DNA of 64,000 bases from Nostoc sp. B(2019) (lineage in GTDB: Bacteria > Cyanobacteriota > Cyanobacteriia > Cyanobacteriales > Nostocaceae). Shown here one piece after another: positions 1-64,000 of this stretch. Each line of letters opens with the position of its first letter. Position 1 is the stretch's first letter. Both the position numbers and the translations under genes were made by a program. The stretch covers positions 62,001-126,000 of the forward strand of contig NZ_WVID01000018.1 in the NCBI RefSeq assembly GCF_010091925.1. Direction: 5' to 3'. Under the pieces are notes generated by a model, which saw only the letters and a program-made list of their open reading frames with translations, was not told the DNA's origin and did not search any database.

Positions 1-1734
1 ACTAACTACGAGGGTTTTAGGAAATTGCTGTCGTAGTTTTTGTAAGCGCTCTTTTAGATAACGTTCGATTGTTTCACAACTATAACGCCCAGAGCGACTA
101 TCAGTAGTAACGTAGCATTTACGTCCTGCAAGTAAATCCAATTCCAGTTGGTGAATTAGCGGCGTTGGGTTAGGAGAATCATAAAAAGTAACGTCCCAAC
201 CTTGTTGAGGTTTCCACTGATTTACAACCACCCAAGGCGCTAATTTAATTCCTGCTAAACCTTGCAAATATTCTAAAGAAACATCTGATAAATCAGCATC
301 TTGAGCAATTACTAACCCTCCAGTGGTCAGAACTGTAGCAATTAGCTGCTGGAATAATTTTAGAATTTTGACACGTTTGTGTTTACAAGTATTACTGTTG
401 AGTAGATGCCATAAAGATTGTTCTACTTCATCTAAAATTACTATCGCTCCGTGCCAATTATCAGGGTTAAGTTTCCAAATGGAATCAACGCATAATCCCA
501 AAGAATGGAGCGGAGAGCGCGAGTGCAAAATTGGAGGAGTGGAGGAAAGTACTTTATAAGTTCCCCCCTTTCCCTCTCTTCCCCTCTCCCCATCTTCTTT
601 AGCTATTCCCCATTGAATACCAATCTTTTCACACAAAAACCGTCCCAAAATAATTCTATGAGTAATTAATAAAACAGGTTGATTTCTACTTTTAGCTTGT
701 TTAACAACGGCTTGCAATGCTGTAGTTTTACCCGTTCCTTTTGCTGACTTTACTCCTACCAATCCAGAAGTGGGGAAAGGGATTTCACCTATATAGGGAC
801 GGTTGATGGTGAGCGTAGCCGGAATTGTTAACTCGGTGTGAGGTTTAGTTTGAGCAAGGTAAATTTCTAAATCAACGCTTTGACGATGAATTTTATCGAA
901 AGCAGTTGCACCTTTGGCAACAATAAATTCATCAACCCCTTTTTCTATCCCTGGAAGTTCGACAACTTTAACCGAGCAATTTTTTTGCTGAAACAAACAA
1001 CCAAGTTGAGAAATAGCATTATTTATAGCAGCAGTTTTCTTGGGTTGAGTTTCAAAATCAAAGCAAATATAAAAGCTGCGTTTTGTAATAGCAAACTTCG
1101 CTAAGTCGGGAATCAGCTGACGACGGGTGACTTTGCCGAACTCATCTTTGACAACCCGATAACTGCTGGTAATTCCAGGAATACCAATGGCTGCATAGCC
1201 TTGTGTCAACAGCGCTGCTGCTTTCTTGACACCCTCGCAGATGATTAGGGGGATATTCTGTTGCATCACCCATTGCCAGAAGCCTTCAGCTTCGCCATCA
1301 GAGGTAATGCTGATATTGTCAGGCATGACTAGATTGTAACGCTGGGCAACTTGCTGCCATACTTGCAGCGATACCCGTAAACAAAACACTCGTGTTGATG
1401 TACTGGGGGGATGCTCGTATTTGACGAACTTACCATTGTTATTCTGCCGGGGTTTGTTTGGCTTAAAGCATCCCCACTCCATTGTTTGCCAATCATTTAG
1501 AGGATCTAGTCCAGAACACCACCAACCGCCTTCAGTAATATGAGCATAACGCTGCAACCAGCTATTTTTCACCATTCCCGTATTAGTGCGGGGGAGTAGC
1601 TCAGAAATCAACAGATACTCATAGGCAGTTACACCCTGGAAAGACCTAAAATTGAGCTGCGCCAGGTGTAAATCTATGCCACTGCTCTTGACTAATTCTT
1701 CAAGGTGTTGTGGGTGTAAATGTTGCAGATGCAT
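1..1734 (-). CDS. Plasmid-type replication protein, DUF3854 + helicase (CyRepA1-like), partial
   Basis: The reading frame is open from an ATG at 1734 to the window edge (578 codons); the C-terminus lies outside. The N-terminal half has a toprim-like DUF3854 segment with IICEGVKKAAAL near residue 165. This is followed by a P-loop (GVKSAKGTGKTTAL, about residues 325-338), a helicase-like LLITHRI strand and a DEVEQ Walker B/DExx box near residue 434. This order is typical of cyanobacterial plasmid replication initiators of the CyRepA1 type, which combine a toprim/primase-like region with an SF2-like helicase. Residues about 380-412 are a low-complexity stretch (EDGERGREGKGG and following) that looks like an in-frame insertion of G-rich repeat DNA. 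No clear Shine-Dalgarno precedes the ATG. Finding it beside chlB suggests an integrated plasmid gene or a chromosomal homologue. The family call is fairly sure; the role here is inferred. Confidence 0.72.
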   Translation of the reverse strand, partial: MHLQHLHPQHLEELVKSSGIDLHLAQLNFRSFQGVTAYEYLLISELLPRTNTGMVKNSWLQRYAHITEGGWWCSGLDPLNDWQTMEWGCFKPNKPRQNNNGKFVKYEHPPSTSTRVFCLRVSLQVWQQVAQRYNLVMPDNISITSDGEAEGFWQWVMQQNIPLIICEGVKKAAALLTQGYAAIGIPGITSSYRVVKDEFGKVTRRQLIPDLAKFAITKRSFYICFDFETQPKKTAAINNAISQLGCLFQQKNCSVKVVELPGIEKGVDEFIVAKGATAFDKIHRQSVDLEIYLAQTKPHTELTIPATLTINRPYIGEIPFPTSGLVGVKSAKGTGKTTALQAVVKQAKSRNQPVLLITHRIILGRFLCEKIGIQWGIAKEDGERGREGKGGTYKVLSSTPPILHSRSPLHSLGLCVDSIWKLNPDNWHGAIVILDEVEQSLWHLLNSNTCKHKRVKILKLFQQLIATVLTTGGLVIAQDADLSDVSLEYLQGLAGIKLAPWVVVNQWKPQQGWDVTFYDSPNPTPLIHQLELDLLAGRKCYVTTDSRSGRYSCETIERYLKERLQKLRQQFPKTLVVS

Positions 1735-2052
1735 AGGGCAAGGCGCGGGAGGAGGACGATGAGATCAAAACACTAACACGCATCTGCTAGTTATTCATAA
1801 GAGAGATTGCGAGGTCTTGATGATGCTTTTTTTACTTCGTTGCCGGAGATACATCGGTTAAGACTTCGGTGGGTTATTCTGCCTATTAGATTCCTGAAGT
1901 AATAATTTTGTATTGTGATATTTGTTTAGTGTTATTTTTTATTTATCAGTATATTTATCCGTTAAGGAATGCGATCGCCATAGGGTAACATCTTGCAAGA
2001 CAAGCTTTGTCAAGAATCGTAGACGCGCACTGGCTTGTAGCTATGTGCTATT
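1735..2052. other. Intergenic region upstream of the replication-protein gene
   Basis: About 320 bases separate the replication-protein start from the toxin remnant. The region is AT-rich, with one HIP1 octamer near 1971. I see no ORF with codon use like the neighbours, no RNA gene and no convincing terminator. It presumably contains the promoter of the leftward replication-protein gene. Confidence 0.4.
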
Positions 2053-2130
2053 TCAGTAGTGATATCGAGCTTGAAGAAAATCAATTGAGTCATCACTTAC
2101 TAGATAAACAATCCGGTGTTCTTGCCTAAT
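2053..2130 (-). pseudogene. C-terminal remnant of a Txe/YoeB (RelE-superfamily) toxin
   Basis: The minus strand translates as RQEHRIVYLVSDDSIDFLQ followed by ARYHY and a stop at 2053-2055. This matches the C-terminal strand pattern of Txe/YoeB mRNA interferases, which end in an EHRLVY block and a terminal C/ARYHY. An in-frame stop (TGA at 2131-2133) lies directly upstream and no N-terminal two thirds of the toxin is visible, so only about 25 codons survive. It lies next to a broken antitoxin-like ORF on the other strand. The remnant call is motif-based; the rest of the toxin was probably deleted. Confidence 0.6.
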
Positions 2131-2208
2131 TCAAAACTGACAAAAAAGCCTATTCTGAAAGATAAGGGCTATGAGTTACATTGTTCAGTAAATCTCGTAG
2201 CTGCAAGC

Positions 2209-2385
2209 ATGGATTCTCTCAAAGAAAAGATTTTGGAAAAACTAGAACACCTCCCAAAAAATGCACAGCAGGAAGTTCTAGATTTTGTTGAGTTTTTAGA
2301 GTGACGAAATGAGAATCGTCAGGAATCTCGGTTCTCTGTAGTCAGTGAAGAATTAGATGAAGAATCTGAATTTATATTCTGTTAG
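2209..2385 (+). pseudogene. DUF2281-type short protein, interrupted by a stop codon
   Basis: From the ATG at 2209 the protein reads MDSLKEKILEKLEHLPKNAQ and continues to EVLDFVEFLE, which is the start of the DUF2281 family of antitoxin-like proteins (usually 65-80 residues). A TGA at 2302-2304 stops it after 31 residues. The same frame continues as RNENRQESRFSVVSEELDEE to a TAG at 2383-2385. A single TGG-to-TGA change would explain the break, since FVEFLEW is a common family sequence. A longer upstream start at 2116 adds 31 residues unlike the family and is not preferred. DUF2281 genes often sit before PIN-domain toxins, but none follows here. Confidence 0.55.
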
Positions 2386-2441
2386 ATGAAATCATTGCTG
2401 AATAGCACGTAAAACTTCTAAATTTTTTCGTGGACTATCAG

Positions 2442-2804
2442 TTAAACATAGATAGTATGCAAAGAGTCTAATTCATTAGTATCAGTTACAACTTTACGTA
2501 ATGTTTCACTGAAATAGAAAACTTCATAGTTGGGTGCAAGTTCTTTTTGCAGTCGCTTCCACAAGCTAATTCCTTCTGCTTCAAAAGCCGTTTTAGCCTC
2601 TAAACTGGGAAAACCTGAGGAATTAGGATCTTTCCAGTTCAAATTTGCATCATAAACTTCAGCCCATTGTTCTAAACGGCTAATAGTTTCTTGACTTAAT
2701 GGCATTATCTCTGGATCAATATCTCCAGCTTTATCGGAACTAGCCCACCATAGTGGGTAGCATCCATAATCAGCCATGAGTTTGATTTTTTCTGCCATAG
2801 TCAC
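2442..2804 (-). CDS. Putative immunity protein partner of the upstream BECR-like toxin
   Basis: This 120-residue soluble acidic protein has the sequence block KIKLMADYGCYPLWW near the start and a central SQETISRLEQWAEVYDANLN segment. I recognise this as a small conserved bacterial family without an assigned function. There is no signal peptide or membrane segment. It starts nine bases after the stop of the 124-residue gene at 2814-3188 and shares its direction, so the two are almost certainly co-transcribed, toxin first. The size, acidity and placement fit an immunity protein or antitoxin that neutralises a nuclease. That role is inference from context. It could instead be an unrelated hypothetical protein. 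Confidence 0.5.
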   Translation of the reverse strand: MTMAEKIKLMADYGCYPLWWASSDKAGDIDPEIMPLSQETISRLEQWAEVYDANLNWKDPNSSGFPSLEAKTAFEAEGISLWKRLQKELAPNYEVFYFSETLRKVVTDTNELDSLHTIYV

Positions 2805-2813
2805 TTCACCGAA

Positions 2814-3188
2814 TTATGAGGAAGTTCTGGGATTAGCGCCCACTATATATCCATTATCGCTTACAGTCACACAGATGTATTGGGTTTTGCCATTAAAATT
2901 AACTTCATAAATAGTGCGAGTTTTTTTCCTTCCTTGATAACCAATTATTTTACCTTGGGTTACTGCGGTGATAATTGCATCTGGTATCTGGTTTGGTTCG
3001 ATTCCCTTATCTGCAAACTCTAAAGAATGTTTTTCCAATATATGTTGCAGTCCTGCCTCCACATTTCCCTCTTCTAAAAATACGATTTTGCCATCAGCTT
3101 GCTTGGCAATCCGCACAACTTTTTCTGGACTGTGCTTAATACCAGCCTGACACAGTGCCGCAAACAATGCCGCTTTTTCATCGTTCAT
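2814..3188 (-). CDS. Putative BECR-fold RNase toxin (barnase/EndoU/colicin E5/RelE-like)
   Basis: The 124-residue protein has a helical N-terminus (1-40) and then GNVEAGLQHILEKH (residues 41-54), a GKIIGYQGRKKTR segment (79-91), TIYEVNFNGKTQYICVTVS and a final DNGYIVGANP. The pattern of a helix with two histidines (H49, H54), followed by a basic strand and a C-terminal strand ending NGYIVxANP, is typical of toxin domains of the barnase-EndoU-colicin-RelE (BECR) superfamily found at the ends of polymorphic or phage toxins. Here the domain stands alone with no secretion leader, so an intracellular toxin-antitoxin role is more likely than export. The partner gene follows after nine bases. Catalysis is inferred from the pattern only. 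Confidence 0.5.
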   Translation of the reverse strand: MNDEKAALFAALCQAGIKHSPEKVVRIAKQADGKIVFLEEGNVEAGLQHILEKHSLEFADKGIEPNQIPDAIITAVTQGKIIGYQGRKKTRTIYEVNFNGKTQYICVTVSDNGYIVGANPRTSS

Positions 3189-3283
3189 ATTTAATTTAGT
3201 TATTTTAAATAGTTATTGAGAGAAATATATAGAAATTAATATTAAATCTATAATATCTCATAATTTAATTTTTATCACTAAAG

Positions 3284-3323
3284 CAAAAAAATGGGGTAAA
3301 GAGTATACATAACTCCTCACCCC
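3284..3323 (-). terminator. Likely intrinsic terminator of chlB
   Basis: On the minus strand GGGGTGAGGAGT and ACTCTTTACCCC pair with two mismatches around a seven-base loop and are followed by ATTTTTTT. This sits 25 bases after the chlB stop. Confidence 0.6.
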
Positions 3324-3348
3324 TCAATCTTCTCGATTAACCGCTAAT

Positions 3349-4875
3349 CTAAGCCCCGACGGCTTCCTTGGCGGCGTATAGCACCTCAGCATTGATTTCT
3401 TTAAAGCCGCGATCGCGGGCAAATTTCTCAGTATTTCGCTTCACTTTGCCGCGAACAAATCCAGGAATCTTATTCAATTCTGCTTGACCATCTTTTGTCC
3501 AGTTGAGGTCAGAATCAGCAGAAATTCCTCTAGTAATTACTTCTTTGGTATCGTGACCACCGAAGATTTCTAATAGGTGATCTTCCATTCCCAAAGTGAA
3601 GGAATTATAGATCAAATCTGTAATCTGATTCGTGCCTTCGTAACCCATAAATGGTTTGTAACCAATAGGGAAGTTTTGGACGTGGATTGGTGCAGCAATT
3701 ACGCCGCAGGGAATATCCAAGCGCTTACCAACGTGGCGTTCCATTTGAGTGCCGAAAATAGCAGAAGGTTCGACGCGAGCGATCGCATCCCCAATTGCAC
3801 CATGATCTTCGGAGATTAACACTTCATCGCAATACTCACTCACCTGTTCGCGGAACCAGTCTGCATCATATTTGCAGTAGGTTCCAGCCCAAACAACGTG
3901 AATACCCATTTCTCGCGCCAGTATCTTGGTAATAGCGGCGGCGTGGGTGTTGTCACCAAAGACCACAGCTTTTTTACCAGTCAAGTTTTGACAGTCAATC
4001 GAACGGGAGAACCAAGCAGCCTGAGATACATACAAGGTTTGCTCATTGATGAAGTCTTCGTAATCAACTTCTGCGCCTTGAGCGTTGATTACCTGTTGAA
4101 TCTTGCGAATACAACGGGCAGTTTCCACTACACCCATCGGCGTAATGTCTATATAAGGTGTGCCGAATTGTTCTTCCAGGTAACGAGCTGTAGTTAAACC
4201 GAGTTCACGGTAAGGCACTAGGTTAAACCAGGCTTTGGGCATTTTCTTCAAGTCGTTCACCGAAGCACCTTCGGGAATTAAGGTATTTACCTCAATCCCC
4301 AAGTCAGCCATCAATCGTTTGAGTTCGGTGCAGTCGTGATTATTGTGGAAACCGAGAGTGGTAGTACCGATAATGTTAACTGAGGGTTTTTCAGTTTTGC
4401 CTTCTGGCAATTCGCCCCGCTTCCGGGCTTTTTCTATGTAGTATTGGACGATTTGATCTAGAGTGCGATCGGCTGCTTGCAGTTCGTTGTAGCGGTAGTG
4501 GTTCACATCCGCCAGCATTACATCTCCTTTTGCTTCCAGCTGCGCCCGCTCGACAAAGTTGTGTAGGTCTTCTTGTAAAATGCTGGAGGTGCAAGTAGGA
4601 GTTAACACAATCAGATCAGGGTGTTCCTCGGCATCCTTGCGGGTGATGTTATCTACCACTTTCTCTTGAGAGCCACGGGCCAAAACGTTGCGGTCAACAA
4701 CACTGGTTGTCACCGGAGTGAAATCCCTCTCCCGCGATAGCATGGAACGCATGACGTTAAAGTAGTCATCGCCAATGGGAGCATGCATGATCGCATGAAC
4801 GTTTTTAAAAGAGCTAGCGATCCTCAGAGTGCCGATGTGGGCTGGGCCTGCATACATCCAGTAAGCCAATTTCAT
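3349..4875 (-). CDS. chlB: Light-independent protochlorophyllide reductase subunit B
   Basis: ChlB is the NifK-like subunit of dark-operative protochlorophyllide oxidoreductase. It binds the substrate and, with ChlN, the NB [4Fe-4S] cluster; electrons come from the ChlL iron protein at the expense of ATP. The 508-residue length is normal. The start [20 protein letters not shown] is the family hallmark, and Asp36 (in APIGDDYF), the unusual aspartate ligand of the NB cluster, is present, as is Cys95 in LTPTCTSS. The C-terminal DUF-type domain ([20 protein letters not shown]) is complete. chlL and chlN are not in the window, and in filamentous cyanobacteria chlB is often apart from chlLN. It allows chlorophyll synthesis in darkness. 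The enzyme is oxygen-sensitive. Confidence 0.98.
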
Positions 4876-5061
4876 GTTTGTGTCTCTACCCGATAAAATG
4901 TGGACTATAAGTGCTTGATTATTAAGTCGTTTCTGATTGTCTCAAAACTTGTAGCCTTGATGAAGTGAAGACTTGTAAGGGTTTCATCTGAAGTGCGTAG
5001 GCTTAGTAGCCGTAGACATCCCTCAAACCTTGTTAGTGATTGGGATGTAGCTTCCAACTTT

Positions 5062-5079
5062 AACAACATTCATGTTGTT
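5062..5079. promoter_or_regulatory. 18-bp inverted repeat upstream of chlB
   Basis: AACAACAT-TC-ATGTTGTT is a perfect 8-2-8 palindrome about 190 bases upstream of the chlB ATG, within the otherwise empty 4876-5243 interval. It has the size of a dimeric regulator's operator and no U-tract, so a terminator is unlikely. No cognate regulator is identified. The rest of the interval shows no ORF or RNA gene. Confidence 0.35.
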
Positions 5080-5243
5080 TAAATTAAATAAATTTTAATA
5101 TTTCGGTAAACTTGTTTTCAACTTGGGGCGTTGTGTTAACCATCAACAGCAGATATAGAAAAGTTATGGACAAATTCTCTATAAAGATTTTCTTCTCCGA
5201 ATGATTATGCTATTTTTTTGACGCTGTTGATACCTACGCTTAA

Positions 5244-5510
5244 CTATTGACCTAGCAACCATTGACTAACTTGTTTATCCAATACAGGTAAAATGCGAAA
5301 ATTAAAAACTTCTTGCCAAACTTCTTCGCCGTGTTGAGAGACAAAACTGTTTTCTAGTTCCCGAAACCTCAAATAGTCTCGGTTTGCTACAGCAGTAATT
5401 ATATCTATTAGGTCATTAACAGGTATTTGAGTAGCTGTTAATTGTGCTTCTGTTATTGTTTTTTGTCCGTAAAAGAATTTTTTGCGCCTGGACGCGATCG
5501 CATTCAGCGG
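5244..5510 (-). pseudogene. Start-less conserved hypothetical gene (C-terminal 80-odd codons)
   Basis: The minus strand holds an open frame of 88 codons that ends with a TAG at 5244-5246. It reads RRKKFFYGQKTITEAQLTAT, then QIPVNDLIDIITAVANRDYL, and ends with ILPVLDKQVSQWLLGQ. Its composition is clearly protein-like (hydrophobic heptads, RFRELENSF). The frame is closed by TAG at 5511-5513 and contains no ATG or GTG, only CTG and ATT-type codons, and a HIP1 octamer sits at the 5' end. It is therefore most likely a gene that lost its start, although initiation at a rare codon cannot be excluded. The family is not recognised. Confidence 0.45.
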
Positions 5511-5662
5511 CTAATATTTTCTTCGCATTTCTTCGCATAGCCAAGAAAAATGACTGCTATGAGACTCTGCCTCCTTCCTGAAAATGTCAGGCAGAGCCTC
5601 CCAGAATGGATTACCAGGCTCAGCCTAGTAACGAGTATAAAGTAGATTCCATTTTTCCAGGT

Positions 5663-7681
5663 TTACTTAATAGGTATCGGTTCAGGCAAATTAATGGCTG
5701 GATTGCGGCTAAAGAATCCTCTAGGAACTAGTTTAAATCCAACTCGGTGAACAGGCATCACAGGCCAATCTTCCGATCGCGGAATATGAGTGACGCCCAT
5801 TGTGTACCACAACACGATATCTTCACCCATTAAAGACTCATCGTCTGCAATATATTTAGGTAAACCTTGTCCCGGCTGTGCTTGGTTGGGATAATCTCCG
5901 CCAGCATAGAGTTCATCTGGTTCATATTTCGTTACCCAAACATGATGAGTAGCAAAGCCAGCCTTTTGGCGGATCTTCGAGCCTTCCACAGGGAAAAGTA
6001 TTGAATTTCCTCCAGGCATCAGCATATATCCAGGAGCGCCCCCCAAAGCATTCTGCTTGTCTGCACTAACAATCATCCATTCCCGACTGTGTTTCATATC
6101 AATATCGCGGACAGCAGCCGTTTCTTTTGCTAGTGGGGTTTCTGCAACTGCGATCGCATTTCCTAAAGGATTTTTCTCATCCATTGGCAAGGCTTTCACA
6201 TTCATTTCCATTACAGAATTAGCCTGACCATCTACATCCATATCTAGGCGATAGTTGAAAAAGTGCTGATGATTCACCCCGACAATGTTTTTTGCGATCA
6301 GCCGACCATAAGAATTATCCTCAGACTGTTTTTCGGCAGCCGTTCCCTGTGCTAGTACGATACCCGTTAATTCGTTCTCGACCTCAAGTGTCCCATCCTG
6401 GCGAAAGATCCAATTAACACTGTAATCATAGTTGTCAACCGCCGCAGTCATCGTCATGACTAATTCTCGATTACGACGGACATCATTACGTTGGGTGTTG
6501 TACTCATAATGCTTCCAGAGCATTCCATGATCGCGCTCGTAGATACCCATAACCCCTGGTATCACATAAGGTTCTCCCTGCTCATTAGCCAACACAGCAT
6601 TGAGCAAAATTCCGTTTTCGGGAATTTCCTTTCCCAACTCCATCGTATTTGCTAGTAAACCAAAGTTGTATTCTCCAACATCAAATGCATTCCTAAATGA
6701 CCAGGTAGGCTCAGGATCAAAGTAAGGTACTACCATCTCCGATAGACTAGCGCGGTATAATACTGGTCGGACATTTTCTCCGTCGTTGTAATTCACTTGG
6801 TAGAGCACCAATCCACTGCGGGGATGCATCATATAGCGAAACTTCCAACCTTGCCAGCTAATTTCATTACCGTTGAGCCGGAAGCTTGCACCATTAGGTT
6901 GGAAAATTTTCAATGCTTTAGGTGGTGAAAGTAATTTGCCCAAGGACTTGACATCGTAGTTCCAGTTTTCCTTGGAAAAAGGTACTTTTCCTCTATCAAC
7001 AAAACTGGCAATTTTACCTGTATTCAAATTGACTGTAGCAACCACGCCTTCAATTGGACTACCGTAAAAATTCCAGCGTTCGCTTCCAGCGCGCCGTAGG
7101 TGTTCGCCTTTGTAATAGGATAAAGCTCGGCAAAGGCGATCGCCTGCGGCAACTTCGAGTTTACTCAGGATTCCTGGAGCCCAACAACTAATTTTAACTT
7201 GATTGAAATCTGTAATTCCCCGGCTTTTCATCGCTTTTTGCCATTGGGGATCGGCTTGGACTACCTGAGTTGCTAGTTCATACTCTGGATTAATAATTGC
7301 AGGTTGAACGGAGGGTATTTCTTTCCAAGAACTTAAAGTTTTGCTTGTTAAGTCAACGATTCCCTCGTAAGTTTTGTTTTGCGCGCGCTCATAAACTACC
7401 AAAAACACTTTTCGCGCAAAAGCTTTACCAGGTGTAAATTTTATAACTTCGTTTTTATCTGGTTCTTGCAGAGTAATAAGTGGAAAAGCCGCCATTTCGC
7501 TCAAAGTTTTTTCTCTTTTGATCACCGAAACAGCTGTTTTAATTTCTACCTCGGTTAAGGAACTAAGAGGATGGGAAATCGTGGGCTGCTGAGCAGACAA
7601 CATTTCCATAAATCCTAGTGAGATAGTAATGAAGACAATGAGGGTAATAGCTAACCAAAAAAAACGTAGCCTCTTAATCAT
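5663..7681 (-). CDS. Copper-containing primary-amine oxidase (TPQ)
   Basis: The enzyme oxidises primary amines to aldehydes with release of ammonia and H2O2, using a topaquinone made from a tyrosine in the NYDY motif. Numbered from the upstream TTG at 7702, that tyrosine is about residue 425 (VDNYDYSVNW). The catalytic-base aspartate is about 341 (AFDVGEYNFG). Copper ligands are His478 and His480 (NHQHFFNY) and His652 (MPVHRVGF). The N-terminus has a basic stretch and a hydrophobic segment (FFWLAITLIVFITISLGF), so it is exported to the periplasm or anchored. I prefer the ATG at 7681 (672 residues) over the TTG at 7702 (679), because AAAGAATG-type purine sequence precedes it. It is monocistronic in appearance. 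Probable use is scavenging of amine nitrogen or polyamines. Confidence 0.93.
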   Translation of the reverse strand: MIKRLRFFWLAITLIVFITISLGFMEMLSAQQPTISHPLSSLTEVEIKTAVSVIKREKTLSEMAAFPLITLQEPDKNEVIKFTPGKAFARKVFLVVYERAQNKTYEGIVDLTSKTLSSWKEIPSVQPAIINPEYELATQVVQADPQWQKAMKSRGITDFNQVKISCWAPGILSKLEVAAGDRLCRALSYYKGEHLRRAGSERWNFYGSPIEGVVATVNLNTGKIASFVDRGKVPFSKENWNYDVKSLGKLLSPPKALKIFQPNGASFRLNGNEISWQGWKFRYMMHPRSGLVLYQVNYNDGENVRPVLYRASLSEMVVPYFDPEPTWSFRNAFDVGEYNFGLLANTMELGKEIPENGILLNAVLANEQGEPYVIPGVMGIYERDHGMLWKHYEYNTQRNDVRRNRELVMTMTAAVDNYDYSVNWIFRQDGTLEVENELTGIVLAQGTAAEKQSEDNSYGRLIAKNIVGVNHQHFFNYRLDMDVDGQANSVMEMNVKALPMDEKNPLGNAIAVAETPLAKETAAVRDIDMKHSREWMIVSADKQNALGGAPGYMLMPGGNSILFPVEGSKIRQKAGFATHHVWVTKYEPDELYAGGDYPNQAQPGQGLPKYIADDESLMGEDIVLWYTMGVTHIPRSEDWPVMPVHRVGFKLVPRGFFSRNPAINLPEPIPIK

Positions 7682-7781
7682 CCGTTTACATTCTTTCAAC
7701 AAACGTATACTTAACTATTTCCAAGCAATAGCCGGGAAACCGATAGATTAAGAGACTAACGTCAAATTAATTTGCAAACAG

Positions 7782-8306
7782 TTAAGCAGAAACCAAACGG
7801 CGTAAAGATTCGGCGCGGCGTTTAGCAGTAGAGTTGTTGGGAGAATATTTTAGGGCTTCTTCGTAAGTTTGTAATGCCTGAACAGTTAATTTTTTCCGCT
7901 CGTATGCATGACCAAGATTATTCAGCCCTGTCACATAGTCGGGTTTATTTTTGAGGGCTTCTTTGTACTGGCGAATCGCTAAGTCGTATTGCTCTTGGGT
8001 AAAGTAAGCATAGCCCAGACCATTGTAAATGGGGGCGACATTTTCTTCACCCTCTTCTTGGGCGGCTTTAATCGCTTTTTGAAATAGCGCGATCGCCTGG
8101 GAAAACAATTTCTTTTCTGAATAAATACTGGCTAACTCATAATATTCTTGAGCCGTACCCTTTTCTTTCTCTAATTTCTTTCGCAATCGTGACAGAGAGC
8201 TTTCAAGCTTGCGAGTTTTCAAAATCTGGCGAAAAACACCCACAAGTGTAAATGCGAGCAGACCCACCAAAATCGAGAGATAAACAACGGCTAGATTGTT
8301 ATCCAT
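7782..8306 (-). CDS. ycf37: Ycf37/Pyg7-like TPR protein, photosystem I assembly
   Basis: This 174-residue protein has one N-terminal membrane helix (VVYLSILVGLLAFTLVGVF, about residues 8-26), a short coiled coil (KLESSLSRLRKKLEKEK) and three tetratricopeptide repeats between residues 52 and 160. The size and layout match cyanobacterial Ycf37, the relative of plant Pyg7, which supports assembly or stability of photosystem I at the thylakoid. The TPR face would lie on one side of the membrane as a docking surface. The call rests on architecture. Other membrane-anchored TPR proteins share this layout, so the symbol is probable and not certain. It has no close co-directional partner; the amine oxidase starts 101 bases downstream. 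Confidence 0.72.
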   Translation of the reverse strand: MDNNLAVVYLSILVGLLAFTLVGVFRQILKTRKLESSLSRLRKKLEKEKGTAQEYYELASIYSEKKLFSQAIALFQKAIKAAQEEGEENVAPIYNGLGYAYFTQEQYDLAIRQYKEALKNKPDYVTGLNNLGHAYERKKLTVQALQTYEEALKYSPNNSTAKRRAESLRRLVSA

Positions 8307-8358
8307 ATCTGCAAATACAATTATTAAAAGTTACTTCTTTATCTATTATCTGGTTTTT

Positions 8359-8439
8359 GTCAAGAGTCAAGGGGAGCCAGTCACGTGCGGAGGTTCCCGC
8401 CGTTGAGTGAACTGGCGTTCAAGGGTCAAGGGTCAAGAG
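8359..8439. repeat. Short MITE-like repeat with CAAGGGGAGCCAGT / ACTGGCGTTCAAGGG ends
   Basis: The element begins GTCAAGAGTCAAGGGGAGCC and ends ACTGGCGTTCAAGGGTCAAG. It encloses a GGTTCCCGCC core and has heptameric GTCAAGR repeats at both sides. An inverted relative with the same ends lies at 58465-58576, and a core-only relative lies near 52578-52620. No ORF of substance is inside. Confidence 0.65.
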
Positions 8440-8524
8440 CCAGTAGTTATTCTCTTTGTCTCTCGCTTCCTCATCTCCCACTCAGCACGGGCTAAACGCC
8501 CCACTACCGCGCTTGAGCACTCAC

Positions 8525-9340
8525 TCACGGTAAACCCCAATATTGGGAGCGTTCCTGAAGCCAGCCTTCTGCTAAGTAACGAGCGATCGCTTCATTCACC
8601 CCTCGTCTTAACTCATCGTACTGCAATCCCTTGGGCATTACTACGGACAAGGGTTCAGTAGATAGTTTGGTTGGCAGTAGCCGATACTGAGGATATTGTT
8701 GCACCCAACCACTTAGAACGCTAGCATCTGCGGCAAAAGCTACGGCGGCATTACTTTCTATTTGTTTTCTTGCTTCCTCGTAAGAATTTATTCCTACTAA
8801 CTCGGCATTTGGCACATAGTAACGCACTTGGGCGATGGTACTGGAGTTATTAAGTACGGCAATTTTCCGTTTTGCCAAATCGCTCAGTTTTTGTACAGAG
8901 GCATCTTTTGTAACTACTACAGCGCCATCAAAGTAGTAGGGAACACTGAAATTAACTAGGCGAGCGCGTGACTCGGTTGCTGTGACTCTGGCGATCGCAA
9001 AATCAACTTTCTGATCTAAGACTACAGCTAGGCGATCGCGATTTGCTACTGGTTGTAACTTGATAGCATCTGGTTTACCTAGCAAGTCAACTGCTAAACG
9101 CTTCGCCAAATCAATTTCTAAGCCTTGCAGATTGCCGCTGGCGTCTCTAAATCCCAAGGGACGCAAGTTATCTTTGACGGCAATACTTAAATAGCCCCGC
9201 TGCTGAATTTCTGGCATTTGGGCGGCAGATGCGATGAATCCCGTCGCCAAAATGGAATAGCAGAGAATACAGACTATGGTAGCGGATAATACCAGATGTA
9301 ACCGATTAATTGTTAGCCATCTGTTACATCGGTTATTCAT
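8525..9340 (-). CDS. Periplasmic amino-acid-type substrate-binding protein (SBP_bac_3)
   Basis: The 271-residue protein has an N-terminal signal segment (HLVLSATIVCILCYSILATG, about residues 16-35) with a likely cleavage near ASAAQ. A bilobed family-3 binding fold follows, with the characteristic GYLSIAVKDNLRPLGFRDASG start, LQGLEIDLAKRLAVDLLG, VDFAIARVTATESRARLVNFS and FDGAVVVTKDAS. Such proteins deliver polar amino acids to ABC transporters or act as sensors. No permease or ATPase gene is adjacent, so it is an orphan component. It starts only 12 bases after the rplT stop and could be read through from the ribosomal-protein operon. The ligand cannot be told from the sequence. Confidence 0.85.
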   Translation of the reverse strand: MNNRCNRWLTINRLHLVLSATIVCILCYSILATGFIASAAQMPEIQQRGYLSIAVKDNLRPLGFRDASGNLQGLEIDLAKRLAVDLLGKPDAIKLQPVANRDRLAVVLDQKVDFAIARVTATESRARLVNFSVPYYFDGAVVVTKDASVQKLSDLAKRKIAVLNNSSTIAQVRYYVPNAELVGINSYEEARKQIESNAAVAFAADASVLSGWVQQYPQYRLLPTKLSTEPLSVVMPKGLQYDELRRGVNEAIARYLAEGWLQERSQYWGLP

Positions 9341-9352
9341 CCGTTACCACCT

Positions 9353-9709
9353 TTATCCTTTAGCTTGAATTGCCAATTCAGCAACTTTGCCGAAGCTTGC
9401 TGGATCGAGAACTGCCAATTGTGCCAACATCTTGCGATTTAGTTGGATATCGGCTTTTTTCAGGTTGCCGATTAACTGACTGTAACTCAAGCCGTGTAGT
9501 CTAGCAGCAGCGTTGATGCGGGTGATCCAGAGGCGGCGAAAATCGCGTTTTTTGTTTTTGCGATCGCGGTAGGCACTCCGTAGTGCCTTCATCACTTGTT
9601 GGTTGGCGGTTCTAAACAGAGTTGAGTGAGAACCGCGAAAACCTTTAGCTAGTTTGAGAATTTTATTGCGGCGTTTACGAGCGACATTACCGCGTTTTAC
9701 CCGTGTCAT
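9353..9709 (-). CDS. rplT: 50S ribosomal protein L20
   Basis: This 118-residue basic protein starts [20 protein letters not shown], the L20 signature, and includes the [20 protein letters not shown] block. L20 binds 23S rRNA early in 50S assembly and in many bacteria represses its own operon by binding the leader mRNA. It lies 21 bases downstream of rpmI in the same direction, the usual order. infC, which often precedes the pair, is not here. Confidence 0.98.
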
Positions 9710-9730
9710 AACTTAATATTCCTGAAGGAC

Positions 9731-9928
9731 TTACAAATATGGGAGCATCAAGCGCACATTATCTTCATCGCGTTCATGTACAAGTGCAGTCTTGGACAGG
9801 CTGCGCTTTTTGTTAGAACTTTTATGCTCTAGAAGGTGGTTTTTAAAGGCTTTACGACGTACGATTTTACCTGTGCCGGTGGCACGGAATCGCTTTGCCG
9901 CTGCTTTACGAGTCTTTAGTTTAGGCAT
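9731..9928 (-). CDS. rpmI: 50S ribosomal protein L35
   Basis: This 65-residue, very basic protein begins [20 protein letters not shown] and contains the [20 protein letters not shown] motif of L35. It is the first gene of the rpmI-rplT unit. The promoter should lie in the short gap to the divergent Uma2 gene at 10012; no infC or L20-leader hairpin is obvious in those 80 bases. Confidence 0.98.
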
Positions 9929-10011
9929 GGGCTGGCTTTAATTCGACACAATCTATCATTATATATTATTAAGACAATTAAATTTAGTGAATCACTAAGG
10001 TTAGAGGTTTT

Positions 10012-10629
10012 ATGAAAGTCGCACTTAAAAAGCTGACTTTTGAGGAGTTTCTTGAACAGTACCCAGACGGGTGTGGTATCTATGAACTCGTGGATGGGGA
10101 AATTGTACAGGTGGAAGCGACTAGAGCGCATAAAAATATAGCACGATATCTTGTCAAAAGTTTCGATCAAGAAATTGACCGCTTAGAACTTGATTATATT
10201 GTCGATAAGGATGTAATTTTCAGAACTAGAACTGCTCAAGGGAGAGAGCAAGGTAGAAACCCTGATGTAAGTGTAGTTAGTGCATCATTGTGGAACTCAA
10301 ATGTATTAGCATACGGCGCTCTGACTGAACCAATCCAACTTGCGGTAGAAGTTGTGTCAACTAACTGGGAAGATGATTACGTTGACAAACTAGGTGAGTA
10401 TCAACAGCTTGGTATCTTTGAGTATTGGATTGTAGACTATTTAGCGATCGCTTCTAGGTCTTACCTCGGTAATCCTAAAGTTCCTTCAGTTTTCGTTTAT
10501 CAGTTAGTTGATGGTCAATATCAAGTTCAACAATACAAGGGATCTGACCGCATTATCTCCCCTACTTTTCCAGAGCTAGCGATAACTGTCGAGCAAGTTC
10601 TTGCTGCAAGCAAAATCCACAAAATTTAA
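10012..10629 (+). CDS. Uma2-family PD-(D/E)XK nuclease-like protein
   Basis: This is a 205-residue member of the Uma2 family (DUF820), abundant in cyanobacteria and predicted to have a restriction-endonuclease-like fold. Visible hallmarks are the opening KLTFEEFLEQYPDGCGIYEL, RNPDVSVVSASLW (first acidic residue), LAVEVVSTN (second acidic motif) and KLGEYQQLGIFEYWIVD. The final P-E-L-A-I-T-V-E-Q tail is also typical. The biological role of the family is unsettled; proposals include DNA cleavage during mobility or defence. Two further members occur at 22585 and 61118 and are only distantly similar. Confidence 0.88.
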   Translation: MKVALKKLTFEEFLEQYPDGCGIYELVDGEIVQVEATRAHKNIARYLVKSFDQEIDRLELDYIVDKDVIFRTRTAQGREQGRNPDVSVVSASLWNSNVLAYGALTEPIQLAVEVVSTNWEDDYVDKLGEYQQLGIFEYWIVDYLAIASRSYLGNPKVPSVFVYQLVDGQYQVQQYKGSDRIISPTFPELAITVEQVLAASKIHKI

Positions 10630-10783
10630 AAAATATAATGTCCTTGCTTTAATCGCAATAACGATAGGAACCTTTAAAACGTAATTTGATAGCAAGTCTT
10701 CGGAGCGATCGCAAGGCTGATACCAAATGTTTTGTAGCTTATAATTAGCACTTTAGCGCTAACTTTAATTTATTCATATTTAC

Positions 10784-11512
10784 CTATTTAGTGGCGCTGA
10801 CTTTTGGATCTAAAACAATATGTGAGCCGGATTTATTCACATGGTAAGTCCAAGATTGCTTCTTAACTTTGACAATCACTTCCCAGCCTTCAACTGGGTT
10901 GAACTCCCTAGTACAGATTTCACCAAAATTGAATTCGCAGGGATTGCCAAATGTTTTTGGTGTAGCTTGAGTGATTTTTAAATTAGCAATTGCTTCGCTA
11001 GAACGCTTTGATGCATCGCTCAAAATTGCATCTGCGATCGCCTTGGGCAATTGAGTAGCACCCGATACATTGACTTTCGGATCTAAAACGATTTGCGAGC
11101 CAGATCGATTTACATGATAAGTCCAAGATTGCTGTTGAACTCGTACAATTACTTGCCAGCCTTTGATCGGGTTATATTCTCTGGTACAAATTTCGCCAAA
11201 GTTGAAAATACAGGGATTCCCAAAGGTTTGGGATTTGAATTGAGTGATTTTTAAATTAGCAATTGTTTCCCCAGAACGCCTTGATGCATCGCGTAACACT
11301 GCTCTAGCAACGGCTCTAGGTAGCCTGTTTGACCTATTTTGACGGTTTTGTGATTGTATCTGTTCTGTACTAGGAATAGCCTCAGCCGTATAATTAGCAC
11401 TAAGTCCGAATCCACAAGAGAGCAAACTTGTTAACGTGAGAGTCAATACAACATTTTTAGGAAAATTGCTGGCGTTGTTGGTAAAAGAATATAGCCTGAA
11501 GATAGATTTCAT
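10784..11512 (-). CDS. Secreted hypothetical protein with two tandem domains
   Basis: The 242-residue protein has a signal peptide (VVLTLTLTSLLSCGFGLSAN, about residues 21-40). Two copies of one unit follow, at about residues 63-150 and 155-240. Each unit reads LP(R/K)A(V/I)A followed by an A-(V/I)-L-x-DAS-(R/K)-RS block, then IANLKITQ, T-F-G-N-P-C, F-N-F-G-E-I-C-T-R-E and W-x-V-I-V-x-V. Each ends in W-T-Y-H-V-N-(R/K)-S-G and VLDPKV. The two cysteines in each unit (NPC and EIC) probably form a disulfide in the periplasm. Single-domain relatives are common in cyanobacteria, but no function is known to me. Near-identical codons in parts suggest a fairly recent internal duplication. Confidence 0.7.
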   Translation of the reverse strand: MKSIFRLYSFTNNASNFPKNVVLTLTLTSLLSCGFGLSANYTAEAIPSTEQIQSQNRQNRSNRLPRAVARAVLRDASRRSGETIANLKITQFKSQTFGNPCIFNFGEICTREYNPIKGWQVIVRVQQQSWTYHVNRSGSQIVLDPKVNVSGATQLPKAIADAILSDASKRSSEAIANLKITQATPKTFGNPCEFNFGEICTREFNPVEGWEVIVKVKKQSWTYHVNKSGSHIVLDPKVSATK

Positions 11513-11642
11513 AAAGATACCTTGAATATCAAGCAGGAAATACAGCTATTGTGGGCGATAGTTCTTTTGACGCCATAGTCTAAATGCAGTTTCCGTTCAA
11601 TTTCTCAAGGATGCTCCGCTAGCAAATTAAATACCTAACAGT

Positions 11643-14141
11643 TTACTTAGACGCCACCAGATTCATTATACATTCGGGAAACTGGCGTTTTAATGCACCA
11701 AACACAGGACAAGGCGCTTGTTCTTGTAAATTCTCTGGTTTACTCCAAGTAAAGGGCGCTTTCTGTGCAGCCGACATCCACAACAGGCGTTTTGCCCGTG
11801 TCATTGCAACGTAGAGTAAACGATATTCTTCAGCAGTTTTTAAGTGTTTTGCTTGTTCCCATGCTTGTGCCACATCGGGTATATCAGATTCTCCGTGGAG
11901 AGCAGCACGAATTTGGGCGCGAGCCACTTCTGATAAAGTAAAGTCGCCTAAAAACTGGCTTTGAGGCGGAACCCAAAATCTACCAGGAATCAAGTTTTCA
12001 TGCAGAAAGGGAAGAAATACATAGTCCCAGTCCAACCCTTTGGCTTTATGCATGGTAATAATCGTCAGCTGGCCAGTACGGGTATAACGTGCTTCCGAAT
12101 CATCAGTTTCCACAGGTTCAAACCGTTCTGAACTAACGATTTCACTTAAGGCTGAGAGCATCGCGCTCATCGAACTATTGCCGGCTATTTGCTGATTTAC
12201 CCTTTCTGCAAGTTTGTCAGCAGTCGCCAGTTCTGCTTGGTCGTAGTTTAATGTTAAGGCGAGGAAGGAAATTAGCTGGTACAGAGGCAGTTCTAAGCGA
12301 GCGCGGAGTAAACTGCGACATAAATGTGAGGCTTTTTGTACTGCTTCTGCTTGAGGTGGAGCTAAGGGGCCAGGATATAAAAACTCTTCTGGGAGACTAG
12401 CAAGGGCGTTGAGATCTTGGGTAGGAATTAACTGGCGCTGCACCAAGGCTTCTAGAGCTGCTTTGAGGTAATCAGGGGAGTGGGGGCGATCGCAAAATTG
12501 CAGTAATGCCAAAATTTCTTGCGGGACATGAGAACGGCGATCGCGTTCTCCTACATCATAAAGTGTAATTTTATGCTCCTTGCACACAGGTGTTAGAGCC
12601 TCTGCTAGCCAACGTCCTTGACGATTTTCTCGCACTAAAACCGCTGCACTGACTTGTGTTGGGTCTTGGGCAAATAACTCGATCACCCTCTGGGACAGCA
12701 ATTCGACTGTGTGATGAATGTCACGGGGAGTATACAGTTCTAATCCTCTTCCTACTGGTGCTGGGTTGGCATTAAGTTGAGGGTCGTCAAGGTTCACAGG
12801 GTGAATTGCTTGAGGACGAAAAGGGAGTGGGGGATGAGGAGCAGGGGAAGTACGGGAAGCAGGGGAAGCGGGGGGAGAATAATAACTGCTGTCTCCTAAC
12901 TCTTGACTTTTGACCCTTGACTCTTGACTTTTGACCCTTGACTCTTGACTCTTGACTCCATAAAAGCTGTTCACCCATTCCAAAGCAAAGTTAGCGGCTT
13001 CGATGATAATTCTAGTACTGCGACCAGCTTGATCCATTGTTGCTAATCGTTCGGCGCGATCGCACTCTTCGCAAAATTGCCGGAAGTAAATCGGATCAGC
13101 TGGGGTAAATGTAGAGTTAATCGCTTGGTTAGGATCACCAACTCGCACCAAATTCAGTGCTGAGTTATTATTCTCCCCCCGCTCCTCTGTTCCTGGCGAG
13201 TCACTCGCCAAAATTTCTAAAAGCTGCGTCTGTAAGGGACTAGAATCTTGGGCTTCGTCTTCAAAGACGGCGAAAACTTGATTTTGCTCAATGCGACGGG
13301 CGCTGTCGTTTTCCAAAACGCGCAGCGCGGCTAAAATCATATCGTCATAGTCGATGAAGTCACGCGATCGCATTAAATTTTGATATTGCTCGTACAAACC
13401 AGATGCAACTCGCAAAATTGCATATTCATCTGTGGTTTGTTGACTCCACTCCCGCAGCTTCTCTGGCGATATACCAGAACTTTTTGCTTCGTGAATTACC
13501 GTAATCGCCAATTCCGGCAATACTTCTGTCCGCAGTACCGACTGGCGACGCAATCTTTCTGTCTCTTCACCGTCAAATTGATGACCTTCCAGTAATCGAG
13601 AATAACGTCCTGGATTGTTAGCAATCCATTGTTCTACAGCAGTTCGGATGAAGCGATGACTTTGGCTTGGGGTGATTAATGTGACATTTTCTAGCTGTAA
13701 ACCCGATAAGTCAGAATGGCGGCTGGCAATATTTAATGCCAAACCATGCAAGGTATAGACAGCAAAACCCGTCTGAGGTAAGGATAATTCATCTCGTAAG
13801 TATTTGCGGATCTTTGCTTTAATATTGGCGGCGGCGGAGCGAGTAAAAGTCACAACCACTAACTGACGACGGGAAAATGAGCGTGAAGTAGCAGAACTTT
13901 CGTACTGACGTGCGATCGCGATCGCCGCCGCCGCCGCCATCCCCGTGGATTTACCAGCACCAGGAACGGCGGAAATAGCCAGTGGTCCAGATTTCCAGTC
14001 AGCCATTTGCTGTTGTCCGGGACGCAGACTGTTGCGGATTGCTAAAGTTTTCTCCCACAGGAGAGTAATAGGCGATGACTGAGATAATTGTGAGTTGAGA
14101 GATTCTTGAGGTGCAGTGGCGGTAAAATTAGCGTCTGACAT
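11643..14141 (-). CDS. UvrD/PcrA-like superfamily 1 DNA helicase
   Basis: The 832-residue protein carries the SF1A motifs: Walker A AVPGAGKSTGM (about residues 57-67), motif Ia VVVTFTRSAAANIKAKI, motif II FEDEAQDSSPLQ (near 292), motif III RVGDPNQAINSTFTPAD, motif V TIITMHKAKGLDWDYVF and motif VI RLLYVAMTRAKRLLW. It is shorter and more divergent than UvrD or PcrA proper, and belongs to a cyanobacterial ATP-dependent helicase group probably acting in repair or recombination. Residues about 396-436 are a low-complexity insert (KSQESRVKSQESRVKSQ, then a Pro/Ser-rich stretch) that comes from intergenic-type tandem repeats inside the gene. The insert lies between helicase motifs and keeps the frame open. 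Confidence 0.88.
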   Translation of the reverse strand: MSDANFTATAPQESLNSQLSQSSPITLLWEKTLAIRNSLRPGQQQMADWKSGPLAISAVPGAGKSTGMAAAAAIAIARQYESSATSRSFSRRQLVVVTFTRSAAANIKAKIRKYLRDELSLPQTGFAVYTLHGLALNIASRHSDLSGLQLENVTLITPSQSHRFIRTAVEQWIANNPGRYSRLLEGHQFDGEETERLRRQSVLRTEVLPELAITVIHEAKSSGISPEKLREWSQQTTDEYAILRVASGLYEQYQNLMRSRDFIDYDDMILAALRVLENDSARRIEQNQVFAVFEDEAQDSSPLQTQLLEILASDSPGTEERGENNNSALNLVRVGDPNQAINSTFTPADPIYFRQFCEECDRAERLATMDQAGRSTRIIIEAANFALEWVNSFYGVKSQESRVKSQESRVKSQELGDSSYYSPPASPASRTSPAPHPPLPFRPQAIHPVNLDDPQLNANPAPVGRGLELYTPRDIHHTVELLSQRVIELFAQDPTQVSAAVLVRENRQGRWLAEALTPVCKEHKITLYDVGERDRRSHVPQEILALLQFCDRPHSPDYLKAALEALVQRQLIPTQDLNALASLPEEFLYPGPLAPPQAEAVQKASHLCRSLLRARLELPLYQLISFLALTLNYDQAELATADKLAERVNQQIAGNSSMSAMLSALSEIVSSERFEPVETDDSEARYTRTGQLTIITMHKAKGLDWDYVFLPFLHENLIPGRFWVPPQSQFLGDFTLSEVARAQIRAALHGESDIPDVAQAWEQAKHLKTAEEYRLLYVAMTRAKRLLWMSAAQKAPFTWSKPENLQEQAPCPVFGALKRQFPECIMNLVASK
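12898..12960. repeat. TTGACYY heptamer tandem repeat inside the helicase gene
   Basis: The segment consists of consecutive variants of CTCTTGA, CTTTTGA and CCCTTGA, the same heptamer family seen between genes at 8359-8439, 20365-20475 and 58465-58480. Read on the minus strand it encodes the SQESRVK repeats of the helicase. The neighbouring 12820-12897 is G/A-rich low-complexity DNA encoding a Pro/Ser-rich stretch. Confidence 0.85.
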
Positions 14142-14251
14142 ATAAAATTTTAAATTTTGAATGTAATTTCCAAACCACAGTTATCAATTATCAATTGTCA
14201 TTGTTCACTGATAACTGTTTACTGTTTTTATAGATTGCTAATAACTAAATA

Positions 14252-15937
14252 ATGACAAATCACAGACTTTATCTACATTATCTGGGTTTGGCTGGGGTGA
14301 TTGTAATTGGTACGATCTTGCGCTTTTGGCATTTAGGTTTAAAACCCTTATGGATGGATGAGGTAATTACTGCCATTTTCAGCTTGGGTAAAAATTACAA
14401 TGATTTACCTTTGGATGTTGTGTTTCCTCTGGAGCGCGTGCAGGAAATTTTTACCTTTCAGCCTAGGGTGAGTTGTTCTCAAATTGCCGAAAATGTTACT
14501 ACCCAGTCTACGCATCCGCCGCTGTTTTTTTGCAGTATGTATAGCTGGTTAGGGTGGATGGCTCCTTTGGGATCAGAGTGGGTGGAAAAATTGCGATCGC
14601 TACCAGCTTTATTTGGTGTAGGTGCGATCGCGGCAATTTATGCTGTCAATCGTATTGCCTTTTCCAAAACATCTGCAATCATGGCAGCAGCAATCATGGC
14701 TGTTTCTCCCTTTGCTGTTTACCTTTCCCAAGAAGCACGTCATTATACCATGCCCATGCTACTTATAACTTTATCGTTATTGGGGTTAGTCCAAATTCAG
14801 CGAGATATATTTGAGCGAGCTCGTATTAGATTTTGGGTTTGGTTGTTATGGGCAATTATTAATAGCATTGGTCTTTACGTTCACTACTTTTTTGCTCTAG
14901 CTTTCATCGCTGAAATTACAACACTAATTGTGCTGATTTACTGGGGTAAGGCAAAAATAATTAATAAACACCAAGTTTGGCTAGCCCTGATTTTTTCTAC
15001 TAGTGGTATTGTAATTAGCTTCATTCCCTGGCTGCTAATGATATTGAGCCATGTTCGGCGTTCTGAAACCAGTTGGCTACCGTCTCCCACTCACATTGCA
15101 CCTTTATATCAAACTCTTATTAGCTGGGTGTTAATGGTGATTGCTCTACCTGTAGAAAATCAGCCTTTGCCAATTGCAGTAATTTATGGCTTTTTAATGG
15201 TGATATTTGCTATTTGGGTAGGAAAACAAGTTTTCAAAGGTTTAAAACTGCTGTGGTTACAAAGTACAACTCATTTAGCAACTTTCACACTTTTAAGTTT
15301 TACTATTTTCGTCTTATTACAGTTTTTGATTATTGTTTATTTTTTAGGTAAAGATATCACCGTTGTCCCACGCTACAACTTTGTTTACTATCCCAGCTTT
15401 TGCGCCCTCATAGCAGCAAGTTTTGGAATTAAAAATCATCGGGTTTCTATATTTATATTTTTACTTGTTGGTTTAATTAGTTGTCTTTTTGTTATTTCTA
15501 ATTTAGTGTTTCAAAAGCCCTTCCAGCCTGAGCAAGTTGCCCAAAACATGAACCTGGAACCTGCTGTACCAATCATGCTAGTAGTGGGATATAGCAATTA
15601 TCAGGATGTGGCGTTGGGATTAAGTTTTGCTATAGCATTAGAACAACTTAGAAGTCAAACTTCAACGGACACCAAAGTTTTGAATTTAGATATTAACTCT
15701 GATAGTTTTGTATTTTTACAAAAATACCCTGACTTATCTGCTGTTTGGAAAAACCTCTCCCAACTGCCTATACCAGCAACATCTAAGCTAAATTTATGGG
15801 TTGTTGGGCCTGGAATCAGAAAACGGGATTATCCGCAGCGTCTAGAACTTTCTGGACAAACTACTTGCATTATAGATCCCGCACAGCACTACCGTATAGG
15901 TGTTCCCTATCAGCTTTATCGGTGCAGTAATTTATGA
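14252..15937 (+). CDS. GT39-like polyprenyl-phosphate-sugar glycosyltransferase, membrane
   Basis: The 561-residue integral membrane protein has about ten hydrophobic helices. The first periplasmic loop holds LKPLWMDEVITAIFSLG, the acidic-residue motif (WxDE) expected of GT-C glycosyltransferases such as the GT39 and ArnT groups. FAVYLSQEARHYTMPMLLIT is a second family block after helix 4 to 5. Such enzymes move a sugar from a lipid-linked donor to proteins or glycans on the outer face of the inner membrane. The C-terminal soluble part ends YRIGVPYQLYRCSNL and overlaps the convergent Fe-S gene by six bases. Substrates are unknown. Confidence 0.75.
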   Translation: MTNHRLYLHYLGLAGVIVIGTILRFWHLGLKPLWMDEVITAIFSLGKNYNDLPLDVVFPLERVQEIFTFQPRVSCSQIAENVTTQSTHPPLFFCSMYSWLGWMAPLGSEWVEKLRSLPALFGVGAIAAIYAVNRIAFSKTSAIMAAAIMAVSPFAVYLSQEARHYTMPMLLITLSLLGLVQIQRDIFERARIRFWVWLLWAIINSIGLYVHYFFALAFIAEITTLIVLIYWGKAKIINKHQVWLALIFSTSGIVISFIPWLLMILSHVRRSETSWLPSPTHIAPLYQTLISWVLMVIALPVENQPLPIAVIYGFLMVIFAIWVGKQVFKGLKLLWLQSTTHLATFTLLSFTIFVLLQFLIIVYFLGKDITVVPRYNFVYYPSFCALIAASFGIKNHRVSIFIFLLVGLISCLFVISNLVFQKPFQPEQVAQNMNLEPAVPIMLVVGYSNYQDVALGLSFAIALEQLRSQTSTDTKVLNLDINSDSFVFLQKYPDLSAVWKNLSQLPIPATSKLNLWVVGPGIRKRDYPQRLELSGQTTCIIDPAQHYRIGVPYQLYRCSNL

Positions 15938-17272
15938 AGGAAAACATTTTCCAAAAGCCTGAAGTAATCGCAGCGACCCCTTAATCCGAATTTTTCTTTG
16001 CACTAACGCCCAAACAATATTCTTTTCCTTCGCTAGAAAACGCAGCCAAGTTTCGGTATCAGCAGTAACATGAATATTAGCTGTTCCAACATGATTATCT
16101 AGTACTTGAATCGTCTTATTTTTAATAATGACTGTTGCTTGGCATTCTTCTGCACCAGTAAATGTAAAATGGTAGGTAATATCTAAACCTTTTGATTGAT
16201 TACGTTGGAATAATAACGGCAACCCGAATAGAAACCCGCGAATAGAATTAGGGTGAATACCATTACCAACTTGCTTAACTTTCTTGTGAGGAAATCGGCG
16301 CTCTACAAAAGCTTCAGCGTCAGAGCCGGGAACGACATAGATAGTTTCCTCCTTATCCTGCAAAGGTTTCACTACTTCTTGAACAAACTCTTTTTTATTC
16401 CTCAAGAATTGACCAATCACATCTTCTCCTGCTGGACAAGCCGCCACGCAATAAGCTGCTTTGTAGTTAGGCTTAAAACTAAGACTTTGCCACATGGATG
16501 CTGATTCTGAATCATTCACTTTTTGGCGGTATTCACGGGCATTTTTACTCTCAGCAATATCTTCAGCCCAATCTGTAAATCCTCCCATAAACTCTCGATA
16601 ATTGTGAGTGTAACAAGCTGAGAAATTAAAGTGACCATCCATACCAATGGCTCCCACTGGACAGGCTACTACGCATAATTTGCATTCCAAGCAAGGATTG
16701 TAGTCAATTGGTCTGTTATATGCTGTCACTTCAGCATCTATCAAAATCGTCCCCAGTAAAATGAAGTTGCCAAATTTGGGATGAATAACGTTGCGATGAA
16801 TTCCTATATGTCCTAAACCTGCTGCAACCGCTACGGGTTTGTGGGAAACAACCCAAATTTTTCCAGGGAAGCGATCCATTTCCATCGGAAAACCCATTGC
16901 TGGGTTTAAGGCACGAATGCCTTTTTGCTCAAGGGTAGCGACAATCTCACGTCCAATTTGGTTGACTTCATCGCCTGTGGTATGAAATTCCACGTTGGCT
17001 ACCGATCGCGCCGGACTACGGACATTTTCGCGGTTCATCCGGCACACAAAACTAACTAGTGTTTTTGTTGGCGGGAACGCAATCAGAATGTCTTGGCGTT
17101 GATCAGCAATCTCTTGGCGATCAATCTCAACAAAGCCAACATCATCCGCCCCCATTTCTAAACACAAATGGCGAAGCCAATCAGCATCTAAAGGAGAGGC
17201 TGGTGTGGAGTTATCAAGTGGGTTCTGTTCACGAAACTTTTTCACAGTCTGGTGGTTATCGAATTTAGACAT
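15932..17272 (-). CDS. 4Fe-4S protein with QueG/reductase-like N-half and SCP2-like C-half
   Basis: The 446-residue protein starts at an ATG preceded by GGAGAGG. Residues 30-180 resemble the QueG/reductive-dehalogenase-type scaffold (LCLEMGADDVGFVEI, GLGHIGIHRNVIHPKFGNF). A ferredoxin motif CLECKLCVVACP (about residues 195-206) binds one 4Fe-4S cluster, and later cysteines in AYCVAACPAGEDV may complete a second. About residues 365-440 (DITYHFTFTGAEECQATVII onward) look like an SCP2 sterol-carrier domain that could bind a hydrophobic substrate. It lies just downstream of a MarR gene and behind a matching palindrome. Epoxyqueuosine reductase itself is unlikely because of the extra lipid-binding domain. 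A redox reaction on a lipophilic compound is the working guess. Confidence 0.72.
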   Translation of the reverse strand: MSKFDNHQTVKKFREQNPLDNSTPASPLDADWLRHLCLEMGADDVGFVEIDRQEIADQRQDILIAFPPTKTLVSFVCRMNRENVRSPARSVANVEFHTTGDEVNQIGREIVATLEQKGIRALNPAMGFPMEMDRFPGKIWVVSHKPVAVAAGLGHIGIHRNVIHPKFGNFILLGTILIDAEVTAYNRPIDYNPCLECKLCVVACPVGAIGMDGHFNFSACYTHNYREFMGGFTDWAEDIAESKNAREYRQKVNDSESASMWQSLSFKPNYKAAYCVAACPAGEDVIGQFLRNKKEFVQEVVKPLQDKEETIYVVPGSDAEAFVERRFPHKKVKQVGNGIHPNSIRGFLFGLPLLFQRNQSKGLDITYHFTFTGAEECQATVIIKNKTIQVLDNHVGTANIHVTADTETWLRFLAKEKNIVWALVQRKIRIKGSLRLLQAFGKCFPS

Positions 17273-17294
17273 ACAACCTCTCCTACTTAAATAT

Positions 17295-17306
17295 GTGTAT
17301 ATACAC
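17295..17306. promoter_or_regulatory. MarR-type operator before the Fe-S/SCP2 gene
   Basis: GTGTATATACAC is a perfect 12-bp palindrome 23 bases upstream of the ATG at 17272, in the gap after the MarR gene. The same core, with one asymmetric change, overlaps the MarR promoter at 17789-17804, so both genes probably answer to the same regulator. Confidence 0.7.
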
Positions 17307-17324
17307 TTTTTTAGTCAAAAAAAT

Positions 17325-17783
17325 TTAACTGTCGCGGAATAAGGACACGGTGTCAGATAAACCAGATAGCAACGTATTCCACCGCTCTTGCCCTAATTGC
17401 TGAACAATCCGAGTCTGTGCTAATTCCCATAGAGGCAATGCTTTCGCTAAAGCTGTGTGTCCTTGAGGTGTTAGACTTACAACCCGCATTCGTTGATCCT
17501 GTCCTGGTTGAATTTGAATAAACCCCTGTCTTTCTAGTGGTTTGAGGTTGCGTGTTAGCGTGGTTCGATCTATAACTAATTCTTGGGCTAGGTGGGTGAT
17601 CGTTACCGAGCCAACTAGGCTAATCGCAACCATAAGGGTAAACTGATTCACTAATAACCCGCTTGGTTGCAATACCTCATCAAATAGGTGTGTGATTACA
17701 CGAGATGCTTTGCGTAGATTAAAGCAGGTACAGGTATTTCCAACTTTTTTGAGTTGGGCTAATTGAGTAACTTGGTCTTCCAT
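17325..17783 (-). CDS. MarR-family transcriptional regulator
   Basis: The protein has 152 residues from the ATG at 17783. A start at 17834 would add 17 residues but would put the palindromic operator inside the coding region, so I reject it. The winged helix-turn-helix is visible in LVGSVTITHLAQELVIDRTT, LTRNLKPLERQGFIQIQPG and the wing DQRMRVVSLTPQGHTAL. An N-terminal CTCFNLRKASR segment has two cysteines spaced CxC, suggesting redox or electrophile sensing. MarR proteins repress neighbouring genes until a ligand or oxidant is bound. The near-palindrome six bases before the start indicates autoregulation, and the same site before the next gene indicates control of the Fe-S/SCP2 protein. Confidence 0.9.
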   Translation of the reverse strand: MEDQVTQLAQLKKVGNTCTCFNLRKASRVITHLFDEVLQPSGLLVNQFTLMVAISLVGSVTITHLAQELVIDRTTLTRNLKPLERQGFIQIQPGQDQRMRVVSLTPQGHTALAKALPLWELAQTRIVQQLGQERWNTLLSGLSDTVSLFRDS

Positions 17784-17788
17784 AAAAT

Positions 17789-17804
17789 AAGTGTATATGC
17801 ACTT
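17789..17804. promoter_or_regulatory. MarR-type operator before the regulator's own gene
   Basis: AAGTGTATATGCACTT is a 16-bp near-palindrome (AAGTGYATATRCACTT) immediately upstream of the MarR ATG at 17783. It shares the GTGTATAT-R-CAC core with 17295-17306, and this position would block transcription start or elongation. Confidence 0.72.
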
Positions 17805-17863
17805 AAATATTGTGTCAAGGAATTTGGCTGCCACATAACGGCAGCTAAAAATACTGTTGAGCG

Positions 17864-18949
17864 CTATTCGTCAATCTGCCAAGAATCTTTGGTTAGTTCT
17901 TCATCGAGGATTTTCTTAGCACGTACAATGATGATGATTTTCCCCAATAGAGGAATTTCTGGCTCAGTTTCAAACCACTGAAAATCTAATTCACCAGAGT
18001 TCTCAACAACAAAGTAGCTGGATTCATCCCATTGCCGTTGGGCGCGATCTATAACTACCAGCACTGGTTTTGGCTCGCTTTGTGTCTGGTTGGGCAAGCG
18101 ATCGCTATTTGCTAAAATCACTACTGGATCTTCTGCTCTCAATAGCACTTGCCAACCCGGTAATGGAACCCAAGCTTGCTCTCCAGAAAACTTGATCATC
18201 CGAAATGGTTCAATTTCTGTCACCAAAGGTACAGCTTGCAACTCTTGTGGTGTCAACGGTAACTCGCCCACCACAGGCACTATTCGCGGTAATTCTTCTT
18301 CAGATTCCAGGCGGTAAAAAGGCAAAATTGGTGCTGGACGCTTAGGAACAACACTAAAATCAGTCAATAGTTGTTCGATTTGTTGCCTTGCTGTTGGCGT
18401 ATGAGCAAAGCGCAAACCTTTAGCAATCAAGCGCGATCGCTGTTGTAAATCTGTATTTTGGCGTGCTAGTTTCCAAGCTTGGTAAGCAACGGCATCTCCC
18501 GGATGGGCAGAAAACCCTTGCGGCAAAGTGTTGAAATAGGAGAACTCTTTGATTGATTTTGCCACTTCCCGCGCTTCATCAGAGTCAATTTTGTGGATGA
18601 AGGCAAGTTCGGCGGCGGCGGCGCGTTCTTCTTGATTAAGCAAACGCAGTTCATACAAAATATCACTGCCGCGTGCAGTGTAGTGCGATCGCGTCGCTTC
18701 CGAGGCCCCGAACTTTTCTAAAGAATTGTAAACTTGGGAACCAACGACTACCTGATTTTGTTGAATCGGCTCAAATCCCGTGGCCTCAAAGATTTCTTGG
18801 GGATTGTAACCGTTTTTTTGCAAGTAGGCGATCGCTACTCCCCATTCCACCCAGTTACCTTGCTTTTGCCTTAGCTTTCGCAAAAATTCTTGTGCTACAT
18901 CATTAGCAGCATCACCAGGATTTTGAGTGTTGGGTGGTAGGTCAGTCAT
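17864..18949 (-). CDS. raf1: Rubisco accumulation factor 1
   Basis: Raf1 is a dimeric chaperone that holds RbcL dimers after GroEL folding and helps assemble the L8 core before RbcS binding. The 361-residue length is normal for cyanobacteria. The N-terminal alpha-domain includes QEFLRKLRQKQGNWVEWGVA and YNPQEIFEATGFEPIQQNQV. A flexible linker with IVPVVGELPLTPQELQ joins it to the C-terminal beta dimerisation domain (VLVVIDRAQRQWDESSYFVV). The rbc operon is not in the window. The gene stands alone on the minus strand with its promoter facing the empty region 18950-19407. Confidence 0.93.
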   Translation of the reverse strand: MTDLPPNTQNPGDAANDVAQEFLRKLRQKQGNWVEWGVAIAYLQKNGYNPQEIFEATGFEPIQQNQVVVGSQVYNSLEKFGASEATRSHYTARGSDILYELRLLNQEERAAAAELAFIHKIDSDEAREVAKSIKEFSYFNTLPQGFSAHPGDAVAYQAWKLARQNTDLQQRSRLIAKGLRFAHTPTARQQIEQLLTDFSVVPKRPAPILPFYRLESEEELPRIVPVVGELPLTPQELQAVPLVTEIEPFRMIKFSGEQAWVPLPGWQVLLRAEDPVVILANSDRLPNQTQSEPKPVLVVIDRAQRQWDESSYFVVENSGELDFQWFETEPEIPLLGKIIIIVRAKKILDEELTKDSWQIDE

Positions 18950-19407
18950 AATCAGAGTGCGAACTTTAACTTGAGAGGATAATTCATCACCTCATCAGCA
19001 AGTCTTATTCTAATCTTTAACTGTCTACACGAAACTACTATACAGTCAAATTAAATTGTAAGTTATAAATAATACCAATATTTAAATGGACATGAATAAA
19101 CGTAACAGCTAGTTATAATTGCCAATTGTCTGTTTTAATCAATACTGAATGCAGACATTTATTCATTGTCAAATTGCATAGTTATGTTTATTTACACCCA
19201 GTTATTTGGTTCTGTTGGTCATAGTTGCCTAAATTCCTTTTAGTAAACATAGTTTGAATAGGCAAATTTCATCTGTAGTATTCACCAAGAGAGGATTCAA
19301 CCAACCTTGACCTATATCCGCAAATACCCGCAAGGCTTATCGATTTTTCTCAATTACGCTTGGTATGGAATATAACAAAACCCTGAATATTTTAAAGGAA
19401 TCATTTT
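18950..19407. other. Divergent intergenic region between raf1 and a response-regulator gene
   Basis: These 458 AT-rich bases hold the promoters of both flanking genes. I see no ORF or tRNA. AAGGA at 19396-19400, eight bases before the ATG at 19408, is the ribosome binding site of the response regulator. No strong hairpin was found. Confidence 0.5.
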
Positions 19408-20364
19408 ATGGATAATCCCAATCTCGAACTTGATAAAGTCCAACATCAATTGATGACTCTGGAACGACCGAAAAAACTCAAAATCTTGGTAGTTGACGAT
19501 GAGCCAGATAATCTCGATCTGCTTTATCGCACTTTTCGGCGCGACTTTAATGTACTCAAAGCCGATAGTGGGATGAACGCTCTCCAAGTATTGGCATCAG
19601 AAGGGGAAGTAGCGGTAATTATCTCCGATCAGCGGATGCCAGAAATGAAAGGAACTGAGTTTCTTAGTAAGACTGTGCCTCAGTTTCCCGATACGGTAAG
19701 GATAATTCTCACGGGATTTACTGATATTGAAGACTTGGTAGAAGCAATTAATGCTGGGCAAGTCTACAAATATATCACCAAGCCTTGGGATCCAGGGGAA
19801 CTGAAGGCGGTGGTGCAAAGAGCAGCAGAAACCTACGACTTGCTCAAACAACGTACGGAAGAATTACGCCGTGCTCATGCTCAAATGGCGCTGCTAACTG
19901 TGTTGGTGCAAGTAACTCAAGCCGCTTCTAGTTTAGAGGAGACTCTCACACCAATTGCTAGAGCTGTTAATGAAACTTTTGCGGCGGATGGCTGCATTTT
20001 GCAACTCACAGAGGGCAATACTCTAGTTGCAACTCAAGGGAGTTACAGCGATACAGATACAGTAGAAAATTGGCTAGCACAAGACCCACTGACTAGCGAG
20101 GCGATCGCCACTGGGCAAATGCAAGTCTCCTTAAATGTACTTAAAGACACCAAATTAAATAGTATTCCGTACTACCAGAACACGGGTGTGCAAGCACATT
20201 TAGTCATCCCGATTAACTATCGAAATGAACTATTGGGAGTATTATCACTACAGTGGAAACAACCCTGCACTTTGCGAGAAGATGAATTAAAGCTAATTGA
20301 TTTATCAGCGCAACTAGTGGCGATCGCTCTTACTAGTAGTCGTTTCCATAAAACCAAAATTTAG
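19408..20364 (+). CDS. Response regulator with C-terminal GAF domain
   Basis: The 318-residue protein has a CheY-like receiver at about residues 22-145. KILVVDDEPDNLDL supplies the acidic pocket, Asp in VIISDQRMPEMKGTEF is the phospho-acceptor, T follows in RIILTGFTD, and K lies in YKYITKPWDP. A coiled coil (DLLKQRTEELRRAHAQMALL) leads into a GAF domain (about 165-310; LEETLTPIARAVNETFAADG, VIPINYRNELLGVLSLQW). There is no DNA-binding or kinase domain, so output must be through partners or through the GAF ligand. Cyanobacteria use many such receivers with hybrid kinases; no kinase gene is adjacent. Confidence 0.9.
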   Translation: MDNPNLELDKVQHQLMTLERPKKLKILVVDDEPDNLDLLYRTFRRDFNVLKADSGMNALQVLASEGEVAVIISDQRMPEMKGTEFLSKTVPQFPDTVRIILTGFTDIEDLVEAINAGQVYKYITKPWDPGELKAVVQRAAETYDLLKQRTEELRRAHAQMALLTVLVQVTQAASSLEETLTPIARAVNETFAADGCILQLTEGNTLVATQGSYSDTDTVENWLAQDPLTSEAIATGQMQVSLNVLKDTKLNSIPYYQNTGVQAHLVIPINYRNELLGVLSLQWKQPCTLREDELKLIDLSAQLVAIALTSSRFHKTKI

Positions 20365-20475
20365 GCAAGAGTCAAAAGTCCAGAGTCCAAAGTCAATAGC
20401 ATTTGACCCTTGACCCTTGACTCTTGTAAAGACGCGGTTAATCGCGTCTCTACTCTTGACCCTTGACTCTTGACC
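20365..20475. repeat. Heptamer repeats with an embedded GACGCG palindrome
   Basis: The gap before menG is filled with GAGTCAA and TTGACCC-type heptamers on either side of a hairpin. The hairpin arms are GTAAAGACGCG and CGCGTCTCTAC (20426-20453), a common Nostoc repeat. The repeats run up to the menG start codon at 20477. Confidence 0.75.
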
Positions 20476-20476
20476 A

Positions 20477-21169
20477 ATGACTAACGAAATTCGCGCCATC
20501 TTTAATCGTATTGCTCCAGTTTATGACCAGTTGAACGATTGGTTGAGTCTAGGACAACACCGAATATGGAAGGAAATGGCAGTTAAATGGAGCGCAGCTA
20601 AACCAGGAGATACTTGCCTTGATTTGTGTTGCGGTAGTGGGGATTTAGCCTTGCGCTTGGCGCGGCGTGTGGGATCAATGGGACATGTGTACGGAGTAGA
20701 CTTTTCCCCAAATCTATTGGAAACTGCTAAAGAACGCTCCCAAAGGCAGTATCCCCAACCTGCTATTACCTGGGTAGAAGCCGATGTCCTAAACTTACCC
20801 TTTGACGATAACCAATTTGACGCCGCGACAATGGGCTATGGTTTAAGAAATGTTACAGATATTTGCCGCAGTCTCAAAGAGTTATATCGTGTCTTGAAAC
20901 CAGGTGCTAAAGCTGCGATTTTAGACTTTCACCGACCGAGTAATCCTCAGCTACGCACTTTTCAGCAGTGGTATCTAGACGGTTTTGTCGTGCCAGTTGC
21001 TAATCATTTAGGTTTAAAAGAAGAATATGCTTACATCAGTCCCAGCTTAGACCGCTTTCCCGTTGGAAAAGAGCAAGTAGAGTTAGCTCGTCAAGTTGGT
21101 TTTGCAGTTGCCACACACTATCCCATTGTGAACGGTATGATGGGAGTGCTGGTAGTAAGCAAATTTTAG
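20477..21169 (+). CDS. menG: Demethylphylloquinone/demethylmenaquinone methyltransferase (UbiE/MenG family)
   Basis: This 230-residue SAM-dependent methyltransferase starts MTNEIRAIFNRIAPVYDQLN. It has motif I CLDLCCGSGDLALRLA (the SAM-binding glycine loop), VYGVDFSPNLLETAKER (acidic ribose contact) and the UbiE signature MGYGLRNVTDICRSLKELYR. In cyanobacteria this enzyme carries out the last methylation of phylloquinone, the A1 electron acceptor of photosystem I. The gene starts directly at the end of a repeat-filled gap, so its ribosome binding site (TGACCAATG context) is poor. No other men genes are nearby. Confidence 0.93.
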   Translation: MTNEIRAIFNRIAPVYDQLNDWLSLGQHRIWKEMAVKWSAAKPGDTCLDLCCGSGDLALRLARRVGSMGHVYGVDFSPNLLETAKERSQRQYPQPAITWVEADVLNLPFDDNQFDAATMGYGLRNVTDICRSLKELYRVLKPGAKAAILDFHRPSNPQLRTFQQWYLDGFVVPVANHLGLKEEYAYISPSLDRFPVGKEQVELARQVGFAVATHYPIVNGMMGVLVVSKF

Positions 21170-21285
21170 ATTTTAGATTCTAGATTTGAGATTGGGGTCT
21201 ACTGGTAAACAACCAAAGACTCTTGAATCCACAAATCAACATTTCATCTAAAATCTGAAGTCCCAAATCCGAAATCCAAAATCCT
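21170..21285. repeat. AAATCC/AGATTTT heptamer-like repeats between menG and the DUF445 gene
   Basis: The gap contains runs such as TTTAGATTTTAGATTCTAGA and CCAAATCCGAAATCCAAAATC-like units that partly pair with each other. A similar run at 56658-56688 forms the 5' end of the NlpC/P60 gene. Confidence 0.65.
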
Positions 21286-22518
21286 GTGGATTGGTCTCAT
21301 CTTTGGCTTTATGTGTCTCCCCCCATACTGGGTGGAGTTATCGGCTATTTCACAAACGATATAGCCATCAAAATGTTATTTCGTCCCTACAGAGCAATTT
21401 ATATTGGTGGACGAAGAGTACCGTTTACGCCTGGATTGATTCCCCGCAACCAGGAACGTCTGGCTCTAAACATTTCCAATACAATCATGGGGTCGCTGCT
21501 GACGCCAGAGGAATTACAAAATTTGGCGCGGCGTCTGTTACAAACAGAACGCGTACAAGGAGCAATTCTCTGGTTGTTGCGACTGGCAATTGAACAGATA
21601 AAAACGGATAAGAACGAAAAGAGTGCCAAAATTGTGGCAGGAATTTTGCGGGATTTGTTAGGAGAATCCTTGCCACGTTTGCTCAAGGTTTTGGCGCGAC
21701 GCGAAGACTTTTTGGAAGCGCAGATCAATCAAATTTTTGACCAGATATTGCTGGAATTTCAACTGAGTGAAGAACAATCCACGCGGCTTGCTGATTGGCT
21801 ATTGCAGGTAGTTTTGCCGCCGGATGTGCTGCGACAGGTAATAGTTGATTTTTTGACAGATCGCACGATTCAAATTATTGATGAGGGCTTCCGGGAAAAA
21901 ACCAGCGGTACGTATTGGGTTGTGGCAAATCTGTTTGGTTTACGCAATACTCTCACGAGGCTACGAACATTTTGCTTGGATGAGAAAGAAGCTACCAATG
22001 ATCGTTTGCAGGAGTTGATTCAAGAGTTGCAAATGCGCGATCGCCTCAAGAAGTTACTGCAAAATTTATCTTTACAAAACTTGCCAATTGGAACGGTACG
22101 CCAACTGCGAAAGACCACACGCGAAAGTGTCCGTCATTACCTACAAACTAGTGGTAGCGATTTTCTCCAAGGATTAACTGATTCTGTTGACTGGGAAAAT
22201 ATTGCTGTATTGTTGCTGAATCGTCTTAGTAGTTCACCTGTTGTGAGTGCTTCTTTAGAGGTCGTAAGTCAAGAGTTGGCTATCATTTTAGATAGGTATT
22301 TAGAAAAAGATTTAGAAGCGATTATGGCGCAGGCAATCCCGATTTTGTCGATAGATCAAGTGATTGTTGACCGTGTGAAATCAACGTCACCCGCTGATTT
22401 AGAAGCTGCAATTGAGGGAATTGTGAAAAATGAATTGCAGGCTATTGTAACTTTAGGCGGTGTTTTGGGCTTTGTTATAGGGTCGTTTCAAGCGGCGTTT
22501 CTGTTATTTAGTCAATAG
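21286..22518 (+). CDS. DUF445 family membrane protein
   Basis: The 410-residue protein starts at a GTG. It has an N-terminal membrane segment followed by the family's hallmark [20 protein letters not shown] and [21 protein letters not shown] long helical middle follows, then a C-terminal membrane helix ([19 protein letters not shown]). DUF445 proteins are found in the envelope of many bacteria (YheB-like), but the function is not established. The large amphipathic middle with [17 protein letters not shown] suggests a peripheral scaffold. It follows menG after a repeat-filled gap and is probably separately expressed. Confidence 0.85.
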
Positions 22519-22584
22519 TAATTTTTATGCCGATTATGGTTGCAAATTGCACATATACTTAAATGATTGAAATTGAGCGATCGC

Positions 22585-23160
22585 CTAACTTAAAATCTGT
22601 GCCAAATCCAGCACAAACCCAGGCAATACATCCTCTCCTAACAAGCAGGTAGGGGATTCTAGAACTTCAACATCCTGTCTTGGGCGGTAAATTTCTACCC
22701 TTTGGTTCTGAGGGTCAATTAGCCAGCCCAGACGCACACCATTATCAATGTACTCCTGCATTTTTTGTTGCACAGTCTTTAAGCTGTCTGAAGCAGAGCG
22801 TAATTCTACCGCAAAATCAGGAGCCATCGGTAGGAATCTGGTGGGGTCTGGATTTAGGGCTTCTAATCGCTCCCGGCTCACCCAGGATGCATCAGGCGAT
22901 CGATTTGCACCATTGGGGAGTTTGAAGCCCGTTGAAGAGTCAAAAGCTAGCCCTGTACCATCAGCATCAGCCCAATTGCCTAAACGCTGTGTCAGTCTAC
23001 TATTCCGATTTCCGCTTCCCCATCCAGTTGGTGGCATGATAATTAATTCTCCCTCTGCTGTGCGCTCAAGTCGCAAATCTCGATTATTCTGACAGAGTTG
23101 GAAGAACTGTTCATCTGTTAACTCAATGGCAGGACTTAAGTTGAGGATAAGTGCAGTCAT
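22585..23160 (-). CDS. Uma2-family PD-(D/E)XK nuclease-like protein
   Basis: This 191-residue Uma2 protein has the elements LTDEQFFQLCQNNRDLRLER, GELIIMPPTGWGSGNRNSRL, RSPDASWVSRERL (first acidic residue), APDFAVELRSASDSLKTVQQ (E-x-R in place of the usual E-V/I-x-S) and MQEYIDNGVRLGWLIDPQNQ. Compared with 10012-10629 it belongs to the GWGSGNRN-type subgroup that is often found with transposon-rich regions. It is convergent with the DUF445 gene. The family's role is not settled. Confidence 0.9.
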   Translation of the reverse strand: MTALILNLSPAIELTDEQFFQLCQNNRDLRLERTAEGELIIMPPTGWGSGNRNSRLTQRLGNWADADGTGLAFDSSTGFKLPNGANRSPDASWVSRERLEALNPDPTRFLPMAPDFAVELRSASDSLKTVQQKMQEYIDNGVRLGWLIDPQNQRVEIYRPRQDVEVLESPTCLLGEDVLPGFVLDLAQILS

Positions 23161-23197
23161 TGTTGCCTGGTGAATATCGCTAAATGTAGCCTAGCAC

Positions 23198-24151
23198 TTA
23201 CCAATCGCGGTAGAGTTTTTCGGCATAAAACATAATCTCTTCATTTGGTAGTCTAATTTTTGGTTTTTGCCGAGGATACAAGCTTTCAACTGCACTGGTA
23301 TCCTGCTCAATCACTGTAGCTGCTGCTTGTAAAACTGAGTTTTTAAACAGAAATTTCATTAAATGATTGATGTTTTTGGCATACATCAAAATAAATGTCT
23401 TGGTTCTTTTTTCTGTTTCAGGGTAGAGAATGTGAATTTGAGCAATATTACCAATAGGTGTTTTAGCAAAGAAGGCTGTAGTTGAAGGGAAAGCGTATTT
23501 GAGTGTGTTGCTAAGGGTTTTGGGGAAGATTCCTAAAATAGGATTTTTGACAATTTCTCCTATGGTATTGTCAGATCTAATAAGCTCTTGTTTTACTTTG
23601 GCGTAATATCCTTTTTCTTCAAAAGAACTGACATTGCAAGATGAAATTTTAAATAATTCCTTATGAGTACCATTTTGGTGATTATAGTCATAATTAACCA
23701 TCAAGTTACTCAAGAAGTCACCTTGAATACTTTTTTCTCCAGCTACTCCGATGAACTCGTATTCATCTACAATTTTCTGATGCAAATCTGGGATGGGTAA
23801 TCTTGGCTCAAACTCAGCATAAGTCCAGATGCAATCATTGTTAACAATTAGCTCTAATGGCTTAGCAATTGGCTGGGCATCTTTTTTATCACCTTGGTAT
23901 AATCTGCCTTGCCCGTCAAACTCTAGTGCATGAAAAGGGCAAGTAATTGTATCTTTCTCTTGACAAACCCAGCCGTTCGATAAAGGGGCTTGCATGTGTG
24001 GGCAGATGTTATCAAGGGCAAACACTTCGCCTTTTTGGTTTTGCCAAATGACATAATCTTGCCCATTTAAAGTGATTTTATTAGGTTTATTAACTCCTAG
24101 CATTGACTTATGAGCAATTAACCAAGGTGCGCCAGGTAAAATTGGTTCCAT
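23198..24151 (-). CDS. Rieske non-heme iron oxygenase, alpha-subunit-like
   Basis: This 317-residue protein has an N-terminal Rieske domain with Cys50 and His52 (ICPHMQAP) and Cys71 and His74 (TCPFHALEF) as the 2Fe-2S ligands. The C-terminal catalytic domain has the mononuclear iron motif around Asp155, His158 and His163 (NYDYNHQNGTH). A later acid in VIEQDTSAVESLYPRQ is the probable third ligand. It would hydroxylate or demethylate an aromatic or similar substrate using electrons from a separate reductase, which is not encoded nearby. It is divergent from a TetR gene with palindromes in between, so expression is probably induced by the substrate. The substrate is unknown. Confidence 0.88.
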   Translation of the reverse strand: MEPILPGAPWLIAHKSMLGVNKPNKITLNGQDYVIWQNQKGEVFALDNICPHMQAPLSNGWVCQEKDTITCPFHALEFDGQGRLYQGDKKDAQPIAKPLELIVNNDCIWTYAEFEPRLPIPDLHQKIVDEYEFIGVAGEKSIQGDFLSNLMVNYDYNHQNGTHKELFKISSCNVSSFEEKGYYAKVKQELIRSDNTIGEIVKNPILGIFPKTLSNTLKYAFPSTTAFFAKTPIGNIAQIHILYPETEKRTKTFILMYAKNINHLMKFLFKNSVLQAAATVIEQDTSAVESLYPRQKPKIRLPNEEIMFYAEKLYRDW

Positions 24152-24303
24152 TTTTCCTCCAAGCGATCTAAATTATTTGATTTATGAGATATCTCAAAGT
24201 TGAGGATAGGTTTCACATTTCACATAGATGAAATAAGCAAAGCTACCTAGCTCCGGCTCGGCTGACTTCGGACATTGCATTATTGATTTATGTAGAAAGC
24301 ATT

Positions 24304-24321
24304 TAACTAATTTTTTAGTTA
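24304..24321. promoter_or_regulatory. TetR-type operator, copy 1
   Basis: TAACTAATTTTTTAGTTA is a perfect 7-4-7 inverted repeat between the divergent Rieske oxygenase and TetR genes. A second copy with one change lies 57 bases to the right. It is nearer the oxygenase promoter. Confidence 0.7.
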
Positions 24322-24360
24322 GTTACTAATTTAATCAATCTCATCCTTTATGTCAACTAC

Positions 24361-24378
24361 TAACCAATTTTTTAGTTA
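24361..24378. promoter_or_regulatory. TetR-type operator, copy 2
   Basis: TAACCAATTTTTTAGTTA repeats the 24304-24321 palindrome with a single C for T change. It lies 30 bases before the GTG start of the regulator, as expected for autoregulation. Confidence 0.7.
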
Positions 24379-24407
24379 AGATGTTTTCGTTAGTATGATG
24401 GAAAAAC

Positions 24408-25076
24408 GTGGGTCGTTCAACGCAATCAAAACTCTCATCTAAAAAACCGCGTCAGGTACGCGATGCAGAAGCGACGAAAAAGCAGATTCTCGATGCAGCG
24501 GAAGCAGAGTTCGCCAGATATGGGCTTAGTGGGGCGCGGACAGAAGCGATCGCCAAAAGTGCAGGTGTAACCACAGCGATGATTTACTACTACTTCGAGA
24601 GCAAAGAAGGACTATATAAAGCTGTTTTGCAACGCCCTGCTGTGGAAATGCATGAAGGGTTTGGGCAGCTAAATCTGGATCAGTTACCGCCAGAGGAAGC
24701 CTTGAAGGTGCTAGTCAAAGAAGCGATCGCTTACGAAGCTGCTCACCCATACAGAGGGATGCTTTGGTTCCAAGAAGCAAACCAAAATCAGGGAAAGTAT
24801 TTCAAACAAGGTAACTGGCAAGAAAATTTCGGGTATCTCATCAGGATTTTAGAACGGGGGATGACAGAGGGTTGTTTCCGTCAGATCGATCCATTTCTTA
24901 CCACCCTGCATATTGTTGGGGTTTGTAATTTATACTTCAATGCTTACGAAAACATCAAGCATACTAGACCCGATTTACAACTGCTGAGTCCAGAAATGAT
25001 TGAGCAGCATACTCAAGAAGCAGTTAATTTTGTTTTGGCTGGCGTGCAAGCAATCAAAGTTAAAAGTGAGGAGTGA
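24408..25076 (+). CDS. TetR-family transcriptional regulator
   Basis: The 222-residue protein starts at GTG. The DNA-binding domain is clear: ATKKQILDAAEAEFARYGLS, ARTEAIAKSAGVTTAMIYYY, FESKEGLYKAVL (about residues 20-72). The C-terminal ligand-binding region includes a TetR_C-type segment (RGMLWFQEANQNQGKYFKQ). TetR proteins usually repress the divergent gene; here that is the Rieske oxygenase, and the two palindromes in the gap support this. The inducer is probably a substrate of that enzyme (inference). Confidence 0.92.
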   Translation: MGRSTQSKLSSKKPRQVRDAEATKKQILDAAEAEFARYGLSGARTEAIAKSAGVTTAMIYYYFESKEGLYKAVLQRPAVEMHEGFGQLNLDQLPPEEALKVLVKEAIAYEAAHPYRGMLWFQEANQNQGKYFKQGNWQENFGYLIRILERGMTEGCFRQIDPFLTTLHIVGVCNLYFNAYENIKHTRPDLQLLSPEMIEQHTQEAVNFVLAGVQAIKVKSEE

Positions 25077-25137
25077 GGATAACTATAATTTTTTGTGCAA
25101 TGTTCCTATCGGTATCTAGACAAAATGTTAGATCTTT

Positions 25138-25656
25138 TTAACTTTCTAGCATAGCGCGAATATCTTTTAGCATCAGAAATAAATGTAATGGATCTGTTGG
25201 GCTAGGTTCAAAATCAAATTGTTGATACCAGCCACGCGCTTTCTCATCTTTCGCGTGAACTAATAATGCACGAATACCAATCAGATCAGCTGCCTGGTTT
25301 ATGCGAATTAAGCAGTTTTTTAGTAAGCCTCTCCCTATACCTTTGTTTTGAAATTCTTTGCTTACCGCTAACCGAGCTAATAAAGCTACAGGGATAGGAT
25401 ATTTTGGTAAACCTTTAGATATACGAGGCGCTGCATTCTCATGAATAACAGACGCTACGGTGATAGTGTAATAACCAATTACATCACTTCCTAAGCAAGC
25501 GACATAGGTTGTTGAACTATCAGATTGCTGATTTTTTAAAGCATATTTGTTTAAATGATTGTTTAAATCGGAATTCCCACAATCAAAGTTTTTTAGATCG
25601 TGGGATTTTGATAATTTAGTGATATATAAATTGTTAGATGCCACAAGACTACTCAA
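25138..25656 (-). CDS. GNAT-fold acetyltransferase toxin (TacT/AtaT-like)
   Basis: The 172-residue protein begins at a TTG that overlaps the last eight bases of the antitoxin gene. The family opening FDCGNSDLNNHLNKYALKNQ is typical of GNAT toxins, and the acetyl-CoA loop is NKGIGRGLL. The catalytic tyrosine is expected in RGWYQQFDFEPSPTDPLHLF. Such toxins acetylate the amino group of aminoacyl-tRNAs and stop translation. Pairing with a DUF1778 protein immediately upstream makes the assignment strong. The tRNA target cannot be told from the sequence. Confidence 0.9.
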   Translation of the reverse strand: MSSLVASNNLYITKLSKSHDLKNFDCGNSDLNNHLNKYALKNQQSDSSTTYVACLGSDVIGYYTITVASVIHENAAPRISKGLPKYPIPVALLARLAVSKEFQNKGIGRGLLKNCLIRINQAADLIGIRALLVHAKDEKARGWYQQFDFEPSPTDPLHLFLMLKDIRAMLES

Positions 25657-25927
25657 ATACGCTAGGCTCAGTTAACAAACGACGTAAACGTGATTTTTCA
25701 ACACATGGAGCATCAAGAGCGTCTTGAAAAGCTTGCCATTGCTCATCGTTTAGCGCAAAAAGCTTTCGATTTGTTAAAGTGTCTTGTGCAGCTTGCAAGC
25801 CATGTTCAAGCAGAAATTCACTAACATTTTTATGACTTGCTGCTGCTGCTTGCTGTAAAAGCTTTTTAACGCTAGAGCTAGTACGGATATCAATTCGTTC
25901 AGTCCTAGATTCGGTTAGGTGACTCAT
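25649..25927 (-). CDS. DUF1778 (ribbon-helix-helix) antitoxin
   Basis: The 92-residue protein has the RHH DNA-binding segment at residues 8-52 (RTERIDIRTSSSVKKLLQQA, NVSEFLLEHGLQAAQDTL). It also has a C-terminal toxin-wrapping tail (FALNDEQWQAFQDALDAP, RLRRLL). It neutralises the GNAT toxin and represses the operon; the two genes overlap by eight bases, which ties their translation. A short palindrome lies 47 bases upstream. Confidence 0.92.
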   Translation of the reverse strand: MSHLTESRTERIDIRTSSSVKKLLQQAAAASHKNVSEFLLEHGLQAAQDTLTNRKLFALNDEQWQAFQDALDAPCVEKSRLRRLLTEPSVFE

Positions 25928-25973
25928 ACTTTTAATTAGGCTATTCTCTCTAAAACAAAGTTAACATACACAC

Positions 25974-25987
25974 ATTGTCCTGACAAT
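25974..25987. promoter_or_regulatory. Candidate operator of the DUF1778-GNAT operon
   Basis: ATTGTCCTGACAAT is a perfect 6-2-6 palindrome 47-60 bases upstream of the antitoxin start, in the divergent gap with the adenosine-deaminase-like gene. Its position and size suit a ribbon-helix-helix dimer pair. Confidence 0.5.
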
Positions 25988-26102
25988 AAGTAGGTCAACA
26001 GGTGTAATAAGCCGTATTTTTACACAATATTTTTTTAGACATAAATTTTTTTCCTTTGTGCTTTTGTTACAATTATTGATATTTTTCCCTAAAAATAACA
26101 CT

Positions 26103-27152
26103 ATGGCTTTATATGCTGAATTACATAGACACTTGGGTGGTTCGGTTGTACCCCGTGTTTTATGGCGATATTTCGAGCGACATTCTTCTGAGTTGATTTC
26201 CCGCTTTGCTGACTATTCAGAATTTGAAGATTTTTACACACGACCACGCAATACTCTAGATGAATACCTGGAATTACACACCTTGGTAGAAAGTGTGCAA
26301 ACTGTGGAAACTTTGCCTTACTTTATCTATCGCTTGGTGCGGGGTGCTTATATTTTTGAAAATTTGGCTTATCTGGAACTGCGCTACACGCCATATTTAC
26401 GGACACCTGAGCATTTGAGTCAATCGCAAAGAATTGACAAAATGGCAGAAATTGTGGAAGTCGTAGGGAAAGCTAGTCATCCGCCAGAATATCCGATTGT
26501 CACTAGCCAAATTCTCTGTATGCACTCGCGCCTACCTTATGAGGTGAATAAGGCGATTGTTGATTTAGCAGTGCAAAACAAACAGTATGTTTGTGCGGTA
26601 GATGTAGCAGGGGGTGATAGCTACTATGCCGATCGCCTAGAAGAATGGATTAGTCTATATGATTATGCGCGATCGCAGGGCATTAACACCACCGGGCATC
26701 TCTATGAAACCACCGCTGGCTGTTACCCACAACTATTACCCTATCTGATGCGGATTGGTCACGGTATCCAAATTCCCTTACTATATCCAGAGTTACTTAA
26801 GGATGTAGCTAGACGCGGACAATGTTTAGAAGTTTGCCCTACAACTTACATCAAAACTGGTACTTTACAGGATATACGTCAACTTAAATTAGTTTTTGAC
26901 CGTTGTTTTGATGCTGGGGTAGACATCGCTATTTGTACAGATAACGCCGGGTTGCACAATGTGCGTTTGCCATTTGAGTATGAAAATCTCTTGACTTACG
27001 ACATTATTAACTTTGAACAGTTACAAGCTTGTCAAGATGCAGCTTTTCGTCATGCTTTTGCTTGGCCATACACTCAACGTCCCGCATCTATGTTGAGTGG
27101 GTTGCTAAAACCTGAAATTTCTAAAGTTTTAGTGATGGGCGATATTAATTGA
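26103..27152 (+). CDS. Adenosine-deaminase-like metal-dependent hydrolase
   Basis: The protein has 349 residues from the ATG at 26103 (MALYAELHRHLGGSVVPRVL). An upstream start at 26058 would add 15 hydrophobic residues and is not favoured. Metal ligands of the ADA fold are visible: HRH near the start, the His and Glu of TTGHLYET in place of HxGE, the His of RIGHGIQIP and the Asp of AICTDNAGLHN. The second aspartate of the usual S/T-D-D-P motif is Asn here, and the H-L-D-G-S motif is H-L-G-G-S. Cyanobacteria have a divergent group of this kind, so adenosine may not be the substrate. It is a cytosolic single gene. Confidence 0.8.
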   Translation: MALYAELHRHLGGSVVPRVLWRYFERHSSELISRFADYSEFEDFYTRPRNTLDEYLELHTLVESVQTVETLPYFIYRLVRGAYIFENLAYLELRYTPYLRTPEHLSQSQRIDKMAEIVEVVGKASHPPEYPIVTSQILCMHSRLPYEVNKAIVDLAVQNKQYVCAVDVAGGDSYYADRLEEWISLYDYARSQGINTTGHLYETTAGCYPQLLPYLMRIGHGIQIPLLYPELLKDVARRGQCLEVCPTTYIKTGTLQDIRQLKLVFDRCFDAGVDIAICTDNAGLHNVRLPFEYENLLTYDIINFEQLQACQDAAFRHAFAWPYTQRPASMLSGLLKPEISKVLVMGDIN

Positions 27153-27285
27153 CGACTACTTTAAAGACTTTTACTATTTAACGTACTTAGTTTAATAAAA
27201 AGTGCTGAGTTCGGTTAAGAAGTAAATGATTTAATGTTAATTAATGTTGCAGTAAGTGGCTTTCTGTGATGCTCAAGAAAGAATT

Positions 27286-27306
27286 GTACTGCACACTGTG
27301 CAGTAC
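27286..27306. terminator. Hairpin between convergent genes
   Basis: The perfect arms GTACTGCACA and TGTGCAGTAC around a single C form a 21-base palindrome between the 3' ends of the deaminase-like and rhodanese genes. Placement suggests a two-way transcription stop, but there is no U-run, so a protein-binding palindrome is an alternative. Confidence 0.45.
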
Positions 27307-27361
27307 ACAAAACCATTAATTATGGAACAAATAGATTTAGATTGATATCTCTGGCTTGAGT

Positions 27362-27697
27362 TTATGCGCCAACGCCTTCTGTAGCACCACCAGCAGTCTT
27401 CCAAGCAGAAAGACCACCTTGAATTTCAGCTACTTCAACAAACCCAGATGCTCGCAATACTTGTGCAGCTTGGGCTGATTGCTCATCATTTTCGCCATAA
27501 ATGTAGATATGGCGTTTTGTATGCAAAGAAGATTTGGCTCTGGATGCCAAGTCATCTAATGGGATAGGAATTGCCCCAGTGATATGACCGTGATTGTAGG
27601 TGTGGCGATCGCGCACATCAACAATTGTAAAACCTGGTTGACCCCATTCCAAACGGGTCTTGAGATCATGAACATCAGCTACTAAATTATTACTCAT
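27362..27697 (-). CDS. Rhodanese-fold protein lacking the catalytic cysteine
   Basis: This 111-residue single-domain rhodanese homologue has the CH2A-like TIVDVRDRHTYNHGHITGAI motif and the C-terminal ASGFVEVAEIQGGLSAWKTA block. The active-site loop, normally a Cys followed by five residues, reads IYGENDEQSAQA, so the sulfur-carrying cysteine is missing. It is therefore probably a non-catalytic binding or regulatory module. There is no signal peptide. It stands alone, convergent to the deaminase-like gene. Confidence 0.87.
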   Translation of the reverse strand: MSNNLVADVHDLKTRLEWGQPGFTIVDVRDRHTYNHGHITGAIPIPLDDLASRAKSSLHTKRHIYIYGENDEQSAQAAQVLRASGFVEVAEIQGGLSAWKTAGGATEGVGA

Positions 27698-27909
27698 AAG
27701 CTTTTCCCGCTTATAACCTCACAAGCAATTTATCAAACATCCACTTTTAATCGAGTTTTCTTTACAATTAATAAAAATTTCTCAGGGTAAAGGGTAAATT
27801 TCAGCCTTTCCCTTTCGCCTTTAACCGAAACCTATTGGGAGGACAGGGAGATAAAATTCAAAAATACTTCCCCACTGCCTCTGCCCCCAGAAGCTATAAA
27901 CTATTATTT

Positions 27910-29568
27910 ATGGCATCTACTATTCAGGCTTTACCAACAGAAGTCGTATATCTCATTACAGCTGGAGAGGTAATCGACTCTTTAGCTTCTGTGGTGAGGG
28001 AATTGGTAGAAAATTCCCTTGATGCAGGTGCAACGCGAATTGTGGTTTCTCTATGGCCACAACAGTGGCGAATCCACGTCGCAGACAATGGTTGTGGAAT
28101 GAACCTAGATGACTTGCAACAAGCAGCCACAGCTCACAGCACCAGCAAAATTCGCTCTAGTGCCGATTTGTGGAAAATTAACAGTTTGGGGTTTCGGGGT
28201 GAGGCGTTGCATAGTTTGACAACGCTAGCAGATTTAGAGATTTTGAGTCGTCCCGCAGGTGGAAACTTAGGATGGCGGGTTATCTACGGCGATAGCGGAA
28301 AAGTTGCTCAAGTAGAAGCAACTGCGATCGCTCCTGGTACAGTTGTTATAGTTTCTAATCTCTTCGGTAGCTCATCTCGTCGTCAGGGATTGCCATCAGC
28401 AGCACAGCAAATGAAAGCTGTGCAAGGGACAATTCACCAAATCGCTCTGTGCCATCCTCACGTTACTTGGCAAGTTTGTCAAAATGACCGTCAATGGTTC
28501 ACCATTTGTCCCGCTACCACAACGGGAAACCTACTACCGCAGATTTTACCCCAAGTCCGACAGGGTGATTTGCAAGAGGTGAAACTCGAAGTCCCCAACA
28601 CTCCAAACTCAGCACTCAACTTGGTGGTAGGATTACCAGACCGCTGCCATCGCCATCGTCCAGATTGGGTACGAGTAGCTATCAACGGACGGATGGTAAA
28701 ATCGCCGGAACTAGAGCAAACGATTTTATCGGCCTTTCATAGAACGTTACCACGCGATCGCTATCCAATTTGTTTTCTGCATCTTGCCATTTCTCCTGAG
28801 CAAATCAACTGGAACCGCAATCCAGCAAAAACCGAAATTTACCTCAACGAACTGAGTTATTGGCAAGAGCAAATTACCCAAGCAATTAACCAAGCACTCC
28901 GCATTAGTTCTGCAAATCTTAAAGAAGCTGTTCACACAACACGAGTTGGTAAATTACTCAAAGCCGCAGAAGCAAAGGGCGGTTACAATTTCAATCCTAA
29001 AAACCCAAACGAAGGCAATGATACTCAGCACTCTTTAAAAGCTGTCGCTCAAGTTAGCAACACCTACATTGTGGCGGAACATTCTGGTGGTATGTGGTTA
29101 GTAGAACAACACATCGCCCATGAGCGAGTTTTGTATGAGCAATTATGCGATAATTGGCAACTTGTTCCTACAGAACCGCCAATTATTCTTTATCAATTGT
29201 CGCCAGCACAAGTCTCACAACTGCAACGTATCGGTTTAGATATTGAACCATTTGGCGAACAACTTTGGGCAGTCCGCACCCTACCCACACTTTTGCAGCA
29301 ACGAGAAGATTGTGCAGAAGCAATTTTAGAACTCAGTTGGGGAGGCGACTTACAAACAGCCCAAGTAGCTGTCGCTTGTCGCAGTGCTATTCGTAATGGT
29401 ACACCCATGGATTTGCAAGAAATGCAGACACTTTTAGATGAATGGCAACGCACTCGCAACCCCCGCACTTGTCCCCACGGACGCCCTATTTATTTATCGC
29501 TCGAAGAGTCGGCTTTAGCCCGTTTTTTCCGGCGTAATTGGGTAATTGGTAAAAGTCATGGGGTATGA
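27910..29568 (+). CDS. mutL: DNA mismatch repair protein MutL
   Basis: The protein has 552 residues from the ATG at 27910; a start at 27835 would add 25 residues of non-family sequence. The GHKL ATPase is clear: LITAGEVIDSLASVV, RELVENSLDAGATRI (catalytic Glu and Mg-binding Asn), VADNGCGMN, ATAHSTSKI and LGFRGEALHSL. The C-terminal dimerisation domain has VEQHIAHERVLYEQL, in which the Asp of the endonuclease motif is Glu, and TCPHGRPIYLSL, the metal-site motif of nicking MutLs. MutL couples mismatch recognition by MutS to strand removal. The cyanobacterial form differs from the E. coli type by carrying these endonuclease-type motifs. Confidence 0.95.
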   Translation: MASTIQALPTEVVYLITAGEVIDSLASVVRELVENSLDAGATRIVVSLWPQQWRIHVADNGCGMNLDDLQQAATAHSTSKIRSSADLWKINSLGFRGEALHSLTTLADLEILSRPAGGNLGWRVIYGDSGKVAQVEATAIAPGTVVIVSNLFGSSSRRQGLPSAAQQMKAVQGTIHQIALCHPHVTWQVCQNDRQWFTICPATTTGNLLPQILPQVRQGDLQEVKLEVPNTPNSALNLVVGLPDRCHRHRPDWVRVAINGRMVKSPELEQTILSAFHRTLPRDRYPICFLHLAISPEQINWNRNPAKTEIYLNELSYWQEQITQAINQALRISSANLKEAVHTTRVGKLLKAAEAKGGYNFNPKNPNEGNDTQHSLKAVAQVSNTYIVAEHSGGMWLVEQHIAHERVLYEQLCDNWQLVPTEPPIILYQLSPAQVSQLQRIGLDIEPFGEQLWAVRTLPTLLQQREDCAEAILELSWGGDLQTAQVAVACRSAIRNGTPMDLQEMQTLLDEWQRTRNPRTCPHGRPIYLSLEESALARFFRRNWVIGKSHGV

Positions 29569-29629
29569 TATTTCAAATCGAGAGATGTTTGCTCAAGCTA
29601 ATTTGCAACTTGCGATCGCTGATTTTTAG

Positions 29630-29749
29630 TCAATGTAGCTTGTCTATTAAACAACGATAATCAAGTTCTAGTTGCTTTGCTTCTACCAACACTTGAGAAC
29701 ATTTACCTGTATCTTTGTCAACTTGGATTCGATGTTTAGCGTACTGCAT
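29630..29749 (-). CDS. Possible 39-residue ORF after the tyrosine kinase gene
   Basis: An ATG at 29749 overlaps the end of the kinase gene and starts MQYAKHRIQVDKDTGKCSQV; the ORF ends YRCLIDKLH. It has sensible codon content and overlaps its neighbour by 14 bases, which suits translational coupling. It has no recognised family and could be chance. Confidence 0.25.
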   Translation of the reverse strand: MQYAKHRIQVDKDTGKCSQVLVEAKQLELDYRCLIDKLH

Positions 29750-31940
29750 TATTGCTGAAAATTTTTGAGGATTCCTGGGTTACTTTTAGATCGGCATCCT
29801 CACTAAAGTAGTAGTAGCTATGGGGTTCATTTTTAGGAATCACACCATTTACTACCTGTCCCAGCACATTCTGACCAGATTTTTCCAAAAGTTCTTTAGC
29901 AAAAACTGCATTCACCGAATCAACTACCCCTGGCCGAACTACAAATAAAACACCATCAGCCATTTGCCCCAAAGTAGCAGCATCAGCAGCAACGTTTAAT
30001 GAGGGAGCATCAATAATCACAAAGTCGTATTTGGTAGCAAGAGTTTTCATCAATGTAGCCATTCGTTTGGAGTCGAGCAGGGATGCTGGACTAGGAGGTA
30101 CTACTCCAGAAGTCAGGACATCCAAGTTATCCATAACTTTTTTAATAGCTATTCTGATTTCAGCCTGCTCAACAATCAAATTGCTTAGACCTTCATTATT
30201 AGTCAGCTCCCAGATTTTATGCTGAACTGGACGGTGCAAATCTCCATCTATTAGTAAGACTTTACGCTCACTCTGAGCCATTGCTACAGCTAAATTGGCA
30301 GCTACCGTTGATTTACCTTCTGAGGGTACAGAACTGGTGACAACAATAACTTTTAGTTCTTTATCGGCACTTATAAACTTCAGATTCGCCTTGAGCATTC
30401 GGTAAGCTTCACTCATTGGGGAGCGAGGAGTATCTCTAACAACAATCCTTTGGCTATACGTCTCCGGTTCTTCATGCCCACGAATGATTTTTTTCGACTT
30501 ACTAGTGAAAGGAATTACTCCTAATAAAGTCAATCCCAGTAATGATTTTGCCTCATCAACGGTCTTAATAGATTTATCCCTTACTTCCAAAAAATACACA
30601 GCTGCAAAAGTAGCCATACTAGCCAATATGCCTGCACCCAAATACGAAATCATGGGAGAAGAACTAGGTTCTTGGGGAACTTCAGCTTCAGATATAATAC
30701 TTGCATTACCTACACTTTGATTCTCAGCAATCCGGCTTTCTTGCAGCTTTTGTAGCAGAAGTGAGTAGGTAGATTGAGCACCTTGGACTTTACGTTCTAA
30801 CTGGCGCTGTTGTTGTTCCAATCTCGGCAGATTGTTCAAACGTTGCTTATAAGAAAGTTGTAACCTAGATAAGGTAGTAGCCTGGTTTTCAAAACCCAAA
30901 CGGTTTGACTCTAATTCCACAAGTCTTGCAGAGAGCTGCTGTTGCAACTGTCCTAGTTGAAAGTTTTTGTTTAGTTGTGGTTTATTCGTTCCTGCAACCA
31001 TTGCAATGCGTTGTTGCAACAGCATATTTAAAGAATTTAATTTGTCCTCTAAGTTTCTAATTTGCGGATGGTTGTCCTGCAAAACAGTACGCCTAGCTGC
31101 CAATTGCGATTCTATCTGTTGGGTTTCTTTAACAATATCTTGCACTCCTGAAATCTGACTGAGGGAAGTCATCATCACCGCCTGCTGGGAGTTCATACCT
31201 AATAACTCACGGATTTCTTTAGACTGTGCATTGACATCAGCAAGTCTAGATTGAGTTTCGCCAAGTTGTTTTTGCAATTCTGCAATGATTTCCACAGCCT
31301 TAGTTACTTCTTCTTGTAAAGAAACAACTTGGTACTTTTCTTTAAACCTTGCTAGTTCTGCTTCTGCTTTTCGAACAATTAATTCCGCATCTGGAAGTTG
31401 TTTTTCGATAAACTTGCGGGCAGCAGATGCTTCATTTCTGAGAAAAGATACATTTTGTACTAAATAAACTTCTACAAGAGTATTAACAACTTTTGCAGAT
31501 GTTTCTCGATTGGTATCTTTGTAAGAAATTTGCAGGATATCAGCTCCCTTAACATCTTTTATAATTAGATTTTTGAGAAACTCCTTAGTTGTGAGTAAAT
31601 TACCTTTCTTGTTTTTCAGATTCAGTCGATTTATAGTTGTTCTGACAATTGGCATAGAACGGATCACTTCTGCCTCTGTATAGAGAGGATTAGTTTTCTG
31701 ATCCTGCACTAATGGTTCCAATTTACTTATTTCTGTTCCTACACCCGTTAAAGTTGAAGTGGTATTTATCCTTTGAAACTTTAGCTTTGCTTCTGCTAAA
31801 TAAGTAGGTTTTTTCAAAAAAGATAAAGCCAATAACAAAGTCAAAAAAACCGGGGCAAAAACACATATAGCAGGCAGCCAACGACGGTTCATTATTTGCC
31901 AATATTTGCCAATCTTTGGAGATGATTCAGGATATTCCAT
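29736..31940 (-). CDS. Wzc-like polysaccharide co-polymerase / bacterial tyrosine autokinase
   Basis: This 734-residue protein is the last gene of the polysaccharide locus. A first membrane helix (VFAPVFLTLLLALSF) starts the Wzz domain, and long coiled coils span about residues 160-400 (for example RKAEAELARFKEKYQ). The second helix (YLGAGILASMATFAAVYFL) leads to the cytosolic BY-kinase. The kinase has Walker A SSVPSEGKSTVAANLA, Walker A' KVLLIDGDLHRP and Walker B FVIIDAPS. The C-terminal tail has SYYYF as the autophosphorylation cluster. Together these control chain length and export of polymer made by the Wzy protein upstream. No separate phosphatase gene is seen. Confidence 0.94.
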   Translation of the reverse strand: MEYPESSPKIGKYWQIMNRRWLPAICVFAPVFLTLLLALSFLKKPTYLAEAKLKFQRINTTSTLTGVGTEISKLEPLVQDQKTNPLYTEAEVIRSMPIVRTTINRLNLKNKKGNLLTTKEFLKNLIIKDVKGADILQISYKDTNRETSAKVVNTLVEVYLVQNVSFLRNEASAARKFIEKQLPDAELIVRKAEAELARFKEKYQVVSLQEEVTKAVEIIAELQKQLGETQSRLADVNAQSKEIRELLGMNSQQAVMMTSLSQISGVQDIVKETQQIESQLAARRTVLQDNHPQIRNLEDKLNSLNMLLQQRIAMVAGTNKPQLNKNFQLGQLQQQLSARLVELESNRLGFENQATTLSRLQLSYKQRLNNLPRLEQQQRQLERKVQGAQSTYSLLLQKLQESRIAENQSVGNASIISEAEVPQEPSSSPMISYLGAGILASMATFAAVYFLEVRDKSIKTVDEAKSLLGLTLLGVIPFTSKSKKIIRGHEEPETYSQRIVVRDTPRSPMSEAYRMLKANLKFISADKELKVIVVTSSVPSEGKSTVAANLAVAMAQSERKVLLIDGDLHRPVQHKIWELTNNEGLSNLIVEQAEIRIAIKKVMDNLDVLTSGVVPPSPASLLDSKRMATLMKTLATKYDFVIIDAPSLNVAADAATLGQMADGVLFVVRPGVVDSVNAVFAKELLEKSGQNVLGQVVNGVIPKNEPHSYYYFSEDADLKVTQESSKIFSNNAVR

Positions 31941-32117
31941 AAATAACTTTTTAAACTTTATATTTTGTAATTAAATGCAGAGAATGATTTTATCAAAGTC
32001 ACAAACAGACTTTGTTGAGAATATTAAAGATTTATCATTTTAAAACCCGGTTTATCTGAGCTTGTTGAGAATGATCTAAAATATCAGACCTAGCCTATCA
32101 AACTGATGATTTAAGTT

Positions 32118-32711
32118 TTATGTTGCTATCACTCGCAGCAGTGTTCTAACAATAATGAGTATATCGAAGCGTAAGCTGATTTGAGCAATATATTGCATAT
32201 TTAACTCTAATTTTTGAGGCATTATTTCTCTAACATAGACATTTTCTGGATTTGCAGTATGTTTTAAGAGTTCACTTTCATTTCGGAATTTGATTGAAGC
32301 TAGATCAGTTATGCCCGGAAGTACTTCTAATACTCGACGCTGTTCTGGTGTATAAAGTGCAACATACTTTGGTACTTCAGGACGAGGGCCAACAAAACTC
32401 ATTTCCCCTTTTACAACATTGAATAATTGGGGTAATTCGTCTAGCTTATACTTCCTCAAGAAGCGACCACTTCGCGTAATTCGTATATCGTTAGCAACTG
32501 TAATTTGTTTTCCGATACTCTCGGCTTTAGTCACCATAGTGCGGAACTTGTAGATACTAAATTCACGCCCGTAGCGTCCAATCCGAATTTGCCGAAAAAA
32601 CACGGGGCCTGGAGAATCCAGCTTAATCCATATTGCAATAATGAAAAATAGAGGCAGTAGGATTGCAATACCAATTAGGGCAAAAAATAAGTCAAACATT
32701 CGTTTAGTCAT
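32118..32711 (-). CDS. Undecaprenyl-phosphate sugar-1-phosphate transferase (initiating)
   Basis: This 197-residue protein has an N-terminal re-entrant or membrane helix (LFFALIGIAILLPLFFIIAI) and the phosphoglycosyl-transferase core KLDSPGPVFFRQIRIGRYGR, FSIYKFRTMV, followed by LDELPQLFNVVKGEMSFVGP RPE. It is the short monotopic type (ExoY/WecP-like without the large WcaJ N-terminal part). It puts the first sugar phosphate on the lipid carrier and so starts each repeat unit. Being near the kinase at the downstream end of the locus is common. Confidence 0.93.
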   Translation of the reverse strand: MTKRMFDLFFALIGIAILLPLFFIIAIWIKLDSPGPVFFRQIRIGRYGREFSIYKFRTMVTKAESIGKQITVANDIRITRSGRFLRKYKLDELPQLFNVVKGEMSFVGPRPEVPKYVALYTPEQRRVLEVLPGITDLASIKFRNESELLKHTANPENVYVREIMPQKLELNMQYIAQISLRFDILIIVRTLLRVIAT

Positions 32712-32792
32712 AATCAGGTAATAGTCCGTGAAAAATCCAATTAGGTAATCTCTAAAGCAATTAAATGTTTACTGATGGCAAGAAAAAGAGGA

Positions 32793-33944
32793 TCAAGTTA
32801 AAGTTTTTTTCACAACTTGAATAACGCGAGTTTGATCAGATTCGGTCATTTTTGTGTAAATTGGTAGGCTCACTATGCGTTCGTAAGCATAGGATGCACA
32901 GGGAAAATCCTCTGAGCAAAGGTTATAAGTATCGCGCCAGTAGGGATGCAAGTGTAGAGGAATATAGTGGACGCTACAACCAATTCCTTTTGCAGTTAGT
33001 TGTTCAATGAAGGTGTTGCGGCTCACTTCTACAGAGTCGTCTAAGCGAATTACATAAAGATGCCAAGAGTGAATATCACCCTCAGCAGGTTTTGCTGGTA
33101 GATGTAAAGGTAAGTTGGCTAGCTCTGCATCATATAGATTGGCGATCGCTGCCCGTTTTTTCTGGAATATCCAAGCTTTCTTCAATTGATGAATCCCTAG
33201 AGAAGCCGCTAGATCGGTCATGTTGTATTTGAAGCCTGGTGCAACTACCTGATAATGCCAAGAAGGTTTAGTTGAAGTGTAACGATCAAAAGCATCTTGA
33301 CTGATGCCATGTAACCGCATGATCCGACACCGCTTAGCAACTTCAGGATTGCGGGTAACGAGCATCCCACCTTCGCCAGTTGCAATAGTCTTAGTTGCAT
33401 AAAAACTATAGACTGTCACATCACTATTTAGACTACCAATCAACTTACTCTGATAGGTTGTTGGGATAGCATGGGCAGCATCTTCTACAACTTTCAAGCC
33501 ATACTTTTGAGCGATCGCCAGAATTGGTTCCATATCACAGGCCAGTCCTCCAAAATGGACGGGCATGATGGCTTTAGTTCGAGGGGTAATTGCTGCCTCT
33601 ATTTTTGTCGGGTCAATGTTCAGAGTGAGTGGATCAATATCAACAAAGACTGGATTTGCCCCTAAATAGCGAATCACTTCTGCTGTAGCAGTGAACGTGT
33701 GAACTGTAGTAATGACCTCATCACCAAGGCTAATTCCTAAAGCCTCCAGAGCTAGATGTAACCCTGATGTGGCAGAATTCACTGCGATCGCTTCTACACC
33801 ATGCCCAATAAATTCGGCAAAATCCTGTTCAAATCGCTTCGTTTTTGCTCCGGTAGTTAGCCAACCAGACCTCAGAGAATGGACTACTTCAGCAATTTCT
33901 TCCTCTCCAATATCGGGCAAGGCAAAAGGCAGAAAGTTTTCCAT
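32793..33944 (-). CDS. DegT/DnrJ/EryC1-family sugar aminotransferase
   Basis: This 383-residue PLP enzyme transfers an amino group to a nucleotide keto-sugar. It has [35 protein letters not shown] (phosphate loop), [20 protein letters not shown], and the PLP lysine in [16 protein letters not shown]. It should act on the 4-keto sugar product of the FlaA1/CapD-type dehydratase at 43827, giving an amino sugar for the repeat unit. It is 81 bases before the phosphoglycosyl transferase. Confidence 0.94.
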
Positions 33945-34078
33945 AATGATATACCTATAAACAACTAAGAAATTAAACAGTCAACCTATTTATTAGCTCC
34001 TTTAATAAGACTCTAGGAGTGTGTAATTTTTTCCCACGTGTTTGATCACTACACAATCAAGTACTACTTTCTATTCAC

Positions 34079-35275
34079 CTAGCCCAAATGATTAGGAGAT
34101 AATAATCTTTTTTCTGTTAGCAGCCGAACATATTCTTGATATATAGCTTTGCACATTGCTTCTGGAATAAAGTCTTGTAAAATTAGCTCGCGCCCTGCCT
34201 GCCCGTGACTGTGACGCAATTTTGAATCCTGCAAATATGTGCGAATTGCATCTGTTAATGCCTGTGCATTATAGGGTGAAACCAATATGCCTGTGACACC
34301 TTCTTGGATTGCGTCTATACAACCCGGAATGCGCGTAGCTACTACTGGCAATTGCATTGCTGCCGCTTCTAAAATTACAGTACTCAAACCCTCCCGATAA
34401 GATGGCAGAGCCAAAATATCCATTGCCGCATATAAGGGGGATATGTGCGATCGCCTTCCTGTCAAATGGATGCGGGCATCATTTCTGAGCGTATATTCCA
34501 CATCTTCTGATACTGGATCTTGGGGTTCAAAAGGGCCGACAACAAGCAAATGCAAATTGGGAAACTCAGAGGACAAAATTTTCCACGCTGATACCAGTTC
34601 TGCTAAACCCTTATCACGAACGATCCGCCCCACAAAGCCTATTACTAAAGCATCGGTAGGAATATTAAATTGTTTGCGCGTTTTTAGGCGGACATTTGCA
34701 GCCAAATTTGCTTTATTGAACTGATTGGCAGCATCCACACCCGTAACCCCACCTTTAAGCAGCACTTTGACCTTCGCCTCTGGACAAAGATTTTCAGAAA
34801 TTGCTACTTTGCGAATTGAATGGCTGACACACAATACTTGGTTGGCAAGCAAACAGGAAACCTTTTCACTCAACGAAAGCAACAAGCGTTTGTAGCCAAC
34901 GGCGGTCATTAATGGTAAACCATATATGTGATAGATCCGTATAGGAACTCCTGCTAGCCAAGCACTAATCATACCCAATAGTCCTCCTTTAGGACTGTAA
35001 GCATGAATAATGTCGGGACGAATTTGGCGTAAATGCCGCCAGAGGTGAAATAAGGAATACAGATCCTTTAATGGAGTAATCTGTCTAGGCATATTGACAG
35101 AATGAACGGTAATTTGCTCGCGATCGCCAAATTGAGTCAGCAACTCACTAGGAGAAGCGATCGCGTGAATTTCAAAACCTCGTTCCTTCATGTAACTAGA
35201 CTGACCGTTGATAAATTCTAATGTTTCAGCCACGGTTGAGATATGTACTAGCGTCATTTTGGGATATTGAGTCAT
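34079..35275 (-). CDS. Glycosyltransferase family 4
   Basis: The 398-residue GT-B enzyme has TLVHISTVAETLEFINGQSS at the N-terminus, FVGRIVRDKGLAELVSAW as the donor-binding lobe start, and YREGLSTVILEAAAMQLPVV with the E-x7-E motif. It is probably a family of undecaprenyl-diphospho-sugar galactosyl/glucosyl transferases. It adds one sugar during repeat-unit assembly on the inner face of the membrane. The gene starts 13 bases after the GINT1-like gene 35289-36206. Donor and acceptor are unknown. Confidence 0.9.
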   Translation of the reverse strand: MTQYPKMTLVHISTVAETLEFINGQSSYMKERGFEIHAIASPSELLTQFGDREQITVHSVNMPRQITPLKDLYSLFHLWRHLRQIRPDIIHAYSPKGGLLGMISAWLAGVPIRIYHIYGLPLMTAVGYKRLLLSLSEKVSCLLANQVLCVSHSIRKVAISENLCPEAKVKVLLKGGVTGVDAANQFNKANLAANVRLKTRKQFNIPTDALVIGFVGRIVRDKGLAELVSAWKILSSEFPNLHLLVVGPFEPQDPVSEDVEYTLRNDARIHLTGRRSHISPLYAAMDILALPSYREGLSTVILEAAAMQLPVVATRIPGCIDAIQEGVTGILVSPYNAQALTDAIRTYLQDSKLRHSHGQAGRELILQDFIPEAMCKAIYQEYVRLLTEKRLLSPNHLG

Positions 35276-35288
35276 GTCAATACACTTC

Positions 35289-36206
35289 CTATGTCCAAGC
35301 TCCTAATGACATTTGATATCCATCCACACAGGCTATCCATTTATTTTCATCAATCTTGTGAGCATCAATATGATGCATTCCTGTTTTATTCCAGCCGGAG
35401 CCACTTGCTTGAAGAATGGGATTTTCTGCAATTGGTTTTTCTTTATAAGCTGTCGTTGTCAGCACAATGATTTCAAATGCCCGAACTTTTGTACCGTATA
35501 AGTACTGGTCATCTTGGGCATATCTAAAAACCGTGCCATTATTTACGATAACTCTCCCTCCTGGTCTGGCTATTTTTGCATCGCCCTCAATTACAGGACT
35601 TTGAGGATGCTCAATCCAATGACTCATGATTTCATCAGCATAATAGAGTCGCAGAATATTACTTGCTGTTGATGATGTAAATAGCCACCACTTATTATCA
35701 AAGTAAAAAATAGAAGTATCTACATAATCTCTACCCTCAATTAGATTTTTCACAAAACACCATTGGCGGGGAAAATCAACTGCTTTATACAAGCGAATAG
35801 CATTTGCTTGTGAGCTTTCTGGAATCATGTAATAATCGTTATTCCAATAAAATACATAAGGGTAAGACAAGTGAAAATCTTCCCGCAAGATGATTTTTTG
35901 ATAATTCCAGTTGAGGACATCTTGGCTAGTTGCTAAACCAATTTCACCTAGCCCATTAGCCTTATTCAGTACTTCAAAAAACATATACCAAGTACCATTC
36001 GCCAAAATCATAAAAGGATCGGCAATAAACTCTGCTGACACATCGCTGACATCCTTAGCAGTCAAAACCGGATTGCAAATATTGTTAAGAGCTTCCCAGT
36101 CAACCAAAGAATTTCCTTGATAAATTCCAATTGCCCAATCATTCTTTTTTCCAATAATCTTTTTAATTTGATTCTTAATAACAGGAAATAGATTAATATT
36201 TAGCAT
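35289..36206 (-). CDS. GINT1 N-domain-like protein (five-bladed-propeller type), copy 1
   Basis: The 305-residue protein has CNPVLTAKDVSDVSAEFIAD, PFMILANGTWYMFFEVLNKA, HLSYPYVFYWNNDYYMIPES, FTSSTASNILRLYY and ARPGGRVIVNNGTVFR. This matches the domain found at the start of plant GINT1 (glucosamine inositolphosphorylceramide transferase) and alone in bacteria, a beta-propeller resembling GH43/GH32. Whether it binds or cuts glycans is not known. A close paralogue is at 42738-43733 in the same locus. There is no signal peptide, so it should act in the cytosol during sugar-unit assembly. Confidence 0.75.
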   Translation of the reverse strand: MLNINLFPVIKNQIKKIIGKKNDWAIGIYQGNSLVDWEALNNICNPVLTAKDVSDVSAEFIADPFMILANGTWYMFFEVLNKANGLGEIGLATSQDVLNWNYQKIILREDFHLSYPYVFYWNNDYYMIPESSQANAIRLYKAVDFPRQWCFVKNLIEGRDYVDTSIFYFDNKWWLFTSSTASNILRLYYADEIMSHWIEHPQSPVIEGDAKIARPGGRVIVNNGTVFRYAQDDQYLYGTKVRAFEIIVLTTTAYKEKPIAENPILQASGSGWNKTGMHHIDAHKIDENKWIACVDGYQMSLGAWT

Positions 36207-36294
36207 ATTGAATTCGCTTCTGATTTTTTAGTACAGATAATACGCCAACGCTAATTCAAGAGTGAAGTAGCAACTTAAGTTGCTACTTGATAAA

Positions 36295-37494
36295 TTAAAA
36301 TAACTTCGCTGCCTTTAACCACTCTTGGGTGTTTTCTCGCGCATAGCGATAAAAAGCGACCTGCTGCTCTTTGAGAACTTCTCTTTTGTACTCTTTTGCC
36401 TTATTTAGATTACGAGCAGACATTAAAGCCATGCGTTCTGGGTTGGTGACAACTTCTCGAATCTTATGTGCTAAAGCAACTGCATCTCCTGCTGTCACCA
36501 TATCTTCAGCAGGTAGCAATTCGGGGATACCACCCACCGTTGAGCCAATGCACGGTAGCCCTCGCGCCATCGCCTCAACCATCGCTCTGGGCAAGCCTTC
36601 CATGCGAGAAGGCAAAAGGAAAAGGTCGCACTGATCTAATTGCTCACGCACAGCTTCGCTGGTTGGTAACTGTCCGCGAAACAAGACGCGATCGCCTAAG
36701 CCCAGTGCCACAGATTTTGCCTCTAACTCTGCTCGATACCGACCATCTCCGACAAAAATTAACTTCAGATCTAATCCTTCTTTTACGCAGATAGAAACAG
36801 CTTCAATCAATACATCTGGCGCTTTGTAGAGTTGAGCCAGTGAACCTACTATGATTAGCTTAAATGTGCGTTTTTCCTGTTGAATCGGGCGGGGTTTGGA
36901 TACTAGCGTACCTTCTAGAAGCTCTACATCAGATACGCCTACAGAGTATTTTGGGCAAGGATAACGTCGTTGTAGTGCTTGTTTTGTGACATAAAGAGCC
37001 GCAGAAGCCTGCTGGCACTGCCGTTGTAATTGGCGGGTAAACCACCAACGAAACAAGGGTTGTAAGGGATGCTTGATAGATCCTGGAGCATAATCATCGT
37101 AGGGGTCAGCAATCACTTCAACAAAGTATGGTCTTCGTGATGGCATAGAGTTCCAGGCTTCGCCAGCAATTAAGCATGGTACGTGCAACTGTATAGCCTC
37201 AGCATTTGCTATTGCCTTGCTTATAGCTCTTTTTATACTCACGTAGTTTTTCACGTACTCCCATGATGGCCCTACAAAGTCGGGTATTGGAATAGGTTTG
37301 ACTCCATAACCTGAAGCCTTAACCCATGCTTTAGGAGGTTCGCCACAGAATTTAACACGCACCAACAAATGAACTTCATTGAATACATCTAAATATCTAG
37401 TCCAGATACTATAACGAGTTGCTGCATCCGCAGTCCATAGAGTGCCATCGCTAGTGATCACAAAGTGAGCAGAGTTTGTAACTAATACGTTCAT
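36295..37494 (-). CDS. Glycosyltransferase family 4
   Basis: The 399-residue GT-B enzyme has FKLIIVGSLAQLYKAPDVLI, RVLFRGQLPTSEAVREQLDQ and FLLPSRMEGLPRAMVEAMAR (E-x7-E). It is a second transferase of the locus, presumably adding another sugar of the repeat unit. It lies 88 bases before the GINT1-like gene. Confidence 0.9.
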   Translation of the reverse strand: MNVLVTNSAHFVITSDGTLWTADAATRYSIWTRYLDVFNEVHLLVRVKFCGEPPKAWVKASGYGVKPIPIPDFVGPSWEYVKNYVSIKRAISKAIANAEAIQLHVPCLIAGEAWNSMPSRRPYFVEVIADPYDDYAPGSIKHPLQPLFRWWFTRQLQRQCQQASAALYVTKQALQRRYPCPKYSVGVSDVELLEGTLVSKPRPIQQEKRTFKLIIVGSLAQLYKAPDVLIEAVSICVKEGLDLKLIFVGDGRYRAELEAKSVALGLGDRVLFRGQLPTSEAVREQLDQCDLFLLPSRMEGLPRAMVEAMARGLPCIGSTVGGIPELLPAEDMVTAGDAVALAHKIREVVTNPERMALMSARNLNKAKEYKREVLKEQQVAFYRYARENTQEWLKAAKLF

Positions 37495-37547
37495 TTGTTT
37501 GGTTTAACCTAGTTAAGCATTTGTTGAGAAAACTCAGATCATCTATA

Positions 37548-38801
37548 TCATTCCTTCGTTGTGCTCAGAACTCTTGACTGAGATAATTGATAGATATGAA
37601 CATCTTCAGGCTTTATAAAACCTCTTAATTTACCATCTTGAAAACGCATCCCTGATGGACGCCCTGAGAATAGTGGTTGCGCTGAACCTTTTGCTGGAGT
37701 CGGAATTGTGATCACAACTTGTCTTGTTTCTGTTTGTGATGTATTCAGAACAACTAAATAAACACTGCTGCCGTATATCCACTGTCCGGCAAGCACATCA
37801 TCAAATTTAGTATCGAGCTTCGTCAAAGTGCCTTCTAACAATACTGGGGTGAGCCTGTTTATTTCGGGCACTATAGACTTTACACGACTCCATACATCCG
37901 GTTTTTGTCTTATGCTGTTATCCTTATAGCCTTCATAAGTGTAGAAAAGAATACCTTTAACACCAGCTAAAAGTGCCTGATATGTCATGTTATACACTTC
38001 ATTAGCAGTTGGCCAGCGTCCTTCTTCCCAACGGAAAGTCTGCAAGTTTGCAATGACCGGACGATTATATTTATTTGCTTCAAAGCGACCAATATTGAAG
38101 ACATGATGTACTGTACTTAAATCATTTGCTAAACCTTTAGGTTTGTTGTTGAAAGGATAGCTAATAGGGTAAGATTGACCGCCAATTAAATCTGCAATAT
38201 TAGAATGGCCTAACCATTTTCTCGACCAACCACTGATACTAATGTAGGTAAGATGTTTAGGATCAATAGCTTTAATTTGTTTGTGAAAAGCTAATATTTC
38301 ATTTCGGGTTTCGTGATCACCAACATCATCGGCAATTCCCCAGCCCAGAACAGCTGGTTTATCCTTGAATTTCTTGACAACTGCAAGAGGGTCATCAACA
38401 TTAAAGCTTGTGATAACAAAAACACCAACTCGCTCAGCTTCATCAAGAAATACACCATAATTATCAAGGTTGTCACAAGAGGCAAAAATGGTGTTAAATC
38501 CCGCAGTAGCAAGATCACGAACTGCTTGTATTAACTGTTGAAAAGTCAAATTATATGACTCATGGTAGAAACCAAACGGGAAGAATGGCTCGCCTTTAAT
38601 TCTAATCGTGCTGTTACTGTTGTTTTTAATAGTGCTATTAGTAATTGTACTAGTCACTTTATTATCAACCAAATTGTGAGCTTGATAAATTTTGTTACCG
38701 TAAGCAGAGAAACAAAGAATAAGTAACATGGGTAATATAAATAATAATATTGTTCGCCTCCATTTAAAAATATATTCTTTAAGCATTTCTCTCCTTAACA
38801 A
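37548..38801 (-). CDS. Membrane-anchored TIM-barrel glycoside-hydrolase-like protein
   Basis: This 417-residue protein has an N-terminal membrane anchor (TILLFILPMLLILCFSAYG). A beta/alpha barrel of the GH-A clan type follows, with RIKGEPFFPFGFYHESYN, GFNTIFASCDNLDNYGVFLD, VLGWGIADDVGDHETRNEIL and GILFYTYEGYKDNS. The acid of ADDVGD/DHET and the Glu of TYEGY sit where clan GH-A enzymes carry their acid/base and nucleophile, but this placement is my estimate. It probably trims or releases the polymer in the periplasm or cell surface, as hydrolases inside exopolysaccharide loci often do. The exact GH family is not recognised. Confidence 0.65.
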   Translation of the reverse strand: MLRREMLKEYIFKWRRTILLFILPMLLILCFSAYGNKIYQAHNLVDNKVTSTITNSTIKNNSNSTIRIKGEPFFPFGFYHESYNLTFQQLIQAVRDLATAGFNTIFASCDNLDNYGVFLDEAERVGVFVITSFNVDDPLAVVKKFKDKPAVLGWGIADDVGDHETRNEILAFHKQIKAIDPKHLTYISISGWSRKWLGHSNIADLIGGQSYPISYPFNNKPKGLANDLSTVHHVFNIGRFEANKYNRPVIANLQTFRWEEGRWPTANEVYNMTYQALLAGVKGILFYTYEGYKDNSIRQKPDVWSRVKSIVPEINRLTPVLLEGTLTKLDTKFDDVLAGQWIYGSSVYLVVLNTSQTETRQVVITIPTPAKGSAQPLFSGRPSGMRFQDGKLRGFIKPEDVHIYQLSQSRVLSTTKE

Positions 38802-38929
38802 AAATTGATTTACTTGCTTTCTAGCATTTTAATATCTCAAAGTGAGCAAAATTAGGTGTCTTACTTTTTATTAATAAATGAAATTATGGCATGAGTATAA
38901 TATTCTTCTATTTCTTTTTTCGGATTTAG

Positions 38930-40129
38930 TTATGTCACAATAATTCCAATACACAGAAAATAAGCAACAGTCATTGCTGTACCTAAAGCACTAAACATCC
39001 CCTCACCCATAGATGTAATCCAGAAACATATTGTAATCACCAGAGGTGCAATAGCGTAGTGGTCTGTCTTTGAATGAGTTTTGAAATATAAATAAGCATA
39101 GAAGATACTAAGAGATGCTAGAAATAACATCAAAAATGCCGCAATAATACCGATTGTTCCAAGGGTATTGATAATCGTATTATGACCTCCTAAACCAAAA
39201 TTTAATTCAAAGTAGTCTGCACCATTACCCAATAACTTTACATCTTCAAATGTCTTATTCCAAATATATTCTCTACCACTCAAACCTTCTTTATCTTGTA
39301 ATTGATTAAGGTTATTCAAGAAAAATAAATAAAACTGTTCATCTGCTAATAATAAGATTGCGCTGATGCTTAGGGCAATACTACTAACAAATTTAATCAA
39401 AAATCCAGGTTTTTGAAATAACCTCCACATAAATATAGATAACATACCAAAAAAGGCAATTAAGGATGTACGTGCATTAGCTAAAATAATAATTACAAAG
39501 AGAAAAATTAAACATAAAATAATCGGTAAAACATACCATAATCTCTTTTTAGCAGACAAACTACCAATCAAAATAATAAAAAGTCCAGATGCCATTGTCA
39601 CACTTGTAAATCCTAAATCATTGGGATTAGGAAAGACGCCTGCATAACCTGTATATGAATGACCTTGAAATTGATTGATTGGGTGTAGCAATAAAGACAT
39701 AACTATATAAGGAAGAAGACCCAAAAAAAGTGACGTAGCAAGCAGAAAATTTGCATATTGTTTCATCAACTTAGGTAAGCTATAGAAGAAAATCATTGGG
39801 CTTATAATCATAAACCAGAGTCCATCTCTAACAGATACTAAATCATCGTTAACAACTCCAGATATTACTGATATAAAACCTAGTAAAATCCAGACTATAA
39901 TTAGAGGCAGTTGTTTCTTCGGAAACCCCCATATATCAAAGCGGGATAATAGTAGAAGAGTCATTAATGCTGTAAGAATTAGAACATAGCGCAGTTTTTC
40001 GATGGCTGAATCTAGGGGGATTTCAGAACTCCCTAAGTTAGTAATAGATGATGAGCCGAATAAGACGGCTAGAATTATTAATGTAAGAATTTGTTGCTTT
40101 TTAAATTCAAGATTCATGGAAGTTTGCAT
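38930..40129 (-). CDS. Wzy-like O-antigen ligase/polymerase family protein
   Basis: The 399-residue protein has about eleven membrane helices and one large periplasmic loop with LQDKEGLSGREYIWNKTFED and FELNFGLGGHNTIINTLGTI. The latter carries the G-x-H-N-x-x-I/L motif of the Wzy/WaaL (PF04932) family. Wzy polymerises repeat units on the periplasmic side; a ligase would instead attach a chain to lipid A. A Wzx flippase and Wzc kinase in the same locus favour polymerase. Confidence 0.85.
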   Translation of the reverse strand: MQTSMNLEFKKQQILTLIILAVLFGSSSITNLGSSEIPLDSAIEKLRYVLILTALMTLLLLSRFDIWGFPKKQLPLIIVWILLGFISVISGVVNDDLVSVRDGLWFMIISPMIFFYSLPKLMKQYANFLLATSLFLGLLPYIVMSLLLHPINQFQGHSYTGYAGVFPNPNDLGFTSVTMASGLFIILIGSLSAKKRLWYVLPIILCLIFLFVIIILANARTSLIAFFGMLSIFMWRLFQKPGFLIKFVSSIALSISAILLLADEQFYLFFLNNLNQLQDKEGLSGREYIWNKTFEDVKLLGNGADYFELNFGLGGHNTIINTLGTIGIIAAFLMLFLASLSIFYAYLYFKTHSKTDHYAIAPLVITICFWITSMGEGMFSALGTAMTVAYFLCIGIIVT

Positions 40130-40277
40130 ACTAATAACTTAGATTTGATTGTTTGAATAAAAATTTACAACGTTTTTATGCTTTGTAATATCTAAGTTCT
40201 AAGACAAATTTTACTAAAATCAATAAGGTTTTCAAGTCTATAATGTAATAACTTAAGCCTATTAATTATTTACTTTA

Positions 40278-41468
40278 TCAAGTGACTATTAGATTTTTCT
40301 GTAGAACAGAGAAGTAATTTAGTTGCTCCATATATAAAAATTCCAATTCTCTAGCTCCTCTTTGAATATTAAATAGACTATTTTCTACAGTTTTAAACGC
40401 TTCTAATTGGTTGATTTTTGCTGTATCTTGCTTAGTTTCCATGACTGCATCGGCCCAAGTAGAGGCTGGTTTCAATAACGATATCCGATGCATCAAAGGT
40501 TTTACTACATCTGCTTCTTGAGGAATAACATTAGAAAGAATACAAGATAGTCCCGCGGCTTGTGCTTCAACCAACACTAAGCCCAATCCTTCATAAAGAG
40601 ATGGGAAAATTAATAAATCCATAGCACCTAACATCAGTCGGGGAACATCAGAACGGACACCTGCGAAAATTACACGGTCAGCCAAGCCTATCTGAACAAC
40701 TTTTTGCTCAATCTCTGGGCGTAGCTTGCCGTCACCAACCAACAAGAGGCGCATCTTCGGTTCTCGCTTGGCAATTTCTGATGCTATGTCCAGAAGAAAC
40801 AAATGATTCTTTTCCGCATCAAATCTACCTACATGACCCAGAACAAAGGCATCCGCAGGTATATCCAATTCAGCACGCACAGCATTAGAGTCAAATGTAT
40901 TTCGGAATGGAGCTAGGTCAATACCACAATAAAGTAATTGCCAACGGGGATCGTTTTCCCACTTCATCCCAAATAAATCTGCTGCTGCATTTCGACTACA
41001 TCCCAACCCAACAGTGGCATACTGGGAAATCCATCTTTTCATCAAACTCAGATACAATTTACGCTTCAAACCAGTTTTAGCTTCAACTGAGGAACTATCA
41101 AAGTGACTGTGGGCAATACGGACGGGAATACCTAGCTGATGGGCCAAACGGAGAACGTAACCACTAAAGTGATGGCCATGACTGTGAATAATGTCATAAG
41201 GTCTATGCTTTTTTAGAATCTGTTTAAAGTTGTAGCCATAACTCCAAGGTTGGGAGTGTGGATGAGGGCAGACAATAATCTTGCTACCAAGAGTACGAAT
41301 TTCGTGATCGTAATGGCAGGGTTCAGTTGTATGAACTAGAAAATCTATCTGGAAGCGATCGCGATTAATCTGGCGGAGGATATGCATCAGCCAAGTTTCT
41401 GTTCCAGCCCGGTTCATCCCACCAACAACTTGCAGAATGCGGATAGAAGGTTTGTTACATAACGTCAT
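40278..41468 (-). CDS. Glycosyltransferase family 1/4 (EpsF-like)
   Basis: The 396-residue GT-B protein starts with RILQVVGGMNRAGTETWLMH (typical of EpsF-like transferases) and contains VLGHVGRFDAEKNHLFLLDI and LLIFPSLYEGLGLVLVEAQA (E-x7-E). Its ATG overlaps the stop of the Wzx gene by four bases (ATGA), so the two are translationally coupled. It is the third GT of the locus. Confidence 0.92.
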   Translation of the reverse strand: MTLCNKPSIRILQVVGGMNRAGTETWLMHILRQINRDRFQIDFLVHTTEPCHYDHEIRTLGSKIIVCPHPHSQPWSYGYNFKQILKKHRPYDIIHSHGHHFSGYVLRLAHQLGIPVRIAHSHFDSSSVEAKTGLKRKLYLSLMKRWISQYATVGLGCSRNAAADLFGMKWENDPRWQLLYCGIDLAPFRNTFDSNAVRAELDIPADAFVLGHVGRFDAEKNHLFLLDIASEIAKREPKMRLLLVGDGKLRPEIEQKVVQIGLADRVIFAGVRSDVPRLMLGAMDLLIFPSLYEGLGLVLVEAQAAGLSCILSNVIPQEADVVKPLMHRISLLKPASTWADAVMETKQDTAKINQLEAFKTVENSLFNIQRGARELEFLYMEQLNYFSVLQKNLIVT

Positions 41469-42733
41469 GATTTTACTCCTTCCATATATCTGTGTGGTTT
41501 ATGCAGTGCATGGAGAATAACTGCCAAACTTAGACCTGCTTGAATAATTGCCGCAATCAATAGCGCGATCGCAGTTCCTAACAATCCCCACTTGGGCAGC
41601 AACCATAAACAAGCGATGGCTGAGATACTTGCCACAACGGCGGACAAAGGCATTTGAATGCGGAAGTACCGGGCTGCCGTCATTCCATAGCCTAGGAACG
41701 ACGATATGTAGTTAATCCCAGCCGCAACCATCAGCCAGATAAACAAATTTGTATGCTCGGCATATTCAGGCCGATACAGGATAGTTAGAATCTGCCGCCC
41801 AGCCACCACAGCCACTAAAACACCTGCTCCGCCCAATAGAGTAGCAATTCCTACCAGCTTGAGCAGGAGGGTGCGGAAAGCTATGCGATCGCCCTCTGCA
41901 TAATATTTGGCCAAACGAGGAATGGCTGACTCACCCAAGGCATTCATTACCATACTTCCTGCCACCATCAGATAAGCTATAGCTGCAAAAATGCCCAGTT
42001 CTCGCTCACCTAAATATCGCTCAATAAAGTAGCGGGGAATATTACTATTAAGTGAAATTAGCATCATCACAAGCCCTAAAGGCAAACAGAGCCATATCAG
42101 ATGTGCTAAAGTTTTCCAATGCCAACGAGGTTGTAATTGTGACTTCTGCTTTAGTATTAAGATACCGCTACGAATGTCGTAGCCAAACAACACCACAACC
42201 CAAGCAAAAATTAACCCAACTACACCCCACAGAATACCTCCAGATATATACACTCCGATGCCCAGTAGTAGCAGTGATAGAGGGCCTTTAATCATCAACG
42301 ACATAGCAATTCGCTCCATCTGCTCATGCTGCTGAATTAGCCCATAAAATACATCGCTAATAGACTCAAACGCCTTTGCTAGACCAATCAGAAAGATAAT
42401 TAAGGATATTTCCCAGCGATATCCTCCTGACAGACTAATAACTGCAATGACCAGAAGTGCCAACATTGTCGAAATTAGCCTCAGCCCCAGGTAATCGCTA
42501 AAACGATATTGTTTTTTAGCGTCTGTTGCTTGGACAATTCGTAGTTGGAGATTTGTCAACATAATTACGGGTGCTGTGACTGCCAGTCCCAAAGTAAATT
42601 GACCTACCATTTCTGGACTACCAAGTTTAGCTAGCATGACCAGTATTCCCCACTGGCAAACTGCATAAACAAAATTGCCAGTGAAAGTCCATGAGAAATT
42701 GCGGCGTAGTGTTAGGATCTTTTTTTGTTGCAT
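41465..42733 (-). CDS. Wzx-like oligosaccharide flippase (MOP superfamily)
   Basis: This 422-residue protein has about twelve membrane helices, with FSWTFTGNFVYAVCQWGILV, MLTNLQLRIVQATDAKKQYR and YLMVAGSMVMNALGESAIPR. It exchanges lipid-linked repeat units across the inner membrane. It lies between a GINT1-like gene (four-base gap) and a glycosyltransferase (four-base overlap), so this trio is a tight transcription unit. Confidence 0.9.
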   Translation of the reverse strand: MQQKKILTLRRNFSWTFTGNFVYAVCQWGILVMLAKLGSPEMVGQFTLGLAVTAPVIMLTNLQLRIVQATDAKKQYRFSDYLGLRLISTMLALLVIAVISLSGGYRWEISLIIFLIGLAKAFESISDVFYGLIQQHEQMERIAMSLMIKGPLSLLLLGIGVYISGGILWGVVGLIFAWVVVLFGYDIRSGILILKQKSQLQPRWHWKTLAHLIWLCLPLGLVMMLISLNSNIPRYFIERYLGERELGIFAAIAYLMVAGSMVMNALGESAIPRLAKYYAEGDRIAFRTLLLKLVGIATLLGGAGVLVAVVAGRQILTILYRPEYAEHTNLFIWLMVAAGINYISSFLGYGMTAARYFRIQMPLSAVVASISAIACLWLLPKWGLLGTAIALLIAAIIQAGLSLAVILHALHKPHRYMEGVKS

Positions 42734-42737
42734 CAGG

Positions 42738-43733
42738 TCAAAGTGATATTAACTTTTGCAGATCTACACCAAAAACCAACAGTATTTGATATCCATCCAC
42801 ACAGGCTATCCATTTATCTTTTGTAATCTGGTGAGGATCGATATTATGCATGCCAGTTTTATTCCAACCAAAGCCGCTGGGTTTTAAAATAGGATTTTCT
42901 TTAACTTCTTTTTCTTTATAAGTTGTTGTTGTTAGATGAGTTATTTCAAACGCTCGCACTTGAGTCCCATATAAATGCTCATCATCCTGGGTATATCGGA
43001 AAATTTGATCATCATGTACTACAACTCTACCTCCTGGCCTTGCTATGTTTAAATTGTCTTCTATAAGAGGGCTTTGAGGATGTTCAATCCAATGTCCCAT
43101 CAGGTCATCAGTATAGTAAAGACGTAGAATATTGCTTTGTGTTGATGACGTGAACATCCACCACATTTCATTAAAATTAAAAACAGAACTATCTACATAA
43201 TCCCTGCCATCTATTAAAACTTTCAAAAATGCCCATTTAGTGGGAAAATCAACTGCTTTGTATAATCGAATAGAATTAGTTTCATAACTCTCTGGAATCA
43301 TGTAGTATTCATTTTCAAATTTGAATACATAAGGATAAGACAAATGGAATGCTTCTTTAAGTACTATTTGTTTATAATTCCAATGGAATCCATCATTGCT
43401 AATTGCTAGTCCTATTTCCCCTCTATCATTAAGACTATTCATCACTTCAAAAAACATATACCAAGTGTCATTATCACAAACCATAAATGGATCGGCAACA
43501 AATTCAGCTATTACATCTGTTACATCTTTGGCAGTCAAAACTGGATTCTTGATATTTTCTGTTGCAGCAAAATCAAAAATAGATTTGCCTGTATAAATTC
43601 CAATTGACCAGTCACATTTTCTTCTAACAAAAACTCTTGCCATTCTTTTGAAATCAGAAATATATCTGGATTTCCTAGCAGATCCTCTATCTAAAGCCTG
43701 TGGTAAGTTGGGAGTTTTATGCATTAGTTTCAT
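42738..43733 (-). CDS. GINT1 N-domain-like protein, copy 2
   Basis: The 331-residue protein is a clear paralogue of 35289-36206: NPVLTAKDVTDVIAEFVADP, FHLSYPYVFKFENEYYMIPE, SSTQSNILRLYYTDDLMGHW, EHPQSPLIEDNLNIARPGGR and GWNKTGMHNIDPHQITKDKW all align block for block. By eye more than half of the residues are identical over about 290 positions. It has about 25 more N-terminal residues and a different C-terminal tail (VFGVDLQKLISL). It sits four bases before Wzx. Retention of two copies in one operon suggests different partners or acceptor sugars. Confidence 0.75.
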   Translation of the reverse strand: MKLMHKTPNLPQALDRGSARKSRYISDFKRMARVFVRRKCDWSIGIYTGKSIFDFAATENIKNPVLTAKDVTDVIAEFVADPFMVCDNDTWYMFFEVMNSLNDRGEIGLAISNDGFHWNYKQIVLKEAFHLSYPYVFKFENEYYMIPESYETNSIRLYKAVDFPTKWAFLKVLIDGRDYVDSSVFNFNEMWWMFTSSTQSNILRLYYTDDLMGHWIEHPQSPLIEDNLNIARPGGRVVVHDDQIFRYTQDDEHLYGTQVRAFEITHLTTTTYKEKEVKENPILKPSGFGWNKTGMHNIDPHQITKDKWIACVDGYQILLVFGVDLQKLISL

Positions 43734-43826
43734 GTTGATTGGTTAATTGATGTAGATTTGTTTGATGAATGCTACATAAAGACAAATTTCAACTTCTCTA
43801 GTTGATTAAGCATTTCATAGTTCCAC

Positions 43827-45836
43827 TTACGCCAGCATATTCCTATTTGAATTTGTGATCAGACTACTATTTATTGAATTACCTATTAACACATTATTTT
43901 CCAAGTATTTTGGTTTGTATCCCGATACCAACTGTTCCAATAAAAACAGAATAGAATTAGTATCATTTCTAGCTGCTGCTATACACAATGCTTCCACCGC
44001 GAAATCCATATTTTCTGGAATAATCCGACTGGCATTCTTGACAAAAAATAGTTTTTCATGTTGAGTTGGTTCATACTCCTCCCCTTTAATAAACAGTTCC
44101 TCAAATAACTTTTCCCCTGGTCGTAAGCCTGTAAAGACAATATCAATATCTTTGTTTACCTCATAGCCTGAAAGGCGAATTAATTCCTTTGCTAAATCAA
44201 CAATTTTCACAGGTTCACCCATATTCAGCATTAAAACTTCACCACTGCGACCAAGTACCGCAGCCTGTAAAACAAGTTGAACTGCCTCTGGGATGGTCAT
44301 GAAATAACGACAGATATCGGGATGAGTAACGGTTATTGGGCCACCTGTAGCAATTTGTTTTTTGAAAGTGGGAACGACACTACCACGGCTACCCAAAACA
44401 TTGCCAAAACGCACGGTAACATAATGCTTTCCACTTTTTCTGGCAGCTTGCAGCACTAACATTTCGGCGACTCTCTTACTAGCCCCCATAACATTGGTGG
44501 GATTAACAGCCTTGTCCGTGGAGATCATCACAAAATGTTTTACATTATGTTCCAGCGCCAGTTCTAGTAAATTTTTTGTTCCGATCACATTGTTAGTGAT
44601 TGCTTCTGATGGATTTAATTCCATAAGAGGAACGTGCTTATGAGCCGCTGCATGGAAAATTATGTCAGGTTGGAATTGCTTAAAAGCGTGTTCTAATCGA
44701 GACCAAAACCGAATATCAGCAATGAAAGTGGAAATATCAGGGGTGTTTCTTGAGCATTTGCCATCGTTTTTAAGTGCTTGGATAAGTTGTTCTAGCTCTT
44801 GTTGAATGTTGAATACAGAATTTTCTCCATGTCCAATAAGTATGATTCTGCTAGGCTGGCATTTGAAAATTTGCCGACAAAGTTCACTACCAATTGAGCC
44901 ACCTGAGCCTGTGATTAATACTGTCTTGCCCTTGAGAAATTTAAACACTCGCTCAATATCCGTCTGTACTGGTTCTCGTCTGAGCAAATCCTCAATTCTG
45001 ACATCCCGAATACTATCTACTCGCACACGCTCATTGAGGATTTCATGTATTCCAGGTAAGGTACTAGCCTGCGTTCCAGTTGCTTTACAAATATCTAGGA
45101 TTTCCCGAATAACTTGTCCCGCAACAGTAGGCATGGCAATGATAACTTTATGGATTTGGAGAGATTTCAAAGTATCAGAAATTTGATGGCGATCGCCAAC
45201 TACTGGAATGCCGCTAATATGTGCATTTAACTTTTGAGGATCATCGTCAATGAAGGCAACAGCCTGAAAACCCAGTTGGGGATTGCGTTGCATATCTTGT
45301 ACAAGAGAAACTCCGGCACTACCAGCACCAATAATCAGCACCCGCTCCTGTGGGTTAAATACTGCTTGTCGTTGGCTAAATCTTTCCACAACCCGAAAAC
45401 TGAAACGCAATGCTCCAATGAAAATACACGACAATAACCCATCAATAAATGGTAGCGATCGCGGCAGGTTATTTATAATAAAAGGCTCTGTGCCATGAAG
45501 AATATCAAATGTCATGGTTTGGACAATTACTGCACCCACCATCAACATGGTTATATATGTCAGTTCCTCAACACTGGCATAGCGCCAGTAACGTCTATAA
45601 AAACCAAAACTCCAAAATACAGTTAGTTTGACTGCTAAAAATAGTATTGTTGCAATTCCTAGTTCTGGAATGTGTGCTTTATCCAGATAGCCATCTAAAC
45701 GCAGAAGCAGAGCTAATAAGGGAGTGATTGAAAAAACAATGATATCGAAAATTAACAAGTGCGTATTTCTCAGCTTCAGCAAATTGTTTAATGAACTGTT
45801 AATTAACTTTTGGAAGATTCTAAATAAGAAATTCAT
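43827..45836 (-). CDS. FlaA1/CapD-type nucleotide-sugar 4,6-dehydratase, membrane
   Basis: This 669-residue protein is first in the polysaccharide transcription order. Four N-terminal membrane helices (about residues 25-145) precede a first Rossmann-like region (ERVLIIGAGSAGVSLVQDMQ) and the SDR catalytic domain with GKTVLITGSGGSIGSELCRQ. A block of ADIRFWSRLE and HAAAHKHVPLMELNPSEAI comes next. MISTDKAVNPTNVMGASKR carries the modified Tyr/Met-x3-Lys active site of this group. It probably converts UDP-GlcNAc to a 4-keto-6-deoxy sugar, which the aminotransferase at 32793 could then use. The promoter should lie in the AT-rich gap above 45836. Confidence 0.94.
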   Translation of the reverse strand: MNFLFRIFQKLINSSLNNLLKLRNTHLLIFDIIVFSITPLLALLLRLDGYLDKAHIPELGIATILFLAVKLTVFWSFGFYRRYWRYASVEELTYITMLMVGAVIVQTMTFDILHGTEPFIINNLPRSLPFIDGLLSCIFIGALRFSFRVVERFSQRQAVFNPQERVLIIGAGSAGVSLVQDMQRNPQLGFQAVAFIDDDPQKLNAHISGIPVVGDRHQISDTLKSLQIHKVIIAMPTVAGQVIREILDICKATGTQASTLPGIHEILNERVRVDSIRDVRIEDLLRREPVQTDIERVFKFLKGKTVLITGSGGSIGSELCRQIFKCQPSRIILIGHGENSVFNIQQELEQLIQALKNDGKCSRNTPDISTFIADIRFWSRLEHAFKQFQPDIIFHAAAHKHVPLMELNPSEAITNNVIGTKNLLELALEHNVKHFVMISTDKAVNPTNVMGASKRVAEMLVLQAARKSGKHYVTVRFGNVLGSRGSVVPTFKKQIATGGPITVTHPDICRYFMTIPEAVQLVLQAAVLGRSGEVLMLNMGEPVKIVDLAKELIRLSGYEVNKDIDIVFTGLRPGEKLFEELFIKGEEYEPTQHEKLFFVKNASRIIPENMDFAVEALCIAAARNDTNSILFLLEQLVSGYKPKYLENNVLIGNSINSSLITNSNRNMLA

Positions 45837-46479
45837 GCTTGCAAAAACCTCCAGAGCAATTTACAAAACCATCTTCTTTGTGTATAAATATCCAATTCAG
45901 AAGATGTTCAATATCATCAATTAACCGAAATAATGATGTTGGGATGCCTGGATTCACTCATTAAATACTCACTTTCTAAGAGATTTATGTAAATATTTTG
46001 TTTAAACAACCCTAGCAACCACTGAAAATTACATACATAAAACAGTTGCTTAGTCTATAAATAGGCATAGTTGATAATCGAGAATCAAAAATTACCTATG
46101 CCTAAACGTATTTGGCACTCAGCCAATAATTTGGTTCAACCTGTACGCAACTGCTATGTAAAAGAAATATCAGTTTGTTGTTGCATGTGTCACGCCAAAT
46201 TGGCATTATTTTTCTCTGAGCTGAGAAATATTTACGTAGTAACAATTTTCATCAAGTTATCTTTATTCTTACTGATCTGAGCAAAAGCTAGCCAGTAGCT
46301 CATAAATAGGTAAGCAAGGTGTGGAAAAACAACAGTAAGTTTAAAGTATTTAACAATTAAGTGGAGAACCCGCAACAGTAGACCTGACTTGGAAAGAAAC
46401 TAATAAGAAGATCCAAATCTCCCGGAAAAGCCTAAGCGGCTTTGTTTCTTTAGCTGCGATTCCAGCCACCAGGCATAGT
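45837..46479. other. Intergenic region upstream of the polysaccharide locus with a possible orphan RNA
   Basis: This 640-base AT-rich gap should include the locus promoter near 45840-46060. A plus-strand frame at 46071-46280 lacks a recognisable family and is probably spurious. At 46310-46420 are CCCGCAACAGTA and AGGTAAGC, which resemble cobalamin-riboswitch boxes weakly, followed by the hairpin AAAGCC/GGCTTT at 46427-46443 and a U-rich tract. No plus-strand gene follows, since the next gene runs leftward. Confidence 0.4.
46427..46451 (+). terminator. Possible plus-strand intrinsic terminator
   Basis: AAAGCC and GGCTTT pair across a five-base loop and are followed by GTTTCTTT. It would end a transcript coming from the 46071-46420 region, just before the 3' end of the convergent NagZ-like gene. 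Confidence 0.45.
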
Positions 46480-47604
46480 TTACAAACCACCGTCTTGGAA
46501 GCAACAAGCGATCGCCAACTCTGCATGTTGAATTAATATATCTTTATCCAGAGTATGAACAACATATTGCGGTGTTACCGCCAGTAGTTTGTCAATTCTT
46601 TCCTTAGCTGCCTCTACTATTGATTGATCAAGGCTACCGTTACTGAGGGAGTCGGCAAAATCTTCAGCTATTTTATAAGTACGTTCAATAGATGATGAAT
46701 TTATATTACGGGAAACAATAAATAAGTCGCAGCCAGCACTAAATGCTTGCGCTACAGTACCACTCTTGGCAAACATATCTGAAACAGCTTTCATATCCAA
46801 GTCATCAGATACTACAACTCCCTGAAAACCAAGTTCTTCTCGGAGTATGCTCTTGAGGATAGGTTGAGAAAGTGTTGCTGGCACATCAGCATCTATCTTA
46901 GGGAATAAAATATGAGCTGTCATAATCAAAGGAACCTGCGCTTCTATGAGTGCTTTGAAGGGTATAAGTTCTCGAATTCGTAGGTCTTCTCTAGTCAAAT
47001 TGAGTATCGGTAGCTCAATGTGAGAATCTTTGCTAGTGTCTCCATGTCCAGGAAAGTGCTTGGCGCATCCCAAAATTCCTGATTCCTGAAGTCCGAGGAA
47101 GTAGTCACAAGCACCTTGAGCCGCAGTTTCAGGAGTATTCCCAAAGGCGCGAGGGCCAATAATAGGATTTTGGGGATTGGAAAAAATATCTGCTACAGGC
47201 GCAAAGGATAAATTTATTCCCAGTGATTTTAACTCAACTGCTGTTGCTTTTGCTACTTCACGCGAATGCGATAGCGCAAGCGCCGACTTGTCAGTTCGCA
47301 ACATAAAAGCATGAGGAAATCGTGTAATTGGTAATGGTGTACGCACAACTCGACCTCCTTCATGGTCAAGAGTCATGAATATAGAGTCGCGTTCAGTATA
47401 TTGTCGTATCTGATTGTTCAATTCCTTGAAACTTTCTAGCCAAATCTCGTAGGGAGTAGCATCCAAAAAGTTCTTACCAAAAAAGATCACCCCAACTGGC
47501 TTCAATTCACTGAGTGCGCGTTTATCCTCATCACTTAATGTAGTACCGGAAATACCAAGAATCAGGTGATGTCCAAAGCGCTGGAGCGTTTGCGAGACTG
47601 CCAT
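46480..47604 (-). CDS. NagZ-like beta-N-acetylhexosaminidase (GH3)
   Basis: The 374-residue GH3 enzyme has PVGVIFFGKNFLDATPYEIW, FMTLDHEGGRVVRT, FAPVADIFSNPQNPIIGPRA, CAKHFPGHGDTSKDSHIELP (the KH(F/S)PGHGD motif with the His/Asp catalytic dyad) and GVVVSDDLDMKAVSD (nucleophile Asp). It removes GlcNAc from peptidoglycan turnover products in the cytosol. It is convergent with the possible RNA region and separate from crtP. Confidence 0.93.
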   Translation of the reverse strand: MAVSQTLQRFGHHLILGISGTTLSDEDKRALSELKPVGVIFFGKNFLDATPYEIWLESFKELNNQIRQYTERDSIFMTLDHEGGRVVRTPLPITRFPHAFMLRTDKSALALSHSREVAKATAVELKSLGINLSFAPVADIFSNPQNPIIGPRAFGNTPETAAQGACDYFLGLQESGILGCAKHFPGHGDTSKDSHIELPILNLTREDLRIRELIPFKALIEAQVPLIMTAHILFPKIDADVPATLSQPILKSILREELGFQGVVVSDDLDMKAVSDMFAKSGTVAQAFSAGCDLFIVSRNINSSSIERTYKIAEDFADSLSNGSLDQSIVEAAKERIDKLLAVTPQYVVHTLDKDILIQHAELAIACCFQDGGL

Positions 47605-48060
47605 AATCCTTTACCTGTTGTGTAACAAACAACTGGGATTTTTAACTTAGAGGATCTTAGCCTTTATCCTACACTCTTATGGGGAATGGGGAACTTGGGC
47701 TTGTCTGTATTCGTGGTAGTCTTTATCAAGACTGGAGACATTTTCTCAAGGCAAATCCGGGAAATTGCCAAAGAAATCAACTATCTTAAGACGGCATTTG
47801 TGAATTTCTTAAAGGAGAAGGCTGGCGTTTAAGGAATTACTTTTGTTTCTTTGCGTCTGCTGGATATAAATCTATATGAGAAGAAGCACGCTGCAAACCT
47901 ATTGCCAACAATGGTATTGGCAATTTGCTTTGGCAGGTGAATGTAGGTAAAATTCCCTTTAGTGAAAGTTTTTTGGGGAAGAGATCGCACAAGACCTACT
48001 AGATGTAACGGATTGCAACGTATAATGAGAACGGCAAAACGATGTAGAAATTAGGTTTAA
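47605..48060. promoter_or_regulatory. Upstream region of crtP with a candidate -10 box
   Basis: No gene is visible in these 456 bases. TATAAT at 48021-48026 lies 34 bases before the crtP ATG and could be its -10 element; no good -35 hexamer is placed before it. The NagZ-like gene's promoter should also be here on the other strand. Confidence 0.4.
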
Positions 48061-50422
<2,362 letters not shown>

Positions 50423-50629
50423 AAAATTAGTCTAGTCATTTGTCCTTTGTAGGTCAGCCGCTAAGTCCAGTCCTATTCGCATAGCGTCTGTATCAAGAGG
50501 CATATATCCTGCCATTGGGAACTAGCGTTAGCAACGCTCTTGAATGTCACCCACGACTAATGACATGCAAATGACAAATGACTATTGACCCACCACTAGA
50601 AATCTGATAACATTGATATTCGTGACCGT

Positions 50630-50721
50630 GGAGAGGTGGCTGAGTGGTCGAAAGCGGCAGATTGCTAATCTGTTGTACGGCAGGCAACTCCGTACCGAGG
50701 GTTCGAATCCCTCCCTCTCCG
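50630..50721 (+). tRNA. tRNA-Ser (anticodon GCU)
   Basis: This 92-base gene folds as a class II tRNA. Acceptor arms are GGAGAGG and CCTCTCC with discriminator G, and the D-arm is GGCTGAGTGGTCGAAAGC. The anticodon loop ATTGCTAAT carries GCT, and there is a long variable arm (GTACGGCAGGCAACTCCGTA) and a T-arm GGGTTCGAATCCC. No CCA is encoded. It decodes AGC/AGU serine codons. Confidence 0.97.
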
Positions 50722-50757
50722 TTTTCCAGACTTAATATATGCATAAAATTATAAATA

Positions 50758-50774
50758 AACCCTAATCTAGGGTT
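50758..50774 (+). terminator. Hairpin downstream of tRNA-Ser
   Basis: AACCCTA-ATC-TAGGGTT is a perfect 7-3-7 stem-loop 37 bases after the tRNA, in an AT-rich gap. It is a likely processing or termination signal; the following U-run is weak. Confidence 0.4.
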
Positions 50775-50861
50775 AAATATCTCTACTTCCTGAAGGGGAT
50801 GATATTATTTATCCTTTGGAGTCTGTTAAGATCAAGCTAACCTAAAAATCTAGTTTGAGTT

Positions 50862-50901
50862 TTACTTTCAGGCTCCTGATTATTCAGAGGAGTGAAAGTA
50901 A
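50862..50901 (+). promoter_or_regulatory. Stem-loop enclosing the natB ribosome binding site
   Basis: The outer arms TTACTTTCA and TGAAAGTAA pair perfectly over nine bases, and an inner CTCCT can pair with AGGAG at 50888-50892. AGGAG is the only Shine-Dalgarno-like sequence before the ATG at 50905, so this hairpin could hide it and make translation conditional (temperature, protein or ligand). Confidence 0.55.
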
Positions 50902-50904
50902 TTT

Positions 50905-52230
50905 ATGCAAAGAATTAGTACTGCTTTAGCCTTAAGCTTAACTACCATTGCAACTGGGTTTTTCCTGGGAGCTTGTGATAATCCCAGTACCACCAATAAC
51001 ACAGCCAACAATAGTGGGAATGCCACCCCAGCTGCAAACTCAACCACCACAACTAGTGGTGCTCAAGGACTAAAAATAGGTTCGTTACTCCCCACAACAG
51101 GTGATTTAGCATCAATCGGACAGCAGATGTCACTTGCTGTTCCTTTGCTAGTTGAAACCGTTAACACTTGCGGTGGCGTGAATGGCCAACCTGTTAGCCT
51201 TATTGCTGTAGACGACCAAACAGACCCCAAAGCTGGTGCTGCTGGCATGACTAAACTGTCAACTGTAGATAAAGTTGCGGGTGTCGTTGGCTCCTTTGCC
51301 AGTAGTGTTTCCACCGCTGCTGTCTCAATTGCTGCTCAAAATAAAGTCATGTTGATTTCACCTGGTAGCACCAGTCCTGTGTTTACCGAAAAAGCGCAAA
51401 AAGGTGACTTTAACGGCTTTTGGGCACGCACGGTTCCCCCTGATAGCTACCAAGGGCCAGCTTTAGCCGAGCTCGCTAATAAAAGAGGTTACAAGCGAGT
51501 ATCCACTGTTGTCATTAACAACGACTATGGCGTGGGGTTTGAAAAAGCATTTGTCCAAGCTTTTGAAAAATTGGGGGGAACCGTAGTTAATAAAAACAAT
51601 CCTGTCCGCTACGACCCCAAAGCCACTACTTTTGAAACTGAAGCGACAGCTGCTTTTGCTGGTAAACCAGATGCAGTCCTTGGCGTTTTTTATGTAGAAA
51701 CAGGTAGCCTATTGCTCAAGTCGGCGTATCAGCAAGGTCTAAGTAAAGGGGTGCAAGTCATGCTGACAGACGGCATGAAATCAGACGAATTCCCTGGCCA
51801 AGTTGGCAAAGGCAGCGATGGCAAGTTTATTGCTACTGGAGTAATCGGTACAGTACCCGGTTCCGATGGTAAAGCATTAGAAGCTTTTAGAAAACTCTGG
51901 CAATCCAAGAGAGGTGGTTCACCAGGGGAATTTGCTCCCCAAGCCTGGGATGCCTCTGCTTTATTGGTGCTGGCGGCTCAAGCGGCTAAGCAAAATACAG
52001 GTGTTGGCATCTCTAACAAAATACGCGAAGTTGCCAACGCTCCTGGTACAGAAGTTACTGATGTCTGCGAGGGACTGAAGTTGCTTAGAGAGGGTCAAGA
52101 TATCAATTACCAGGGAGCCAGCGGTAATGTAGATGTTGATGCTAACGGAGATGTCATCGGTGTTTACGATGTCTGGACAGTAGGAGATGATGGCAAAATC
52201 AAGGCAATTGACAAAGTTACTCCCAAGTAG
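50905..52230 (+). CDS. natB: Branched-chain/neutral amino-acid ABC transporter binding lipoprotein (NatB-like)
   Basis: The 441-residue protein has a lipoprotein signal (ALSLTTIATGFFLGAC, lipobox cysteine at 24) and a Thr/Asn/Ser-rich linker to residue 52. A type I periplasmic binding fold follows: LKIGSLLPTTGDLASIGQQM, VSLIAVDDQTDPKAGAAGMT, VVGSFASSVSTAAVSIAAQN and VVINNDYGVGFEKAFVQAF. The size and sequence resemble Anabaena NatB, the binding protein of the N-I neutral amino-acid permease, which takes up and recaptures amino acids in filaments. No permease genes are adjacent, as is also usual for natB. The urea-binding UrtA is a less likely alternative. Confidence 0.85.
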   Translation: MQRISTALALSLTTIATGFFLGACDNPSTTNNTANNSGNATPAANSTTTTSGAQGLKIGSLLPTTGDLASIGQQMSLAVPLLVETVNTCGGVNGQPVSLIAVDDQTDPKAGAAGMTKLSTVDKVAGVVGSFASSVSTAAVSIAAQNKVMLISPGSTSPVFTEKAQKGDFNGFWARTVPPDSYQGPALAELANKRGYKRVSTVVINNDYGVGFEKAFVQAFEKLGGTVVNKNNPVRYDPKATTFETEATAAFAGKPDAVLGVFYVETGSLLLKSAYQQGLSKGVQVMLTDGMKSDEFPGQVGKGSDGKFIATGVIGTVPGSDGKALEAFRKLWQSKRGGSPGEFAPQAWDASALLVLAAQAAKQNTGVGISNKIREVANAPGTEVTDVCEGLKLLREGQDINYQGASGNVDVDANGDVIGVYDVWTVGDDGKIKAIDKVTPK

Positions 52231-52258
52231 GGATTAAGAAAGTCAAAAGTAGATAGTA

Positions 52259-52293
52259 AAAAGGCAAAAGAAAATAATTCTTTTGCCTTTTTT
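52259..52293 (+). terminator. Intrinsic terminator of natB
   Basis: AAAGGCAAAAGAA pairs with TTCTTTTGCCTTT across a five-base loop and is followed by a run of seven T. It lies about 30 bases past the natB stop. This is the clearest terminator of the window. Confidence 0.92.
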
Positions 52294-52646
52294 TAGAATT
52301 TATCAAGGGGTAAGCTTTTGGACGACGTAAAAGGACTCGTCCTTCACTTCTGCCCGGACGTTCTGGAATAGCCTTATGAACAATAAATTTTAGGGTAGTA
52401 GTAAATCTCCGTTTTTACTACATATTTACCCATTGGGTTAGGCGATTTAAGTCGGGCTACGCCTGCAATTGCTGTTTGAGCCTAGAATCCCCGCAATTCA
52501 ATTGCGGGGAGTATGTCAAGTTAATTTAACTACTTTAGCAGAAGTCCCACACCTCATATCACTCCTAGGAGTGTGGGGACGCCAGTCGCCTGCGACGGGA
52601 AACCCGTCTACAGCGCTGGCTTATGAATGCGCGTGAGTTGACGACA
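52294..52646. other. Repeat-bearing gap between natB and the IS200/IS605 element
   Basis: No gene is seen. It contains several short hairpins: GTAGTAAA/TTTACTAC near 52395-52422, CCCCGCAATT/AATTGCGGGG near 52488-52508, and CCCACAC/GTGTGGGG near 52547-52578. A core-type copy of the GGGAAACCCG repeat lies at 52578-52620. This is typical of a stretch that has accepted mobile and repeat DNA. Confidence 0.5.
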
Positions 52647-52684
52647 GTCCTAGATTTTATGTGCGTAGCACGAGAATCTAGGAC
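52647..52684. repeat. Left-end hairpin of the IS200/IS605 element
   Basis: GTCCTAGATT and AATCTAGGAC are perfect 10-base arms, with an inner GTGC-GTA-GCAC stem in the loop. It lies just beyond the 3' end of tnpA, where TnpA would recognise the left end of the element. Confidence 0.55.
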
Positions 52685-52704
52685 ATGAAGGAAACAAGCA
52701 ATTT

Positions 52705-53124
52705 CTAAGTTTTTTCTTCAGGTGTTTCTTGAGCTTCAATGTATTTTCTAAGTGTAGAAACTGTAACACCTCCGCAACTGGCAACAAAATACGAACCACT
52801 CCAAAACACATCTTTCCAGTAGAACTGTTCTAAGTGTTCTGTAAATTCTTGCCGAAGTTTTCTAGATGATACAGATTTCAAATTATTAACTAATTTGCTA
52901 AGTTCAACGTCTGGATGATATTGAAAAAGTGTATGTACATGATCTTCCTCTCCATTGAACTCAATAAGTTTACAATCCCACTTTTCTAATAATTCCTCAA
53001 CTATAGTATTCAGCCTGGTTAACATCTGTGTTGTGAAGGCTTTACGCCGATATTTTGTGACTAAAACTAGATGGACTTTTAGATCACTTATTGATCGACC
53101 TTTAGAAACAAAATCATTTTTCAT
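52705..53124 (-). CDS. tnpA: IS200/IS605 transposase TnpA (Y1 HUH)
   Basis: This 139-residue Y1 transposase has the HUH pair His62 and His64 (EEDHVHTLFQYHP) and the catalytic Tyr128 (STLRKYIEAQ). It nicks and joins single-stranded DNA at the hairpin ends. The gene is complete, divergent from tnpB with a 52-base gap and probably expressed weakly. Confidence 0.95.
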   Translation of the reverse strand: MKNDFVSKGRSISDLKVHLVLVTKYRRKAFTTQMLTRLNTIVEELLEKWDCKLIEFNGEEDHVHTLFQYHPDVELSKLVNNLKSVSSRKLRQEFTEHLEQFYWKDVFWSGSYFVASCGGVTVSTLRKYIEAQETPEEKT

Positions 53125-53176
53125 ATTTTTTGTAATTTATCTAAAACTCAGTGTATACTAAAATAGCAACACTGAA

Positions 53177-54376
53177 TTGGTCGAACAAGTGAGAACATCC
53201 TATCAGTACCGCTTAAAGCCTACTAAAGAACAAGCTAAAATTATAGACAATACTCTAGATATGTTGCGTTGCCAATATAACTATCAGATTGGACAAAGGC
53301 TTGAGTGGATAGAGCAAAATCGTTGTTCTATTGACAGATGTTCCTTGCTTGTTTGTCATATTCCAGAGTTGAAAGACAAACCCAATCGTTTTAGCCAGCA
53401 AGCCTCTTTAACTCAACTGAAGAAAAATCGAAGTTGGTACAAAGGCATTCATTCTCAAGTGTTGCAAGAAGTATCGAAAAAAGTTGAAATAGCTTTTGAC
53501 CGTTGGCTCAAAGGTGATACTAACGGCAAGCGTAGCGGTAAGCCAAGATTCAAAGCTAAAGGGCAATACAAGACTTTTACCTACCCACAATTCAAGCGGG
53601 AGAATTTTCAAAACGATAAAATAACACTCTCAAAGCTTGGCACAATCAAAGTAATCATTCATCGTCAAATACCAAATGGATTCGATATCAAAACCGTATC
53701 TGTTACTAAAAAGTCAGATGGTTATTATGTGATTTTGAGCTTAGAAGATAAGACAGTACCAACAATCAAGCCAAATTTTGATTCCAGAAATATCGTTGGG
53801 ATTGATGTAGGATTGATTGATTTTATTGTCACATCAGAAGATGAAAGAATAGCAGCACCTAAGTTTTTACGCAAGGCAGAACGTAGATTAAAATCCGCAC
53901 AACGACGAGTTTCTCGTAGAAAAAAAGGCTCTAATCGCCGCAAAAAAGCAATTAAAAGGCTGGGTATGCAACATAAAAGAGTTGCCGATACTCGCAAAGA
54001 TTTTCATTTCAAAACTGCTAACAATTTGCTCAAAAAATCTGATGTTATTGCAGTAGAAAAACTGAATATCAAAGGACTTGCTAAATCAAGATTGGCTAAA
54101 AGTGTAAATGATGCCGGATGGGGTCAGTTTATTTCAATACTTAGTGTCAAAGCCGAAAACGCTGGGCTAAAAGTAATTGCTATAAATCCAAATGGTACTA
54201 GTCAAGAATGCTCTAGCTGTGGTCAAAAATCAAAGAAGCTGCTATCAGAAAGAACGCATAATTGCCCTAACTGTAAGATTAGTTTGTGCAGGGATCTGAA
54301 TGCCGCTATAAATATAAAGAATCGTGGGACGCACGATCTAAAAGCTCAAATTATGTCCTCAATGGGGAGTCTTTGA
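53177..54376 (+). CDS. tnpB: RNA-guided nuclease TnpB (IS605 OrfB, RuvC-like)
   Basis: The 399-residue protein starts at TTG (VEQVRTSYQYRLKPTKEQAK). The RuvC residues are all present: Asp210 (IVGIDVGLID), Glu294 (IAVEKLNIKGL) and Asp373 (CRDLNAAINI). The zinc ribbon is CSSCGQK and CPNCK. TnpB cuts the donor site under the guidance of an omega RNA read from its 3' end and right end, helping the element persist. The intact triad suggests an active enzyme. The omega RNA should overlap the last part of this gene and the hairpin at 54381. Confidence 0.95.
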   Translation: MVEQVRTSYQYRLKPTKEQAKIIDNTLDMLRCQYNYQIGQRLEWIEQNRCSIDRCSLLVCHIPELKDKPNRFSQQASLTQLKKNRSWYKGIHSQVLQEVSKKVEIAFDRWLKGDTNGKRSGKPRFKAKGQYKTFTYPQFKRENFQNDKITLSKLGTIKVIIHRQIPNGFDIKTVSVTKKSDGYYVILSLEDKTVPTIKPNFDSRNIVGIDVGLIDFIVTSEDERIAAPKFLRKAERRLKSAQRRVSRRKKGSNRRKKAIKRLGMQHKRVADTRKDFHFKTANNLLKKSDVIAVEKLNIKGLAKSRLAKSVNDAGWGQFISILSVKAENAGLKVIAINPNGTSQECSSCGQKSKKLLSERTHNCPNCKISLCRDLNAAINIKNRGTHDLKAQIMSSMGSL

Positions 54377-54380
54377 GAAG

Positions 54381-54411
54381 CCTACACTTCCTGGGTACAG
54401 GAAAGTGTAGG
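54381..54411. repeat. Right-end hairpin of the IS element (omega RNA 3' end)
   Basis: CCTACACTTCCT pairs with AGGAAAGTGTAGG, leaving one bulged A, around GGGTAC. It lies four bases after the tnpB stop, as expected for the element's right end and the scaffold end of the guide RNA. Confidence 0.7.
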
Positions 54412-54419
54412 TACGTCAC

Positions 54420-55262
54420 TTAGAAGCCAGTGAAGTTGTAACCAACTCCTAACAGCAAGCCAATATCGGTTTCATCGAAAAATCCGGCATTCACAGCAGC
54501 CGTAGCCGTAAATTGAGAGTTTAAAGGCACATCAATACCACCAGATACTAAGACGGCAACTTGGGAGTTATCGCCAGTTTGAATGGCTGCACCTACTCCT
54601 ACATAAGGCGCGATCGCTAGTGGTTCGCTAAATGGATCTGCTTGCTGCAAGGAAAAGTCGTAGGTGACTGGAATTAAAACTGTAGTATTATCCCCGAAAA
54701 TTGCCGACGGTCGTACCGATATGGCATTTGCCAGACCAACTTTGCTGATGACCGCGAAGTTGCCATCTCCCAAAGATGATGTACCACCACTGATCCCAAT
54801 GTTGCCAGCAACACCTATATAGCTTCTACCGCCACGGGTCGGTCTGCCTATATCAATATCTGATTGCGCCACTCTAGGATCAAATGGTTGAGAAGCCGAC
54901 TGAGATATAGGTTCTACATACTCAGAAGTCAGCGCTACAGATGTAGCTGTTACTGTCCCTGGAACGGGTGTAAGTATTCTACTGGCGGTTTGGTGTGTGG
55001 CAGCGTTGGGAAACTGCTGCACTTGAGTAAAATTAGTTACTGAGGATTTTTCGGTTGTCTCTGTAGAGAAGTTTTGGTTGCTAGTCTCTAGTTCAGCATC
55101 TAGCTGGTTGGGAGACATTACAGTCGCGGAATCGGTTAAGGGCTGATTGCTGACTATATCTACTGTCTCGGCAACTGCTGATAAGCCGTTACCTAAGACT
55201 GCGATCGCAGCTAAACTTGGCAACCAAAAAACACCTTTGCGAAGAATAGTATTCACATTCAC
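54420..55262 (-). CDS. Outer-membrane beta-barrel-like protein
   Basis: This 280-residue protein has a signal peptide (VFWLPSLAAIAVLGNGLSAVA), a Ser/Thr/Gln-rich low-complexity linker (about residues 35-130) and a C-terminal repeat of amphipathic strands (SYIGVAGNIGISGGTSSLGD, IAPYVGVGAAIQTGDNSQVA). It ends LLLGVGYNFTGF, with the terminal Phe typical of outer-membrane barrels. It has about eight strands, so an OmpW/OmpA-like small barrel is likely. The IS element ends nine bases after the stop codon, leaving the gene whole but possibly without its terminator. Confidence 0.75.
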   Translation of the reverse strand: MNVNTILRKGVFWLPSLAAIAVLGNGLSAVAETVDIVSNQPLTDSATVMSPNQLDAELETSNQNFSTETTEKSSVTNFTQVQQFPNAATHQTASRILTPVPGTVTATSVALTSEYVEPISQSASQPFDPRVAQSDIDIGRPTRGGRSYIGVAGNIGISGGTSSLGDGNFAVISKVGLANAISVRPSAIFGDNTTVLIPVTYDFSLQQADPFSEPLAIAPYVGVGAAIQTGDNSQVAVLVSGGIDVPLNSQFTATAAVNAGFFDETDIGLLLGVGYNFTGF

Positions 55263-55695
55263 TCCTAAAAGAATATTGCCACAATAAATAAAGGGTTTTG
55301 TTGATTTTAGTCAACAAATTTAGGCAATATTCAAAATTTAACACCAAAAAATTGATTTTTACATCCTAAATTTAACTTATCTACTTAAGATTTATTAGCA
55401 AAAAATTAAATACTATATCCTGCATTTGATAGATGACAAAGCTATCACGATTTTGTATTATGCTATGTTTTTTCTACTTGAGAGCAAAGCCTCTATTTAT
55501 TGAGAAGGTAATCAGGAGATTCTGTAACCATTTATTATGGTAGCCGTAGATATTCTCACTCTTCAACAATTACAAAATCTCAAGGCTTGTTTTTAATACC
55601 TAATTAAGAATTGAAGTACAGAAGAGGAGAGCAGGGGTACAAAAATAACTATGTTGTTACTTCCCCCACTTCCTCACTTCTGTTCCAAAAAGAAT
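55263..55695. other. Intergenic region
   Basis: This AT-rich gap holds the promoter of the barrel-protein gene. A short frame at 55537-55596 (VAVDILTLQQLQNLKACF) could be a gene remnant of 19 codons but is too short to support. Nothing else is seen. Confidence 0.35.
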
Positions 55696-56637
55696 CTATA
55701 AAGTAGCTATTGCTTCGGCAACTAGCTGAGAAACTAAGGGCAAAATAGCGCGGCTCTTAGCGTGTGCTTTGCCTTCGGTAAATACCACCAAGAGGTAAGG
55801 GCGTTGATCTAGTAACTCAATATACGCTGCATCATGGCGAACTTGACTTGTCCAACCTGCCTTTGACCAAATTTGGGTACTTTGGGGAAGGCCACCACCC
55901 AAAAAGCCTGTTACCTGATCTTCCTCTACGTCAGTGGGCAAATCATCAGGTTTGAGACTACGTTTGAGCAAAGCCATCATTGCTTGCGATCGCCCGCTAG
56001 ACACTGCCACTCCACCAACAATACTATGTAGCAACCTGGCGATCGCATTTGTTGTCACCATATTGCGATTTTCCAGCATCTCCCCATAAAATGCTCTCTC
56101 TCGACCATAAGGCCCATCACACCAAGTTTTTTGGCAGACGTTAATTGTCTGCATTTCTTCCCATCCCAAAGACTGGTAATAGCGGTTAACAATATTACGT
56201 TGATATTTCCAAGTTTCAAATGGGCCTGTCGGTAACTCTGGCCCCGAAGTGGTTCCACTTAAGATATCTATAACCAAGCTGGTAGCATCATTGCTAGAGT
56301 CTATAATCATATCTTGCATGGCTCGCTCCAACTCCTTAGAAGTCTGCTGGATCATGCCTTTCTCTAACCATTCGTTGACTGCCACTAGGTAAAACAGCTT
56401 GACTACACTCGCAGGGTAAATCCGCTCAACACCACGATAAGTGAAACCACGGACTGAGTGGTTCCAAAAAGCGTTAGGAGTTAAAGCACCACCAGTATTT
56501 ACTGATACTGGTGGATCGTAAACAATCCAAGTCAGAGCAATTTGATTACGGGCTAACGTCGGAAAAGCTGCCCAAGTTGCCTCTAAAATGCCATTACCTA
56601 GATTTTCGAGTTGTTCGTCTTTACTAAAAAAAATCAT
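55696..56637 (-). CDS. Beta-lactamase-fold serine hydrolase
   Basis: This 313-residue protein has the class-A-like signatures: Ser77-x-x-Lys80 (IYPASVVKLFY), an SDN-like element (Ser115-Asn116-Asp117 in DSSNDATSLV) and KAGWTSQ in place of KTG. No clear signal peptide is visible at the N-terminus, so it may be cytosolic, unlike most beta-lactamases. It probably acts on peptides or peptidoglycan fragments. It is divergent from an NlpC/P60 gene with only six bases between the start codons, which suggests joint use of a cell-wall-recycling promoter. True penicillin resistance is doubtful. Confidence 0.8.
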   Translation of the reverse strand: MIFFSKDEQLENLGNGILEATWAAFPTLARNQIALTWIVYDPPVSVNTGGALTPNAFWNHSVRGFTYRGVERIYPASVVKLFYLVAVNEWLEKGMIQQTSKELERAMQDMIIDSSNDATSLVIDILSGTTSGPELPTGPFETWKYQRNIVNRYYQSLGWEEMQTINVCQKTWCDGPYGRERAFYGEMLENRNMVTTNAIARLLHSIVGGVAVSSGRSQAMMALLKRSLKPDDLPTDVEEDQVTGFLGGGLPQSTQIWSKAGWTSQVRHDAAYIELLDQRPYLLVVFTEGKAHAKSRAILPLVSQLVAEAIATL

Positions 56638-56643
56638 TCTCGA

Positions 56644-57354
56644 ATGATGTCCTTTAATCTAAAATCCAAAATCCCAAATCCAAAATCAGGAGAGTATCAG
56701 TGTCTAGCTGACCTGAATTTATATGATTCTCCTGAATGTACACGCTTGGCAACTCAAGCCGCATCTGGGCGACATTTGCGGGTAACATCAAATCAACAGG
56801 ATTCAGCAGTTGAGGTGAATTTAAGTGAGGATGACTATCCGGGATGGGTATCCTTTTCAGATTTGGGTTTATTACAACCTGCTACTGTACCTTATCGGGC
56901 TGTAACATTTTCGGAATCTGAGATTAAAAAACTGCTAACACAGGTCATCGATTTTACTCAAAAAGCGATGCAACAATCAAATTATTATCTTTGGGGTGGT
57001 ACAGTCGGGCCAAATTACGACTGTTCTGGATTAATGCAGGCGGCATTTGTTTCAGTAGGTATTTGGTTGCCTAGAGATGCTTATCAACAAGAAGATTTTA
57101 CCCAGGCAATTACTGTTGCTGAATTAGAGCCAGGTGATTTGGTGTTTTTTGGAACTCCCCAAAAAGCGACTCATGTAGGGCTTTATTTGGTGGATGGATA
57201 CTATATCCATAGTTCTGGCAAAGATCACGGAAGAAATGGAATTGGGATTGATATTCTCTCGGAACAGGGAGATACGGTGAGTCAGTCATATTATCGTCAG
57301 CTGCGAGGTGCTGGCAGAGTTATTAAGAGTTACGAACCATACAGAGAAGCCTGA
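56644..57354 (+). CDS. NlpC/P60 cell-wall peptidase with SH3b domain (gamma-D-Glu-diaminopimelate type)
   Basis: The protein has 236 residues from the ATG at 56644. Residues about 18-80 form a bacterial SH3 domain (YQCLADLNLYDSPECTRLAT, GWVSFSDLGLL). The C-terminal NlpC/P60 domain carries the catalytic Cys127 (PNYDCSGLMQAAF), His177 (ATHVGLYLVDG) and His189 (YIHSSGKDHG). This layout is that of the cyanobacterial endopeptidase which cuts between gamma-D-Glu and DAP in recycled muropeptides. No signal peptide is present. The first residues (FNLKSKIPNPKSGE) are encoded by an AAATCC-type repeat, so the repeat sits inside the translated 5' end. Confidence 0.92.
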   Translation: MMSFNLKSKIPNPKSGEYQCLADLNLYDSPECTRLATQAASGRHLRVTSNQQDSAVEVNLSEDDYPGWVSFSDLGLLQPATVPYRAVTFSESEIKKLLTQVIDFTQKAMQQSNYYLWGGTVGPNYDCSGLMQAAFVSVGIWLPRDAYQQEDFTQAITVAELEPGDLVFFGTPQKATHVGLYLVDGYYIHSSGKDHGRNGIGIDILSEQGDTVSQSYYRQLRGAGRVIKSYEPYREA

Positions 57355-57409
57355 GCGACGGCTTTCGCCGCTCACAACTTCGGTCAAAACGCTGAGGACG
57401 CTAGAAAAT

Positions 57410-58423
57410 ATGAGGAGTGGGTTGATTTCTGGAGAGATTAATCAGGAGAATGGGGCAATTCCAGCAATTGCTCCAGATGTGTCAGTGGTAGTGCCAATTC
57501 GTGACGAAGTGGAAAGTTTGCCGCTTTTGCTAGAGGCGATCGCATCTACTTTATCTGCTAGTCAGTTAAATTATGAAATCATCTGTGTGGATGATGGTTC
57601 TACAGATGGTTCCGGGGAATTTCTCAAAAAGGAAGCGCAAACACGCAATGATTTAAAAGCGGTAATTTTGCGTCGCAACTACGGTCAAACTGCGGCTATG
57701 TCGGCGGGGTTTAACTATGCACTAGGCAAAGCGATCGTCACTCTGGATGCTGATCTCCAAAATGACCCTGCTGATATCCCCATGTTATTGGCAAAGCTAG
57801 ACGAAGGTTACGATTTGGTGAGTGGTTGGCGACAAAAAAGACAAGATGGTGCTGTGAATCGGTTACTTCCTTCCAAAATTGCCAACTGGCTAATCCGGCG
57901 CACCACTAGCGTCAATATTCATGACTATGGCTGTTCGCTGAAAGCCTATCGTGCGGAATTAGTGGCAGATATGCACCTCTATGGGGAATTACACCGTTTT
58001 TTACCTGCTTTGGCATACATCGAAGGGGCAAGAATTACAGAAATGCCTGTGCGTCACCACGCCCGACGCTTTGGTCGCAGTAAGTATGGACTATCGCGGA
58101 CGTTCCGGGTGTTAATGGATTTATTAACCATTTTGTTTATGAAAAAGTTCCTTACACGCCCGATGCACGTTTTTGGGCTGTTGGGATTGATTTCGATGGT
58201 TTCAGGAGGAGCGATCGGAATTTACTTGACTTTTGTCAAATTAGCTTTAGGTCAGATGATTGGTAATCGCCCTTTGCTGATTTTGGCAGTTCTCCTACTA
58301 GTAACTGGAGTGCAGTTGTTTTGCTTCGGTCTTTTGGCAGAATTACTCATGCGTACTTATCATGAATCCCAAGGACGCCCCATCTATCGTGTGCGGGAGG
58401 TCGTAGCAAAAAATGTTAACTAA
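57410..58423 (+). CDS. Glycosyltransferase family 2, dolichol-phosphate-mannose/GtrB-like
   Basis: The protein has 337 residues from the ATG at 57410, preceded by GAGGA. A start at 57308 would overlap the NlpC gene and is less likely. The GT-A domain has VSVVVPIRDEVESLPLLLEA, EIICVDDGSTDGSGEFL (DDGS) and TLDADLQNDPADIP (DxD). A retaining acceptor region with GCSLKAYRAELV and the motif RFGRSKYGLSRT follow. Two C-terminal membrane helices (FGLLGLISMVSGGAIGIYLT and ILAVLLLVTGVQLFCFGLL) anchor it. It likely makes a polyprenyl-phosphate sugar that donors such as the GT39-like protein use outside the membrane. Confidence 0.92.
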   Translation: MRSGLISGEINQENGAIPAIAPDVSVVVPIRDEVESLPLLLEAIASTLSASQLNYEIICVDDGSTDGSGEFLKKEAQTRNDLKAVILRRNYGQTAAMSAGFNYALGKAIVTLDADLQNDPADIPMLLAKLDEGYDLVSGWRQKRQDGAVNRLLPSKIANWLIRRTTSVNIHDYGCSLKAYRAELVADMHLYGELHRFLPALAYIEGARITEMPVRHHARRFGRSKYGLSRTFRVLMDLLTILFMKKFLTRPMHVFGLLGLISMVSGGAIGIYLTFVKLALGQMIGNRPLLILAVLLLVTGVQLFCFGLLAELLMRTYHESQGRPIYRVREVVAKNVN

Positions 58424-58464
58424 CGTAACAATAGTAATGATTGGGCATCAAGAAAGAACAAATG

Positions 58465-58576
58465 ACTCTTGACCCTTGAACGCCAGATGCTTCAAGTCGG
58501 GAAACCCGACGACAGTCGCCTCAAGTCGGGAAACCCGCCCACGGCGCTGTCTCCCCAACGCACTGGCTCCCCTTGA
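58465..58576. repeat. MITE-like repeat with CTTGAACGCCAG / ACTGGCTCCCCTTGAC ends
   Basis: This 112-base element begins ACTCTTGACCCTTGAACGCC and ends CACTGGCTCCCCTTGAC. It contains two copies of AAGTCGGGAAACCCG. It is the inverted counterpart of 8359-8439 and lies directly before the MFS gene, whose promoter it may supply or disturb. Confidence 0.7.
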
Positions 58577-58603
58577 CAAAAAACTCATTAAATTGCATCT
58601 ACC

Positions 58604-59833
58604 TTGAAAGCATTTAATACCTTTGACGCCGAACTGCGGCGCAACCTGCTGATTTTATTTACAGCAGGTTTATTATTCTGGTCTAGCTTGGCTTCGCTTT
58701 TACCAACTCTACCGCTCTACATTCAAGATGTAGGCGCAAGCAAGCAGCAAATTGGGATTGTCATGGGCAGTTTTGCCATTGGGTTATTGCTATTTCGCCC
58801 GATGCTGGGACGATTGGCGGATGAACGTAGTCGAAAGATTGTCTTGTTGATTGGCACGATAGTAGCTGCGATCGCACCTTTTGGTTACTTGGCATTCACA
58901 TCGATTCCGTTGTTAATACTGGTGCGGATTTTTCATGGTGTTAGCCTCGCTGCTTTTACCACTGGATACAGTGCCTTGGTGGCAGATTTAGCACCCGCTG
59001 AGAATCGTGGTGAAATTATTAGTTATATGAGTTTGACATCTCCCATTGGTTTAGCAATTGGGCCTGCCTTGGGAGGGTATTTAGAAGCTACATCTGGTTA
59101 TGCAGCCTTATTTCTAATATCCGCCGAATTGGGTTTTGCCGCGTTTTTGGGTACTTTACAAATTCCCAATCCACCAGTGCTGAAAGGGGAAATTGAGCGC
59201 AATAACAGCAAATTTTGGCAAATTTTGGGCAGTCCACGGGTGAGAGTTCCAGCTATAGTGATGTTGCTGGTTGGTTTAGTGATTGGTGCTGTGCATACTT
59301 TTGTGTCATTGTTTATCAAATCAACTGGGATAGATTTGAATGCTGGGTTGTTTTTCACAGCCGCGGCGCTTTCTAGTTTTATTCTCAGGCTGGTTGCCGG
59401 TCGAGCAAGCGATCGCTTAGGACGTGGTTTATTTATTACTTTTGGTATATTTTGTTATGGCTTATCATCACTAATACTGTGGCAAGCCAACAGCGCGATC
59501 GCTTTGTTATTAGCTGCGATCGTTGAGGGCTGTGGTGGTGGAACGATGTTCTCTATGATTACCACGATGATGGCAGACCGCTCACTACCACAAGAACGGG
59601 GACGAATTTTTGCTATATGTATAGCTGGATTTGATCTTGGCATTGCGATCGCAGCGCCTCTTCTAGGTTCTATCGCCGAACAAGTCGGCTACCGCAGTAT
59701 GTTTGGCTATTGTGCTGTTTTAACTTTTCTGGCACTTCTCATCTTCCTTACCCAGTCCAGCAAAGACTTACCAAATTCTTTGCGCTTTGCTCTAGGTCGC
59801 ACTCCAGATGTTTACGCCTTGAAAAAAATTTAG
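58604..59833 (+). CDS. MFS transporter (drug/efflux type)
   Basis: This 409-residue protein starts at a TTG and has twelve membrane helices. The MFS signature between helices 2 and 3 is LFRPMLGRLADERSRKIVLL, and it repeats in the second half as ILRLVAGRASDRLGRGLFIT. The block between helices 5 and 6 is typical of the YfcJ/DHA1-type efflux pumps (PIGLAIGPALGGYLEATSGY). The substrate is unknown. It lies behind a repeat element and shares no operon. Confidence 0.9.
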   Translation: MKAFNTFDAELRRNLLILFTAGLLFWSSLASLLPTLPLYIQDVGASKQQIGIVMGSFAIGLLLFRPMLGRLADERSRKIVLLIGTIVAAIAPFGYLAFTSIPLLILVRIFHGVSLAAFTTGYSALVADLAPAENRGEIISYMSLTSPIGLAIGPALGGYLEATSGYAALFLISAELGFAAFLGTLQIPNPPVLKGEIERNNSKFWQILGSPRVRVPAIVMLLVGLVIGAVHTFVSLFIKSTGIDLNAGLFFTAAALSSFILRLVAGRASDRLGRGLFITFGIFCYGLSSLILWQANSAIALLLAAIVEGCGGGTMFSMITTMMADRSLPQERGRIFAICIAGFDLGIAIAAPLLGSIAEQVGYRSMFGYCAVLTFLALLIFLTQSSKDLPNSLRFALGRTPDVYALKKI

Positions 59834-59879
59834 ATTGTAAAAACGCGCTTAAACGGATCTCTACAATCTTTATAATAAA

Positions 59880-59953
59880 CGGGCGAGGAGGGATTCGAAC
59901 CCCCGACACCGTGGTCCGTAGCCACGTGCTCTAGTCCACTGAGCTACACGCCC
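59880..59953 (-). tRNA. tRNA-Arg (anticodon ACG)
   Basis: The minus strand folds as a 74-base class I tRNA. It has the acceptor GGGCGTG against CTCGCCC (one T-T mismatch) with discriminator G, the D-arm GCTCAGTGGACTAGAGC and the anticodon stem CGTGG/CCACG with loop CTACGGA. The T-arm is GGGGGTTCGAATCCCTC. The A of ACG would be edited to inosine by TadA to read CGU, CGC and CGA. Confidence 0.96.
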
Positions 59954-59987
59954 TTACCGAGAGATTATCTTAACATGTTTGAACCAA

Positions 59988-60497
59988 ATGACGCAAGAAA
60001 GTTTTCTGTTTAATTCTGCTGGCTTAACCCATCTGGATCGCCAAGGACAAGCACAGATGGTTGATGTATCTGCCAAAGCACCCACTATCCGCCAAGCAGT
60101 AGCAGTGGCCAAGGTGCGAATGCTACCAGCCACCTTCGCCGCTATTCAAGCCGGCAACACCCCGAAAGGAGACGTGTTAGGAACTGCAAGGATAGCTGGG
60201 ATTATGGCAGCTAAGCAAACAGCTACTTTGATTCCTCTGTGTCATCCTTTGCCTTTGCAAAAAATTGCAGTCGAGGTTAAACCCGATCCGCAACTACCTG
60301 GTTATCAAATTTACGCCACAGTCAAAACCAAAGCCGAAACTGGTGTGGAGATGGAAGCTTTAACCGCTGTTTCTATTGCAGCTCTGACTCTATACGATAT
60401 GGCAAAAGCTTTAGAAAAGTCGATTCAAATTGAATCAATTCATCTGGTAAGCAAGAGTGGCGGGAAATCAGGGGATTATTCCCCGCCAGAACAATAA
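59988..60497 (+). CDS. moaC: Cyclic pyranopterin monophosphate synthase (MoaC)
   Basis: MoaC turns the 3',8-cyclo-GTP made by MoaA into cyclic pyranopterin monophosphate in molybdenum-cofactor synthesis. The protein has 169 residues from the ATG at 59988, with [57 protein letters not shown] and [20 protein letters not shown], which are MoaC hallmarks. The preceding TTG at 59979 would add only three residues. It is needed for nitrate reductase in this kind of organism. moaA is not adjacent. Confidence 0.96.
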
Positions 60498-60498
60498 C

Positions 60499-60702
60499 TT
60501 ACTCGATCTCGCCTATAGCTTTGTTGAGATCAGTTGGGCTTTCGTACTCTTCTTCTTCTGGCAATTGCTCCAGCAGAGAAAGAATTGTCTGATCAGCACC
60601 TTGCTTTTTAGCGTGTTTAATTAATGTTTGCTTATTAGCGGGGTAGTCAACACCTTTCAGGTGTTTTTGTATTGCAACTGGGTTTGCTTTCGCCATCTTC
60701 AT
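60499..60702 (-). CDS. DUF2795 domain protein
   Basis: This 67-residue protein begins MKMAKANPVAIQKHLKGVDY and contains PANKQTLIKHAKKQGADQTI and LSLLEQLPEEEEYESP, the signature of DUF2795. The family is widespread in cyanobacteria and actinobacteria and is of unknown function; the helical fold suggests nucleic-acid or protein contact. It abuts moaC tail to tail with a one-base gap. Confidence 0.9.
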   Translation of the reverse strand: MKMAKANPVAIQKHLKGVDYPANKQTLIKHAKKQGADQTILSLLEQLPEEEEYESPTDLNKAIGEIE

Positions 60703-61117
60703 CTACCTATAAAGGTCATTTCCATATTCACTAGCAGATGTATTTACTCCCTCTATCAAAAAGATGAATCATTTTTAACTCATAAATAATTAAAGGTCAT
60801 CCACTCGATTGATGAACCAATTGTTGACCTTTGATAGTTTTTCTATTGGCAAGAGGAACCTGGATAATTGATAGTTTTAACAAGAAAATAAGGCATTGAT
60901 AATTATACAATTTCCCATCAAACGAGAGTCATTATGATAGATAATCTGTCAGTTAAATGAGCTAACTATAGTTGAGCTATGAGTCAGAAAAGGTATATAA
61001 CTATCGTTAACCTCTGTTGTTTGTGACAAACCCGGCTTTTTTTCCATAAAATAATGTGAGCTTCTAACAAAAGGCATTCGTTAGAAGCTCACGTTAAAAT
61101 AGCTGGGTTAAATTCGC
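60703..61117. other. Intergenic region with AAAGGTCA repeats
   Basis: The gap upstream of the DUF2795 gene has AAAGGTCAT at 60711-60719 and AAAGGTCA at 60792-60799, and the inverted TGACCTTT at 60835-60842. These could be regulator sites. No ORF or RNA gene is evident, and the long hairpin at 61056-61092 lies at its right end. Confidence 0.4.
61056..61092 (-). terminator. Perfect 13-bp stem-loop after the Uma2 gene
   Basis: GTGAGCTTCTAAC and GTTAGAAGCTCAC are perfect arms with an 11-base loop, 26 bases past the stop of the leftward Uma2 gene. The downstream ATTATTTTA is U-rich enough to support termination. Confidence 0.75.
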
Positions 61118-61810
61118 TTATGGGAGATTGTCGGGGTCAATGCCAATACCACGTAAGTATGCTGCTAACTGTTCTGCACGTTGGCGTTCTTGCTCTGCGC
61201 GTTGGCGTTCTTGCTCTAACAATAACTCAGCCTGTTCTGCTCGTTGATTAAGTTCCAGTGAGTTCAAAAATTTCTGTCCATCTGGACGGTAAATTACTAA
61301 CTCTCCCTGCCCAGTTTCAAATCTAATCCCCAGGCGGGGGCTAACCCAACTATCCATCTGCCATAGCTTACTCAAATGGTTGTTTTGCCGCAACCAGCCA
61401 TCTAGTTGAAAACTTTCCGGGTCGTATAAATAGTATTCTTCAACACCGTAAGTATCGTAAAACTCTAGCTTGCGATCCATTTCCTTGGCATTGTTACTGG
61501 GGGAGAGAATTTCAAAAACTACTTGTGGTGAGATATTATCTTCTTGCCACTGACGATAGGAACGCCGTTTGCCCTTTGGTCTGCCAAAGACAACCATCAC
61601 GTCAGGTGCAGTCGGTGCAATCAGCTGGGAACGAACAGGATACCAAAGCAAATCTCCTGCAATCAATATATTTTCATTGTTAGCAAACAGAATCTCCAAA
61701 TTCTCCTTGATCAGGACAATCCAACGATACTGCTCTGTGTTATCTGCCATTGGTTTGCCGTCACTATCGGGATAGAGGAGGTCGGGGTCTATTTGCTCAA
61801 AGATAGTCAT
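61118..61810 (-). CDS. Uma2-family protein with C-terminal coiled coil
   Basis: This 230-residue Uma2 (DUF820) protein has SQLIAPTAPDVMVVFGRPKG with the first acidic residue (PDV), QVVFEILSPSNNAKEMDRKL (E-I-L-S second motif) and FYDTYGVEEYYLYDPESFQL. A Glu/Arg-rich coiled coil (residues about 193-217, repeats of RAEQERQ) precedes the tail LAAYLRGIGIDPDNLP, which is typical of one cyanobacterial subgroup. The coiled coil is encoded by short direct repeats and may vary in length between strains. The role is unsettled. Confidence 0.92.
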   Translation of the reverse strand: MTIFEQIDPDLLYPDSDGKPMADNTEQYRWIVLIKENLEILFANNENILIAGDLLWYPVRSQLIAPTAPDVMVVFGRPKGKRRSYRQWQEDNISPQVVFEILSPSNNAKEMDRKLEFYDTYGVEEYYLYDPESFQLDGWLRQNNHLSKLWQMDSWVSPRLGIRFETGQGELVIYRPDGQKFLNSLELNQRAEQAELLLEQERQRAEQERQRAEQLAAYLRGIGIDPDNLP

Positions 61811-61934
61811 AAGATTTAACCCAGCTGCTCTTGACTTTCAATTTGATTATGACTGGTTGTAAAGGTCTAATAGCAACCGCACCCCCAAAAACCTTAGAAT
61901 AATTAAGGTGTATTCAACTTTGTAACAAATATTT

Positions 61935-62192
61935 ATGCCTCCTCGTTGGCCTCGCAAACCCGATCGCAAAGACCCAGAGTTCCGCAAATTAGATGACCGG
62001 ATGAATTTTGCTACTCATGTAGCGATCGCATCTGTTATTAATTCCGGGTTATGGTTTGTCCACAACTTGAAAGCAACTACCTGGGAGTGGTTGCCCTGGT
62101 TGACTGCAAGTTGGATAGTAGTAGTGTTGGTGCATCTGATTTATATTGCTGCGATCGCCAACTACACTGAAACGCCACCCAAATCCACCTGA
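61935..62192 (+). CDS. Small two-helix membrane protein (2TM domain)
   Basis: This 85-residue protein starts MPPRWPRKPDRKDPEFRKLD, with helices ATHVAIASVINSGLWFVHNL and LTASWIVVVLVHLIYIAAIA. The WEWLPWL motif between the helices is characteristic of the 2TM family. It is inserted in the inner or thylakoid membrane with a cytosolic basic N-terminus. The function is unknown. Confidence 0.85.
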   Translation: MPPRWPRKPDRKDPEFRKLDDRMNFATHVAIASVINSGLWFVHNLKATTWEWLPWLTASWIVVVLVHLIYIAAIANYTETPPKST

Positions 62193-62312
62193 AGACGGAC
62201 TACTAATGCTAGGGCGATTGTAACCTGTGGCAGTAGAATCAGCCTGGTTTATTGAGCGATAATGTGAAAAAGCCTGAGAGTTAACACTCTTTCTTAATTT
62301 AGGGTTATTTTT

Positions 62313-62621
62313 ATGGCTAAGACTAACACCACAGAAATCCTGGAAGCCCTAGCAGCCGAAATTGGCGAAAACGTCTACATAGACATTGCCAAGTGGCATC
62401 TTTATTTATCTGATGCCAAACTGCATACAGTAGTTGCCGAACAACTGTATCCTTTAATCACTTCCAATGCTATAAATGAAGACCGAGTTGTAAAAGTCTT
62501 GGAATCTATTCCAGTAAAAATTGGTGGTGGGAGACGTGAACTTCCCCTAATCGATTTACTACCGCTACAATGTCAAGTCACTCTAGTAGATATTTTAGAA
62601 AAATATCAACGCGAAATATAA
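62313..62621 (+). CDS. DUF3181 family protein
   Basis: This 102-residue soluble protein has ILEALAAEIGENVYIDIAKW, HLYLSDAKLHTVVAEQLYPL and KIGGGRRELPLIDLLPLQCQ, the DUF3181 pattern. It is almost restricted to cyanobacteria, and no role is known to me. It has a plain promoter region of 120 bases and no operon partner. Confidence 0.88.
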   Translation: MAKTNTTEILEALAAEIGENVYIDIAKWHLYLSDAKLHTVVAEQLYPLITSNAINEDRVVKVLESIPVKIGGGRRELPLIDLLPLQCQVTLVDILEKYQREI

Positions 62622-62642
62622 TTACTAAATCGAGGGTATATC

Positions 62643-62722
62643 TTAGTTAAACAATTTGCTAAGTAAGCATTTCCTAATTCAATTTGGATTTGAAATTTTA
62701 ACTTGCAAATTTGTTTAACTAA
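62643..62722. repeat. Long imperfect inverted repeat
   Basis: The arms TTAGTTAAACAATTTGC (62643-62659) and GCAAATTTGTTTAACTAA (62705-62722) pair over 17 positions with one bulge around a 45-base loop that can itself fold. It lies 21 bases after the DUF3181 gene in an otherwise empty 300-base gap. Confidence 0.55.
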
Positions 62723-62922
62723 ATGAATAATTTTGTAACTCGCTTTTATAAAAATAAAGATACAGAAGCACATAGATAAATCTTGTGAATCTGTATACAT
62801 AATTTGGTAACAATTTTCCTTAACCCTTAAGGAATTTTAGTGTTCCAAACTAGGTCAAATGTGAGCAAGGTTATCTTGAGACTCACCTCTAACTTTCATG
62901 CAAACTTATTGAGGCTATTCAG

Positions 62923-63132
62923 ATGCTTTTACAAATCAAAGAGTCTGGCGAATTGGTAGAAATTGAGGAAATTCAAGAATTAATCGACCCGAATAATGAT
63001 GTTATTCACGGACGAGAACAGCAAGGCGAAGAAGAACAGCCACCTGAATCTTATAAAAAAGAAAATCTCGTTTTTCCTTCTGGTGAAGATTTACCACGCT
63101 GTTGGCTAGATGCCGACTATAGAAAAGCTTAA
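62923..63132 (+). CDS. Small acidic conserved hypothetical protein
   Basis: This 69-residue protein reads MLLQIKESGELVEIEEIQEL IDPNNDVIHG, then a Gln/Glu-rich stretch and KENLVFPSGEDLPRCWLDAD. The conserved-looking ends with a variable middle suggest a real small protein of the Nostocales, though I do not recognise a family. Spacing to neighbours gives no operon. Confidence 0.6.
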   Translation: MLLQIKESGELVEIEEIQELIDPNNDVIHGREQQGEEEQPPESYKKENLVFPSGEDLPRCWLDADYRKA

Positions 63133-63190
63133 GCTTTGTGATTTGAAAATTAGGTGTAGCGGTTCCTAGGTAAATGAGGTACATACCAAA

Positions 63191-63258
63191 ACCTCACCCC
63201 CAGCCCCTCTCCTTAGTAAGGAGAGGGGAGATAAAGCTTTGCTTTATCGGGGTGAGGT
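63191..63258. repeat. CCCCTCTCC-type palindromic repeat
   Basis: Three nested pairs are visible: ACCTCACCCC with GGGGTGAGGT at the ends, CCCCTCTCCTTA with TAAGGAGAGGGG, and GATAAAGC with GCTTTATC. It is a common cyanobacterial repeat unit of about 68 bases that can fold into a strong branched hairpin and is probably mobile with help in trans. Confidence 0.75.
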
Positions 63259-63381
63259 CAATCTGTATCTCATTAGATTAGGAAAACTATAATAAGTAAT
63301 TGGAAAAATTCCATTACCTATCACCAAAATATTTGAGTCTGTCTCTTTCTCTAATTATGTTCTAGTTGGCGACGCAGCATT

Positions 63382-63834
63382 TTATGCTGTAGTCGCCTCT
63401 TTATTTGATTGCAATTTTGGGAAAAATCTTTGAGAAATCGAGTTAGTCAAGATGTGAGACAGTAATCCTAAAGGGCCAGCAAACAAACACAATGCTAGGG
63501 AGTGAACTGTCCAAACACCTGTTTTCTGCCCTTCCCAATATATCCAACGACCAACAAACAAATCCATCACCAAAAAATGAATCCAACCCGCTGCTGCAAC
63601 TTTTTCATCAGCAAAAAGTCGTGCAACATCAGCTAACTGAATATTTGAAAAATCTTGAGCATTTTCGGGTGTAATGCTGTTAATAAACAAATATAAATAT
63701 ACTCCAGCTAACAGCACAAAAGGTAAATATGATTCCATTACCCATCGTGTAACTTTCCAGTTGGGCAAGAAAATCATCAAGGCCCAAAAGGGCAAAACAA
63801 AAAGATTGGCAACGTCAAAAACTTGAGAGATCAT
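63382..63834 (-). CDS. ABA4-like membrane protein (DUF4281)
   Basis: This 150-residue protein has four membrane helices. It includes VANLFVLPFWALMIFLPNWK, VAAAGWIHFLVMDLFVGRWI and HSLALCLFAGPLGLLSHILT, the pattern of the ABA4-like family. The plant member ABA4 is required for neoxanthin formation, but the cyanobacterial proteins have no such pathway and their function is not established. It may be linked to carotenoid or quinone handling in the membrane. Confidence 0.85.
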   Translation of the reverse strand: MISQVFDVANLFVLPFWALMIFLPNWKVTRWVMESYLPFVLLAGVYLYLFINSITPENAQDFSNIQLADVARLFADEKVAAAGWIHFLVMDLFVGRWIYWEGQKTGVWTVHSLALCLFAGPLGLLSHILTNSISQRFFPKLQSNKEATTA

Positions 63835-63883
63835 AAAAATGAGGACAAGGGATGAGGGAAATAGGAAATTACTTACTTAGTAC

Positions 63884-64000
63884 TCACAAAGCTACTAATT
63901 GTGATTCTATTTCGGAAGATTTCAAATCACGACCAATGAAAACTAAGCGGGTTTGTCTTGCTTCTTCTGGTAGCCAGGGGCGATCGTAAAATTTATCAAA
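63884..64000 (-). CDS. CobW-type GTPase/metallochaperone, C-terminal end only
   Basis: The last 38 residues before the window edge (FDKFYDRPWLPEEARQTRLV, FIGRDLKSSEIESQLVAL) match the C-terminal CobW_C domain of the COG0523 family, where a block of R-x-x-L-V-F-I-G-x-x-L is typical. The G-domain and metal-binding CxCC motif lie outside the window, so metal and role cannot be told. Confidence 0.8.
   Translation of the reverse strand, partial: FDKFYDRPWLPEEARQTRLVFIGRDLKSSEIESQLVAL

Follow-up and report, generated by a model that had tools for sequence, protein, structure and literature searches.

Two related genes in one polysaccharide operon of the cyanobacterium Nostoc sp. B(2019) encode intact, single-domain members of the GINT1_N family (PF24793), modelled as five-bladed propellers. 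In both copies, judged on a structural model of one of them, the top of the propeller carries a conserved, enzyme-like pocket. We tentatively read the pair, here called A and B, as hydrolases that tailor a glycan in partnership with glycosyltransferases; the chemistry is our proposal, and we would place the reading a little short of evens.

The window, by which we mean the whole 64,000-nucleotide stretch of DNA analysed, holds a Wzx/Wzy-type operon that contains both copies, with all genes on the minus strand. In operon order it reads as follows.

43827..45836, minus strand: CapD/FlaA1-like NAD-dependent dehydratase (PF02719 and PF13727; Pfam), opening the conserved capD-A-wzx module
42738..43733, minus strand: copy A, 331 amino acids, predicted GINT1_N (PF24793) five-bladed propeller (open reading frame, Pfam, model)
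42792..43613, minus strand: Pfam GINT1_N stretch of A, residues 41-314
41465..42733, minus strand: Wzx-type flippase (PF01943; Pfam)
40278..41468, minus strand: GT4-type glycosyltransferase (Pfam)
38930..40129, minus strand: Wzy-like polymerase, Wzy_C at 27.2 bits, below its cut-off of 31.7 (Pfam)
37548..38801, minus strand: open reading frame of 417 amino acids without a family (no Pfam family above cut-off, no PDB sequence match at E 0.1)
36295..37494, minus strand: GT4-type glycosyltransferase, immediately upstream of B (Pfam)
35289..36206, minus strand: copy B, 305 amino acids, GINT1_N (PF24793), with all ten pocket residues of A (open reading frame, Pfam, alignment)
35319..36137, minus strand: Pfam GINT1_N stretch of B, residues 24-296
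34079..35275, minus strand: GT4-type glycosyltransferase, starting 13 bases past the end of B (open reading frame, Pfam)
32793..33944, minus strand: DegT/DnrJ/EryC1-type sugar aminotransferase
32118..32711, minus strand: bacterial sugar transferase (PF02397), 197 amino acids (Pfam)
29736..31940, minus strand: Wzc-like chain-length protein with an ATPase domain (GNVR, AAA_31)

This gene content (Wzx, a Wzy-like protein, GT4 enzymes and a Wzc-like protein, all on one strand) agrees with the first-pass annotation of this DNA, which had placed both genes in one polysaccharide operon. By analogy with PglF, PglE and PglC, the dehydratase, the DegT enzyme and the small sugar-phosphate transferase suggest an amino sugar in the operon's glycan, where a hexosamine would be expected; but the best NCBIfam match of the dehydratase, PseB, is far under its cut-off (199.8 bits versus 407.75).

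At the level of sequence, the likeness of A and B is far beyond chance: 191 of 291 positions are identical (66%) with zero gaps (BLASTP, E 5e-153), as expected of genes that the annotation had described as aligning block for block. It had also matched both to the N-terminal domain of plant GINT1, and here too the profiles concur. PF24793 scores 225 bits on A (profile positions 8-303 of 304) and 213.2 bits on B (9-303 of 304) against a cut-off of 27, so that the domain, with the likeness read from the Pfam profile, is present nearly full length in each. Plant GINT1 is a GT64 enzyme, glucosamine inositolphosphorylceramide transferase, whereas A and B lack GT64 and sit in a bacterial polysaccharide operon. 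The passages of PMC9113257 that concern us describe the GT64 domain of plant GINT, treat the added half of AtGINT as a further exostosin domain, unlike the Pfam naming, and predict deacetylation of the assembled GIPC in plants.

A and B are the sole PF24793 matches in their genome. A has no other domain; B has in addition weak Pfam matches to GH32N, narrowly over its cut-off (22.7 versus 22.1 bits), and to GH43 (PF04616), under its cut-off at 20.3 bits. Searching the literature, we found no activity for the GINT1_N domain and no role in print for its bacterial form, in line with the annotation's remark that the bacterial single-domain version has no known role. Its suggestion of a new class of enzyme goes too far. 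The family is already in Pfam and its bacterial members are common: in a named genome collection, 338 of 375 pattern-matching stretches were confirmed as relatives in a single scan, and we kept 79 loci.

How widely is the domain spread? PF24793 has a match in 12 of a set of 60 related genomes that includes our own; three of these have two matches, and in two (our own and one other, G003) the pair lies on one contig. A survey of the phylum found it in 21 of 386 genomes, again with our own included, and among the picocyanobacterial family it was present in 8 of 151. The hosts of the 79 loci are Cyanobacteriota together with genomes and MAGs labelled Chloroflexi, Nitrospirae, Planctomycetes, desulfobacteria, Acidobacteria, Verrucomicrobia and others, including one Nanoarchaeota MAG. 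In a viral collection, none of 23 pattern-matching stretches was a relative. The objection that the gene might survive elsewhere only as pseudogenes fails because an open frame of 300 amino acids or more is present at all 79 loci kept (one, L106, runs off its contig). A truncated frame was seen once, 109 amino acids long, at L030 in another genome.

B deserves the same scrutiny. It is 26 residues shorter than A, yet its conserved stretch carries through to the end, and the 305-residue form is also present in a sister species. Both genes are under purifying selection: compared with three relatives, A has dN/dS values of 0.28, 0.31 and 0.33; B, compared with its single orthologue, has 0.19, on few changes (dN 0.0097, dS 0.05); and between A and B the ratio is 0.25, where dS of 1.06 is near saturation. 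With its end conserved, its length shared, its sequence constrained and its pocket complete, B is ruled out as a pseudogene or truncation. No signal peptide was apparent by eye in either copy. The basic helix at the N terminus has a net charge of +7 in A and +4 in B; at least +3 is reached in only 38 of 61 family rows, so we do not press its case as a membrane anchor.

An AlphaFold2 model of A, built on 61 rows (mean pLDDT 90.6, pTM 0.85), is all-beta apart from the basic N-terminal helix and folds as a five-bladed propeller. Foldseek places GH130, GH117 and GH159 at the top, with GH117 chains at ranks 5-9. Among the 50 matches listed by VIA, the best is the GH130 mannoside phosphorylase 5b0p (Z 24.7, rmsd 2.6, 249 residues aligned); the same 50 include GH159 (Z 22.9), GH62 (Z 22.3), GH43 4qqs (Z 21.7, 241 residues aligned, model 60..319 against chain 4..280) and the propeller N-acetylgalactosamine deacetylase 6n1a (Z 21.2, rmsd 3.2, 255 aligned, 12% identity). 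GH117 chains lie outside these 50, which counts against nothing. Aligned ranges begin at about model residue 50-61 and finish at about 315-323, so none of the 50 propellers is circularly shifted relative to the model. A propeller of the GH43/GH32 kind, as first proposed, is thus what the model gives. Sequence comparisons reach less far. Profile-profile alignment gave 1.1% probability against cyanobacterial GH43, with a blade-shifted alignment (a shallow template of seven sequences), and no match against GH130 (four sequences, likewise shallow); PDB sequence searches returned weak partial matches only (best E 8.6e-6, several blade-shifted), and a C-terminal fragment returned one, unrelated.

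Ten residues assigned to the pocket, D81, E96, H130, S132, E148, D181, R232, Q249, H296 and D313, are all present in A and B. In 61 family rows D81, E96, P134, D181, R232 and H296 are each present in 61, H130, S132 and E148 each in 60, Q249 in 59, and D313 in 60 with one gap. A set of 21 rows picked to be divergent (16-65% identical to A) keeps D81, E96, S132, D181, R232 and H296 in all 21, Q249 in 20, and H130 and E148 in 19; the alignment covers D313 in 10, and the remaining 11 have an Asp closing the last strand, judged by eye on the printed C-termini. From the DSSP strands of the model and its blade topology, we would assign D81 to blade 1, H130 and S132 to blade 2, D181 to blade 3, R232 to blade 4 and H296 to blade 5, with E96, E148, Q249 and D313 at the second-strand ends of blades 1, 2, 4 and 5. 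At residue 231, next to R232, all 61 rows have Ala or Ser, and only one of the 21 has Glu. Doubt as to whether any pocket residues would prove conserved can be set aside: the set is nearly invariant down to 16% identity. The further expectation, an acidic active site like that of GH43 or GH32, held in part, with, by blade position, the blade-1 and blade-3 aspartates kept (D81 and D181) and an invariant arginine, R232, in place of the blade-4 acid.

That arginine matters when the family is compared with enzymes of known mechanism. In HoAraf43 (4QQS), as the relevant portion of PMC4356313 sets out, the base D17 lies on blade 1, W72 and E75 on blade 2, D126 on blade 3, E195 on blade 4 and H256 on blade 5. 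By blade order D17 would correspond to D81, D126 (the pKa modulator) to D181 and H256 to H296, whereas Glu195 falls at A231/R232, so that the catalytic Glu is absent from PF24793, and Trp72 and the metal ligand Glu75 fall at S132 and Y135. The Y135 position is variable (Tyr in 56, His in 4 and Asn in 1 of the 61 rows; six residue types in the 21), and the GH43-like metal site is therefore not conserved. PF24793 has instead its own invariant residues, E96, H130, E148, R232, Q249 and D313. A canonical GH43 glycosidase is ruled out by the missing blade-4 Glu. For GH130, the invariant Asp is D142 of BT3780, in an EDPR-type stretch, in the part of PMC4599007 drawn on here; two HMMER registers in 7fip place it at Y133 (unshifted) or D81 (shifted).

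The anhydro-alpha-L-galactosidases of GH117 share the fold (Foldseek E 1.8e-9) and use a His/Asp acid with Asp90 as base (PMC11574756). GH117 is thus an example of a clan-like propeller that functions with no carboxylate acid. Its essential Asp245 aligns with D181 (domain score -0.2 bits) and Glu167 with Y135; the acid dyad His302/Asp320 falls at R232/Q249 by spacing, in a stretch beyond what the alignments covered. His296/Asp313 had looked a tempting equivalent of that dyad (spacing 17 versus 18), a candidate we rejected, as alignment and blade order put the GH117 pair in blade 4. Finally, FpGalNAcDeAc (PDB 6n1a, 6n1b) has the same fold and offers a precedent for amino-sugar deacetylation; the likeness is at the level of fold alone and no closer than that to glycosidases, which score as high or higher.

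Partners give a second line of thought. Among the 79 loci the only long fusion, at L075 of Ca. Brocadia, joins a GT4 to the PF24793 domain. Picocyanobacterial L028 has Formyl_trans_N, above cut-off, fused to the domain, and L027 and L131 align co-linearly with L028 over most of their own length; L132 and L133 have different N-termini without a family. Only L028 of the four formyltransferase-like fusion loci lies in a glycan cluster; the other three are among housekeeping genes. Near these fusions amino-sugar genes were not found, and there was no aminotransferase in the 20 neighbours scanned. A formyltransferase needs a free amine. Across the family, with genes called by crude ORF picking and with close relatives, very short genes and opposite-strand genes left out by eye, the scan took in 51 of the 78 genes next upstream, 56 of the 77 next downstream and 68 of the 141 second neighbours. 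Upstream, 23 of 51 are sugar-nucleotide dehydratases/epimerases and 12 are GT4; downstream, 9 of 56 are GT4 and 8 Wzx; and GT4 makes up 24 of the 68 second neighbours.

The pair did not arise by local duplication. In a tree of 82 rows, B and its orthologue join Gloeocapsa L057 (support 95/93, three rows), A groups with Komarekiella and Nostoc sequences (97/93, five rows), and both lie inside a 34-row cyanobacterial set (98/99). Nostoc sp. MG11 (L056) also carries both copies; its dehydratase is 91% identical to the one here, its A 82% and its Wzx 95%, and the genes from the following GT4 through B reach 96-99%. In two Komarekiella loci the same first three genes are 92-93%, 81-82% and 91-94% identical, and the two after them fall to 66-67% and 45-46%; within the DNA compared, these operons have A and neither B nor the 417-residue open reading frame. 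From this pattern, A belongs to a conserved capD-A-wzx start of the operon and travels with it, and B travels with a swappable cassette common to Nostoc sp. MG11. Tree and cassette together rule out local duplication of one gene within the operon. The annotation's paralogues are thus diverged homologues in one operon, as it said, and not a duplicate of one ancestral gene split here. Its idea that A and B act on two different units is compatible with the cassette history. So, to a degree, is a B that arrived by cassette swap as a redundant passenger doing the same job as A, a distinct possibility that we nevertheless doubt: the near-identical block shared with MG11, the Komarekiella operons that have A and, within the DNA compared, no B, and the identical pocket residues of the two copies all favour it, while the constraint on B (on few changes) and the third of positions at which A and B differ speak against it.

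What, then, does the domain do? Pocket conservation argues for chemistry, the partners point to work alongside a transferase on a glycan intermediate, and the absence of the blade-4 acid speaks against ordinary glycosidase action. If A and B are tailoring hydrolases, their substrate would be a lipid-linked repeat-unit intermediate in the cytosol, where they would act beside the glycosyltransferases, each perhaps on the sugar that its own cassette handles, with D81 as the probable base in a hydrolytic step that modifies rather than cleaves the chain. A different view is that an ex-glycosidase propeller has become a non-catalytic module that holds the growing glycan for the transferase it partners, in trans in this operon and in cis where the two are fused. 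We consider this somewhat unlikely. One domain joined to three unrelated transferases (a GT4, a formyltransferase-like protein and, from the portions of the plant work cited above, GT64) is what one might expect of such a module, as is the loss of the GH43 general acid; but a set of some ten charged or polar residues that persists down to 16% identity exceeds the usual needs of binding, and fusion to enzymes is compatible with catalysis too.

Less probable again is a glycosidase, phosphorylase or transglycosidase of unusual type, which would use a non-carboxylate acid to trim or edit the glycan once assembled. The two aspartates at GH43 positions, PF04616 matches above cut-off on two PF24793 genes (genomes G015 and G009), B's marginal GH32N score and the His/Asp acid of GH117 all lend it some colour. 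Against this, GH117 His302 falls by spacing in blade 4, where the family has R232, and His296-Asp313 is in blade 5; the profile-profile results above were not significant; fusion to a synthetic GT would be strange for an enzyme that cleaves chains; and a signal peptide was not apparent by eye. With an arginine standing, by blade position, where GH43 has its general acid, it does not follow that these proteins are glycosidases.

Within the hydrolase reading, removal of the N-acetyl group from a hexosamine is the single chemistry that we rate highest, and taken by itself it is doubtful. It comes from several things taken together: pocket conservation, transferase partners, the missing acid, GH117, 6n1a and, in the passages of PMC9113257 noted earlier, the predicted deacetylation of plant GIPC. 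That last prediction invites the boldest version, which we think improbable as it stands: GINT1_N would be an amino-sugar de-N-acetylase, converting GlcNAc-GIPC to GlcN-GIPC in plants and, in bacteria, exposing a hexosamine's amine while the sugar is on a lipid-linked intermediate, with A and B each serving one amino sugar of the repeat. Several observations weigh against the hydrolase reading and its preferred chemistry: the fold is no nearer to the deacetylase than to glycosidases, the Y135 position is variable, a GT4 fusion occurs at just one of the 79 loci, and three of the four formyltransferase-like fusions stand among housekeeping genes, with no aminotransferase in the 20 neighbours scanned.

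Through the GINT1_N domain, the glycosylation of plant sphingolipids is tied to the building of bacterial polysaccharides, and an enzyme-like, conserved pocket without the hallmark acid of its structural relatives makes the chemistry of PF24793 a real question. Should the deacetylase version prove true, the predicted and as yet unnamed activity of plants would be built into the same protein as the GlcNAc-adding GT64, and in one bacterial lineage the amine would be freed for a fused formyltransferase. Bacterial proteins as small as A and B would then be an easy place in which to test a question about the sugars of plant membranes.

The segment of the polysaccharide operon that carries B, one of its two GINT1_N (PF24793) genes, is an exchanged cassette. 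Compared with Nostoc sp. MG11, identity runs at 96-99% across the block from the GT4-type glycosyltransferase gene at 40278 to B, but is 82% for A, the copy in the conserved capD-A-wzx module.

34079-41468, exchanged cassette, from the identity pattern against Nostoc sp. MG11
37548-38801, ORF of 417 aa within the variable cassette

The 417-aa ORF begins with a hydrophobic N-terminal stretch and has a 98% identical counterpart in MG11; none was found in the Komarekiella loci, two operons with relatives of A. A Pfam search gave no family above its cut-off and a PDB sequence search no match, and on visual inspection the sequence resembles those of barrel glycosidases.

Elsewhere, a 109-aa frame in another Nostocaceae genome (L030), covering just the last part of GINT1_N, is a copy that has decayed or been broken. 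A GINT1_N gene also lies on a contig binned as Nanoarchaeota (L067). The tree puts this gene with sequences from Chloroflexota (94/89), so the contig may be mis-binned or the gene may have been transferred.

GINT1_N also occurs in fusions. Four picocyanobacterial proteins of 548-585 aa (L026, L027, L028, L131) place it C-terminal to a formyltransferase-like domain, which passes the Pfam cut-off in L028 only; three of these four loci stand alone among housekeeping genes. L132 and L133 have a different N-terminal region, to which Pfam gave no match. In Ca. Brocadia carolinensis, GT4 and GINT1_N are joined in one protein.

L075:6960-8960, GT4 + GINT1_N fusion protein, 666 aa, Ca. Brocadia carolinensis
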